Source: Paragonimus westermani
Taxonomy: Eukaryota > Platyhelminthes > Trematoda > Plagiorchiida > Troglotrematidae
Length of the DNA stretch: 64,000 bases
NCBI GenBank assembly: GCA_008508345.1
Contig: QNGE01003311.1
Coordinates: 16,335-80,334, forward strand
Direction of reading: 5' to 3'
Part shown: in pieces, positions 1 through 64,000 of the stretch
Numbering within the stretch: position 1 is the stretch's first letter
Layout: each line of letters starts with the position of its first letter
Program-made: the position numbers and the translations under genes
The notes under the pieces: model-generated
The model's database searches: none
Seen by the model: the letters and a program-made list of their open reading frames with translations, nothing else
What the model was told of the DNA's origin: nothing

Positions 1-278
1 TCCTGAACAGACGATACAGTTCTCACTTAGGGAATGGGGCCCATATGTGAATATTGGTAAACAGTTCACGATGGAGCTCTTCAGTTTTACACATTTCACA
101 TTCTGTTATGTTTACTTGTGCACAAAATTCACAATCATTTGGAAAATCATGGATGGTTTATTTTAGCACATTCGAAGACAGACGTCTTCCTTTAAAATCC
201 ATGCGCAGTGTGGTTTTAACGTTTAAGATAACATTTGCCTTCAGGTAGACTTTCCAGCCAGCCTCTTTTCGAAAAGAA

Positions 279-324
279 GCTCTAGACTCGAGTTTCGCTC
301 TCATTAGAGCTCGTCAGTAGCGTA
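279..324 (-). ncRNA. Hammerhead ribozyme motif, partly decayed
   Basis: The minus strand has CTGACGA (consensus CUGANGA), a perfect 5-bp stem II GCTCT/AGAGC with AATG loop, GAAA, and the palindromic ACTCGAGT followed by C at the expected cleavage site. Stem I keeps only CTA/TAG before mismatches, so activity is doubtful. Confidence 0.65.
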
Positions 325-329
325 TATCC

Positions 330-405
330 TTGCCACGGCTGGGATTTGAACTCCGGCCATGCTTTTCTTGAGACAACCGAGTTGACCGGTGCGCTACTGG
401 CCTCA
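330..405 (-). repeat. tRNA-like SINE head (Pol III promoter remnant)
   Basis: Read on the minus strand it shows an A-box-like AGTAGCGCACCGG, then GAGTTCAAATCCCAGC, which fits the B-box consensus GGTTCRANNCC with one change. It leads straight into the HHR at 324-279. It does not fold into a normal tRNA and is probably an internal Pol III promoter of the repeat. Confidence 0.6.
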
Positions 406-496
406 CATTAGGCACGACCGAATTATCAAATCTGAACGATCAATCACTTTCGCTTGTGAGCACTGATCAGGTTGCCCAATCGTCTCGAGAGGATAT

Positions 497-541
497 GCAC
501 TGCTGACGAGGTCTAATGAGAGTGAAACTCGATTCTAGTGC
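497..541 (+). ncRNA. Hammerhead ribozyme motif, partly decayed
   Basis: CTGACGA at 503-509 and GAAA at 524-527 are kept. Stem I GCACTG/TAGTGC forms with one G-U pair. Stem II has one mismatch, and the stem III palindrome has one change. The expected cleavage would follow C535. Confidence 0.6.
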
Positions 542-625
542 TTCTTTTCTGAAGAGGCTGGCTGCAAAGTCTACCTGAATACGAAAGCTGCGATGAACTG
601 AGTGATGGTAAACTTGAAAATAAAC

Positions 626-1047
626 GAAATCGCCGACTACTCATCAGTAATTTAAAATAATATTCTAATACTATGCAGGTACATCGCTTTCAGGTAGTCT
701 AATGCCGTTGATCCGACATCTTGTATCAATACATTCACACATTCGCGTTCAGATACACACCTGTCAGAAAGTTTTCAAGAACGTTGAATTTCTAATAATT
801 TGGTATGAACTTCAGAAACCCGAACTTTAGACCTAGCTTTCTTTCCCATTCTCCTAAATTGTACTGGACATTTGAATTAGCTTCATCATAATCTGCTAGC
901 AGTTGTTTCTTATAATTTTATCTGCAAACATTTTGGGCCCGTTCTTATTCTTATCGAATCAGTCATATCAAGCATCGCTGTAATGCTTGGCTGAACCATT
1001 GGAACCATCTAGCAACAGCCCTGGGGATACGCTTCAGTTTATTGAGT
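626..1047. other. No gene recognised
   Basis: Stop-rich sequence in all frames. The part nearest 1047 may be the decayed 5' side of the following PLE. Confidence 0.5.
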
Positions 1048-1960
1048 CTACTGAAGGTCATATTGTTGAGGAGAAAAACATTTTCTATCACTGGGCGTGT
1101 GCTGACTGTTCATGAACGTGTCACCCAGATTTTTAGATTGTATTATGCCCAACCGAATGACTGAATTTCGTGAATGCCGCAAGAAAACCGCCAACAGTTC
1201 CTGTAAGTACGTACCATGAGGCAAACTATCTTTTAAAGGATGGGATCGCAGTGGACTCACCGTTAGGCCCACCAAGTGCAGAAAGATTCATGGAGATGAC
1301 AGATCAGACAAAACAAATTGTGTCTGAATGGCACGAAATTTGTACTGGTTGCATGAGAGACAAACTGCACAGACATTTTGGTGTAACTTTTCGCGGTAAT
1401 GAATATATCAAAAAACCCGCTTGTAATGAGCCACGACCAGAGCCGCAAAAACATGAATGTTCTGTCGGGTATAAAACCATCTACATGAAGCTCAGTGCAC
1501 AAGCTGAACATGTAGTTTATGATTGATCGGAAGGCTGGGCACAACCTTGATGATATTTTCAGCTGTGCAGCTACGACCATCGTTCATCTCCGAGCCAATT
1601 GTGTGCAATTACCCCGAAGACTGAGTGCCTAGCTGCGCTAACTCGTCTTGTATTCACTCGTTCCTAATTCAAGATCGATCATCCAACAGGGCTCTTGTCG
1701 AACAGAATACGTAAACACCACCCTGTTTGGCTAACGAACGGACGGCAAAGAATTATCTGTCGCGCACTTTTGGTTCACCTAGTCGACTTCAGTCACAGAG
1801 CCATTGTGGATGTCCCTCTTAAGCCGATCTGCCGCATCAAACACGTTCGTATCAGCGGTGTGAAATCTTATATCTTGGTCATTGCAGGGGCTAATCGAAT
1901 CCGGTTTCAAAAAGTTGTTCTGTGCTAGCAGAGGTAATTTATTCAAGCACTGAAGCTGTC
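1048..1960 (+). pseudogene. Decayed, internally deleted Penelope-like retroelement
   Basis: Near 1225-1290 the frame reads KDGIAVDSPLGPP, the PLE reverse-transcriptase block usually seen as KDGVAMGSPLGPL. Next comes a link resembling the region before the endonuclease (KTIYMKLS near 1475), then a frame near 1640-1710 reading SSCIHSF, where GIY-YIG endonucleases have CxYxF. After a frameshift comes an endonuclease C-terminal part (1695-1928) with HPVWLTNGR and LLVHLVDFSHRAIVD. The RT palm with YxDD is missing. Several stops and shifts make this a dead copy. Confidence 0.7.
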
Positions 1961-2077
1961 ATGACCTACCGTTGTCACAACGGGCGAAACAGCATCATAT
2001 TGACCATTTTTGTAATCCCCAAATGACACTTGGTTCACAGTGTACTGAGTTCCACCCAAACCTAACTCAACCATTAT

Positions 2078-2146
2078 TTTCATGTTTATTGTGTCACACA
2101 TAGCTTGAAAATGAAAAATCTAAAACGAGCATGTTCACCACGTTCT
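2078..2146 (+). repeat. Degenerate PLE 3' motif related to hammerhead
   Basis: About 150 bases after the endonuclease end, this stretch aligns by eye with 34081-34150 and 12665-12728 (shared TTTATYGTGT, TAGC, AAAACGAGC and a GTTC/GTTG near the end). The CTGATGA core is lost here. Confidence 0.4.
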
Positions 2147-5100
2147 GACCTCAGATGATATATCTCGGGGTATAGTTTCTTAGCTGAACTAATCCAAAAA
2201 TGTCTGCACCAAACTCTTTATTAAAGATACGTTTTTAAAGAAAGGTTACAACGCACAGGGTGAGTTACACGGATGGAATGTAAAACGTTGTTCTACAGAG
2301 TGGAACAAATAGGTAGAAATAATCCAATTCATTAAATGGACACAAGGATGGGGACAAACCTCCCAGTTGTTTAGGAGCAGTATACAACACCGTTTTTCAT
2401 ATATGAAAGTTTTATCCGAACTAATCCATTAGGTAGACAATCAAGTAAATAGCGTGAGAACGGGAAATATTAGCAAGTCACCTATTTCCAAGAATCAGGT
2501 TTAGTAAATTACGTAGACAACTCGCTGTCCGCTATCATTAAAACGTGAGATTGGATTAATTATATTTCCGAGAATAGTTTAAAAATGAAGACAGCGCTTT
2601 GGAATTTGTATCATATTTATCGACAGCTTTCATAGAATATTTCACAGGAACTAACTTTAATGGGGATTTTTTCATGATATGAACACCAGTGCATTCTTTA
2701 CTATGCTGATCGTTCTATCGGAGTTATGCTGATAAACCAGTCTGCTTTACTGACAAAAATTGTACAGCCATTAATGTTGCTCAGTAATTCGGTATCGTAT
2801 TTCTGAGAACACTTGTCTAGACTTGAAGACAATCATTATTCTTTGCAGCACATCTAGCAAATAAATTGACGACATTTTTCTACGTTAATTGCGAAGGGGA
2901 AAACTGCCTTTTTACACAAATAGTTTATGTAGCAAAAGGTTCTCCTGGTCGGTAGTTAACATGTGCTAATTATCAGTACACGACGAGCTAAAAGCTGATG
3001 TTCACAGTTGGTTGCGGTGCCTCTCCAGCTCTCATCAAACCATCCTTATCTAGCTATTGTGTGCATGTACAGTTAGTAAGTCAAGATTTTTGTGCGCAGC
3101 TAAGTATCTTGGCGGGAAGCGAAGGAAGCTGGAAAATTATCAAGCCGTCATCCAAGAACAAACAGCCGTGACCTTGTATTATTCATTAAAAACATGTGGA
3201 GGAACGTGAATAGCTTGTGGCAGGTACCCATTTAAACAAGAGATATATCTTCCGTTCTAATAATTTTCTATATTGCTTTTCGAGCCCTAATTTGCACCAA
3301 CAGTCTGTCCGTAGAATGTAGGGGTTAATACAACTGTTAACATAGTTCTACCCGTACATGACTTGTGATAAAAGGAATTATTATTCAAGAAACATCTCTA
3401 CAATCATGATAATTAAAAAGATGTCGTGTGACTGACATGAGAAAGAGGTTACGTTCGTGCTGAATTCTCCCCACAAACCTGTTCACCAAAAAGGCGAAAA
3501 ATATATTCGCACTATATCTCTTCAACACAACGTTTTCTGTCAATGAGTATTTCACGGTCCATTCAACTGTGATAAACTATAATGGCGAATCGCTCGGGTC
3601 CATACAAATTCGATCGGCTTTAGATATTCGATTGTTTAAGATGGATCCATGTGTTCTTCTTCCATTCAGCCTAGTAGTTCTGACCGATAAAAATAAACAA
3701 CTCCAGATAGTCACTTAACTGCTCGGTCCCCAAGCATAGTGTAACTAAAACTTTTAAAATATTGACTAACGCGGTTAGTCTGAATACTGTGGAAAACTGA
3801 TAGCAATTTTTCGGTGTAATACTATATTTGTAGACTGTACTACGCCTAACCGAAGTAGTGAATTTAAACCTCACTTATACTAAAACATAACGATAACAAA
3901 CACTTCTGTTATGATGGCGAGTTCCACTAACTATGCATGTGAGCTGAAGATGTTGGCCCCCATAGGGGTAATGCGATGCTAAGTGTGATCTTATTACCCA
4001 ATTTACCTCTGTTCATATCTAACAAATCTCTTCTGACTAAAACCTATGTTGCTAGTCTATTCAAAGAGGGACTAGACATAGATAGAAATAGCTAGTTATA
4101 TTCTACTTTAAAAAATTACCTCGTTCGTTGCTTAGTTGTGGAACTGCTTCATTAACGTTGGCTGAATGCAATTCATATTTCCAGACAGTTTCTGTACTAA
4201 GATACTTTCCGACCTGCTCACTTCAAACGGAAGCTCTGCCCTATAGTTTCACGTCCAACACAGTTAATTAGCACAGTGTACAATTAACCGGAAGAAAAGT
4301 TGAATGCCTACTCACGTAAATATTTTTTGTGTAAATCATATATGTTCACTATCAAGGTTGTCCGTTTCATTTTGCTAAAGGTGAACGCACGTGACGGACA
4401 AATTATGCAATTTCTCCCCCTCCGTGTGATACTCCTAACTGGATCACGTGCACGCGTGCATTATGAGCTGTAAAACCTTCGTTATGTTACAGTAAATCTA
4501 CTAAAAGCATTATGGCTTGTCACGAACAGTGTACGGAGGAAATTCTATTAATTTCGTCAGATTCAGGAAAGCAAACATTTTCACTACAGTTTCAGTGAAC
4601 AGATGATGGGGAAATTTTCCGTTTCCCGCTCGGCATGTGGGAGTTCAACCAACACGATAATCAACCAAGACAAGTTTGATTGAAGTGATGATAAAGTCCT
4701 GTTAGAAAACTACAATTGCCATCTAACTGAGTCCAAAACATTGTAACCTGACGGGAAAGCATAAACAATTGAACCTACTCTAGTGACAACATCTTGTTCA
4801 GTGAGAATACAGTATGCTTATATACCATACAAACGAAAGAAATAGAAGTTTCCATAGAACTTACTCAAAAACAGTTGTTTGCAATTAAAGGAGGTAAGTC
4901 GTCAATTTTATTTCGATTAACAAAATTTCTCATAGTTTGTAACCCGCGTGTCAGCTGCTTGCACTGCTCACTTCATGTTCACTGGAGTTCTGAGAACTGT
5001 GCGGCGAGCAACAAAATTTGCAGAAATTGTGCGGAGATCCGAACCGCTTAACATACAGCAAAAGAGGTTTAGAAAGTTAGGCGGAAAAGTACTGTGGTTA

Positions 5101-8100
5101 ACGAGCAAAGTTGAGCGAGAAACAGAACCTTTCGTTTGATTGCTGCCATTCACCACGTACATACATTACAAGGCATGTACTATGTGTCAACATTATTTTC
5201 TTAATTATAATGTCTTCTGGAATCTTGAGGCAGACTAAACTATTTTGGAATACTTGTTAGCGTTCTCAGCAATCACCAGTTGAGTCTGAGGTGTACGACA
5301 TTAATAACCCACAAATAGTTCACTAACTACGGAATTCAGAATCTGCAGCTACTGCAGCTGAGTGTGTGAGCATACCTGATAGACATTAACTAGTATGAAA
5401 CCGGTCTTGTGCTTTGAACAATTAGTAACCATCAAGCCCACATTACCTGTCACCTTACATTGTGAACTGGGTTAGTTACACAAAATAAATTCAACCTTGA
5501 GCTCAGACACTTTATACAGTGATACACAATGGTTTTAGTGTAACCGATATAAGTGTCATACGTGATGAACAATTAAGAACTTAATGCATTAGTAAATACT
5601 ATATGAATGAGTTGTAGGTGATTTGCCATGTTAAAATCACATACGAATTACCGCCATTTTTGTACAAGGTGTATGCCTGCTTTTATGAGCAATTTTTAAC
5701 TCGCAGCAATTGCCATTCAGTTCTAACGTGTCGAAAAAATCCCAACCGGATGCTTAGATTAAAGTAACTTTAGGTCAGTCGGATAGTTTTATGTAATTTG
5801 TTTTTACACTTCTGTTTACACATCTACTTTACATTCCATAGTGTGTAACTCTTGAAAACAAAAGGCTTTTTCTCCCCTGCGGGCAAGACTGTAGTGAGTT
5901 TCTGTTCACCACGTCCACGTAAATATTACTGTGCCTTGTTTCCCCAAATTCTGGTACACTCGTTTATCTTACAACGTCTACCATCCACCTAACATGATCA
6001 GCTTCAATAATAGGTTGAAAAATAATAGCTCCCAAAAGTGTACTCTCATATTATCGGTTTGTAAATGCTTGAACTGTTTTCTGTTGTGTTAGGTACACCG
6101 GGTGAAAATACCGACTGAACCGTCTTCCTTCACTTAAGTAGCTGTGATTGATTGGAACAAACAAACATGCACCAGAGACAGTCGTAAAGTCATATATCAA
6201 AAGCATTGTTCAGAAAAATGCGGACATAACGTTTCAGTTCAAAAAGATACGAATTTTGCACGACCCTTCTCGTCAAGGGAAAATAAATGTACTGAGGAAC
6301 ATGGTTAGTATGTAAATTGTTGGAAGAGCTGTAAGAGAAACATCAAAACACCGACTGGATTCAAACCAAGGACAGGAAGGGTAAGTCCTAACGCTTTCTA
6401 GGAGCTACCATCTAAGCTACTTTGTTAGGAAGATGAAAACAGTGACCGAAAAGGTAACCGAGAGCCCCGGCAATAAATGTGATTGACCAAGACCAAATTG
6501 AAAGCATCATTGTTTTTGTACTTTCACAGCTATGCAATTCAAAGTCAATTTATTAACCATATGCGCAGTGATGAAGAGGAAAGCAACTGGCAGATATCTC
6601 GAAATGTCTCTAATCGGTAATGAAATAAAAACCGCAATCCCTGCCCTCCTAGAAACGGAGAATATTATAGTTGGCAGTCCAGTCGTTGAAGAACTGCGCA
6701 TACTTGTTAAATATTATTAGTGATGCTTTGTTTGGTCCGTATATCCTACGTAACCTCAGATGGCCAATCTGGATCTGTATTGCTGAACACTCAGTAGGTT
6801 AAGTGGGATTCGGTGCGGTGCACGTGTCTGGACCGGAGCGATTGGCTGCATGCAGAACGATAAAAGTATCACTTTGCTCATCAATGTCAGTTGGAATAAT
6901 TTTCAGATTGCATGAAACGATAATGTGGCGCTTTCAGATTATTGAATACCTGACGACATTTTTGTTGTTGATTAGCTTTGGGGATTGTTGGACATAGCAG
7001 CCTCGCGTTTATCAGTGGATTCAGTGTCGACGTGTTGATGACTGCCGAACTTGACGCTTTTTTATTCCTGCGAAGTTATCTACCAAGTTTTGACTGAAAT
7101 CAATGCGTATGTATAGTTATTGTTTCAACCTGGGAATAGATATCAAAGCAAGCTTTGAGGTACTTAGCACACTGATCATGACGGATGTGGTGTTCATCTT
7201 GCTGAGGAATAGGTAGCTTCTTTCCGTGCCAGTGCAAATTACTGCAAACGGCCAACTGTTGCTTACCTCTGATAACCTGGTTAAGTGAGGCTGACTAGAT
7301 AACAAGTGGAATGCTTCATGAAATTAAAGGATGATTCCCTAGACAGATACCGACTATCTCCAATCATCTTCCCAGTGAAGTCGGGAAAAAGTCAGTCACG
7401 GATTAAACCTAAATCAAGACTAACACGCAACTCTTACTGAACACAAGTTGGTAACACTTTGATCATATAGTCACTGGATGTCTTGCATGAGGTGAAAAGA
7501 GAATTGGTGAGAAATACACATGGCAAACACTTGAAAAAAGTGCACCTGCGCGTAGCAACACCAATTTAAAGCGTGAGTGCAAATTACTAATACTTACTAA
7601 CATGTTCGTTAAGTATTCTAAGCTTGTGCAGTTTACATATAACATCCGCCGTAAGAATTTGAGTGGACAGCTGGTTAGACTGTGCACAATCAAGTGTTGC
7701 CACCGCATATGAATTGCACCAACACAGCACAGCAGCTGCTGTCCAAACCAGTGAAAAAATTGGATGGTATGTTATTTTACCCATTTTCCTAAACATTCGT
7801 AAGTCAGTAAACAGAGTGTGAGTTTTACTTCTTAAACCGATCAAGGGTGAAGAATCCAACATTTTAGTCAACACCTGGAGTCTCATACAACGGATATAAC
7901 TAGGTTCAACTATAGTCACGTAGTCTTATTTCCATTATGAAACTGAGCATAATCAGTATATTCTTTCGACCAGTTTTGTTTGTTTCGTATCACATTACTT
8001 GAGTCCAAAACAGTTTCAGAATGATGATGGCAACCGCCTACAATATCTTTGAAACCGCTCAGTGCAATGCTCAGTAGTTTGAACAGTCTGGATCCCAATA

Positions 8101-8940
8101 AGGTCAATCGGAAAACAAAAAGTTATCGGCCTACCAGTTTGGATAAAAACAGTGAGATCTCCGAAACCGGCTCGTCAATCCTCTAACGCAGTATTGAGTC
8201 TTTTGTGAAATTGTAGTCTAGTGACGCCACTGTCATGAAAATACGTTTCTAAGGAAATTTCAAACAAGAGTGACTCATTAGGTTCGTTGCATGTGCTGGA
8301 AATAGGGAGACTAGGAATACCTTAATGTTTGTCGAACTGTTTAGACTTTTGGTGGGCAATGAAAGGTTTGGCCGACCACTTCTGGGGAAATTTACCCATC
8401 GTGAGTGCGTGGTTTTGGAACCTGACCCCACACACGCATCACGAACATGACTAAATCTGCACCCGACAGTTAAGTGATTAGCAATAACTCTGTTGGTTTG
8501 AGTGCGATTTCAATCTTCAGAAGATCACGCTACTCAGAGTTTTGGCCAAGAGACTTAAAAGCGAGCACCACAATTGTACTTAACTCTTTAGCGGATGAAA
8601 CCGATACGGTAGTCTTCCTTGAGCTAGACATTACAGAATGGACAATCATGAAAACCGGGTGAAGCGGACTACTCATTAGCTTGCACATTTTTAGTGAGCA
8701 ATCGTGAGATGTTAACGTAGGCTAAAACTGCGTACATCTCAAAAATGATGGTGAGATTTCTCAACGATTCCAGGTAGAGAGGTTGAATCGTCTTTGAACC
8801 GACGATAGAATAGACAGCCACTTAGTTTTACCCACTTATCTAGACACATCATCAAACGTAATGCACTACTGCACTTTGTTACCATTTGCTGGCTTACCGA
8901 ATTAGACAGGTAGCTAGGCTGACGTAGATCCTCCATTCAG
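2147..8940. other. Intergenic or intronic sequence without a recognised gene
   Basis: Only short open frames interrupted by stops on both strands. The one item I can support is the tRNA-like SINE at 6350-6430. Confidence 0.55.
6350..6430 (-). repeat. tRNA-headed SINE copy (second family)
   Basis: On the minus strand AGTAGCTTAGATGGTAGC resembles an A box, and TTGGTTTGAATCCAGTCGG a B box and T arm. The T-arm wording GGTTxGAATCCAGTC matches the copy at 35846-35925. Confidence 0.55.
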
Positions 8941-9210
8941 GCTATTTCGAAAAGAACCACCAGATTCGATGTTCGTTCTTGTCAATGCTCGTTAGTAGTC
9001 GATACCCTTATCATGGCTGAGGTTAGACCTCCGGCCACGCTTACATGAGGTAGTCGTGTTGGCCAACACGTCGTTGACTTCATGCTAGTCACGACTGAAC
9101 GCTCAACCACTTTTAACTGTGAGTAATGGGCAGGTTGACCGGTCGTCTCAATAGAGGACATAGTAGGTGTCTTTCTAACTGCAACCGATAACTCCACGAT
9201 TATGACTTCC
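8941..9210. repeat. Degenerate copy of the composite tRNA/HHR repeat
   Basis: Matches the layout of 247-579: on the minus strand a tRNA-like head (9001-9081) precedes an HHR remnant (8955-9000) whose core has drifted to CTAACGA and CGAAC. On the right, GGGCAGGTTGACCGGTCGTCTC matches the middle of the composite, and TAACTGCAACC may be the outer arm. Confidence 0.6.
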
Positions 9211-12200
9211 GAGAGTGGTTGAAATCTCTAATGTTATTAAACCTAGTATGTCCCATGATTCAAGTAATTGTGAACAAATCGTATGAAGATGCGTAGGTTT
9301 GGAGGTCATAAGGGACTTCCATGATACGACAGAAGTAGCCGTACTTAATAGGAAGTTTGGAAAACCAGTGAAATAAATATATATATAGTGAAATAAATAT
9401 ATAGGTTTGCAGCTAAGAAGAGGTCACTAGTACCCTGATTCGACAGTTTGATCGAGCCCTATGAATCAATGTCATGACTTCTCTAACTGCAGGTAGTTTT
9501 CTAACGTCATCCGCTACCCTGCAATAACCGATGTACAGAATGCTATCCAAAATGCATTGAGAATCCACAATTCACTTTCCCACCGGGAGTTTGAGTGAAT
9601 CTCATCTTTTGACAGTTGTTATATGTGTCCATATTTCACCTGATAGATGGACGGGTACATATAAGCAACGCATACGTAAAAATTACCAACAGCCAAAGAG
9701 AAAACATCGAGCAACCTGACTCGGACTGGAAGAATCTGAGAACCTGAGTTTATATTCGCGCGGTGTCGTGTAGAAATAACAGATCTAACTGATGGTTTGT
9801 CTGAGTTTCAGTGGGTTACCAACAAAAACATTGTGAATAATAAGGTTAAACGAAAAAATAAGCACACTGCGAAACAGTTGAGTAGGTTAGGTGCCCAGTG
9901 AACGCAATGCAAACAAGCAAAGTACATCTCAGCAAGCTAATTAGCCCAATTGCACAATGGACCTCGTCAAAATTTCGTGGGCCTTCAATTCCATTGTGTT
10001 TAGCGCTGCGTGCAAACCACATCTTTGTTTCAAAATATCACTGCTTGATGTGTATCATTCGGATGTTAAGTAATTTTGTGCTGAACTGTCCCGCTACTGT
10101 GTCAATGAGCAAGAACCATCCGTACTTCAGTTGAAGTAATGTGAAACTACTGCATACTTGATGCGCACGGTAAAGGTTGGCGATAATTTCCTTCATCCGA
10201 CCTCCTTATTTTTGTAATGATTGTAGTGCCGTTTGCTACCTTACAACTAATTCCGCAGCACCAGGTCATACGGTCCCCACTTTGTGCATCCAGCTACTTG
10301 ATATCACTGAATGGCGTTTCAATATATTTTTAAAAACCGTTTATTCATTTCGAGATACACAAAAATGTTTCAAAACATCGCGACAAGATGTTAAGACCAG
10401 TCGACCTCGATTCTCTGAATAAGACAAGTACCCCGTTTGAACCATCTCAGCCTTAAAAACATACATCAAATGAAAAGGCTCACACGTCTACATGCTAAGC
10501 CTGCTCTGCTAGATGGATTGTGAATTGTTGTGCAATGTGACTTCAGGCAAACAATTTCAGCTAAACAAAATAGGTGACAATTCATCCATGGAAACAGGCA
10601 CAATATTTGGTGAAATTAAGAAAGCTAACAGGTTGGCATTCAAACAAATGTTTTGTATCTGCGAAATGTTGCCAGACGACGTCAGATCTCATCAGACGTT
10701 GTCCATGTGATTCCGAGTCGTCCAGCTTAAAGACCGCATGACAGAAAAAAGGGCGATCATCAGTTCCGTCCAGTCAAGACAAGCGCAGACTACTGACACG
10801 CGTCTTAAACAACTGTGGATTTTCAGCAGTACAAACTGCTTCCGTGTAGTGCGATTTAGCGAGGTTCTTTCAAACTAAAATACTTTACTACTCACTCTGG
10901 TCAAATTATCCATGGGTGAAACGGCCAGTCTTTCTTAGTTACGAACAAAACCAAATTGAGCCACATCAGAAATTCTAGCGGATAGCTGGTTAGGAGTTTG
11001 AGACAATCAGTTACAAGTAGAAATTATTCCACATGGAGTCGATGCACAGAGATTGTGCCAACTTGTTCTTAAAACTGTTTTGCTTGGACACCCAGCAACA
11101 GGAGATAACCAGTAGTTATGTTGCGCTCGGTCTAAGGGGTATGCGTGAACAGGCTATTGTGGATGGGGAACAAAGCTCCAGTTCATACAGCTCTGCATTG
11201 AAGGGTAATGTTATTACGTCATATGTGTCAACAAAATTTATTTTGCAGCAGGATATTATCTTATTTCTTGTCTTACTCCACAAGAAGATAGTGACAACCT
11301 GGGTCATAACAGGTGTCATAATTGGCACCCTATTATCAAAATAGACAAAAAAATGATTAGCCGCCGGAATATGCCTACTCACTAACTATATGACGATGCT
11401 GGCATTTTATGCCCCACAGGTGACTACAACTGTGTTCGGTTCCCTCATCACTAGTGCTCCGAAGCGCCGTACAGAAATTGTCTATAGGGATGGAGTGCAC
11501 ACTCTTTACGACTTGCGTCCGAACAGAAACGTTTCAAGATGAGCTCGTATTTTTAACGTCTGTCTCTCTGCATTTGTTCGGTCACTATCCAAAACCATAA
11601 AGTGTATTGTTCTATTTGTGATGGACCAATAACCACTCACGTTAATTACCATTGTATTGACCCGAAATATGGGTTCGTAGAGAACATAAGGATGATGATG
11701 CTTAAATTTTGGGAGAAATAAACAGCTACTGTAGTCCCAAACATATACCATCACCAGGACAGGCGCCAATGTTTAGTTAGACTAGAATGTTGGACCTATC
11801 ACGCTAACACAAACTGGCTCTACTCGCAGTCGACCACTCATGGAGTTATTCACACAATTCACATTTAATGAAGCTGGAGAAGATCCGCGTTTTAGTCCAC
11901 ATTTAAATTTCCTACTGAGCATGGTGATCATGTTTGAACAGTGTGGCTATGCATGTGGAATGATGTTAAAACAATCAACACATTGGGAAATAAGAAATGA
12001 TATACACTGCATGCTATCGTGGTGTGAGATGCGGATGTACATCTCTACTGCAGTTCCCTCATGCTCATCGCAGGCTGTGACCGTGATCCACCAGTCTAGT
12101 ATGGAAATAATCATGCAATCGGTCTACCACCTTTTCGCTACTACGGCATGACTGAAAACATCCATGGTTGTTTAGTTGCTCCATTTATCTCAGCTTGGTA

Positions 12201-12660
12201 CACGAAAGGTGAACTGGGACGACACGAGTGTTTGAGTCCCACATATATATGTATATACACGTGTGTGTCAGACGTTCTAAACTCTGCAGCTTAACTGTTG
12301 TACAGTATCAACTAGAACATAAAGGTTTAGGTTTGAATCAGTCTTGTCTAGGGAGCGAAGTATTTACCCTACGTTTGGTAGCAGTAACGCCGAGCGCATA
12401 TTCCGCATAGCGGTGAGAGTTTGCAAACAGAAAAGTGAAATCAAGTATTGTTTTTCGAATTGAAGTCTTATCAAGCTGTTGAAAATTTGAGCAGTCTATT
12501 TCTGTTTAACCACTTTACATACTTTTCCCGAGTGTTGTGTTCTGCCACCCAACTTTTAATCTGCTGGATATTTGTGAACAGTATGAATTAGCTAAATGGA
12601 TAGGGTTTGCTGTGACAGAACCCGTAAATCGAAAGTTCGTAAAAATCCCCCCCGTGAAAT
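9211..12660. other. No gene recognised; short AT repeats
   Basis: A direct repeat of GTGAAATAAATATAT occurs twice at 9369-9404. TA/CA-rich simple sequence lies at 12240-12270. Open frames near 11033-11344 and 11840-12151 do not resemble any family I know. Confidence 0.5.
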
Positions 12661-12676
12661 GTGTGATATAAATGTG

Positions 12677-12728
12677 ATGTGTTTAGCCTGATGATGAATC
12701 ACTGAAAACGAGCTTGTTCGCTACACAT
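12677..12728 (+). ncRNA. PLE-type hammerhead-like motif
   Basis: Stem I is well formed: ATGTG-TT-TAGC (12677-12687) pairs with GCTA-CACAT (12720-12728), leaving a TT bulge. CTGATGA (12688-12694) and GAAA (12704-12707) are present. Stem III A-A-C/G-T-T closes on a near-palindrome, and C12719 sits at the cleavage position. Stem II is poor (about 2 bp plus unpaired bases), so it is probably a decayed ribozyme. No PLE coding remnant was seen directly upstream. Confidence 0.5.
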
Positions 12729-13348
12729 TGTTTTCCAAATCAAAAGTTAATTGATAATGAGAAAAAACAGCGTTCACCTTCAAGTGCTTGGCATCCCTCG
12801 TCAAAATGTGCAGTGAGCCAAGGGGAACTGTGCACCTCCGATAATCCGCCAAATTGACTGCTTTCCAAGAAAGTGTACATCCTCACAACCGAGAAGGTAT
12901 TAATTCGATTACCCATTGCTAGCCGTTAAATAGTCGGGAAGTTTGCATAGCAAAAACTAAACACTATACTCACCGGACCAAAGCTTCTGTGTTCGGTAGT
13001 ATTTTCCCTAGATCATTCTAAATGGAAGCACCAGTTTCCCGTCTGGCTCTCATAGAAGCACAGCTAAGCTTCCAGCGTTCAAGTTCGATAGTCCTGTTGC
13101 TGGTGTTGGAAGTCACTAAAGTCAGTTTTAAAGTGCCCCCATTAGATACCCAACATTAAAAGCTATTAATGATCGAACGGCTGCACAGTTTTTCGCAGTT
13201 ATCCCCGGTGTGAAATTATGAGCAACGTCATAGTAGAATGAAGTTGCTAACTGGATGTTCTGAATGTCCAATCGTTCCGAGCCACATTCTCAAGCATTTT
13301 TCAACATACTCTTTCGCCTTCACGTTCACCAGATAGATGCTGTCCAAC
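12729..13348. other. No gene recognised
   Basis: Stop-rich in all frames; nothing supportable. Confidence 0.5.
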
Positions 13349-13873
13349 TTAACTTGACTGTGAATAAAACGTGACGCCGCAAGTGGCATTGGTTAAAACT
13401 TCCGAGATGGCGTCAGCAACATAACTCACCAACAGATAACTTTGGCCCCCTAGGTAATCCATATTGGTCTGACCATCGTAGTTCTGTTGTACAAATTCGT
13501 TGAAATTCAAAATCAATTCTCTGAACTGTTTTCGAATTAGTTGTTGTGCTATCGATGTCAGCTTTTGCTCAAGTGAGAACAGAGTATTCCTTTCCCCATT
13601 GTCAATTACACTATCTTGCGAATGTGGATGTGTAACCCCGAAATCAACTGTTTTCAATGTAGGAATAACGCTGATGAGGCCCGAAGCCCAAATGTGTTGC
13701 AAGGTTACAATAATGCACAAATGAGCTGTATTTGCACCGCAAAATTTGTACCGTCCTGGAGTAGTCAGACACTCAAGTACTTCATGAATAGTACGTTGCC
13801 TAATTGTGTGCGTTGAGATATACACTATAAGTCCGTGCAAACAAAATATAAAATCAGCGTTCGATTTCCACAA
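13349..13873 (-). CDS. Possible exon of an unidentified protein
   Basis: A 174-codon open stretch, long for this window. The best-looking part reads SLEQKLTSIAQQLIRKQF and then RELILNFNEFVQQNYDGQ: amphipathic, helix-like and of normal protein composition. A strong donor-like GTGAGT falls right after GGQSYLL (near 13430), and acceptor-like AAACAG lies before VDFGVTHPH. If real, the exon would therefore be about 13430-13660 rather than the full open frame. I do not recognise the family, and chance is possible. Confidence 0.3.
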   Translation of the reverse strand: MWKSNADFIFCLHGLIVYISTHTIRQRTIHEVLECLTTPGRYKFCGANTAHLCIIVTLQHIWASGLISVIPTLKTVDFGVTHPHSQDSVIDNGERNTLFSLEQKLTSIAQQLIRKQFRELILNFNEFVQQNYDGQTNMDYLGGQSYLLVSYVADAISEVLTNATCGVTFYSQSS

Positions 13874-15640
13874 GGACCGTTATGTCCACCATAAAGGTAT
13901 TCAACTTATTCCAAAGTCCTTTCACCCCGCGTTGCCCGGCCGACTTTGCACGACTGTCGGGCTGTTAGGTCGAACTATCAAAACTCTTATTGTTCAGTCA
14001 TTCTAACTACATAGAGCCACTTCGTGGTTTATTCTGGATCCCCTTCTCCCCATACATGACAAGCATTCATGGAATAGCCATTCCGCAGCGGTCGGATTTG
14101 ACCCAGATCACTTCGGCATGACCGTCGTAATATTCTTTCTCCATATTCAAAGATTGTGGTCAAAGCACATACGAACGTGGATTGGTGACGGCACTGTTTG
14201 TATAGTCCGACAGGCTGCTGACTCTAGAGCTGTTTATTGTGGTACATGAAATATTGTATATACGATAGGAAATGTTGTGCACTGTACATTGTACGATACA
14301 TTGTACATGGCAAACAATCCTGAACAAAAGCTCGTTGCATACACTAGTTGTCCCAGCTGATCAGCATTCCATTCGGTCGTTGTGCCAGTTCTGGACGTTC
14401 ATCCATTAATTTCTATACAAAGTGCGAGTGTAGATTTTATCGCCAACCCACCCAAGAACAGTCAGCTCGCTACCACCCGCCGATCTTAATAACGAACTGT
14501 CGCTGCCTACACAATGCGGCAGGAGTCCGCACACCAACCAAACCAACGTTACTAGTGACAGTCGATCATGTTTACCGGACGTATCGCTACTATTGTGTAA
14601 CCACAATGAAAATTTGTTTTACTTTTCTAAATCGATGGCTCAACAGGCTTGTTACTGTGCTTGTGTACTGAACAAAAGAGACAATAAACTCACAACACCT
14701 GAATGTGCCAACCCATAAACACCAGTATGTTGTAACATGTACACCTCCTGTTGACTTCAGATAGTCAAGTCAGTGAATATGCTGGAGCCTGCTTTAGTCC
14801 ATCAGCTTCAAAAAATGAGGCATAGGCCTTGGTTTAACTGAAGGAAAGATAGTCGCCTAATCATGAAAAGTGACTGTACCAATTTGTGTGAAGCATGCCA
14901 ATCACAATAAAATTGTATAGTACTTTCTCTCACGCTCTTTAATTCTTCTTAAGTGTTTGCCGGCGAAATTAAATCGACAAAATACCTACGAAAACACATC
15001 ATTCCCACTTTGGTTTGTCCCGCTAATGATTGATACGCACAAGTTCCACATGGGTTACAGAATTCGGTACGTAGTCTGAAGAAGTCGGATGGAACGTCCC
15101 TAGTACCATAACGGAAACCTACTCATTGAAAAACAAGTGATTTTCAGCATATATCATACAATTAAGAGTGAAGGAATGTTTATTTCGTACCAGAGACATA
15201 TCCAGTTTGGCCATGTTCATGATAATTACAACTGAAACGAGTGTGGTAAACTGGCCGTATCAACTTACTGGGTTAAGCTCAACATTCCTGATGTATTGCC
15301 AACTTGAATTTAACCAGGATCGCAGTCGTAGTTTTAACTGAGAGAATTTCAAAAACAAAATTAAGTTTGTGAAGCTAATCACGGCCAAGTATTTGTATGT
15401 GAGCGGTTATAGATGAGATTGAAGTGGCTCACAGATGAGTTTCAAGAGACTTCTATGTATGAGCCCAGGATCTAAAAACAGTAGCTCAGACTGATAACTT
15501 TTTTGTGGTAACAAACGTGACTTTGAAAAAGCTAAGTATTTCACAAACATGTAAACCGTAATCAAGTAGATCTATTCATCATCAACGTGAAAACAGTATA
15601 GGAAAAATGACTGTTTCATTTTGTCAGTCTGGTACTACAT
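13874..15640. other. No gene recognised
   Basis: A small run of repeated TGTACATTGTAC-like words occurs at about 14280-14310. Otherwise there is nothing I can support. Confidence 0.5.
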
Positions 15641-15790
15641 ATGTGGCAAGGATATGCACTACTGATGAGCTCTAATGAGAGCGAAACTCGAGTCTAGTGC
15701 TTCTTTGCGAAAACAGGCTGGCTGGAAAGTCTATGTGAATGCGAACGCTGCGATCAAATGTGAGTGATGATCAACTTGAAAAAATACTAC
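15641..15790 (+). repeat. HHR-bearing SINE-like element, 5'-truncated copy
   Basis: Contains the intact HHR and then the same tail as in 541-620: GGCTGGCTG, AAAGTCTA, GAATGCGAACGCTGCGAT, a GAGTGATG word and CTTGAAAA. It ends in a short A run. The tRNA-like head seen in other copies is absent, so this is probably the 3' half of the element. Confidence 0.7.
15656..15700 (+). ncRNA. Hammerhead ribozyme, well preserved (type I)
   Basis: Complete consensus core. Stem I GCACTA (15656-15661) pairs perfectly with TAGTGC (15695-15700). CTGATGA is at 15662-15668. Stem II is a perfect 5-bp GCTCT/AGAGC with an AATG loop (15669-15682), followed by GAAA at 15683-15686. Stem III is minimal: A-U and C-G pairs round TCGA, within the palindrome ACTCGAGT, and C15694 is at the cleavage site. 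Just outside stem I, GGCAAG (15645-15650) can pair with CTTTGC (15702-15707) across an internal loop, as in natural HHRs with peripheral contacts. A very short palindromic stem III is known from retroelement HHRs that act as dimers. Folding was by eye. Confidence 0.82.
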
Positions 15791-18700
15791 ATATGTGTTA
15801 CCAGTTTTCATTTTACATTGCTCTGTTTCTAGCTTGAGAATCGACCGTACTAGTTAAATTCCCGCCATTCGAAAATGCAATATGCATACATAAATTCATG
15901 AAAACAGTCAACAAGTTGGGAATGAAATGAACAAAAGAGCAAATATCTCATGTCAGAAATTCGGAATGAACAAAAATGTTCAAGCAATGGTTTTTGGCAT
16001 ATTAAGAATGTTCGGTGGAGAAAACGCTGTCAAAAAAATGTTATACCTGTCTGAAATTAACAAAATATTGAGTGTAGAAAAGTTGCCATTCTCGTAAAGA
16101 AAGAAAGATTATAAAAATGTCGTGCATAAATCTGCCCAAGGAGCCAACATTTTGTTGCGCGTGATATTTGGCTAATCACTTGTGCCATTTTCATTTTGGT
16201 CCACTCTTCGTCTTTAATGAAAAATTATTAGAACCAAGCAACTTGGCAAGCCGTTGCACGGCATGAAACGAATTGTATAATCAACACTCCACAGTGAGAA
16301 ATTATTGTATACAACGGAAGACAAAGATAAGGAGCTTGTTCGCCAAAAGCCAAGTTTTTAAGTAAGCGATAAGCTCACGTGATGCAGTACTGTCTTCCAA
16401 AAGTTGAGCTCAGACGCCAAGCAATGAGAGCCATGAAAGGTCGAAGGAAACCAGTATGCGTTCAACGGATTGTTACAGCGGGTAGTTGTATCGGAGTAAG
16501 TAGGCGTTGTGAAAACCAGTAATCAATTTTAGTTCGGTGCAAACTAAAACAACATAGAAAAAAGATGCAAACGAAATAAAAGGCTAAGGAGGAAAAGGTT
16601 GGAACTCGACGTCCGTTGAGTGTGATCGAACCACTCACCACCTTTATCACTCATCTTCTAAAGTAACTCTGCAATCCCACCCAAAGGGGATGACGCAGCC
16701 ATTGCACTCAAGTTTCCAGTGTGTGCTCCATCAATTTCTGCATGATTAACTACAAAATATTCAGCTGTTCACCTCACAGAAAGCTGTGCACAACACAGCC
16801 AGACTTATCTGAGAGCAGATTAGTATTAGAATCTTAGTAAACTGGTTGATACGATGCCAGATAGTCCAAACTATTAGACCTTTAGGTTTGTCCCAGTGAA
16901 AGTGACAGAACTCGCACAATAAGTAAACATTTCGGACGGGATTATGCTAAACCGTGCAAAAATTAAACGAAAAGTAGATGCCACCAGTAAGCTCACTTGT
17001 GTCATACGATAGACCTGAAAAATGTAACACTGCTATTACAGAAAGTTCAACTTGGAGTATCCCCTAGTGAAAAAGATTCTCAAACATCTACGTAAGTATA
17101 TCAGGTATGGTAGTTGCTCACTCTTATGAATTCCGGAGATTTCCTCTACCGGGCACGAAACACTTAAGAAACAAGGCAATGCACGAGGTATGGGAGCTGT
17201 TTGTTGAAAACAACTTCACTTCTTGTGGCTGTTCGTTCGTGAATGTCTTCTGGCTACAAAGTGTCGTCACCTTAATTTTAACCGTTGGGATGTAGAGTCA
17301 AGTTGGTCTTACGCAACAACCTTTGATCCCAGAACCTTACGTGTATTACTAAAAGGAGTTCATTTTCATTTTGATACATCAGTTATGACCTAAGTGCGTA
17401 GAGGTGTGCAGAAACAAATGACATGAACGCGTCACATGATTATTAGATTATACCCGTAACGACGCTGATGGCGATGATTACAAACATACTGATGGTATGA
17501 AGGAGGAAATTGATCATCAGGCTGCTAATAATAATAAAAACAATAATGTTTGAGTATACTTTGCATCGGTTGAATGCACATCGTCATATCCGACTAGAAT
17601 TTGAAGTTGTGAAGATGTTTAGTCGTCAGATATGCACTGATCAGGAACAAATGAGAAACAACCAATGATATCCGGGAAACAACGTTTTCAAAGTTCACAG
17701 ATATTTGTGCGAAATTTTTGCTGTTGTTCGCCTTTCTTGTTATTAAGGTTTTTGATGTTGCGAAATATTCTATTACAGTAATTTTTAATAATCGTTGGAC
17801 CTTCTTTCCCGATCATTTGAAGTCGATCGGTCGTTTTGGTAAGTTAACAAGAAATCCCATACCGTCTTAGAATAGACCAATAGAGATTATACAAGCAACC
17901 GGATGAATGAATTAATGGACTGGTGCTATTAAGCCCAACCCGTACATCCTGAGTACGTTGATACACTACTTGATGCTTCTGTGATGCAGTGGAGTTGAAA
18001 CAGCTGTCCGTCATCTCACTAGTGAACCCCGGAACCAAATGATCTTATTTTATACTCCGAACCTGAAAAGCATGTGTAGACAAACTCAAATCAGGAAACG
18101 CCACATGGCTGAGTGCACGAAATAAAGCTCAGCTAACAACTCAAAGGCTTCCTAAGGAAGCTCTACTTCTTGAATGAAAGGAGGTGCACTTGTGAAATTG
18201 CAGTAATATTACAAACAGGAGGTCGACAATTTCATTAGTCGTCATGAAGTAAAGCGTGGGAGCATAGAAAAGCCCCAACATTTGTCCACTAGCAAAGGCG
18301 AAGTGTGAAATTCATCATAATTTTTCTCGTGGCAAAATCCAGAATATAAAATGAACTTTCAATCCATAACAAAATTCGGCAATAGTATGTTTCATTCACT
18401 CTAAACAGTCCGGATTCGTACGCTAACCCACTTCCGTGTTTATCGTTTCGTTCTGCCGCCATCCAAATCTGCACGCTTCAGCTGCTTCCCCGTTCCATTA
18501 TATGCGTACTCAAAACAATCGAATCTCTCACCCACGCGTTCTCGTTCTACATATAGCACAAATTTTGCTTCTGGGTTCGTTAGGTACAACACGGTTAAGA
18601 AGTGAAGCGTGGAGTGTGGTGCTTTTGTATCAAACAGCCCACCTCAGTTTTGTTCACAAATCGCTGGTCAGTTCAGAATGTAACTTAATCAAATGCAGAG

Positions 18701-20515
18701 CAATGGTATATGAATATATATATATATTGCGTAAATTTTTTTCAAATCGAACGTTCTGCCGTCGTTTCCGGTACAGTACCCTCCTAAGGAAGAAACAACT
18801 TTGTAACACTTTTAATAGATGCATGGTTTTGCCAAAAACTAAGCAGATGATTTCCAGAGGAAAATAACACCATATGCCGATCAATCTACACTGGTTTTGT
18901 TCAGATGTTGTTTACCGGATGAACTGTTCGACTGTTCTAAATAACTTGTGAACTCAGCAGAACCTCGATAACCTTTTGTGTATCGATAATTAACGTTATG
19001 ATAAAAGATAGTATGGTGATAAAGACAATTCGAACCTTTGGAACTCTCTCATCCGATTGGGTAGAACAGTCGGAAGGCACAGGTTACTGTATGCGTTCTT
19101 TTCGCACAACCTCAGCACTCTTGTACATGTGACTAGCTAGAAATCAAACAGTGCAGATCACAAAGTAAATACCTGAAATTGTGTGTCCGCCCGGATTGGT
19201 AGTTAACCCAGTGTCAACAAGGCCACTTGGTTTTTCAGTACACACGGTGGATTAAGAACAATTATCGGCACTGCAGACAATGATCTGACACTGGCCTTGT
19301 AATGGGTAACCGATAAACGAAGTCGAACGACATTCTTGTTCAGTATCACTCTGTAAGCAACGATCAGTGTAGCACGCCTGCTGGCATTGATTTCAAGCGA
19401 TGTTTCTGTCCTGCAGCTGTAAACTTTCCCGTTACTGAGGGGAAACTGATAGACGTAATGACGTTTGGAAAAATTCAGAATACATATTCTTACCAGGCAC
19501 AACGGGTGCCGAAAATAACATTGGATTTTTCCGTATTGCACACTACTCTGTATGTGAAAGTCAACAAGCACCATGCAAAATGAGTTCTTCAACACCTAGT
19601 CTCTCAAGGGAATTTTATACACGAATATATACAGGGCTTTTTTAATGAGTGCAAAAACTAGCGTCTCACATTAGTATATCGGCGTATTTTCTGATACGAT
19701 AGATATTAAACTGTGCAAACTGCACCTTACATCCCCTCTCTACAGAGCTGCCTCAAAGTAGGAGCGTTCGAAGTGCAACCTAGATGTTGAACTGCAAAGT
19801 ATCAGATATTTTTTAATATAAAATATGAGTTCCATCGTTTGCTATATGAAAGTGAAGTTTGATTGATGAATGTTTGCACAGGCTATCCACCAACGGTACA
19901 TTCTTCTATCTACAAGGTCCTCTTAGCCTAAGTGGTGTGCTCAGAATTATCTCTTTATTTTAGTCCACACAGCAACTCTCGTGAAAATCTATCGGCAGAA
20001 GAATGCTGAAGGAACTGCTCTCCTTGTTGTGCGGCAACTAAACGTTTATATCGCTGTATTTCATTTCGCACTTCTAGATCCACAGAACTAGCCACACCAA
20101 GAAGGCAACCAGTCAGTTATATAGCCACTTTACGTGGGCAAGTGTATCGCCGTCGTTTTCATGATTTCTTGTGGTATTGTTGTGTTGTTTCATCTGAATA
20201 ACGGTTAGTTCCGCAAAGTGCTCATCTTCTTCAAGGATCTCAGCGAAAACTAGAACGCTACACTATACAGACACTGGTATGGTTACAGAAAGTTCCAAGG
20301 AATCCATTAGCACCCGTGTTCAGTAACACACGTCGAAGATACTTATTCTGGTAGTCAGGAATTTCGCTGATGTACTCATTCGAGAATGTCAAAACACTGA
20401 GTTCCCTCGATTTAGCACACCAGCGGCGATGAAAAACACCCGCGAATTGAACATTTCGCATAATATTTCCAAGGAACGAAGCGAAAAAATCAAAACATAT
20501 AAGATTTCGGGATGG
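15791..20515. other. No gene recognised
   Basis: Includes a TA run at 18715-18728 and an AAT-rich stretch at 17525-17548. Open frames at 18436-18867 (+) and 19203-19595 (-) have no motif I know and no supporting splice signals. Confidence 0.5.
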
Positions 20516-21292
20516 CAACAACAATAGAAATCGTCAACGATTGGGTTCACATGAAACGAAAACTGTTATCAGTTCTAGGGCAGACAAACTGCACGAGTCA
20601 ACAGTTTATGCACACATAAGGCAGGACGGCGGACACTGATTAACATAGTCCCGGAGAATGCAAACAATTTGGTGTTCCGATTACACAGTAACACCTGAAA
20701 CGAGTTGGCGGGATCAACAATGTGACCGGTTCCCGTGATGGGCTTGGCAATGGATGAAGTCGGTTTCGGTTCAATCGCTCTGTTGCCATCGCCTGTTGCG
20801 TCGTCGCGTGCACCAACCATTCAGACATATGTTCGGCCATACATTGTCGTACGTACCGATTCGTTCTGCCGATGTAGACATCACCGCAACTGCAAGTGAA
20901 CTGATGGATTACATGTGAGACGGAACATCTCGATAGGTCACGATTATGAACAAGCTGAGCGACACTCCCCGTTGTGAGCAGCAACCGCAATTCAGCCGCA
21001 GGGTGTATACGAGTTAGAGCAGGTTGTAATTTTCGATTTAAGTCAATTGTGATATGGTCCCCTTTGAAAGATAGGTTCGGAAAACTTGCCTCTTGATAAC
21101 CGTACTCACGGCAGTTTTTTTATCCGCGTATCCGCTATGTATTCCAATGTTTTGTGTTCGTGACTGAAGAGGATATACGGAGTGTTAACCTTTTGTGATT
21201 TATGTCTTCTACTGCTATTGATGAACTGGATCAAGGGAACTCAGTGGTTTGAATTTTTCAAGCGAATTCTCCTTGCACATTCAACGCTAGCG
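20516..21292 (-). pseudogene. PLE 3' half with GIY-YIG endonuclease, left arm of inverted repeat
   Basis: Reverse complement of 27245-28020, with only about two clear differences in the body (near 21212 and 21230) and a few more at the inner edge. It encodes LSFKGDHITIDL, the PLE block just before the endonuclease, then SVSHVIHQFTCSCG and DVYIGRTNRYVRQCMAEH (GIY-YIG nuclease core). A frameshift near the end of that motif moves the C-terminal part (GHIVDPANSF, PALCVHKL) to another frame. The same shift is in the other arm. The reverse transcriptase is absent: the copy is 5'-truncated. Confidence 0.85.
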
Positions 21293-21689
21293 TTGGACAA
21301 CTTGTTGATTTGACAGTGTAAGACGCCGAAAGAACGCTCAACAATTGGGCATTATTGGGAGTGCATAAGATCAATCTCTTTTCCATCGCTATTTAATCAC
21401 TCACTGTTGAGGGGGAAGTTGATCAGAAACAGTAGCAACCCTGTCAGTCCAGCAAGTTTTCATACCGGAGCTTCACAAGAACGATTGAACAAATATTCAG
21501 AGAAGCAGCGACGTTTTACATTCACGCTTAACATTCTATCGCTGATGAGACAAAGTTTGAAAAATATTTACAGCCGTACTAAAAACTACTAGAACAAAAC
21601 GTTTACACAGTCTCGCTGCGTTCGAATGAACAGTCCTTACTCCCTGTAGATGGTTTGAAACGCGCACAAAACTTATCTTCAACTCAGCT

Positions 21690-22590
21690 TACGTGAGAAC
21701 ATTTGAAAGCTTTATCCCTGGGGTTGAAATTCAAAATTCCTTCAAAGGGAGCCAACCGTTTTGCAAACACAGATGCAATTTTAGGACCTGTATGATCAAA
21801 TAAAGAACTTCTCCTCAACGTTGTCTGACAAGGAAAGCTCGTCCTTCTCGAGGCTGGTCGATGTTTCACACCATATCCTGACTTCACCTGTTAATCACTA
21901 GTGCAGTTTGACATCTGAACATTATAAAGTTTCAAAACGACTGATAGAAATTGAAGACGTGGTTTTCCCTCAGTCAGACAAAGTTTCTGGTACAGTTATT
22001 GTAAATACAGATGATTATGGGTGTAAGATATGAAAGGTATCCTTGTGGACAGCAGGAGTGACAACAATATCACGATAGAGAAACAAACCGCAAGAAAGCT
22101 GTCACTAACAGATTGGTATATCTAGGAACTTCAAACAGACCAATGAGGCCAACCTAAACCTGCACACCACAAGTTGAGAAGTGTTGCAAAACTATAGGGC
22201 CAGTCTTATACATGGACAACTCAGCGTACCATAAGCTTGTCAGATGCTTACTCTCTATTGTGTAGAAGATTCTTTCTAACTGACGCCAACTTTAGGCAAC
22301 ATATCGGTGATTTCTCATAGGATGTACTCTATCGCTGTTGACTATCTTTACGAATGTTCCCCTTTGAGAAACAGCTGATTTCTCGTGCGATTTTTTCCCT
22401 TTGAAACTGACCTCCCTAATCCCAATTGATTACCATGAAGATCCCATACTTTTATGCAAAAGGAATATTCGATTTGATTTTGGAGCATCACCTCATAAAA
22501 CAACTGACGGTGTACCAATGAGTAGCTAACTGTGCGCATTACTGGCGTATTTAATATAAGAAGTGACTGAACTACCACTGTCTGATGGTA
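21690..22590 (+). pseudogene. PLE N-terminal and RT finger fragment, cut by the Gypsy element
   Basis: Read through several frames on the plus strand, this gives the PLE blocks in order: LKALSLGLKFKIPSKGANRF, SDKVSGTVIVNTDDYG, GPVLYMDNSAYHKLVRCLL, FTNVPL, and TTDGVPM near 22515, which is the conserved TDGVPMGSPLG site. Stops and shifts are many. The fragment stops at 22590, exactly where the Gypsy LTR starts; the palm with YxDD would have come next and is not found on the other side. Confidence 0.75.
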
Positions 22591-22884
22591 TGTTATGTCT
22601 ACACCACGGATTGAAGTGAGAACTGAAGTGATGCAGGAAGATCCTAGTGTATCCTGGCTGAGCCAGCGTGAAAAGTGCATTACATCAAACAATGAACAGA
22701 GTTTACAGCGGGCGGATCGAGGAACCAATAACAAGCCCATGGAAGAAGACAAATCATGTCTGGGCAGGCTAACCAGAGTGCGCATGTGAACTTTGCAACC
22801 GACAGCAGTGTGACGGGAAGGTTCACGTGAGTGAGCGATTGTCTGTGTTTGCACGCGTGTGCATGCACGTGCAGGAACGTAACA
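22591..22884 (-). repeat. Gypsy 3' LTR
   Basis: 294 bp, bounded by TGTTA and TAACA. It aligns without gaps to 26927-27220 with 23 mismatches counted by eye (about 8%). Similarity continues for a few bases outward (to about 22899), so the true border may be slightly further. Confidence 0.85.
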
Positions 22885-23110
22885 TAGATGGGCCGTACAC
22901 ATCTCTGTTAAAAAAAGTAAAGTACACATGTACGATTGCCTACAGGGATTTATCTGACGTCTCTGGATTTGGGGGCGTGTGCGTCTTAAATATCTTCCTT
23001 TAGGACTGCCCTCCAGCGGTGGTGCATTAAGTGGTTCAGGTTCGGGAGTTTTTACTTTTGCTATAGAAAATGTATCAAATAGTGTCTAGACGCATTCGAG
23101 TTATCATCCA

Positions 23111-24030
23111 TTACGCATCTGCGTTTGGTATGATTGACGTCTTCTGGTTATGTCTGCGTGGCTGTTCACTGCGTACAGTAGGTGACCGGTTCTCGTTCTC
23201 ACGGATCCAAGGATTAGCTTGCTGCCCGTAGTCACAAATATACACCAAATCACCAGGGAGAAATACGCGCATACGAGTCACGTGGTGCCGATCAAACTGA
23301 TTTTCCATTCTGTGGTTAGATTACTTCGAAACGATGGACGGGAGCATGGCATCCAAAGCAGTCCGTCTTATCCGCCCCAAGAACGCTTCTGCTGGTGATC
23401 CATTGTTAAGCAATGCTTGATTTGGCGATGATCGATATGCTCGCAGAAATGTGTCTAAGATTTCTGATATACACTCTTCTCCTTCCAGTTTTATCAAACT
23501 CCTTTTACACGTTTCAATAAACCGTTCACCTTGTCCGTTCGATTGAGGGTGATAAACGAGCCTTCGCATGTGTTGCACCCCCAATGAATGGAAAAAAAAC
23601 AGAATTCACCTAACGCAAAATGAGGCCTGTTATTGCCGACAATCGTCTCAGCAACCCCAAACTTTGAGAAATAATGGTTGAGACACTTTATTGTGGTAGC
23701 TGTCGTTTGATTCTTTAACAAAAAATCTCTAGCCATTTGGAGAACGAACCAACAATCATAAGATAATACTGATTATCAGTTGGCCGTGCGCAATCAACAT
23801 GTATACGTGCGTCAAGAGAGCGAGAGATCTGCCTTGAATGGTGGTCGACTTTGACAGCAGCTTTGGCATCCTTGACACGGTTATCACATCGACGTACTAA
23901 AGGTTCAATATCTTGATCTATATTAGGTCAATAAGCTTAACAATGTGTGACTGACTTCATTCACACGATTCCAGGGTGGCCTTGGTGGAGCTGATTTAGG
24001 ATTATGTTATGAGACTTGCGTGGTATCACT
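23111..24030 (-). pseudogene. Gypsy integrase
   Basis: Zinc-binding start QLHQGHPG near 23985, PNIDQDIEPLVRRC near 23910, and the catalytic core HVDCARPTDNQYYLMIVGSF near 23780 with the first Asp. The second Asp site reads ETIVGNNRPHF near 23640, where relatives have SDNG, so the catalytic Asp is Asn. The third acid is kept in HPQSNGQGERFIE near 23540. A C-terminal basic tail lies at 23111-23308. Stops and shifts are present as well. Confidence 0.8.
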
Positions 24031-24149
24031 ATTCTGTCTCCAAACAGTAAGCAGCCATCGGCTTGCGTTAAGACATCCCTCCGGAGACAAAATGGTTTAT
24101 AGCCTGAACCTGTAATGACCTGTGGCTAAAACTTTTGCCGGAAAAATAA

Positions 24150-24623
24150 AATGCGTCGAGGACAAGGGTTTGTGAGGGTATGTTTTTGTATCTCACGGAA
24201 GGTGACGGGTAAGTAACGAACGGAATCCGTGAACTTTTGCATCGACCTCCAGGGAGGAAATAACGGTATATTCAGACGTCAGAGCATGATATATCCCAAT
24301 GATTTCTAGATAACGCATTCGCATGTTTAAAACCGGTTTTTCTTACTTACTGAATCGTAAAATCATACCTGGTCAAAATTGTTGTCCACCGTTGCAAACA
24401 ACTTGCTGTGTGTACTAGAATGCTCTTCTTAGTGCCAAAAATAGAGAGCAGTGGTTTGTGATCGGTGCATATTTTGAAACTTTTTAACCGCGAAAATAAT
24501 AGCTAATCCTTCTTTTTCAATCTGACTGTAGTTTCTTTCCGCTGGAGTCAACGTGCGTGGAACGTGAATGACTGCCTTTTGAACAGCAGAGGGTAAAGGA
24601 TGCAACAAATCTGTTCCGATTCC
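24150..24623 (-). pseudogene. Gypsy RNase H, C-terminal part
   Basis: Read through frame changes: LTPAERNYSQIEKEGLAI, then FKICTDHKPLLSIFG, then RKTGFKHANALSR. These are the standard RNase H end blocks of Gypsy pol. Not intact. Confidence 0.7.
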
Positions 24624-25500
24624 TTAGTCAGAGGCACCAACGGCTACAACAATTGGTAACCTAAGGTCATAGTGTGTTAACGTAAGGTCCGACAACAACA
24701 CACACTTGATTTGCTCGAAAGCTGATTGGCAAGTCTCAGACCATACGCACTTAGCATTGTTTTCCAAAATTCCATTTAAGGGTGCTCGTAAAAATATGCA
24801 TGTTTGGTGCACACTTATTGTAGTAGTTGGCAAGACCTAGAAATGACTGTAATGCGATTATGTTTGTTGGGGCCAGTAAGCGTTCAATAGCCTTCATTGT
24901 CGATGGATTCGGGCGACGACCGTTTCCGTCAACGACTGATCCAAGATAGACAATACGATGCATGAAAAATGAGCATTTTTTGATGCGAAAACTAAAACCG
25001 TATGTTCCGATTCGACTGAAAGCTTCGCATAAATGTACCTAATAAACAACTGTAGATGGGCTTAGGATGATGATGTCATCCATGTAGGCCGAAGCGCACG
25101 CCAGCCCATTCAATATGATATCCATAATCTGTTAAAAATAGCTGGAGTATTTTTCACGTCAAATAGCAACCTGTAAAATTGATATAGCGCTGGATGTGTG
25201 CTGATAGTGACATACTTGAGTTGTTAACTTCGATCTGAAGATAAGCGTCAGAAAAGTCAATTTTGGAAAACACTTTGCAGTCATTTAGTTATGTGAACAA
25301 ATCTTCAGGTGTGGGTAACGGGTACTGATGTGTTTGTAACACATCATTCAAGACCGTAGAAAAATCTCCGCAAATGGGAACTGTGCCATTCACCATTTTG
25401 ACAACAACCATTGGGGTTGCCCACGGTGAGTAGTCGATTTTTGTTAAAACACCCAACTGCTCTAATCTGTCTACTTCTGAGTCAATTTGAGTGATCGCAG
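24624..25500 (-). pseudogene. Gypsy reverse transcriptase and start of RNase H
   Basis: In order on the minus strand: YSPWATPMVVVKMVNGTV, FSKIDFSDAYLQIEV (motif A, with Asp), SAYMDDIIIL with the YMDD at 25075-25086, then YLGSVVDGNGRRPNP and LQSFLGLANYY, and the RNase H lead-in WSETCQSAFEQIK and LPIVVAVGASD. The catalytic Asp residues are kept, but stops and shifts separate the blocks. Confidence 0.85.
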
Positions 25501-25822
25501 CTTATGGTACTGGTCTTTTGGCCGAAAAATTGGTTTGCAATCCGGAGTAACAAACGAAGTTGCTTTCGCCACAGTGTTGAGAATTTGTGCACGTTCAGTC
25601 TATAATTCTGTTAGGAATTTATTGCACACCCCAGCACCTTCTGATGAACCGGGTAATGGAGACAACTGTGCGGATGGCATGTCACAAGAAGAGCTACTGG
25701 GAACGTCCCACAAGTGTAATTGTTTTATCCAACCAATTCTTAATAGACTCAAATCATTTGAGTCTGCCATATAACACGTACCGGTGCAATTGGGTGGCCA
25801 GATGCATTGCGTGCGATACGTC

Positions 25823-26914
25823 CTAAGGGCTGGCAAGTGGGTTCCCGAATATTGTACCATGTTGTTGGATGTATCCATCGCAGTATCGAGTTGTAATTTT
25901 ACCGGAAGATAAGTGATCAAAATAGTAAAAATGTGCGCAAATAATGATTGGCATTACCAGAGGTAAAAAAACGACATTTGACTGTCTTCGGGAATGATTC
26001 TGTAACTGGTTTCTACCAGATGTAGAACAACGGCCTTCATTGTGCCCCAAACAGCCACATTCTTGACATTTGTGACCGAAAACGAGAAAGTCGTGTGAAA
26101 TGCCATTCATCGAGGTGCCAACAAGCTGATGGCGGGGGTTGCCAACTCGTATTTCTCGATCCACTGTTTGCTTGTGACTGTGTCATTATAAAGTTTTCAG
26201 CCAGTATCACATCACGTGTAACATTTGTGAATCCTTCTTCAGATTTACTAGTCGGAGATATTCAGAGGTCAGTTGCTGCAAGGAGGAGAATTGTGTAACT
26301 GGGTTCGGGTATCAGCATTTGTTGCAGTTGTGAGGCCGGAAACAAAAATCAGTGACTTGAATTGATCGTCTGTTATCTTTCCCAACTGAAATCGTTCACA
26401 TTCTCTGTCCACCGATCCCGAGTATAACACAATGTCTTCGTCCGACCGTCGTGCAATTTTCAAACAATTGTAACGTATATTGAAAAGTGATGTGCGTTCT
26501 CCAAATATAGTTGAAAGTATGGAGACGGTGTCTTGTAAACTATAGTCTAGAGGGTGATTTGTTAGAATAAAGTTGCAACATTGAGTGTGCTCGTTAGCAC
26601 TTAATTTCTGCATCACGAGGCGCACTTTAGCTGACTCATCCAACCTTGTACCATCAACAACAAATATAACCTCATAACGTCTCTACCATGAAAGAAAAGT
26701 GATTCCGCCTTCTGAATCATATGCAAACACTTGAATGTCATTGGTTTGTAATTCCTTTAATTTGGTTTCTTCTGAGATGCTGGGACTTGTCGGCTGGAGG
26801 GAACGTCTGTTCGTTAAAAGTTCCAATTGTGTTGAATCTGCATTTGCTTATGAATTTGAGCCTGCTGTTGCAGCTGCTGTAATAGATGATGGAATGATGT
26901 GTATTCAGCCATAT
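25823..26914 (-). pseudogene. Gypsy gag with CCHC zinc knuckle
   Basis: Begins MAEYTSFHHLLQQLQQQ at 26914 with a glutamine-rich start, then shifts frame. The capsid-like part at 26269-26643 reads DESAKVRLVMQKLSANEH and later QLGKITDDQFKSLIFVSGL, typical of CsRn1-like gag. After a stop, the knuckle CQECGCLGHNEGRC (C-x2-C-x4-H-x4-C) lies at 26027-26068. Broken by at least two frameshifts or stops. Confidence 0.8.
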
Positions 26915-26926
26915 CCGCAGCCAAAC

Positions 26927-27220
26927 TGTTATGTCTACACCACGCATTGAAGTGAGAACTGAAGTGATGCAGGAAGATCCTAGTGTATCCTGGCTGAGCC
27001 AGCATGAAAAATGCATTACAGCTATCAGTGAACAGAGATTATTGAGGCCGGATCCAGGAGCTAATAACAAGCCCATGGTAAAGGACAAATCATGTCTGGG
27101 CAGGCTAACCAGAGTGCGCATGTGAACTTTGCAACCGGCAGCAGTGTGACGGGAAGGTTCACGTGTGTGAGCGATTGTCTGTGTTTGAACGCGTGTGCAT
27201 GCACGTGCAGTAACGGAACA
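26927..27220 (-). repeat. Gypsy 5' LTR
   Basis: 294 bp, the partner of 22591-22884. The inner end is TGTTATG and the outer end is GGAACA, decayed from TAACA. Similarity runs on to about 27238. The gag ATG at 26914 is only 13 bases inside, and a possible primer-binding site (TGGCTGCGGATATGG on the minus strand, 26910-26924) starts three bases in. I cannot assign its tRNA. Confidence 0.85.
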
Positions 27221-27244
27221 TAGGTGGGCCACCGTATAGATAGT

Positions 27245-28020
27245 GTTAGTGTTGAATGTGCAAGGAGAATTCGCTTGAAAAATTCAAACCACTGAGTTCC
27301 CTTGGTCCAGTTCATCAATAGCAGTGGAAGACATAAATCACAAAAGGTTAACACTCCGTATATCCTCTTCAGTCACGAACACAAAACATTGGAATACATA
27401 GCGGATACGCGGATAAAAAAACTGCCGTGAGTACGGTTATCAAGAGGCAAGTTTTCCGAACCTATCTTTCAAAGGGGACCATATCACAATTGACTTAAAT
27501 CGAAAATTACAACCTGCTCTAACTCGTATACACCCTGCGGCTGAATTGCGGTTGCTGCTCACAACGGGGAGTGTCGCTCAGCTTGTTCATAATCGTGACC
27601 TATCGAGATGTTCCGTCTCACATGTAATCCATCAGTTCACTTGCAGTTGCGGTGATGTCTACATCGGCAGAACGAATCGGTACGTACGACAATGTATGGC
27701 CGAACATATGTCTGAATGGTTGGTGCACGCGACGACGCAACAGGCGATGGCAACAGAGCGATTGAACCGAAACCGACTTCATCCATTGCCAAGCCCATCA
27801 CGGGAACCGGTCACATTGTTGATCCCGCCAACTCGTTTCAGGTGTTACTGTGTAATCGGAACACCAAATTGTTTGCATTCTCCGGGACTATGTTAATCAG
27901 TGTCCGCCGTCCTGCCTTATGTGTGCATAAACTGTTGACTCGTGCAGTTTGTCTGCCCTAGAACTGATAACAGTTTTCGTTTCATGTGAACCCAATCGTT
28001 GACGATTTCTATTGTTGTTG
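27245..28020 (+). pseudogene. PLE 3' half with GIY-YIG endonuclease, right arm of inverted repeat
   Basis: Same content as the left arm in the opposite direction: LSFKGDHITIDL, SVSHVIHQFTCSCG, DVYIGRTNRYVRQCMAEH, then the same frameshift near 27710, with the C-terminal part GHIVDPANSF and PALCVHKL in a second frame ending at 27961. It starts within a few bases of the Gypsy 5' LTR edge. It could be the 3' remainder of the PLE at 21690-22590, but the RT palm between them is missing, so an independent truncated copy is equally possible. Confidence 0.85.
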
Positions 28021-28940
28021 ATATCCCTATTTCCAGACAGTCGACCAGCGAAAATTCGACTCACATGTGGTATGGGAACTCGCTCTTCGCTTACCACGTG
28101 AAATCCTCTAACCTATCTATCCAAGATGGGCATCCACAACGTAGGTGGGTGGAAATCTTGGTAATCCAAATTTTGAGTAGTACTTCTGTTTGGAGGATAA
28201 CCGTTATAAAATTCCTCTTATGAATGCATTCGTGCTTTGCCTAGTTGAGTGACTAATGGGGTTGGTTTGCATGTGCTTCTATTAGCCGACTGATGTGATA
28301 GTGAGGTTTGTAGAGATGTTACGCTGATCGATACAAAGCACTATACCCGAATTATGTTTGTGACTTTATCGATTTCCCCAAACTCTTGTGATCTTTCGCC
28401 ATGTTGTGATGGGTGCGTAGTCGTCACAACGGAATTCAACTGAAAACCAATCAATATTTTCTATTTTCGTGAATGGTATTAAAAATGCTAATGACAACTA
28501 TGACGATGACAGAGAATTGAACAGGAATGAACGCTTCTCCTGTACACCTCTACGCGGTGAAGTTGCCTAGCTCATTTCTTGGTGATTTTATCGACCAGGT
28601 TTATTGAAGCGTAAACACTACCTCTGACATGTAGTTCATGTCGGTACCAGCCTTTGTAAGCCAAACGCAGGTGGTACTTTTAACTGTGCCACCACTGTTC
28701 TCTTTAGTTCACTCTCAAACCCGTTACGATTTTTTCATTCCGACCTTCTTGTTACTCATGAAGAAAAAACATATGACAGTTTACTGTTTTTCGACGACGG
28801 GATGGCTCAACAACACGAAATGCACAACAAGCTCACTTGAGGCGGTCAGTATTTACAGATTTCCTCTTTTGTGCCCACTACCCACATGCCAGTTCTAATT
28901 CGAACACTCTTTAACGCAGCCGGACAATTGCACCAATTTA
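28021..28940. other. No gene recognised
   Basis: Some short open frames on the plus strand, none with a motif I know. Confidence 0.5.
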
Positions 28941-29020
28941 CTTCGGCTGGATTCGAATCACCGAGAGAAACAACATACCCAAGCACGACAAACACCTTAC
29001 TGGTTAGGTTATGAAGCCAC
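28941..29020 (-). repeat. tRNA-headed SINE copy (second family)
   Basis: On the minus strand GGCTTCATAACC starts the unit, and TGTTGTTTCTCTCGGTGATTC leads into GATTCGAATCCAGCCGAAG. The ends GGCTTC and GCCGAAG can pair as an acceptor-like stem. The middle matches the 35846-35925 copy (ATGCTGTTTCTTTCG). Confidence 0.6.
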
Positions 29021-32000
29021 ATCGGAAGACTTCAAATTCGACATTCAGACCATGTTGCCCACGCATCTCACTGTCACACATGAAATTCACCAAATGACCC
29101 ATAGGATCAACTCTTCCGTCTGGATTTCTCAAACAATTCATGCCAGAACCCATCAACGCCAGTAATGACAGAAGAAATTGTAGTTTGATGATGGTGCTTC
29201 GAAATTCAGTCGCATTCCTCGCATACTAAATCACTAAGTCCGGTCATCCTATTCACAATGTACACATACAGCGTTCTAGACTTGGCTCGTTGGGGTTTGG
29301 CGAAATTACGTCGAGTATTTATTTGGATAGACAAATATATTTCACACTTGAACAGACGCGAGGTATACCAATACTACTTGAACACGTTCAGTTGGCTACT
29401 GATCACTTATCAGTCGATTGCTCTGCTAACAGCCCATTTGAGTGCGGACTATCAGGTGCCATATAACCCCACTTGATCTCACGTGCCAAGTGAAGCGTGC
29501 GAATGGCTTGTTTACAATACGGATCGCAATGCTTTGCTCGGTGTGATTCGGCATCCCCCGAATAATTGTTTTCGAAAGTGTAGGTCGAAAATGCTCAATT
29601 TGGGCAACCGATGAGAGGGGTTAAGAAGAGAGTTTGTGGTTAATGTGTACACTTATTCATACTGTAAATAAAATGACAATCACTCATAAATTATAAATAC
29701 ACGGACCGAATATTCTGAATATAACATTATCTGGTCATCCCAATCAATATCCTTGTAGATTTTCGTTTGCTCTCCTCCGTCACAAAACTAGGACATGCAG
29801 AGTTTACACATTACACAAATAGGGAAGGATAATGACTAGACAAACTTGCAAACACACCAATTTTCACGTAGCCCGGACCACAGCAGCCCAACAGACTGTT
29901 TCAGTCAATCGAATTGCTCACCTGAACAACCGGCTCTGTGTACATAAAAGTGATTGAAGCTGCCCATTTGGTTGTTGTGATGCTGATCACACAACACGGT
30001 GTATTTGTAGACATGTCTGCTCACTGGTTGTGCCTATTCGCCTATTGAATATGATGTGTGATGATGATGATGTTTGTGACGGATGTGAGTAGACGAATTG
30101 TTAACATATCAGGACGTATGCTTTCTTTCTGATTTGATGAAGTGGAGCAGTGTGGTTCGGTGTTCCACCTTCACAGATTGTTGTGGAAACGGTGTGTGCC
30201 TGTTGGAGTGTTTCGAAGTGCTCTCGAAATCGTCATTCGCCCCAAAAGTTTGCAGTCTGTCCCCAATGAAGCAATATCTCACAAACAGGCAACGTGATCT
30301 GTCTTTCTGTGCCGCCCCAAATCTACTCACTAGTGGTGGCATTCCTTAGTGTTTGGAACGCTTTCTTGGTCTAAGACAATATTTTCGGCGAAGCCAACTG
30401 AACGACGCTAGGCTACATCCATTGGCTCAATTGTTCTGCCCGATTGCCTTGCGAATTGCAGTGAATATTTCACAGTTTTACGTGGGTCATAAAATCTGAG
30501 ACTCATCAGCAAGTCAGTAAATCCTCATTCAGCCTATAGTGTAAAGAATGATTGTTTGAATTATGTTTAAGAAACCGCCGTCCATTTGGAACTATCTCGG
30601 AAAAGATTTCGGCCAATCCATTGAGTTGCTATATAAAGACAAAAGAGAGAATGGCGATCTCCAGCTTTTCTTTACAAATTTGATTCTGTCGAGGTTGCTC
30701 TCTGCATGACACACTTCGTCAACTTGTATAAACGGTGATTTTTTCTTCTCCGTTCATACATCAAGGATGCAGTGACTATTCACTTTTCGCACATGTTTGT
30801 TTGATGATTCATCTTTAGTTTGTCAGCCAAACATAGTGGGCGTACGAGAGGAATATTGTTTGTGTGGATGAAGCAATGTCAGCAAGTCTGTGTAAAAGCC
30901 GAATTGACGAAATCCATGAGAATCCTAATTGATACACGCTTAGTAACCATGAACCACACTGTTAGGTCACCGAGTTGTTCAGTCTTGTTAACAAACCGAG
31001 TTAAGTTTGATAGTTCGCTTTCAAACTATATAAAAACAGTATCCCAATGATGCACCCTAAAAATGGTGTTCTTCCCTTTGTTTTGTGGTGGAAACACAGG
31101 AATTTTTGAAAAGCTCTGTCATTACAACAGACACCTAAACATTCGCCACAAACATTAAAACAAACCATTTCAAGAAACGTAGTTTCCCTAAATTTATTCT
31201 AAATTTTCTGAAAAAACGTACTAAACTCTCTACTGTCGGACTCTCGTAGCATAGCAAGCATAACAATCAAATATGCATCCTTTTGTGCATGGGAAAGCAA
31301 CTTCACTATTATGTGAAAACTGAAGGTTTTCAAATGATAGTCGAACCACTGAATTGTTGTATGAATAAATTATGCAAACACTTCATAACTAAATCGCTTC
31401 CCCAAAAATATATACCTCTCTGTTCAAAACACTATGAATGCGTGGACTTCCGAGGGTGCAGTAAACGATCGGTTCAGTAATGGCTGAGCACTGTTTGGTC
31501 ACTTTAAAGAATGTGACTTCAGGGATGTGAATCCTATTCGTGTGTGGTGACGTACCAACAATGTTGACAACATCACGTAGTATATTCTGAAATTGTTCTA
31601 GTTTCACCGGTGACAATCTTGCTAGAATTGCTCAGCTATTACGAGTGCTCATCGATAACATTTGACACTATGTGTGTTGCCACGGCCATGTTTCCTGTCT
31701 TCACTTGAGTTAGACCGTCAATATTTTCCTCTGTTTGGATCTGCTCATGTTTACCAAACGAAAACTTCTCTGGTTTAATCAGTCTGAATTGATTACGGCT
31801 AACGTCTGCAAATAACAAGCAGCTTGAATCCAACGGCTATATTCTGAATGATCGGCAAACTGGCATTTGTCACCATCAGTGTAGTAAATTTGGCGAGATA
31901 AATTTGGATACGAATTTAAGTGAAACTGGATGTGGCGTGATAGTCCGACATAGAAAGTCGGTGGATTCGTTTGTTTTGAACTGTAAAAGATCTCTTATTC

Positions 32001-32099
32001 GAAATAACTCGTAGATAAAGGCAGATTAATAAAATGAACAGTATTTCCCGAAGTGCATGAAAATTCCCATACCAATCATGCGTCAAATTCCAGACTAAT
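29021..32099. other. No gene recognised
   Basis: A short GAT repeat lies at about 30060-30075. Open frames are short, and no domain could be assigned. Confidence 0.5.
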
Positions 32100-33970
32100 T
32101 ACGAACAATGTATTTATAAATTCTGTCTTGAATTTGAAGGATGCTTTGCTGAAGGCTTTATCCCTTGGGCCCAACTTTTGTTGTTTGCATTGTTGAGAAC
32201 AAGCAGCTTGATTCAGCAGTTCATTTTGCAATTTTGTATGACCAACTAGCCGCACTCACTTCATCATCAACTTTAAACGAAGAAAGACTAAAGTCACTTC
32301 GTTCTCTCAGTAACCAAACCATACTCTACAAGTAAAACAGCTTTTAAACAAGTAACATTTAGATATAATAAATGTTTGTATAGAAGTGAACGCATAATGC
32401 TTTTCAAGCCAGTTAACGAAACAGGAGTCGTCATAATGAACGGGACTGATTACACTGCCGAAACGGATAACATACTGGCTGACATTTTGAGGTCCATGAA
32501 GCTGAATACGGAGAAAGACAAATCACCGGTTACAAAAAAGACGATATGTGATGCATTGTGCTGACTAAACCAAAAAGGTGTAGTTGTAGTCGAGCACATC
32601 CTTCCAATTGGAACAATAATATTCATGTTACAAGCTCACAAACAAGGTTTTCTCTTTAGACCCGTTTTAGATTTGTGCAACTCGAATTACCATGCTCTAG
32701 CTGAAAACCACATTGATTTGTTCGAATCCGTCAGGTTGGACCTAGCAATGCACAGTTTTCGGGACACGTATCAGTTCATCGACGCAATACAAGATGTAAA
32801 CTTAAACGATGAAAGAATTTTCTAATTTGGTGTCATTCCCTTATTCACCAACGTGCCTTTACATGAGACAAGTGACAACGTGTACAAGTATATAGAATGT
32901 AAAAACAAACACGCGGGCATCCCAAGGGATGAAGTAAGAGAACTGCAAGTGATTTACTCTGTTAAAGCTCATTTTCTGTCTAACAATTCAATCTACCGAC
33001 ATAAAGATGGAGTGGCAATGGACTTGCCTTCGAGTCCCCTGTTAACTGATGTTTTAATGAACAGAGCGACTTGGTGTAAACATTAAACAGCTTACCTTAT
33101 ACAAACGCTACGTTGGTGATGTTTTTTGCTGTCAATGAGGATTTCAAAATGAGCAATGTTATGGCATCTTTTAACTCAACCTACAACAGTATTAAATTTG
33201 TCAGGGAGTCACACAACAACCGCCGAATAAATCTGTGGGATGTTGACGTATTAAGAACAGAAGATGGTTCAACCTAACGAAAATCATGCAGGAAACGGAA
33301 TTAGAGCTGTCAGCACATTCACTCTGACAGCTTCGTCCCGTTAAATCCAAAGCGAAACCTCAGGCGCTATCTGACGGGTAGGATGTGACTATTCGCAAGC
33401 TGAGCTAGGGTTTTTAAAAGAAGTGTTCATGTAGAGTGGCTACCCAATGCAGTTAATTTCGAAATCGATGCAGGCGGTAGAGCTGAAATTCAAGCCTCCC
33501 TCTGTAAATAAGAAATTGGCATTTATTAGTCTGTATTTCACAGCAGACCCTATGGCCAAAGCTGTCACAAGGAAGCCCAAAATATCTGTTGAATCATCCC
33601 ACCTTGCCGTTCAACTGTGTGTAGGTTTCCGTTCAGCACCCTTTATCATGTCAAAACTCGAAGATAAACTTCCACGTTCGAAAACCAGCCACTGTGTGTA
33701 TTCATTTGTTTCCTCGTGTTGAGCGCTTTACATTGGTTGTACATTGGTTGTCTGATAGCGCATGTGAAAATCATCCTGCATGGTTGAATAGTGGTGTGAC
33801 TGCTGCTTATTTGACCGACACCAAAGGTGCCTTTCAGATTGTCTACTAGGTGCCACGAAATCGGTCAAAAATGATGGGATTCCGAATGTTGATCGTTGTC
33901 AAGGCCATTGGTATCCGGTTCCCTAACCCTGACTTCGTTCGGAAGGTCATGTGAACACTTAGTTTCCACT
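32100..33970 (+). pseudogene. Nearly full-length Penelope-like retroelement, inactivated
   Basis: PLEs copy themselves with a reverse transcriptase and a GIY-YIG endonuclease. Blocks in order, across frames: KALSLGPNF near 32155; DSAVHFAILYDQLAALTSSS near 32215; NETGVVIMNGTDYT near 32415-32460; RPVLDLCNSNYHALAE near 32660; FTNVPLHETSDNVYKYIE near 32845-32895; KDGVAMDLPSSPLLTDV near 33005-33055; the catalytic site RYVGD at 33106-33120, where YVDD is expected; YNSIKFVRESHNNRRINL; SFVPLNPKRNLRRYLTGR; then the endonuclease with SHCVYSFVSSC, a stop at 33719-33721, ALYIGCT, HPAWLNSGVTAAYLTDTKGA and VPRNRSK. The Asp-to-Gly change and several stops make it dead. Confidence 0.85.
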
Positions 33971-34080
33971 GCATACAGTTAGTCAAGCTCACAATGTGAA
34001 ATGATGATTGCGTAATTGCTAACATATATGCAGGCAGTAACCTTTATTGACCGATTTTCTTACCAACCCTGGTTATCGTT

Positions 34081-34150
34081 TTCACGTTTATCGTGTTGTA
34101 ATTGGCCTGATGATTGAATACAAAAAAAGAGCAAGTCTTGTTGGCTACGC
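34081..34150 (+). ncRNA. Degenerate hammerhead-like motif downstream of PLE
   Basis: Located about 110-120 bases after the PLE endonuclease, where PLE-encoded HHRs are known to lie. CTGATGA follows TTGGC, and GGCTAC closes: TGGC can pair with GCTA using one G-U. GAAA has become AAAA, and the base at the cleavage position is G, which is not allowed. A relic, not an active ribozyme. Confidence 0.5.
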
Positions 34151-34970
34151 TGTTCTACTTGAACCTGAACACCATTTCAATTGAGATCCTCATTTTGTAT
34201 TTTGAAAAATACAGCAGCTATCTAATAATTTTTTTCAATAAATCTGCATACTATGAGACTCAATTTCAGTCACATTCTAAATAGTAAAAGAAACACGTTG
34301 ACTTGCTAATTAGCGTATATTTTCAGCGAAAAATATATCTGTACAAAGTACGATTGTTTGGATTTCGTAATACAGTAATTACCATAGCAGACGAACAACC
34401 CAGTTTGTGGTGTTGACGAGATTATAGAAAAAGTCGACAGAACTTTGCATCATTCGCAAAGGCAACTTGACTTACAGTCAATGGAAATGGTGGTTATATG
34501 ATGCAATTGAAATCAACACATTTGGCAAACCTAAGGTCTAAACAGTTATGAATAAAGTCAAAACGAGGAAGAGTGCCTTGGCGATAACCGCAAACCAATT
34601 CTTTATTAGAATTATTGACCGGTTTGTCTATTTAAAGCAGCTCATTCCCTTCAGAAGTTTGAACAAAACAGTTAGAAGACCGAAAATGATAGATGTAAGT
34701 ATTTCGTATTAATTCGTCGGTATTAAATTTACAATAACGTGAGAGGACTTTCTTTATCGAACAATCAGGGGGCAGGTGGTATAGTTAGTCGGTGGGTTAG
34801 GAAAGGTCACTTAGTCAAGGGAAGGGGCAAGTTTACGAGCAAGTTTACGGTCAATACCTGAACTTCAGTAGTTTCACACTGGTCCATCACAAACGTGTTA
34901 CTACGTTACCTGTTACTACACAATTCACACAAGCAGGACGAATCTGTACACGGGAAAGTCTTGCGAGGGA
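34151..34970. other. No gene recognised
   Basis: Spacer between two PLE copies; may contain decayed 5' parts of the second one, but no block is readable. Confidence 0.5.
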
Positions 34971-34979
34971 ATTAGACTT

Positions 34980-35534
34980 GATCCGAACAGGTGATCACAA
35001 TGAGTATAAAAGAACGTTTATACAGAATTGTCTTTTAAAGGTGATTGTAGCATGCATCAAACAACTCAAAGACTAGTGAATTCGATTAAACGAACATTTA
35101 ACGAAGCGGAACTCTGCGTATTAGCTCGGACCCAGAAACTACCTTACCCTTCAATCAAAGAAGGTCAACCTGTCGGTGCCACCTCACATTGTGTCTACCA
35201 ATCTACACGTTACTGCGAAGAACGTTACACAGGCAGAACCGAGAGGTGTTTGATCTGCAGAATGAAGAAACATTTGCTCAAATGGGTGCAGAACTCCGTA
35301 TTACCGACGAACGGCATTGTCGTTGAAACACGCAAGCAACCAGTGTCCGCAGTCACAGGACACGTCCTGACCACTGGTCACGTTATCGACTCAATTTGTG
35401 CATTCAGAATCCTATTACGTCACTCCAATCCAAGATTCTTGCGGTTTGCTGAGGCGGTCGCAATCAATCGACTGAAGCCAACCTTGTGTGTTCAGAAACA
35501 ATTGCTCGTAAACTTGACCCTTCCCTGGACTTAG
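34980..35534 (+). pseudogene. PLE endonuclease fragment, 5'-truncated
   Basis: Starts with NVYTELSFKGDCSMHQTTQR after an in-frame stop, then an open frame to 35534 with SIKRTFNEAELCVLARTQK, SHCVYQSTRYCEERYTGRTE (GIY-YIG nuclease, usual form YQFTCSCGxxYIGRT), MKKHLLKWVQN, VTGHVLTTGHVIDS and LRFAEAVAINRLKPTLCVQK. The endonuclease frame itself is unbroken for about 165 codons, but the CSCG cysteines and the YIG triplet have drifted and no reverse transcriptase is attached. Confidence 0.85.
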
Positions 35535-35845
35535 TGACCACTCTTCACCCACCGATTGACTATCCACCATGCCCACTAACTGTTTGATACAAAAAACCTT
35601 CATGTTTTGTTTATGTTGCGCGGCCAATTTGAACGATGAGGACGAAGTGAGACCTAGCGGGCATAAGTGCGGGAGAAGAGATTTGAAAAGTAGCCTAATA
35701 TTAAACAGGAAACAAGTCGCCTTGGAAACCCTGTAACGGTGATCGAGCGAGTCAGAACAATGCCTGTCGGTACATGCAGTACAGCAGGTGGGGAGCTAAC
35801 GGACAACACAGTAACCTAGAAAAGATCCAACTGTGGAAAATCTGG

Positions 35846-35925
35846 GCTTTGACTGGATTCTAACCAGCGAAAGAAACAGCATATTTGAATGCAGTAAGCG
35901 CTGAACCAGCTGAGCTACGAAGCCA
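35846..35925 (-). repeat. tRNA-headed SINE copy (second family), best tRNA likeness
   Basis: On the minus strand it begins GGCTTCGTAGCTCAGCTGG, a classic A box and D arm, and has GCTGGTTAGAATCCAGTC as a T arm/B box, ending CAAAGCC, which pairs with GGCTT. The anticodon region is too long and irregular for a working tRNA. Confidence 0.65.
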
Positions 35926-36111
35926 AGCCGGAAACTCGGATATTTCACACCAGGACTCTGTTGCCTACCTCTTCTACTCTCATATAATGTCCACCAAATG
36001 ATCCATGAGATAACATTCCAGGCAGGATATCAGAAACACTCCACTCTGAAGTCCACAAATGCCACTGTTGCTGACTGAGTCCACGCGCGGAACCTGCGAA
36101 CTCACGTTGAA

Positions 36112-36190
36112 GCTTCGTTGCTCAGTTGGTTAAGCACCTGTCACGTTTGAGTATACTTTTAATGCTGCTGGTTCGAATCCACCCGAAGCG
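36112..36190 (+). repeat. tRNA-like SINE head or tRNA pseudogene
   Basis: GCTTCG and CGAAGC at the ends form a perfect 6-bp acceptor-like stem. TTGCTCAGTTGGTTAAGC is an A box/D arm and GGTTCGAATCC an exact B box. The middle (GTTTGAGTATACTTTTAATGC) resembles other copies of the family and does not give a proper anticodon arm, so I call it a SINE head. Confidence 0.6.
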
Positions 36191-36780
36191 AAGAATTTTC
36201 ACAACTGGGTCTCTTCCAACTTAATTAACCTATCAGAAAAATTACTGCCGAAACAATAAGATGAAAAAATGTTTCAAGGAAGTCCCTTGGGACGGTTAGA
36301 TGCTCGGTAGAGCGATAAAAAACTACAGCCTATGTTGCTAGAAATCCGAAGACATTAACCGCGAACAATGAAGCCTGAATGGTGAACCATCTTATAATAT
36401 ACATACAGCATGAACTTATTGTGAGCTGTGAGTAAAAATATTGGGGTCTAACATCTGTCTGATTATCACCAACACGACACAATCAAGAAGAACCACATGA
36501 GAGAAAACCACCAAAATATCCAACAGATTTAGGGGTCGGAATAATGACTGATCCGATAGAGCTAGAAACTGAACGAACGATTCAGACGTCTGTGAACACC
36601 TTTCGGAGGACTTCACTAATGTAGTTAGTCCATATTACGGAACTAAATCCCAATCTCTGTCCTCGAAAAATCATCTTCTAAACAACCTACTCAGACTGAT
36701 ATGTTCTGAATAAACGTTTCGGGGGTTAATGTTTGCAAAAATCAAATGACAGTTATGCTATTGTTATGTAAGTGCGATAT
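36191..36780. other. No gene recognised
   Basis: Nothing supportable on either strand. Confidence 0.5.
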
Positions 36781-36984
36781 CTAACTGTGATTTCGTTTCT
36801 CGTCCTGTTCATCCTGTACAACATAACAGCTGTTGCAGAATGGGTCATCAGGTCCAAAGTTTTCTGCTTCGCATATAAGTCTCATGTTGAACCTGATTGA
36901 GAGCGCCTTATGGCAGACTGGACAGCTGTTTCTTAGATAACTCCTCTCGTCGTCACAAAAGATTCTCCTGCATTTCCACATCAA
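36781..36984 (-). CDS. Possible terminal exon with a C-x2-C / C-x2-C zinc pattern
   Basis: Reads RNSCPVCHKALSIRF, then ENFGPDDPFCNSCYVV, and stops after DEKRNHS. Two CxxC pairs 25 residues apart, with a Pro-Asp-Asp-Pro before the second, faintly recall the C-terminal zinc domain of the snRNA-activating factor SNAP50/SNAPC3 (C-x2-C ... ED/P ... C-x2-C). The HYD segment that normally follows is absent. The exon start is not defined. Confidence 0.28.
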   Translation of the reverse strand: MMWKCRRIFCDDERSYLRNSCPVCHKALSIRFNMRLICEAENFGPDDPFCNSCYVVQDEQDEKRNHS

Positions 36985-37213
36985 TTGTTTCCGAACTCAA
37001 AATCCTCTCACCTAATGAGTGTTTTATCATGTTGCACAGAAGGATCATGATATTCCCTTAGCTGTGGAGTTAAAAGCTGGCACTCAGTAATAACGATTAC
37101 TTCACCGTTCCTACACTGACAGAAGTTTCACATTCCGCCCTGTAACTAATTTGTTGTAAATTCCAGAGTTGTAACGAAGAGTATATTCTTGCTCTTGAAT
37201 TTAGCGCACCCAC

Positions 37214-37306
37214 CCTCCATTGCAGTCTATTGAAGCTTCTACTGTTGTCCACATCACTGACGGTAATAACGGACGCCTCTTTGGATCGAGTGCAACAGTT
37301 GCCCTG
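37214..37306 (-). CDS. Possible exon upstream of the zinc-pattern exon
   Basis: After an acceptor-like GTGTTTCCAG the frame reads GNCCTRSKEASVITVSDVDN and reaches a donor-like GTGGGT near 37213. QGNC followed by a hydrophobic ITVSD run vaguely matches the block before the zinc domain in SNAP50 proteins. Very weak alone; offered only because it lies just upstream, in order, on the same strand. Confidence 0.18.
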
Positions 37307-37319
37307 GAAACACACTTAC

Positions 37320-40066
37320 CAGTAGAACGGATCGCTTGGTGATTGAAGCAAGCCTTATTAGGGGGGTCAATGTAGAAACCTGACTGAGATATCGGTTAGT
37401 CGTGTTTCCGAGGGAAACAAAAATAACCCCGCAGAAGTAGTGTCAAACTAATTATTACTGCTATTCATCATGTTCAATTATCCTTTTACAGTGGGGTCTG
37501 TGTTAGTCACTCTATTGATGAGTGACATGACAGGTATCTACTTTCAGCAGTTCAAAAGATCGGTTTGTTAAGAAACAGGCGGATGAATTCACGTAGGTAA
37601 GTAGGGCACAGAAGTTGACCAAGTGAAACCTTACAAACATACATGGAATCTTCAGATAACATATAACCTCCAGGTTTTTCGGTCGGTTACTTATGATCAA
37701 ATTTGGCCTGAACGTCAAGCACGGGAGTAAACGAGCCTGGACACAACAATAGAGCAATATAGGAGCTTCTTCGCAGAGAGGGGAATACATGCAACTCCGT
37801 TCCTCAGTAATGAATGATCAGGAACGAGAAACAGTGGATCCATAGAAGCTAGAATTTTGAGTGGCATGATACCCGAGGCGAAGAGAATGCAAACCAAATG
37901 TGCGAACAACCCCATTACCGGCACGCCAATCAGTGTGAAAACGAAAGCTGCCTCAATGACTTCACTACAGCTGAAACAAATCTTTGGAGGGAGCAACCGC
38001 GCTAAACAACACCGAGGTGTGATGCATATTGTGCAATGAAGGCAGGAAAGTGCATGTCTGTGAACACAACAGTCATCAAAACGGAAATGTCGCCCCCAAG
38101 AAATGGGTGTGGTGATCGAGGGTTGGTTTTTATGTGCTACAGAAAAAATGGGGAATAAGTTCGGCAAATTCGTTATTCAGCCAGTAGCCACAACAGGTGC
38201 TGAAAGTTCGCTGGCAGTTCTACTTGCACTAAAACACCCAAAACTCAAGATGGGAGAACCTGGTACAAAGACTTCTCCGATATCAGCTCACGCCCCTGTG
38301 CGCCTGCTCATTCTAAATGCTCTAACATTTTATGTTCAGGTTTGCAAACTGTGGAATGGGTAAAACGTTACGGGGAAAAGTTAAGCGGAATGAGGTAGGT
38401 AGACATTGGTGACCACCGAGCTGGACCTCTCATGTCGATTCATGGCTATTGTAATATCTTATAAAGATATTCGAGTGCTGTCCGGATGTAGTGTGTAAAT
38501 GAACCGGTCGAGAACACTCACTTAGTGTAGTAACAGTACCAATTAACCCTACGGTACTTGTTTATAAGACGATTTAAAAACTGACCATAGTGCCAAGAAA
38601 CTTCACACGTTAAACTTTTCGAAGAGCTAAGTCCCAATTATTTGTATTTATTTTATACTGATGCACGACACTTTCTTATCCTACTAGTTACGAGTGGGCG
38701 CATAACAACTAGGATTCAAGGTTAATCAAATGCGGGGGCTTAAACTATTCCAGTTAAGCAAGAAAGTGCCCCCCAAGTGAATAGGGTGGAAAACATCGTC
38801 CTCTATCACGATCACGATCAAAGTGCTTCTGGTACATTCACGCCTCTTTACCGCAACTACAATATAACCAAAAACTGTCCTTTAAGAAACTCCATAGACT
38901 GCATAAACTGCAACGCCATAATACTGAGCAAGCCTTCCAGCGCTAGCTTTAGACTTTACATGCTATCAGCTACTTCGCAGGTATTGGAATCACTGATTAC
39001 CTTACGTTGCCTGTGAATATTTTGCCTAGAATTACCTTCTTTGTTCGTCAACTTCATCAGGCTTATAATTGTGTTGGATGTTATTTTTCCGTCTACCTTA
39101 GCTGTCTAGTCTGTATTCCGACAAGATTCCACAACAGATCAGCCATCCCGAAAGTTAAGACAAGTTGACTTCACCCATCAGTAACATTGTTACACGTACC
39201 TTCAATCTACGTCATACCCAGCCTCATTACTGGTCTGGTTTTCAAAAATTCATTGTGCCTTCAGTGTTCAGCTACAGCTAGTTAGCCCGAGTTTGATAAT
39301 CCAGTCGCGTGGTCACTATACGTTCCATGCATCTTCTTGTATGAATCAGTTCCGAGAATCTAACGCGAAGCTTTCCCCGAGAATCAGCTCAACTACGCAA
39401 CCAGATGCCAAACTAACTGGATCCGACCAGTAGCTTAGATAGCATTCCAACTTGTAAAACCTGGCCAGCGTGTGCACGTCCACGTACAACAGACGCACCA
39501 ATGCGTAAACTTTGTAGTGGGTGCTTTGGTCAATTGGGTCATGATACACACTGGAACGGGTAATCTAGGCACACCTGTGCTTAGCACTGCTGCATGCGTC
39601 CGAAGAATATTCCCATAGGTACGATGCATACTGTTCACTTCAGGATTGCATACCGCCAATGAAAAGAGGGGGTGGTCACTGTCAAATAAGACAGCTAGAC
39701 AGCAGTGTCTTGGTTTTTAAAAAATGCTCACCTCATACTACTTCTGCGTAGTTCAAAATGATGGCAATACCATTTGATGTGTAGCCAGAACTGACCCACA
39801 CCACGATGGCGGTTAGATAAGGAATGTCAAGGTTTCACAAATTAGATCCTCACAAGCATGGCGGCCTGATTGTTTTTTTTTCTCTCGAAAATTTCACCAT
39901 TGTTTGAGAAGATCTTCCGTAAATTAGCGAAATTTAACATGCTTCCATCGCAAAATCTGGACATACATGATTAAGTAAAACAAGAATTGACTTTTGAAAA
40001 GCATATTCACTAATAGGTAGTGGAGCAGATTTGTGATTCGGGATGACACCCTGTTGTGAAAATTAA
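37320..40066. other. No gene recognised
   Basis: Contains a 150-codon open stretch at 37715-38167 (-) with a hydrophobic run (VFTLIGVPVMGLFAHLVCIL). No family, start or splice sites support it as a gene. Confidence 0.45.
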
Positions 40067-40067
40067 G

Positions 40068-40115
40068 GGCTTCGGCTGGACTCGAACCAGCAACAGACAG
40101 AGCATGTTGTAGTCT
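40068..40115 (-). repeat. tRNA-headed SINE fragment (second family)
   Basis: The minus strand has TTGCTGGTTCGAGTCCAGCC followed by GAAGCCC and AATTTTCACAA, the same T arm and downstream sequence as the copy ending at 36190 (GAATTTTCACAA). The A-box half is missing. Confidence 0.55.
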
Positions 40116-42984
40116 TCAGCTATTTTCTGTAATTTCCCTCTCATAGTTCTGGAAGTTTGGATCAAAGTTTCAGTGCAGAAGTTGGTAAGTCGGTTCACTA
40201 CTGTAAAGCGAACGGGCAGAGCTACTGAATAATGTGAATGGACGAAAAAGATTTGTTTCCAATGATAACTTCTTATCGCAAATTTCCTCATCACCCTCCG
40301 ATGGTTACATCCGTGCGAGTTTCTCAAATATCTGATATTTCATATACGGAAAGAATATCCTAAACTGGACCATACGGTACGGTGAACAGCAAGTGACAAG
40401 CATGATTCTGCCTATCCATCTAACTTCTCACATTTGCCAATCAAAATTGCTATACTCAGACGATTTGTCAACAACCGAACGGACGCCTATTGAACAATCT
40501 TGTTCATCCTCAACACCACATTTTACAAGACATGGTTAACTAATACTTACGCATACGCGATACTGAGGTCAGTTGGGACTGTTGCTGTCATTCAGTGTAT
40601 GCGTCCAATATGATGAACGGTACGTGTTACGCAAACCTGAGAAGTCAAGTCATTGATGAGGCGAGTGACATGTTACGAATGGTCAACCCAACAAGGGTTA
40701 ACAGATTCAACATACAGGGGTTGCAACTTTTTTACTGTGTTTTTAGATAAAAATATCAACTCCATGTTACCCGGTGCGCGATAGAAATGGTCACTTCATT
40801 GCAACTGTATTGAATGCACAACTAATTCTCATCAAATACTGATTTCAAAAGTTATTTCAAATCACTTGCGGCGGCAATAGATGATTCGTTTGCTAAACTG
40901 CTTTATAAAACACGATTCACACTATATAACGTCTGAAAGATCAGTCGTTACTGGAATGAATACTTTTACGATCTAAATTATGGGCAATTTCCGCAGATAT
41001 TTTTTTAAACCGCTTTCTAGAGGGTGCTCACAAACTCCTCTGACATCTCAGAATGCGAATCGTCGTTGCGTGATTAATTTGGGGACACTATGAGCTCTGC
41101 TGACCCAGAATTCAACTACACTAACGTTCCAGTTTAAACCAGACTTGAATCTTGCCAGCTCCAGGAGCTTGAATAACACTAAATGAAGTTTTGACTGCTG
41201 TTCTTAAAGACAGGAGTGTATGTTATTCCATAGCACAAGCAACCTATTGTCGCCTGTGAGGCCAAAAATGGACTTAATAGACAGCTGGTACCATTGGTTA
41301 CATCCTACCCGGCTGTTGATATCCAATTTCCGTGTCTTTTAATGGAAAGCCTGAGTCTCCAGATAGACTTGCAGTCAGAACTATACCCCCAGCTTACCAG
41401 GGACAGCTAACAAGGACAAGCAAGTTAGAAACCAAACCGATCTGAAAAATTCATTCATTTACATGAGCGATACTCAGATGTAGTCGAGTAGTGCACTGGC
41501 TTATTAGAGCTGCTTACCATATGATTAAGTGCCACTTTTGCCACATTGGGTCAGTGCTAGCTGGATTGTGATGACGAATACAAGCACGATAAGTTCACTC
41601 TATCCACTTAATTCCTCAGGTAGGGGTCAAACCTAGCCAAACTACAACAATCAAGTGTGATGCTTATTGCTGCTCAACAGTTATCCATAACAGCTGTGTA
41701 AGATCTATACACGAGCAACATTCCGATTGTTCTTACCAGTTACATCCACGAAGTGATAGTCGAATGGGTAAGACAGAATAATAGAGTTTGCCTAATTGGC
41801 AATCGTGACTCGGTTCTAGGGTGTGTATTATTATGGCACCCTTAATTGTTGCAGTTTTGGTCTTCAAAAGCCATCTCGGAATGTAGTTCAAGATTCAGGT
41901 GTGTAGTGTCAACACGGTACGGTCCACAAACTGCAATCCACACGCAGAGGTATATTTGAAAATAAATTTGGTTCTGGCGAGTAGTGACACTTGTTTAAAT
42001 CTGGCCACAAAGCAGATCCCTCGAAGGTTTTCCGTGCTGTTTGTCAGACTATGAACAAACACACTAACTTCTTCTGAAATGCTAGCGATACACCCTGAGA
42101 AACCACCCCCGTGTCCAGAAGCAGTTGACAGTGAAATAAGCACTACGTTGAAAATACACTGTAAAGAGACCGGTCAATAGTTATGGTTCACTCTAATGCC
42201 TCATCCCCCCAATGTTCATTGCTTGTTATCCACACTTTCCTACTGCGTCCATTGCCTATATCGATTTCTTGTAAGCTGATTAGAAATTCAAATATTCAGA
42301 CAAACCGAGCTATGATTGTTAGTTAAACAAACCCCACTATTCTACCTGTGGGTACCCATTCCATTATTTGCTCGGTTATAACTCCGTGTATTAAACTAAC
42401 AAGAAAGAACGAAATGTTGCTCCAGAAGGCATTTTGCCTGACAATTTTGACCTTATTCAAGTTCATAAGGAGACAAAACTGTTTCATACCGTTATCCGAC
42501 GAGCATGGAAAACGCATTCCGAGATGACGATACACCCGATCAACGCTGAGAGGGATTATCTAATTCTTTTCAACCTCAAGAAAAGAGAATGTGACTTCGA
42601 TTGAGAATCAAAAATCAGTACGTAGTCGGTAGTGATTGTAGGATTGGCTTTTAGAACAGATAGGGCGATCAGTGGCAACCGCGTGACACGAAAAGACGCA
42701 AACGTCACCCGATGGCCAGTCGTCAGAGTGGTAAGTTTTGGACACGGACTGAAGAAAAGCCGGAAGTAGAAAGTGTGCCGTCACTCATTTTCGACGCACA
42801 ACGTGCTGTGCATGCGTGACCAAACACGTAAACAACCATTAAGTCACTTCTGAAACTACTCGAAAATGCAACCAGTTCGAATTAATTTCAAGGGTTATGT
42901 TTACAACCGAGAACTGTTTAAAGTATAAGCTAAACATCACTCACAGCTGATCGCAGCTGTTTCAGTCCCATAGACCTTCCAATA
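40116..42984. other. No gene recognised
   Basis: Stop-rich on both strands; nothing supportable. Confidence 0.5.
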
Positions 42985-43400
42985 AGCCCCGTTCGAAAAA
43001 AAGCAATGTGCTCGAGTTCCGCTCTTGTTGGAGCTTGTCACTGGCGCGTTAATTTACCACGACAGGGACTGGAGCTCAGGCCACGCCTTCATGAGGCAAC
43101 GGGTTGACCATTGAGCCACTGACCTCACATTAGATACCAGTGAATCATCACATATAAGCGCTGATTAGGTTGCCCGATCGTATGGAGAGGAGTAAGCAAG
43201 TGTCCTGTTAGCTCCAATCAATAACCCCATGACCAGGACTTCTCCCTAAGTGGAAATCACAGAAACCATTGAACTCGTTGGGTTGTATGTTGACTGATGG
43301 TAAGTAGTAGGTGATTTGGTTGACATAAGGGACTGACTAGAATGCCTATTGGAACGCGATAGCTGCGATCAATCATGAGTGGTGCTCCACTTATATCAAC
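42985..43400. repeat. Degenerate copy of the composite tRNA/HHR repeat
   Basis: The minus strand carries a tRNA-like head at about 43060-43130 (AGTGGCTCAATGGTCAACCCG, then a drifted B box GAGCTCCAGTCCC) and an HHR remnant at 42990-43050 (GTGACAA, CGGAACTCGAG). On the plus side, CCTCACATTAG, GCGCTGATTAGGTTGCCCGATCG and, much later, AGCTGCGATCAATCATGAGTGG match the middle and tail of the 247-620 copy. Both HHR cores are broken. Confidence 0.6.
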
Positions 43401-45439
43401 GGTTTAAAGCATAAAGTACTCTTCTCGAGTTCGTTGTGGTCTTTTGCGTCAGTGCGTCTAGTGAGATTGTGTTGACCAGCTTGTCTCTCACAAAGCATTT
43501 TAAATCACACAGACTGCAGATCAACCTGAACAGTGTACGAAAACTTATTGTGCAGATTTTGAGTGTTCCTCATCTTACCATGGAACATCAAGTGCTTGGG
43601 ATAGTAGCTGTCGCAACTCATTGTGTAATGGCGATCTCCGTCCTCCAATGTGCATGTGTAGACCATGCAGAGACTTATCAGTAATGCTATTCATCAAATC
43701 AGATACCGAGACAATTGTGAGGAAATGAACTTGACGTGATCTCAGATCAAAGACGTAGAGTAGCTGTTCTGTTTTGGGCAGTTCATGTTCATTTATATGC
43801 TGTTGTGTAAAAGCGATGAGTGATTTGAAGTTTTGGTGTGACTGCAAACTATAGTGTAATCTCCTACACATCGTCATGCAAGAGTGACTGAGTGTTTCTA
43901 GAGCCAATATGATGTAGATACATTTAGGTAGTGTTGGTGACAAATCACCACAGTCGTCACATCACGTGTCTAATGAAGAGTTCTCTTACTAAGTAGTTGT
44001 TTTGCTTTCATTTGTACACTGAATTACAGGATCAAGATATTCCAGGGCTGTGAAGGCTCGTAGCCTAGACGTTTGCGACTCCATGGCAAGAGAAGATGAA
44101 TTAGCTTATGGATTACAGGTCCCCTGGTGAGGTTTACATAGAAAACCATCCAGTCGCTTTTCATCTGTATGGTAGTCATAAGTTCACGTAAAGTTCGCAC
44201 AAGCACTGCTGAGACAAAGAAACGCGCTTCCTCAGATTAAGGGTGCAGAGAGGACTATTTCGGTTACGTGGACCAAGAAGCAAAATAAGTCCGGTCTTTC
44301 TCACCTTGGGTGTGGTGGTTGTCGCATTACTAAATTCCGCGGGTTGAAATTTGGAGAAATGGTACCACAGATTGATGAAAGCCCTGAGGGTCATAGAATC
44401 AAGACTGAAGGCCTAGATTGGTATGGAGTTCTCCTTAACTATTCTAGAAGATTAACTTATTGGGTGGCTAATTGAGCCCAATAAAATTTACCGAGTATCA
44501 GTGACGGTCACTTCAATGAGAAATAACGAGCAACAAAAAGGTCGTGCGTCGTGCTGTTTTTTAAATCCCTATGTCAGGTGTGACGAAACGGATTTCAGTC
44601 TTCACCGCTCACGTAATTTTAGAAGAGCGCAGGAAGGATCAAGAGCACGAATAGTCGTCGCTAGAGATCGAATAAAAATTCACACATCATTGATGCCATG
44701 CTTAATCACAGCCTCACCGACAACATGTGTAAAGAGGACCACTCACTGCAGATTTGTGTCGATGATTCATGCAAATACTTATCAGCCGCATTTCAACGGA
44801 TGATGACTAATTATTTATAATCGTCAATGGCAACGCATCTTGTTACATAAAGCTAAAGAATGCTTTCTGGAGAAAAATCAGAACCATTCATTGGCGCCGT
44901 AGTCATCTGGCAAAATAATATGGAACATCATTAATGAACCTTTCAAGGAGGAGCTGAAGAAATGTAAATTCATAATCGACGGGAATCACGCGAAAAAGTC
45001 CAGTCAGCAAGAATGACGAATGAGCTGCACAGTGGAATGCAGACAGTCCGAAAGCATGCATCACGAGAGTGCCCTGTTGGAATGCTGTGCTTCCTGTGTG
45101 CATTCGTTATCAATCTTGCTTGAAGGAAGTGGATTATGGTAAAACCAACATCGATCAACGGTCTCCTTCGTTGAATACTCTGACAGTTGAGTTACATTCA
45201 CTCCCAATGCGCAAATTAGGCGGCCGGAGGGACGATCTGCATCATGGAGTATTTAAAGTGGAACAGTAACGAGCGTACTGCATGCATGTTTCGAAGCACT
45301 GTATGTCCCTTTTATACAAGCCTAACTACACATATTAAGAGGTTGTGTTGTGATCAATGTAATTTCGTTTTCTATATACAGATGTGAATAGCTTAAAACT
45401 TCGAGTTTCTGGCTGTAAAACGTATTCAACCTAAACGGT
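43401..45439. other. No gene recognised
   Basis: Several open frames of 60-122 codons on both strands; none has a known motif or convincing splice sites. Confidence 0.45.
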
Positions 45440-46400
45440 TATGCTAACCTTTTACTAGATGGAGACTCCATGATTTTACACTATGCTCAAAGTATGAGCA
45501 AACGAGCAGCTCTAGCTCTCGTGATACGACCCTAGTCTTTGGCTGATACAACGTCTGATTTGGTTTTAGAGAAGTTGCTACGTACTCGGTTGAGACCTCG
45601 AAGTTCGAACTCACTTGAACCCATAAGTTTATTAGGCCAACCCATCTTCCGTCGGCAACGAGATCTATTACTCCAGTGCACTGAGTGGTAGTTCCCACTG
45701 GACAGTCTACTGATATAACTCATCCGAAATGAACAGAGGTCACAGTAGGACACTACGAATTTTATATCGCTGGAAAACAAATAACGTGCACAGTTAGGTT
45801 ATCAGCTAAATCGTTCGTGTACGCTAGGAGTACAAGCCCCAAAACTGAACCCTGGAAAACCCCACTACTAGCGAATACCATACACGACCTGGCCCACTCT
45901 GGTTGTACATAGAAATACTCCTGAGGCTGTATTGAAGACTTCTGGCTTAGGACGTAAATAGCGATGACTAATAGAATCATGTTTTTTCAAAGTCTAAGTA
46001 ACAAACCTCAACTCGTTCTTAGTTCACTTGCCATGTTATTTGTTCACAGAAGGAAAACAGATTCTTGTCGCTGCTGCGCTGCTACACATAGCGAAGTAAT
46101 GCTTTAACGTGTCTCACAGGTCTCATTCCACACCTCGACAATACTGACGTCTTACGTTTGGTTACATCTCACCTCCGTAGACAAGTTTCTCGTGCATTCC
46201 GAACGACATTCCACGTAAGCTCAGATAGTTGTAAGCCTTGCTCGTTTAAATCCCAAAAATCTTTGGTGTCCTTCTGTAAATGGAAGCCGCCTTCTGTCTC
46301 TATTCTTAGTCTTCTTGGATTTTTAACCTCCTTGTTTGACCATAGTGGAGGGTCACAACCTTTAACCTACCTCAACGTACAAATTCTTTAACCAAACCGG
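45440..46400 (-). pseudogene. CR1-like non-LTR retrotransposon, reverse transcriptase remnant
   Basis: On the minus strand, VRNARETCLRR near 46190, VCYLDFEKT at about 45985-46012 (RT motif A, usual YLDFSKAFD), SSGVFQGSVLGLVLLAYTND at about 45800-45870 (usual SGVPQGSVLGPLLFLLYVND), then FSSDIKFV near 45755-45778, where YADDIKF is expected. The YADD catalytic site has been lost, and stops interrupt the frame between blocks. Confidence 0.8.
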
Positions 46401-47480
46401 CAATATAAGTTTCAATTCTCGCCCAGCTGTCACTGGAGTTCAGTTCCCCTTCCCCCTCTCTAACTAGTCACCGTAGAAGGTTTACGTCCCCACAGTTACA
46501 GCGCCATTGATCCGCAGGTTTCAAAACCCAAATTGCTAAGACTATCTTAACAGACCAATAGTCACCCTTAGCCAGAAGCACTTTAAATTCCAGGTCACCA
46601 ATATCGCTTCGGCCTTATATATTCACCAGATCTGGTACAACCGGACACTTACCAGGCCCCTGGAGTGCGAGCTGATTCACGTTACACAAGAGTTTCGGAG
46701 GACCATCTGCGAAAGCTATCTTCGTTTCAATTAATTTCAGGGATACATTATAGTCGCCAAGAAAAAGAATATTACGAGTTCGTGATGCCACTACCTGCGC
46801 ACCTTCAGGTTCTAATGCCAGCGGACTGCGTATATGCACATAATCCTCAGTGGTCTAACAAAACGGCTCATTATCTGCACATTAGGAGGTACCAGTCCAC
46901 TATCGGATCTCTGCCTACATTGCTGAGCTGTCCGGAGAACAGAACCTTCATCTGTCCTATTGTCTTGTCTGTCTGCAAGGTAGCAGCAGTGCTTCAGTGA
47001 CCACAGGTCCCCTGCCTTAGTAACTGCTGTAAAATAAGATCCCACCGTAGTGATATTCAGCTCACCCTACTTATTTCCGACATTCGTATAAGGCACGTTT
47101 AATCCTGTTCTACTAACCTCTGTTAAAAGCGTTTCAATAATGCAAGGAAGGACAAGCTCAGACACTAAGCTGAGGCAGCTGCGCAGTTGTTGATAAAGGA
47201 CTCTTTACGAAGAAGCTCCCTGCTGTTTCAATATCTGGGTGTAGTAGAGCACTCATCCCGACGCTGTTCTACACAAGAGATTGACGCCGTCTGACCAATT
47301 CTGACATTTTGGGCTGTTTTTATACACCCAACTGGTCTAAAGCCAGTACACTCACCAGCACCCTCGGTGACTCACCGACGGCTGTCGACTAATCACTGAC
47401 CACTGATTGTCTGTCAGTGTGCTACACCGCGCCACAGAATCATCTGGGGCTACTCTGGTTGTCTCTGAGTAGCATTACGA
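46401..47480 (-). pseudogene. CR1-like LINE, endonuclease region remnant
   Basis: RTRNILFLGDYNVS near 46765 is the APE-type endonuclease block usually written LLGDFNAP, and it precedes the RT in the expected order. Further upstream, SELVLPCIIETLLTEVS near 47130 recalls the block PSIIAITETWL. Frames change often. Confidence 0.6.
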
Positions 47481-48260
47481 ATGGTCGTGGTAGCGGCTAT
47501 AAACCTACCTCTCTCTATGTCTAGGGTTTTAAAATTCCACCAGCACTGCTGCAGATCTAGAATGTTCCCAGCTTTATGCACCCTGCCGCCTTTCAGGTCG
47601 TACGACTGTTCTAACGGTCACGTGGCTTTGGCAGTTCTCTTTGAGACCTTTCCTTTATGGTAAGATCTGGTATTTCCTGGATCACTATATCCCGATTTCT
47701 CAATAATGCCGGATCACTGGTTTTCCTCAAGTGTAAAACCATAGAAGTCTTATCGGACTGTATTCCTAGAAGTGGTTCAACTTTATTTTTTGGGTCGGTG
47801 ACAGCCCCTCTTACAGCTGCGTGGTGGTCTGCCTAGACCTCCCTTCTGTGTCCTTTCTTGATCCTCTTTCTGGTAGCGGCTTTATTCCCGCCTGAACCAT
47901 TCTTTAAGTGTACATCCAACATCCTATTAATCCGGACATCAATAATGATTGCTCCCGAGCCTAGTTTTTGACCGACCACGTAAAACAGTATTTCAATTTC
48001 CCGTGCCTTTACACTCAACGGCAACCGCCAGAGTAGAAAAACGGAAACATTTTGGGCAGAGCTATTTTAAAACCGCATGCACCGTATATAAATGCACGCA
48101 CATGCACATCCGGCTCGCTACAATTAAGGCAGTACCAGGTGCCGCCTGCGTTACAATGTGTACCGTCTTGCTTTACGTCAAGGAAACGTTATTTCCACGC
48201 GAAAACTGTACGCTGTCGACGTACCTGGCTTCCTCAAGTAAGCCTTTAATAAGTCTATCT
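47481..48260 (-). pseudogene. Possible first ORF of the same LINE
   Basis: The open part at 47833-48024 is basic (GGNKAATRKRIKKGHRREV), and a stretch near 48090-48160 reads GGTWYCLNCSEPDVHV with a cysteine pattern like the zinc or PHD-type fingers of CR1 ORF1 proteins. The position directly 5' of the endonuclease fits. Tentative. Confidence 0.4.
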
Positions 48261-50143
48261 GATGTTCCTAGTCACTGTGAGTCTGAAAATAGAAATTTCA
48301 CTGAATGCTTAGGTACGATAAGTCTGTCGAGCCTAATGTGGAGCTAACGGGGCTAACTGTACAGAGGAAATACTGCAAGATAAGTCTGGAATCGTTATCG
48401 TGGAGGAAGATCATTTGCCGAGACAACCAAAGCAAGCCAAGATGTCAATACTGTAGAGGACTCGAAATCATCCGAATATTACAGTTATCGAAGTCCTCCC
48501 CACCAGACTGCAGGGTTCCCGGTGAACTTTTCAAAAGAACCAGCTACGAGCCATGAGCCCCTGATAACCTGACTTTCATGATTGGTAAACTGTTACCAAA
48601 CCGAAGACCTCCTTTGTCGTCATTCCGTTTTGTACGTTGCGGTATTCAGCTACTCACGGCCTGAAATAACATTTGGCTGCAGCGTCTCATCCCCTATGGC
48701 TAGTTCAACCATTATTTCAAAGAGTTGTTTCAATCATTCACGAATGGCTGGGTCCTTACGTCTCCATAGGTCTGACTATTGTTTGCGTATAATCACCTTT
48801 GTATGTACACTATGGGCAGTAAACAATATCGTGATGAAGTTCGTTCGTTAATGTACGAACAGTGCATCACTGTCCCGTCCAGACATTCCAGAATGTCAAC
48901 CGAACTTTCTACTTTACATACCACTTTTGTGTTGGACAACTGCATGGCCTACAAAGTTGTTTGATTTCTCATTTTCAAAATGTGGCCAATCCGATACAAC
49001 CGTCGATCCATATTTCCTTCGTCATAAACATTGTCATCTAATCGGTTATCGTGAGCTTCAGTCATGTGGTACACTGCGTTAGGAACGTCATCATAGTGAC
49101 TGCCTTCAAGTTCTTCGCAGCTATCGCTTTACTTTGATACACTTAAGTAAATGTGAGAAACTGAAGAATGCTTCCGGATGCCTTGAGGTTTCATTGCGAT
49201 CAGCCGAATACGAAACGGGAAGTGTTGGCAATCTGGGTTGTCTGCGATCGTCACAATACACATCAGCATCGTAAGACGACCGTCATCTTAACATGCACAC
49301 GCACGCGGCCGAGTGCACCATTTCATCGAATCACATCATTCATTCGTCTATTTTGTTTTAGCTACTAATAAGTAATCATTCGATTACACCCAAATTATAG
49401 ACTGTGGTAAAACCATGTATGGATCTGCCTGGATTAACTCTACATTGAGCGATGATCAGTGGTAACAAAACAAAGTTATCACTGTAAATTCGTTTGAAAA
49501 TTTGTTATGACGAAGTCGATGTTGATAAGAGCGAATGAAAAATCAATGAGCGACTAGAAATACGCGGGGCTTGGCAGCACTACGACGAAGAGTGCGCAGG
49601 ACAGGAACGCTGCAATGAGCAATATTGACGTGATACCTGACAGTATATAAGAAAACCGATATTTTCACCAAATGTGAACGCTCCAACTGTCTCATACTTC
49701 TCCACAATTCGCTCATTATGTAGTACATTGTACGGTCGTCCGTAATTTAAGCTAGTAAACTTCACTCTGGAACATTGTCAAAATACTGCGTCATTCATCT
49801 ACAATCAACTGTGTTCTACCTAACATGATTTCCGCCTTAACAAATCGTCCACTATGAGACTGATCAAGTACATGCCTGCTACAAGCATTGTACATTCGTA
49901 GTCGTTTTTTGATCAGCGCTACCAAACAATTCGGCTGAGCAGAGTATGATAGCTCTGACTACCGTGGTCATCGAGACCTCAACGGTTAAGGACAGACTTG
50001 GAGATAAATGAATAACACTATCGAGGCAAAAGTGACTCTGAAGTAGCAGAGCGTGACCCTAACTATTGTATTCTTACAAACACAAGAAAAAAAAGATAAA
50101 TCACAGATGGTGATGCACGTAAATCTTGGCGAGCATGGGATAT
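48261..50143. other. No gene recognised
   Basis: The 3' side of ALG11 and older sequence. No other gene could be supported. Confidence 0.5.
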
Positions 50144-50445
50144 TCAGGTGAGTAGGTCGCGAATATACTGCAGCCAATCACGACAGAAACAGTCCTCCGA
50201 GAACTTCTCACAAGCCCGAGCCCGAGCCGCTTGCTGCATAGCTTTCTGACACGGCTCCGTCATTTTGGTAAGGACGTATTCGAAAGCATCCGCATAATCC
50301 TCGGCTGTACAAGCTAAAAATCCAACTCCACATTCGTCCGCCGATGAAAAGATTTTGGCGGCAGCCGGACCGATGATATCTGTCTGTGGACCGCCGGAAT
50401 TGTGGGCAACGGTGATCAGACCGGCAGCCATGCCTTCGACTATGC
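50144..50445 (-). CDS. ALG11: ALG11, terminal exon
   Basis: Follows a TTCTCTATTCAG acceptor and completes the glycine codon, then encodes [19 protein letters not shown], which holds the second Glu of E-x7-E and the conserved NSGGP turn. It ends QYIRDLLT and a TGA at 50144-50146. No AATAAA was seen in the next 150 or so bases downstream. Confidence 0.93.
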
Positions 50446-53400
50446 CTGAATAGAGAAGCATAATGAGAGTAAAGAATCAAGGTCGACGGTTTTCTGCTAC
50501 ACTTCACGCACAGCCATAGATTGTACATGAGATCAGATGGCAGAATTTTACACTGCCCTCACGCTCTCCGATCCCAACCATCCGGGTTCATATCGGATAT
50601 GGAATGAATGGGTGGGGCCAGTAGTGACCTAAAGCAAGACCTACAATGAAGTATGTTCGTTTGGATTCCCTGATCTCAGCCATTGCGGCGGGTTAATCTG
50701 AACAATAATGTGGCCACCCAACCCAACAGTGTACAAAGTTGAATTTCGATTTAAAAATATTTGAAAAGTGGATTACAACCCAAGTAGGAAACGTTACCTT
50801 ACGTCTGGGATAGGCAACTTATGGCCATTAGTTATCAACTTGAAGGCTGTGTACACCGACCAGGGATGCCAGCATGAAATAAGACTGACGTTCAGACAGT
50901 ACAAATAGGTGCGATTAAACATTTGGAAAATGAAACGCACGAAGAGCAATTTAAGAGTTCAACTGACTGATCATTTAGATGATGCTTTGCAAATGACCCT
51001 ATCCCACCTGTCGCTCGCTATTGAACGACACCTGCGTTACAAACAGCACCAAGCAACATACTAATTTGTTCGATCTATAACTTCACAGTCTCAAAGTTGT
51101 TTCAATAAAATAACCATAATTAGTCGATTACAGTTCATCATTACTAAGTTTATTCACTAGCTGAAGATGAATGCCCTCTACTGTGCGCTCCATGAAATCG
51201 CAAGAGAAGACTGCCTGCTGTCCAACACAACCAGAGACCGACTTCCTAATAAGAATGATAAATTCGTCGGAGAAAATTACAGGTCCACATATTGGATAAA
51301 AGAGACTAACAAAAACACATTAAGAGCAGAGGAACACTGACGTCTCAGGCAGAATGTCAGGGAACCGGTGAAAGTGCAGTCACAGAAACAACCACCGGTG
51401 CCCAGAAAGATTGATCGCGATTTTTGCGCTGCATTTTAATACGCACGTTCAAACACAGCCGTTTTTTTCCAAGTTTGGTAATTTAAACAGCAAGGTGAGT
51501 GTTCACCTTAGGAATGTGACAATGCACATCGATTGAACAATGTGTAACGGGACCGCGGACATTAGCGAAAGTCATGTTTGTCAAAAAGAATGGCGTAGTT
51601 TGTCACCTGTTATATCGCAACCTTCCTCACTAAGCAAAACCAGGATAAGAGTCACTATTCGGTCCAGTTAATCTCATGTTTAAGCACTAAAGCTAGGTCA
51701 CATGTAGGTTGCGTATTACCAGAAGCAGCGACCTATGGATGGAGTAGTTATTAAAGAGCTAACCCAGCTTCGTGTTGAAGATTTACACTTGTCCTCTGCA
51801 AGAGTTGTGATTCAAAATCCAGCCACATTCAATGGAGTTCCGGGCGCTCACTAGACTGTCTGGAATGTTGACCATTGCAGACCGTCAGAACTTGACTGTA
51901 CAACTCTAGTCTATGTAGTCAGAAGCCTGTGCGGATACCTGGCCAGCCCCGCACCTAGAATAAATAGAGCCCACGAGTGGGAACGGTCACTGTGTGATTA
52001 TCATTCATTATGCAATAAAAATCTGACCGGCCTTTTAATTCCTCTGGTTAACATTTTCATATTTCTAGGTAGTTGGGAATTCGACGCAGTTACAATTAAT
52101 TGCAGCCTTCGCAATCAGAGGGACTTTTCACTTCCGAAAAGAAACATCACACTCGAATTTCGATTTCTTGAGTGCACTTCAGAAATGCACCCCTCCTTCA
52201 CAGCCGGGATTCGAACTGCGATCCACATTTTTATGAGATAATCGTGTTGACTACTTCGTCACTGCTTTTTTAGTATGCACAGCTAAATTGTTTCACTTAT
52301 CGCTGGCATGATGCGGGTGGACGTATGCATGCATAAACAAAAGCGGACAAGTTGGTTCAGTGAGAAAGTTGAAAATTTGCGATTGATGCTATTTTCCGTC
52401 CAAAACTGTCTCCTTCATCGAGAAAACGAATTTACCCTGTCAGATTGAGCGGAAATGTTCTGAACAGTCGAGGGGCAACTTCCGCCATTTCTTTTTTACG
52501 TGTTCGACTACTACTCCGTTATGATTCCTTACCTTGACTACTAGTTTTGGTAACTGTCTCTTGATCTTTTGATTCTAGAATGTTTGTAAGTCGCTATGCG
52601 CCAGATCAATATCCTGTAATTTCTCCCTTTTCGGAGGGGAACAGAGTTTCTCTTTGCACCCGTCTTTTGGTCTGACGTGGTAGCAACTAACGGGGACAGT
52701 CACATTATGCACGGGACCGAGATTTCCCACTTTCCTTATTACGAAGGGAAGAATCCGATTTCTGTCAAGCGCATTACTACTCCGTGTTTCTCGAGGGGTC
52801 ACAACAACCCATCAATTTCGACTCTGTGAACGGGAAATCAACAATAACGTGCACGGTAACAAACACGCCTTCCGGTAGAGACAGAGTACGGGCCGGTCTC
52901 TAAACCCTGATGAAATGGCAGCAGTACTTGTGAAATCGTGGGCGTCACATCAGACAACTAACACTGACTGATTCGTCGTACTTATAGATTACGTACGGAT
53001 TCTCATTTTGCAGACAAATATAGGTGAACCAAACAAAACAGAGAAAGCAATGTGCATTTCAGACGAAGATGGAGAGACAGCAAAAAATGGCGAAATGAGT
53101 AGTGTTTAGTACAGCATGCAAGTTAATCGTCACAACGAAATGATCTTCATAATTAACTAGTTCCAAGTAACCGGAGCAGAAAAATATACGCTGCGATATG
53201 TTAACAGTTCGTTCACTCTCATCAGTGACAAAAGTAAAACATGCTAGTTATATGTGTCATACGAATAAGAATAAACAGTTACTAGAAAGGTCTATAAACA
53301 TAAACATAAACGTATTACGTAGTGAGGACCATGACAATGAAGAAAGTAAACAAAGTGGTAATATGTCGCAATATTTCTTCCTTCCGTTTTGACAGTAGCT

Positions 53401-56400
53401 AAAGGGCATTCAGTGTTTCAAATATTTACAGATCTCAAAGTTTTAACCACTTTGTGATTTATGTGTCCCGAGAGGCCGTGCTCACCACAGACGCTACTCT
53501 TACCGAGTGGTTCTATACTCTGTGACTTGAGCAACACTGAGGTGAGTAAGCAATAACGTACCGACTACATGCACTTCTTACTAGGATTCCAGATGTTACA
53601 TTAATATAAAGATGATCCCACCGGACGCACATCGCTGCCAAAGTGCATCCTCGGTGAATGAAGGTGTGGCAAGTCACACCAAAGATCACCGAAGGTCGAC
53701 TTTAAACACACATCCGTAACACACCCGATTAACTGAGAAATACAAAATGAATATAGCAACTATGTGACTGTAGATTTCGCACTCATCGGCTGTTCAATCG
53801 AACCCAAGCCCAATTTATGTCCTTTTTAGAGCCCGACAGTCAAGCATCTCCCCGTAAAGACCAATTCATCTTATCTAAACCTTCAGCCACGTGTTGGCAA
53901 CGTCCACTGAAATCGTAATGCAACAATTTAACAGCAGTTGAGCTGACCGGATTTCGTTCTGGTTACTTTGGATCGGCCAACCTGGCTTCCATGTTTTGAT
54001 GAGTAGTTTACCAGTTACATTCATGATGGATAGATATCACAATTTCTATCGGTTAACTTGTCCTGATGAGTCCCGCATGCACTCCAATTACACAGAAGTT
54101 GCCTTAACTTGACAAGTGCCGTAAACGGTTACAGATTCCAACTACTAGAGCAACCAGAAGATCAGACATGGCCCATACAGTAACTGGGGTTGTTCAAAAC
54201 GGAAAACATATTATCCGTCATCAGATGGACAGTGAGCAACACAAACGCTGACCGCATCAAATGATTGGAAATCTGAATTAGCGTTTGTATTCAGCAAAAT
54301 TTAATCCACTCAAAATGAGCATCAAAGGAGGGCAAACATCACTCAATAATCAGGTGCAAGGTAATTTACGTGGATTATCTACTCAATTTACTAACTCGCA
54401 GCATCTTCCAAGTGGTGTAACAGATAGTATGTGATAACTATACCACTTAAAAAACGCAAAAACTTCAAGGCAAGTGAGACAGCTGCGAAGCTAGTAGACA
54501 TTAAAAGAGAAAAGAAGACAGCTACATATGGAACAGTAAGGCTGGGAAGGGAAGTCTTAAGTTTTCAGTCGTCTTCCTTGAATCAACGGCGAACGTCTAT
54601 CAGGTTTAACTGTCCCGATTAATAATGGATGCGGATTTAAAGAACTGAAAGTCAGGTTGTCATGGAGCCAAACAGGGGCTGGGATTGCGGTTGAAGCGAA
54701 TTTTCGTTTAATCACACCTTCTTGAGTTAAGCACGCAATGATCTTCCGATAGAGGCGTATCTGCAGTGACTGAAGCGTTGAATGGAACATAGGATCAGCA
54801 GATTTTTGCGACGTTTACTTCCAGCTTGTCGGTAATGCGCAGCTGCGAGTTGCTTACCGTTTCCCACAGGTACCCTTATAAGCATGTCTGGTGGATTCAA
54901 AACAGAAGACCTCGGTGAACGGGAATAGGGTTCATTCGATCCAATCCACTGGCACGGAATATTTGTTCAAACAATTAGTGACACAAAAAGCACTATATGG
55001 CGACTCAACATCCGACAGAGAGAAAGGACTCAGATAAAGCGAAGCACACAACTACGGTACAGACATAATTTAAACAGACCCAAATCTGGTCAGCTTAATC
55101 AACAGGATTTCTCTGTTGGTGTGTGTACACATTTGTGACGCCAACTTGTGGGACAAAAAATACGGGGTTATATAATCAGAGATACGGCCGTAAACACAGG
55201 GCTGTGTTTGTCCGGAATATGGACCCAGCGCACGCTACTGGATGGGTGCAAGACCGGCCGGCTGGAGCGTTGCACCGCACTGACTATGGAGTACATGAGC
55301 TTCTCAACACTGCAATCACAGCAGCAAGTAAGACAAAGCTAACAGACTAAGATAAGTTCCGGGGAACAGACGCTGGTTGAAACCTCTCATTTATTAATTG
55401 ATGGGTAATGGTCATTAATGTGACCAAGAGGTGTCGTGATTCGAGCGGCTGCTCACGGTGAGTGATGCGAAATAGACTGGAAGGGAAAATAAATCAACTG
55501 ACTAATGATAGACAACCATACATCGGTCCCCGAATCAGGTCCATGCGCCTGTGACTCGATCAAGGTAAATCTGCTACACTTAGGGCTTATGGCCCAGCCA
55601 TGTAGCACAACGATGATACAAAGAACCAGTTCCATAATCAGCTCCCCACTGCAGTTCGCTCCACAGTCATGAACGGCCAACTGACTTCTCTGGATAAATT
55701 CAACGCGCAACTCAACGGCCTGGCCGGGTGTCCTTGAACCTCATGATGCTGGTGCAGTCAACGAGAGCCGCGACTGTCTAATCTACTCGTGGTCTAACTG
55801 AGACCTGACAATCGCGAGGTAGACTCATCCATGAGGCCACCACCATTATTTGCTTCAGTACGTGAACGTGAAACAGTGCAGCATACGTAAAGTACGTACC
55901 ATGTGAGAGATACGAGTTCCCGAGAGCAGCACGGAAGACAGGCTGGTAGAGAGCAAAGTGTTTATTTGTTTAAAGGCCCGTCTACTGTACATAAGCCGAC
56001 CACCATCGAGGGTTGGATGTTAGGCGACCTGGGGAAACAAAGACGAAGAACATCGTCCAACACAGTTTTCCTCTGCCTCATGGACACTGCCACATCCATT
56101 ACCTCTGATAACATGTGGCGACATCACAAGCAGCTCGCGGCACGCGCCACGGAACTACTCGATATCAAACACCAGAAACGTCCGGGCGGGTTCAACGACA
56201 GCAGTGCGGTCACTCTGAGTGTGGTACGAAAGAAGTGTCTGGTGTTTTCAAGCAATGACAGGAAGACGCTTCCGCAGTAGTTGTCATCAATTCACTGAAC
56301 GGCTTCGCCGGACCAACCACGATGGGTGCAAAAATCAAGGTTGGCTGACGCACGGCTACGTTAACCACCGACAACATAAAGAGATCTGAGGTTCGATTAA

Positions 56401-59400
56401 CGCGGTATTTTATTCGTCGGTCCACTGGAGCGTTAGTGAACGGGGTCTCTGAAGTTCCGCACACACAACCGGAAGACATGCTGAGATCTGGTGCAAGCAC
56501 TCTGGTAGCCTACTGTAATACCTAGTTACCATCCGCGGGATGACAGTGAATATCCTGTCATAACATGTCGCAGAACAGTCGAATGCTCTCGTTTCGGACC
56601 TAACAGGGGCTTAGAAGATCTCTGGAAGTCTCCAAGATGTAAAGGCTTCGAGTGAACACGAGGTGCCAGGAGAACTCTTGAATCACAGTGGCCCAACTTT
56701 GGAACGTGCCCTTCTCCAGCTGGCTCACTCATGCTAGAAACAAAGAGCAGTCCCACGACAGTTCAAGATTTCCTCATTGAGCCCTTATTTGAAAGTAAGG
56801 AAGGTGGCAAATTGAGCATAGATCGTTAGCAGGGGATTACTCTGCTGGGCTACGCTAGAAAAGTCCGAGCAAGAACTTTGCTCGATCGACTTAACACCGA
56901 GAGTCTGCTCCTTAGGAGCAGTGAGCATTCCAGATCAGTCGTCACGCTACTGATATGATGTTCCCCGCCTGCGAGATCCGAAAAAAATGCCGCAAAAGGA
57001 GCCAGCCAACGTGTGTGCTTGTCTATGGAAAATCGGTGCTTCACGATGATGTACAGCAGTGAAACATGAGCACTGTAAAGGAACGTACGGCAACTGAGCC
57101 GTTTCTGTTCAGAATGCTTAGGACGAACCTTGGGTAGTTGGTAGAGGGGCACGGTTCCCAGCGCTCAAGTACCTCCAGAACGGACAAGGAGGGGATTGAA
57201 CTCATACTGACGCTCAATCGGCTTCAGTGGCTGGCCACGCGTCCATCGGATGACCGAAGAATAAATTCGAAACAGATGTAGGGCTAGCTAAAAGCACGTG
57301 AACAAAACTCTGGCGACCAGAATTTGCGATATCAGGACCACAATGACCTCCGCCTGCATGTCACCCGGTCCTATTCCTTCGGGTTTACACTGTATACTAT
57401 ATGTAGGTGAAACCGAAGGTAGTGTAACGCAAGCCGCTTGTGGTGACGTTTGAGGATAGATGTCCACTGACACCGAAAAGCGGACGCCTCAACCACATGA
57501 CATCGATTTTGTGTAAAATTCAGTGTGACTTGCTGTGCCTTCCACCATCAAGGGTGAGCTTAAACGGCGGTATACATCCGGTTCAATAATCTTTATCCTA
57601 GCGTCACATGTGGTGCTAGATCCTGAATTCGTACGCCCAGAGTTTCCCCAACCTTATGCTACCGTGAATCGGAAGTCACAGGGAGAAAACGATGAATCTG
57701 CAAACAAACTTTATTTATTGATTTACTCACCGTTCACAACAGACTTCAACGTAACAATTAAGGGGTGCTAGGGAGCTGGACGTGAGAGCACCTTGAGCAC
57801 AACCGTACAGCAGACGCCAGAGTGAAAGAGAGTGCGTCGACGGAAAATTCCAGTCGACCTTCAGAATTCAAACAAGCGTTAGGCTGGTTAAGCGGCGTTC
57901 CTAACGGTAATAGCTCAACATTGTTATCCTAGTGAATGTAACCTACAGGAGTAGAGATAGTGCGAATTCATTACACAGCTGAGAGCATAGCTGCGATACT
58001 TATGCCGGCCCACTAACTTTGATGCTAGTGGTTTGTAGTAAGTTCACATATACAAGGTAATGTGAACAGGCGCGGTGGTACTGGCAAGGCAAATCTCACG
58101 TCGCGGGGAGTTTAGAATTTTGGGGACGTCGAAGGTGATCTCACTACACACATATCTATGCCTAGCTGAAAATGTGTACTGTCGGTACGCCACTCCATAC
58201 ATATCTCCGTGCTAATTAAGGCAACCAATATAGGATTGTGCAGAGAGAGCAACGTTTGCGGTGGGCACGGCCCATGAGAGCACGCCGTATAGCAGAGCAC
58301 CACCACGAAGTAACAGTGGAGCATGAGTCCGCCTAACCGAAAAAATACAAAACGTCGAAAATCAAAACGAATAGGTAAGAACGCACTTCTTGATTAAAAA
58401 GAGGCCAGAGTCCAATACACTCGTAGATCAAGAACACATTCGACGCGGTTATTGTTTAGACTTTACTCACCGATTCCAAAATGTTCATCAACCATAGTGT
58501 GTAGATTAATTGTGCACGTCCGAAACCGATGCAACAGCTCCTCGTACGAGATATTTATATGAAACTGCACCACATCGGTCAAACCAAGTGCACCAACAAG
58601 TTTCTTGAGCTGGTCGACGCGGTCCAAATCTATTGCATCTCTGCACCCACCGATCAGAAGTAAACGGAAATTGTGGTATGTGGGTTGTTCCAACAGACTG
58701 AGACGTTTCAGAAATAGCCTAAACGCATCCAGTTGAAGCTGTAGTTCGTGATTGCAAAATACGCGTAGATGTGAATTCAAGCATGCACACGTGCATATAT
58801 ACTGAATACCATAAAGGACGCAACAAGTTGTGAGCCTACGTTTACTTGAAATGGAACCTCAAAGTAAACCAACGTACGTGGATTATCAATCGTGGGTATA
58901 AGCAACAACAATACTGAAATAAAGTAATGGATTTTCAGCTGGTAAAAAGTCATACAAGCTCACTGAAGATCCCGTGGCATGATGCACGTTACCTTGCTGG
59001 AAAAAGGATCCATCTGCCTCAAGGGCATTAACATGGCTAGTGAACAGCGTGCAATTCAAGTGGCATGGGAACCATGCCCGATCGCCGCCAACCACCGATT
59101 TGAGCTGTGGACATACATTATTAGCTGGAGGTTTTAGTGAATACCGACAACCTGCTTTTCAGCGAGGTAACCGAGATGTACACATGTTCGTAAACACGAA
59201 TCCTCGACAGGGATGGACTCCATATTGTGTGAAACTGTGCCTTAACCTGTGCTAAGTAAGCTACAAAACATATATCTGCATCCGTCGCATTCAAATCGGT
59301 TGCCAGAAATTCTTAAACGGATAGGTGCACAAATAATCAACAAATGAAAGACACGTCATAACTGTTACGAAATGACTGGTAAATGAACATCGCACGGGAA

Positions 59401-61054
59401 ATGACGGCATCTACAGTTATGAGCACACAACAGCAAACAGCGATTTGGAGTTAAAGAACTGACAAGGTTCGAGACCATATTATACTGCTACCAGCGTTCA
59501 ACGACCGTGCCAGTGTTGTATAAAGGTGGTAACGGTGCATAACCATGCAGCTGCACAAAGCAGGCAGCTTAGAATTCTTTCAGAAGAGCCAAGTAATTTG
59601 CATCCAGAGATGTTGCACCTACATCCTTAGGTGACTTTCCTGCAAAGAGTATTGGATTTACACTCGAAGCTGAGACCGATCAACAAGTAGTCCTTCAGAG
59701 AGTCACGCTGATTGCATAAGACGGTTCCCATCCGGAAGTATACACCGTAAAAACATTTGGTCCAGTTAGTACTTTAATTTTGGCAACTTTGCATACAAAC
59801 TCAACTAACGCGAACTTGTATGCATACTGTTATGTGAAATACACCAAAATGAAATTCCTGTTCTTAGAACCTTCAAAAGTGTTTTATGCTTCAGTAGCGT
59901 TTGAGTAGTATTTCTTGTAAACACCCGTTTTGCTGCCTTCATGGCATTGTGTGAAACCACGTTGTTGACCTCACACTCCATGTGCTAAGTGAATAAATGG
60001 TTATTATTCACTTAGCCGAACACTAATAAAAAAATCTTTTAACGGAATTACGACTACGAAAAAAACTGAGTTTCCTACTGCCGCGGAAACAAAACCGATG
60101 ATTATCATCCTCACCTCGTGATTTTTTTCCGGCCTAAATTGTCCAATAGACATGATCCACGGCAGCCTTTCCTCCGTAGTAAAAGAACTTTTTGGCAATG
60201 GGCACGGTGGATATAGAACAAGTGGTTTTCCACCCCAAAGACTGCGTATGTGCTTGTAGGTCCAGAGTGAGTTTACTAACACAAGGTCCACATTTCGAGG
60301 ACTGCCAGACCATCCGTAAGCAATCAACATGAAACGGTAATAATAATACTTGAAATAAGAAAGGATTCGACTTTGTTTGATCCACTGCGCATGATTATAC
60401 GATAACTGCTGGACTGGTTTTGTTTCTGAATTGAATGTCAGACAGATCCGATCGAGCATATCCGATGAGATCATTGGATAATGAACATAGGCGCCAGTCT
60501 TGCAACTGGCGATCCGCTTGGCCAAAGGCAAGGTAAAGGCAAAACCGGTTGTATCAAGATAAATATCAGGCGGGCAGCGAGCCAATGCTTCCAGACCGAC
60601 CAGAATAGATCCCAATGCTTGGCCAGCCAGGGTGAGGATAGGATAGAGACTTGGAGATAACAGCTTGACACTCCTCAAGCGGACGAAATGCACAACAGTC
60701 GTAGGTTTGTCCTGACTCGTACTCAACGAAATGCCGAACACGTGCCTTACGTTATCAAACACTTGTTGTCTACCTTCAACACACATCGGATCATGCGTGT
60801 AAACAACAATGATTCCTGGGATTGACCTACGGAGTAATTCAGATGTACACCATACTTACTCTGAAAGCATCGCCTGAATTGCGGACCACAAAACTCGTTC
60901 GCCTCCTCCACCCGAGGTGCAATAGGGGTGAAAGAAGGCTATCAGTTTTGGAGACTCGGCAGATAACCCATAGTGATGGGCCAAACATTTGCGCATGTGC
61001 CGCCTTCGCCAATAAAACAACCATGGCAAGCAAGCAGTAGCAACCAAGATGCAG
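50144..61054 (-). CDS. ALG11: ALG11 alpha-1,2-mannosyltransferase gene, four recognised coding exons
   Basis: ALG11 adds the fourth and fifth mannoses (alpha-1,2) to Man3GlcNAc2-PP-dolichol, using GDP-mannose, on the cytosolic side of the ER. The spliced product from the first visible acceptor to the stop is about 491 residues, close to the usual family length. Visible marks in order: a hydrophobic anchor followed by RRR, the glycine-rich loop in [15 protein letters not shown], the conserved [16 protein letters not shown] and YVHYP blocks, [11 protein letters not shown] in the donor-binding half, LLIGGCRD, and the GT4 E-x7-E motif EHFGIGIVE. All splice phases agree: exons 60860-61054, 60115-60826, 58471-58738 and 50144-50445. 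Introns are 33, 1376 and 8025 nt. The frame is open throughout, so the gene looks functional. The start codon was not located: no in-frame ATG precedes the membrane anchor in the first visible exon. Confidence 0.95.
50446..58470 (-). other. ALG11 intron of 8025 nt
   Basis: Bounded by GTGAGT and CTATTCAG. It contains one degenerate tRNA/HHR repeat at 52130-52265. The stretch at roughly 54600-57500 has longer open frames on both strands than the rest; none matches a family I know. They may be an undefined repeat. Confidence 0.8.
52130..52265 (-). repeat. Degenerate tRNA/HHR SINE copy inside the ALG11 intron
   Basis: The minus strand has AGTCAACACGATTATCTC and GCAGTTCGAATCCCGG (B box), aligned with the tRNA-like head at 330-405. 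It is followed by CTGAAGT and TCGAAATTCGAGTG in the places of the HHR core and stem III, and then TTTCTTTTCG as in the first copy. The catalytic core is broken. Confidence 0.6.
58471..58738 (-). CDS. ALG11: ALG11, third recognised exon (GT4 nucleotide-sugar half)
   Basis: Starts after an AACTACAG acceptor with [13 protein letters not shown], continues [12 protein letters not shown] and ends in DEHFGIG, carrying the first Glu of the E-x7-E motif. The donor is ATCG|GTGAGT; one base of the last glycine codon is carried to the next exon, 8 kb away. Confidence 0.93.
58739..60114 (-). other. ALG11 intron of 1376 nt
   Basis: Bounded by GTGAGG and CTACAG. Inside I see only stop-rich sequence with no recognisable gene, tRNA-like segment or retroelement motif. 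Confidence 0.75.
60115..60826 (-). CDS. ALG11: ALG11, second recognised exon (central catalytic region)
   Basis: This 712-nt exon is open throughout and encodes [60 protein letters not shown] and [12 protein letters not shown], all in the order known for ALG11. The acceptor CTCCGTAG at 60827 was chosen over the CAG eight to nine bases downstream because only the first keeps the reading frame. The donor GAG|GTGAGG follows EKNHE in phase 0. Confidence 0.93.
60827..60859 (-). other. 33-nt ALG11 intron
   Basis: The sequence runs GTAAGT ... CTCCGTAG in only 33 nt. Its removal keeps the ALG11 frame across [18 protein letters not shown]. Very short introns near gene 5' ends are known in trematodes. 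Confidence 0.85.
60860..61054 (-). CDS. ALG11: ALG11, first recognised exon (membrane anchor and glycine-rich loop)
   Basis: Encodes a hydrophobic stretch ([14 protein letters not shown]) followed by basic residues, then [20 protein letters not shown], which is the ALG11 N-terminal glycosyltransferase signature. The donor is a strong GTAAGT at 60859-60854. The 5' edge is uncertain: an acceptor ending TTTACCAG would start the exon at 61054, and the frame meets a stop a few codons further upstream. The first in-frame ATG lies after the anchor (in RRRHMRK), so a short upstream exon carrying the initiator is likely. A nearby ATG exon ending at a GTACGT donor was tried, but its phase does not fit. 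Confidence 0.85.
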
Positions 61055-61699
61055 CTGGTAAATATAAATGACTACACTTCCAAAAATTGGTACACCTTAG
61101 AAAACAAACGTACCGTTAAGAAGTACATTTCTTCTCTAAAGTCGTTTGTTGAAACTCAGAGCAAATCTGAAAGAACTTAGATAAATGATAAGAATGACGA
61201 ACAGTCTGGAATGTTTGCCCCAGATATAAAGAGGAAATAACTCATCAGTAATATCGATCTTTCGTTGTGTTCATAATTGGCAGCAGAAGTGGCAGTAGTT
61301 ACAACAACATTTTCAAACAGCTTCATTCAATATTTTACAGCCAAACCGGACAAAGTAAGTCACAAAACGCTCATTTATCGCATCGATTTAAGTGAGACAG
61401 TTGATTATCATTAATGAGTAGTAACCGGACATTTCCTCACCGACTTATGGAAAGAAGACGAAAAACCGACTGTCAGTCTGTGAAACTACCCCCAAATTTG
61501 CGGTCTGCCGACGGAGTCGGCCGGAGATACTTCTTCACACTGTTCATAAGTGGACCCATGGGTTATGCTCTGACGATTTCGTCAGACTCAAAGCACTGTT
61601 AAAATTTGTCATGGGACAAAAGGTGCCCACACCTTTCAAACAAGCAATCGAGCTATGAATGGAAGTAAAGCGTCATCAACAAGACCACTTTCTTATGAC
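61055..61699. other. Upstream of the recognised ALG11 exons
   Basis: Expected to hold the ALG11 promoter and first exon, but I could not find an ATG-bearing exon with a donor in the right phase. Confidence 0.4.
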
Positions 61700-62251
61700 T
61701 TTCACTGCCCCACGTCAATAAGTGCACTCATTTCACAGACAATTCGGCCAGACGACAACATTCAACCCTCTGAGCACGATTAGTCGACATTTCACCTAGC
61801 CTCTCCAGCCACAGACTGTCAGTCCCGAGGTCCCCTGCCCCAGTGATCAACTCGACCCACAGTGATCGGCCTACTGGTGAAAGACTGTTTCTCTAGGCCA
61901 GGTCATCATCTATCCACATCGCACCTTAAACCAGTCAGACGCCGCATCTGCAAAAAGTGCACGGTATAGCAGAAGATTATCTGGCATACTTGGTACATGG
62001 GCTAACCATGTAATTTTGTGAAAATGTGAGGAATGAACAAAAGAACTAGTTTGACAATCACTTCTAAATATCCGCTTCCTAGCCTCTTCGTTGCTTACTC
62101 CTTGGTGCAACGCGATGAGTGATCCAACGCAGACATCGGTGGCGGTAGCAATTACAAGCTGCCACAAAATTGGTTGGGTCTTGTAAACGTTAAGTACCAG
62201 TTTCGACTGGAAATCCCTTATTTTTGCCCATTCCAGTACCGAACACCTCAA
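61700..62251 (-). pseudogene. Non-LTR retrotransposon, RT C-terminal tail remnant
   Basis: The open part at 61910-62251 reads GVSNEEARKRIF, HKITWLAHVPSMPDN and LYRALFADAASDW. This is the tail block of many LINE polyproteins (SNEEVRKRVL ... RLRWLGHVLRMPxxR ... RALFxxxxxGW). Degenerate matches to the following PGWGPRD block continue to about 61780 with stops. The catalytic RT domain itself is not present here. Confidence 0.7.
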
Positions 62252-64000
62252 AGAAACCTAGTTACCACCTATCCCGTTAGTTTTGAAGGTATCACAGATA
62301 AATTTTCCCTTTGACGGACAAAACGATCTGCGATATCACGAGAGTAGGTTGTATGAATCAGAATCCTGACTTCCCACCCGATAAACTTTCCATTGTTCCC
62401 CAAAGGTCGCGCACCGTTCGTTTTCTCCTCGCTCACGTGCTTTCACTTTATTGACGATTATGAGTTGAAGAACAATGGAGGCTGCCATTTATTTCAGATC
62501 AGTTCCGAAGTTATCCATCACGGCGACCGCCTCCACCATGAACTAAGAACCCGTTAGAGCTGTATGACAGAGTCAATTCATCGGAAATATCCGCCCGTAC
62601 TGTGGTGGACCTATAAATCTATGTACACAAACTAATGCGAGTCGTTCAGTCTACCTTATCTTATTGTCACCACGTTGTTTGTGAATATAGCGTTCAGAGA
62701 AACTAAATTAACTGACGAATCCGTCGCACTAACATCACTTTTGAGAATGCTAATCCCGAAAAATTAAGTGGAGCAAACATACTCGTTTTCAGGTATTAAC
62801 CAGGTCTCAATGTATCACAATTCTGTACGAGGATCATTATCCGGGAGAAAGGAGGACTGATGGTCGTGGGGTCAGTCAAGTAAATTTAAAACGTTAGATA
62901 AAACCTCATTTGAACAATGAATATTAACAGGCTTGTATGGTTGGGGGTTAACGAAAGTAGTACAAAAACCTGATGAGGAGACGTGGTGGGTTCTACAGGC
63001 GAAATCCGATGGCTTCGGCTGTGAACAGAATCGTACTCCTTAATGCCCTTGATTGGGTGACTTTTATCTGGTAGACTGAACGAAATGCACTCATCGCATT
63101 GCAGGTGATTAGAACCTATCCAGTGTGACAGTACGACTGTTAGTTGACTGTTACTCCACTGTCGAGCTAAGTTGCATGACATTTATTGGAATAAAATTCT
63201 GTCAAGCAGAAACTTTCGAAGCACACTTCGCACGACTCCCTTGATCTAGTAAATACAAGTTATCATGTCAATTTAAGCGTTTCGTCTTTATTTCTTAAGG
63301 TTCCCACAAAGAAAAGCATAGGCTTCCCGTGATTATGCCGAGGTCAGTGATATACACACCCAGATGCGTTTGACTAAACTTGAATTGCACACACGAGCCC
63401 CTCGTTGCAGACATTTTCACAGCGAAATTAAAAAAGGGAGTTGATGTCAACCGTAGGTCAACGCAGATTTATAAGAGGTAGGCGGATAGCATCCTATGAT
63501 TAACCGGTATCGGAAATCCCACTGACACCTTAGCCACGTTCAATTCTGTAGGCCAAAATTCGCAATTTTCGTTGGGGACTGAAAGGGGTAGCCAATCAGG
63601 CTTTTTGGATGTAAGTTTCCTTTGCCTTGCTAACGGCTCAGTTCAGCGCGCGATAAACAGAAAGGGTACTTGGAACAGTAAGTCTATTTATTTCAATAAT
63701 TTTGCACCGTTCCTCCTGAAAAGAAACCTAATTAACCGTCACGGTGAGAGTGGACTTTGACGTGGCGTGACGGCTTGCGCATCTCGATGACGTTTTGGGC
63801 TAAACTGGACAGAGTTACTCATACCAGACAGGCCAACAGGTAGAGGTCTGACAAACCACAGTCTCCTGGTCCTCCAGGTTGGGGGTTGGAAGATGGTTGG
63901 TATCTCTTCCTGAAAAACGCACCATTTCTGGTACACCGCCACCCACCCGCTGCCTTGCGGTACAGGCTTTTGAGCCAAAGGCTTTGGTTGAGAACCCTAA
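62252..64000. other. No gene recognised
   Basis: Open frames at 62886-63182 (-) and 63739-63978 (-) look repeat-like in composition, but I cannot assign them. Confidence 0.45.

Follow-up and report, generated by a model that had tools for sequence, protein, structure and literature searches.

A 64-kb window of Paragonimus westermani DNA, by which we mean the whole stretch of 64,000 nucleotides that was analyzed, contains a real, intact-looking hammerhead ribozyme (HHR) in a headless SINE copy (copy A), and its self-cleavage is predicted from the sequence. Copy A very probably represents a single insertion of a tRNA-headed SINE family in which, as in the schistosome element Sm-alpha, a type I hammerhead separates head and tail. 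The features of copy A, all on the forward strand, are as follows.

15633-15645 (+): 5' target-site duplication TACTACATATGTG of copy A, 13/13 identical to 15785-15797
15646-15784 (+): copy A, headless SINE insertion (ribozyme region, tail and A6), from the duplication bounds and a family profile match
15646-15708 (+): hammerhead with possible outer stem I and internal loop, by base reading
15686-15693 (+): palindrome ACTCGAGT, stem III or, by cofolding of two copies, predicted 8-bp dimer helix
15785-15797 (+): 3' target-site duplication TACTACATATGTG of copy A, 13/13 identity

Hammerhead motif

Base-by-base reading placed the type I core and stems I, II and III at 15656-15700 (+). The inner part of stem I, GCACTA/TAGTGC, pairs 15656-15661 with 15695-15700 (6/6 Watson-Crick) and is followed by CTGATGA at 15662-15668. 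Stem II, GCTCT/AGAGC, pairs 15669-15673 with 15678-15682 (5/5 pairs) around an AATG loop, and GAAA occupies 15683-15686. Stem III consists of two pairs, both formed (A15686-T15693 and C15687-G15692), within the palindrome ACTCGAGT. The cleavage-site C is at 15694, so the predicted cut falls between 15694 and 15695. The features of a type I hammerhead, namely CUGANGA, GAAA, UH at the cleavage site and three stems with stem I open, are thus all present in copy A. These readings bore out the preliminary description, which had claimed the conserved core bases (CTGATGA, GAAA and the cleavage-site C, each confirmed base by base) as well as stems I and II of 6 and 5 bp, respectively, and a minimal stem III inside the palindrome (by direct reading).

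Beyond an internal loop, a candidate outer stem I pairs 15646-15650 with 15704-15708 through five pairs, including one G-U. The second of these pairs is formed in copy A only (one of the three family copies with letters there), and the remaining four are formed in the two to four copies with letters at those positions. The internal loop of stem I and the AATG loop of stem II of copy A are candidates for a loop 1-loop 2 tertiary contact. As a separate observation, the four bases TCGA in the middle of the palindrome (15688-15691) are invariant in all six aligned HHR copies, although the adjoining columns vary.

We assessed the significance of the motif with a strict type I descriptor, which demanded exact CTGANGA, GAAA and UH together with stems I, II and III of at least 4, 3 and 2 bp, respectively, on either strand. 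It returned one site in the window, that of copy A; when the window was shuffled 200 times with its dinucleotides preserved, no site appeared. Rfam gave no match at gathering thresholds in the whole window; the best family, RF02275 (Hammerhead_HH9), scored 39.6 bits, below its gathering score of 52, at 15643-15717, covering model positions 1-77, that is, the full model with the outer stem I included. The preliminary description had taken the lack of an Rfam match above threshold as evidence against a ribozyme; literally there is none, yet the match at copy A is highly significant (E 9.4e-9 for 401 bases, E 1.5e-6 for the window). The second RF02275 match in the whole-window search is copy B of the same family at 262-335 (-), with 26.5 bits and E 0.024. 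A mir-462 row at 33291-33343 in that search (E 0.11) was set aside as unrelated and at chance level. Folding, also proposed as a check, lent weaker support in its plain form (z -2.09 for a 46-mer, z -0.39 for a 61-mer).

The score under the Rfam gathering threshold might be read as chance resemblance to the hammerhead consensus. We hold the probability of this to be negligible, given the descriptor result (0/200 shuffles), the homologous region in six copies and a majority sequence that is intact even when copy A is left out, and we rejected it on the first and last of these grounds.

Copy A and its family

Copy A is a 139-bp insertion with the ribozyme motif in its 5' part and AAAAAA immediately before the second TACTACATATGTG; its 5' end may be as much as 3 nt further upstream, since target and family have GTG in common. 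The perfect 13-bp duplication and the A6 end are the signature of one target-primed insertion. This LINE-type SINE signature, comprising a target-site duplication of variable length and an A-rich 3' end, is present for copy A only, and we found no convincing target-site duplication for the six other copies (B-G). Since copy A has no head, it is probably unable to drive its own transcription and is probably silent on its own.

Searches with blastn and profiles identified seven family copies in the 64 kb, six with the ribozyme region and one (copy E) with the tail only, so that our whole sample comprises six HHR copies in one window. Some flank was included in the profiles, so that only approximate ends can be given for copies B to G.

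213-419, ends approximate (-): copy B, tRNA-like head, HHR (core intact, stem I 4/6) and shortened or diverged tail; profiles and RF02275
490-620, ends approximate (+): copy C, headless, HHR core intact, stem II 4/5, stem III 1/2; blastn 490-620, profile 482-636
8862-9096, ends approximate (-): copy F, head, decayed HHR and diverged tail; profiles
42906-43141, ends approximate (-): copy D, head, decayed HHR and tail; profiles
43327-43399 (+): copy E, tail only, with no recognisable HHR or head; profile built without E, from 43327, E 2.1e-7
52058-52281, ends approximate (-): copy G, head with good B box, decayed HHR and tail; profiles and box test

Where a copy had itself gone into a full profile, its E-value is circular; the independent evidence for family membership is pairwise and from part-profiles. 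With the region of copy A as query, blastn found B, C, D and E. A head profile built from B and D recovered F (E 3.6e-8) and G (E 2.4e-5), and an HHR profile built from A and B recovered C, D, F and G (E 1.7e-16 to 2.0e-5). The head-only profile marked four places above the inclusion threshold, all four with a ribozyme region. In each of these headed copies (B, D, F and G) the hammerhead lies between head and tail; A and C are headless. The claim that the hammerhead sits in a SINE-like repeat is supported. Exact repeat matches elsewhere were absent from prokaryote genome contigs and from viral contigs, as expected for an animal repeat. The adjoining copies B/C (213-620) and D/E (42906-43399) are oppositely oriented, which holds for both close pairs.

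The tRNA-like head

The heads were examined with A-box and B-box patterns. A and B boxes at fitting spacing were found in heads B, D and G, equalled by 5, 4 and 1 of 1000 shuffles, respectively, and in the four-head majority, for which none of 1000 shuffles was as good; head F fails this test, with 318 of 1000 shuffles as good. ARAGORN at its default found no tRNA in the window. At a relaxed setting of 80 it called a tRNA in head B (one of four heads) versus 1 of 400 shuffles, and at a setting of 60 in all four heads versus 52 of 400 shuffles, with anticodons that disagree across the heads and two majority versions (Leu-caa, an unassigned one and Gln-ctg). The Rfam tRNA model at E 10 gave no match in B and G, the two of four heads tried, and the only Rfam family matched by head B was the tRNA-like mascRNA, at a chance-level E of 7.3. 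On these sequence features the head is tRNA-like and probably a Pol III promoter. As to the tRNA-like head ascribed earlier to the other copies, a homologous head occurs in four of the six HHR copies and its boxes exceed shuffles in three of four (not F).

We also considered tRNA 3'-end processing as the origin of the headless copies A and C. In the relaxed ARAGORN drawing of head B the head ends after GTGGCA, and homology in copy C starts right after this point (490). Copy A keeps at least three more bases, so an exact cut at the head end misfits it. That reverse transcription halted at the folded head is the simpler account, on two copies that decide nothing. No copy among the seven begins at the ribozyme cut; homology in the tail-only copy E begins downstream of the cut site.

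Conservation of the ribozyme among copies

Three of the six copies (A, B and C) have an intact HHR core, and only in A are the core and all stems unbroken. With A left out, the majority of the remaining five has a complete core and stems I-III, and copies D, F and G, the most diverged, give a majority that keeps CTGACGA and GAAA; the majority sequences without A were taken from an alignment built with A in it. As the majority without A is an intact hammerhead, the source element probably had one.

Standard pairs make up 78.7% of paired positions across the six copies versus 34-52% with the partners slid. Shuffling letters among copies gives 77.6%, with 172 of 500 shuffles as high, and there is no excess of covariation across the six copies (165 of 500 shuffles as high). 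Conservation of the core columns does not significantly exceed that of the remaining columns (permutation p 0.07). This pattern is the expectation for neutral decay from an intact source, with no evidence of selection after insertion.

The same data bear on whether the family is a relic, dead today, in which copy A is intact merely through less decay and nothing is transcribed or cut now. Broken pairs or core in five of the six HHR copies, the missing head of copy A and the lack of covariation would all fit such a state, which we rate as a serious possibility, only a little less probable than its opposite. It is compatible with the SINE reading given at the outset and is no argument against a working ribozyme in the source, considering that copies A and B differ at 5 of 63 aligned HHR-region positions and that the majority is intact.

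Monomeric and dimeric folding

Using nearest-neighbour energies, which leave out tertiary contacts, we computed an ensemble probability of 0.0003 for the native monomer of copy A versus 0.15 for the HH9 consensus, and the native form is not the minimum of the plain monomer fold. Cofolding of two copies, run without a shuffled control, gave a double hammerhead as the minimum, both for two 45-nt copies (-34.1 versus 2 x -12.7 kcal/mol) and for two 63-nt copies (-51.1 versus 2 x -21.2 kcal/mol). The two halves of the predicted structure are joined by an 8-bp ACUCGAGU helix, in keeping with the dimer form that had been suggested from the palindrome. Axolotl hammerheads with a weak stem III are described as cleaving poorly alone and well as dimers (PMC7229834, in excerpt), a likeness to the axolotl retrozyme in which the dimer of the present family is a prediction. 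The copies found here are not in tandem, so that a dimer would need two transcripts.

One reading that would follow from such folding is a self-limiting SINE, in which the weak stem III would restrict cleavage mainly to transcript pairs joined through ACUCGAGU, mutual cutting would occur only at high RNA concentration and cap retrotransposition, and headless copies, among them A with its start at the head/ribozyme border, would be escaping products. We regard this as a long shot. If true, a dispersed repeat would carry a ribozyme that acts in trans and senses concentration, unlike the dimers of tandem copies described in the papers cited here.

Genes and other repeats of the window

An alternative is an intron-borne regulatory ribozyme domesticated by a host gene. 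There is precedent in the amniote intronic HHRs (PMC6155905) and in SmPoMuc introns, which contain a schistosome-type HHR accompanied by A and B boxes (PMC2576457), both as excerpted. Against this, no gene was recognised near 15.6 kb among the seven open frames run against Pfam, and the pair counts and core columns carry no signal of constraint; we rate domestication as very improbable. Fourteen open frames of at least 130 aa were noted in the window, and the seven run against Pfam were taken from those other than 18427-18867 (+). For the frame nearest to copy A, 13349-13879 (-), Pfam gave no match, and a search for relatives at E 0.001 found none.

Several other elements are present. Arms at 20509-21289 and 27247-28027 form a 781-bp inverted repeat (99% complementary) with the same 159-aa open frame in each arm; this frame has no Pfam match, and by eye we take it to be like GIY-YIG sequences of Penelope-like elements. 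The frame 35010-35534, also with no Pfam match, is a candidate Penelope-like element: seven of its nine relatives are Paragonimus westermani proteins, 71-83% identical over parts, one of them named GIY-YIG domain-containing. Around it lies a 94-bp inverted repeat (34749-34842 and 35502-35595, 80% complementary). A direct repeat of 300 bp (22591-22890 and 26927-27226) is 92% identical, and an open frame at 26269-26682 (-) contains DUF7083 (PF23309, E 9.8e-11). Pieces of an ALG11 mannosyltransferase-like gene lie at 58463-60855 (-); the frame 60004-60855 (-) matches Pfam ALG11_N. Among the best 120 of 128 matches of this frame, flatworms rank highest (58% for the top, unnamed sequence), the named relatives including Fasciola gigantica (54%), Heterobilharzia (53%), cestodes (40-48%) and the trematode Echinostoma caproni (43%). 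These matches and those of 35010-35534 point to a Paragonimus-like trematode as the host.

Comparison with known systems

The preliminary description had contrasted this repeat with the schistosome SMalpha repeats on account of its tRNA-like head. This contrast fails, as Sm-alpha is itself described as tRNA-derived with A and B boxes (PMC2770079, PMC4918200 and PMC2576457, in excerpt). According to these excerpts, Sm-alpha is SINE-like with members from tRNA-Gln, and Sj-alpha is also a hammerhead-bearing SINE-like element (PMC2770079); the schistosome repeat contains a full tRNA (PMC4918200); and A and B boxes are aligned with the hammerhead (PMC2576457). The described architecture, in which boxes stand beside the hammerhead, is the same as that of the present family. 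Activity is reported for the SMalpha and W-element hammerheads (PMC8490949, in excerpt). The likeness to Sm-alpha extends over a head related to tRNA (tRNA-like in the present family) with Pol III boxes, the type I hammerhead, the lack of coding capacity, high copy number and the trematode host (PMC2770079, PMC4918200, PMC2576457 and PMC8490949, as excerpted). It is one of architecture as described, and the host lineage is another; the ARAGORN calls here are Leu, Gln or none at relaxed settings. A palindromic short stem III is also found in Sm-alpha. Schistosoma japonicum Sj-alpha, compared by description only, is alike as a SINE-like element with a hammerhead motif (PMC2770079, in excerpt). 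Since the family has the same kind of parts as Sm-alpha, we think, by analogy, that it works like that element.

The source element would probably have been transcribed by RNA polymerase III from the A and B boxes of its head, and its RNA would have been reverse-transcribed by LINE-type machinery in a target-primed manner, which we infer because copy A has a 13-bp duplication and an A-rich end. Copy A would derive from a cDNA ending at, or a few bases from, the head/ribozyme border, leaving it with no promoter of its own. Were the + strand transcribed by read-through from a neighbour, the RNA would be cut between C15694 and T15695; in vivo, cleavage would be slow as a monomer and better with two transcripts paired through ACUCGAGU.

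RF02275, which represents an amniote intronic motif, is the best covariance-model match over the full model length and shares with copy A the core and the same four stem II pairs; copy A differs in its score under the gathering value, a shorter stem III region and its location in a dispersed repeat.

The metazoan non-LTR retrozymes of coral, mussel and axolotl likewise have a type I HHR in a short non-autonomous repeat, and the present family could be one of them, spreading via tandem copies, double self-cleavage and circular RNA. Its headed copies (about 207-236 bp by profile span) lie within the 170-400 nt of PMC7229834, and the excerpted text of that paper also fits a duplication of more than 4 bp and a possible co-occurrence with Penelope-like elements, for which the frame resembling Paragonimus proteins, one named GIY-YIG domain-containing, may be relevant. 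The tRNA-bearing schistosome repeat is moreover counted among putative retrozymes (PMC4918200, in excerpt). The window, however, holds no tandem arrays: the seven copies are dispersed, with close neighbours inverted only, and copy A is a colinear, A-ended single unit that is not permuted. The Pol III-like head with its A and B boxes also misfits the seeming lack of promoters in retrozymes (PMC7761336, in excerpt). We therefore consider a retrozyme unlikely.

The minimal HHRs of Penelope-like elements resemble that of copy A in a very short stem III, and dimer cleavage has been proposed for them (PMC7761336, in excerpt). Copy A differs in being an insertion of its own with a stem III of 2 bp and a tetraloop, and tandem HHRs as in Penelope-like elements are absent from the window. 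As to a location within pseudo-LTRs, copy A is bounded by its own target-site duplication. With no tandem repeats in the window and a score under RF02275 gathering, we file the element under neither retrozymes nor RF02275, and the SINE reading remains the one we prefer.

Among the matches listed, titles and abstract openings of open-licence papers contain no hammerhead in Paragonimus. With the present family, the hammerhead-bearing tRNA-SINE architecture known from schistosomes is also seen in a Paragonimus-like trematode, a hint that among trematodes the union of a ribozyme with a Pol III-type head may be old or may have recurred. The family also offers a small, countable system, in which the 5' ends of genomic copies record the form of RNA that was reverse-transcribed, whether uncut, headless or ribozyme-cut, a record relevant to the role of the ribozyme in the element.
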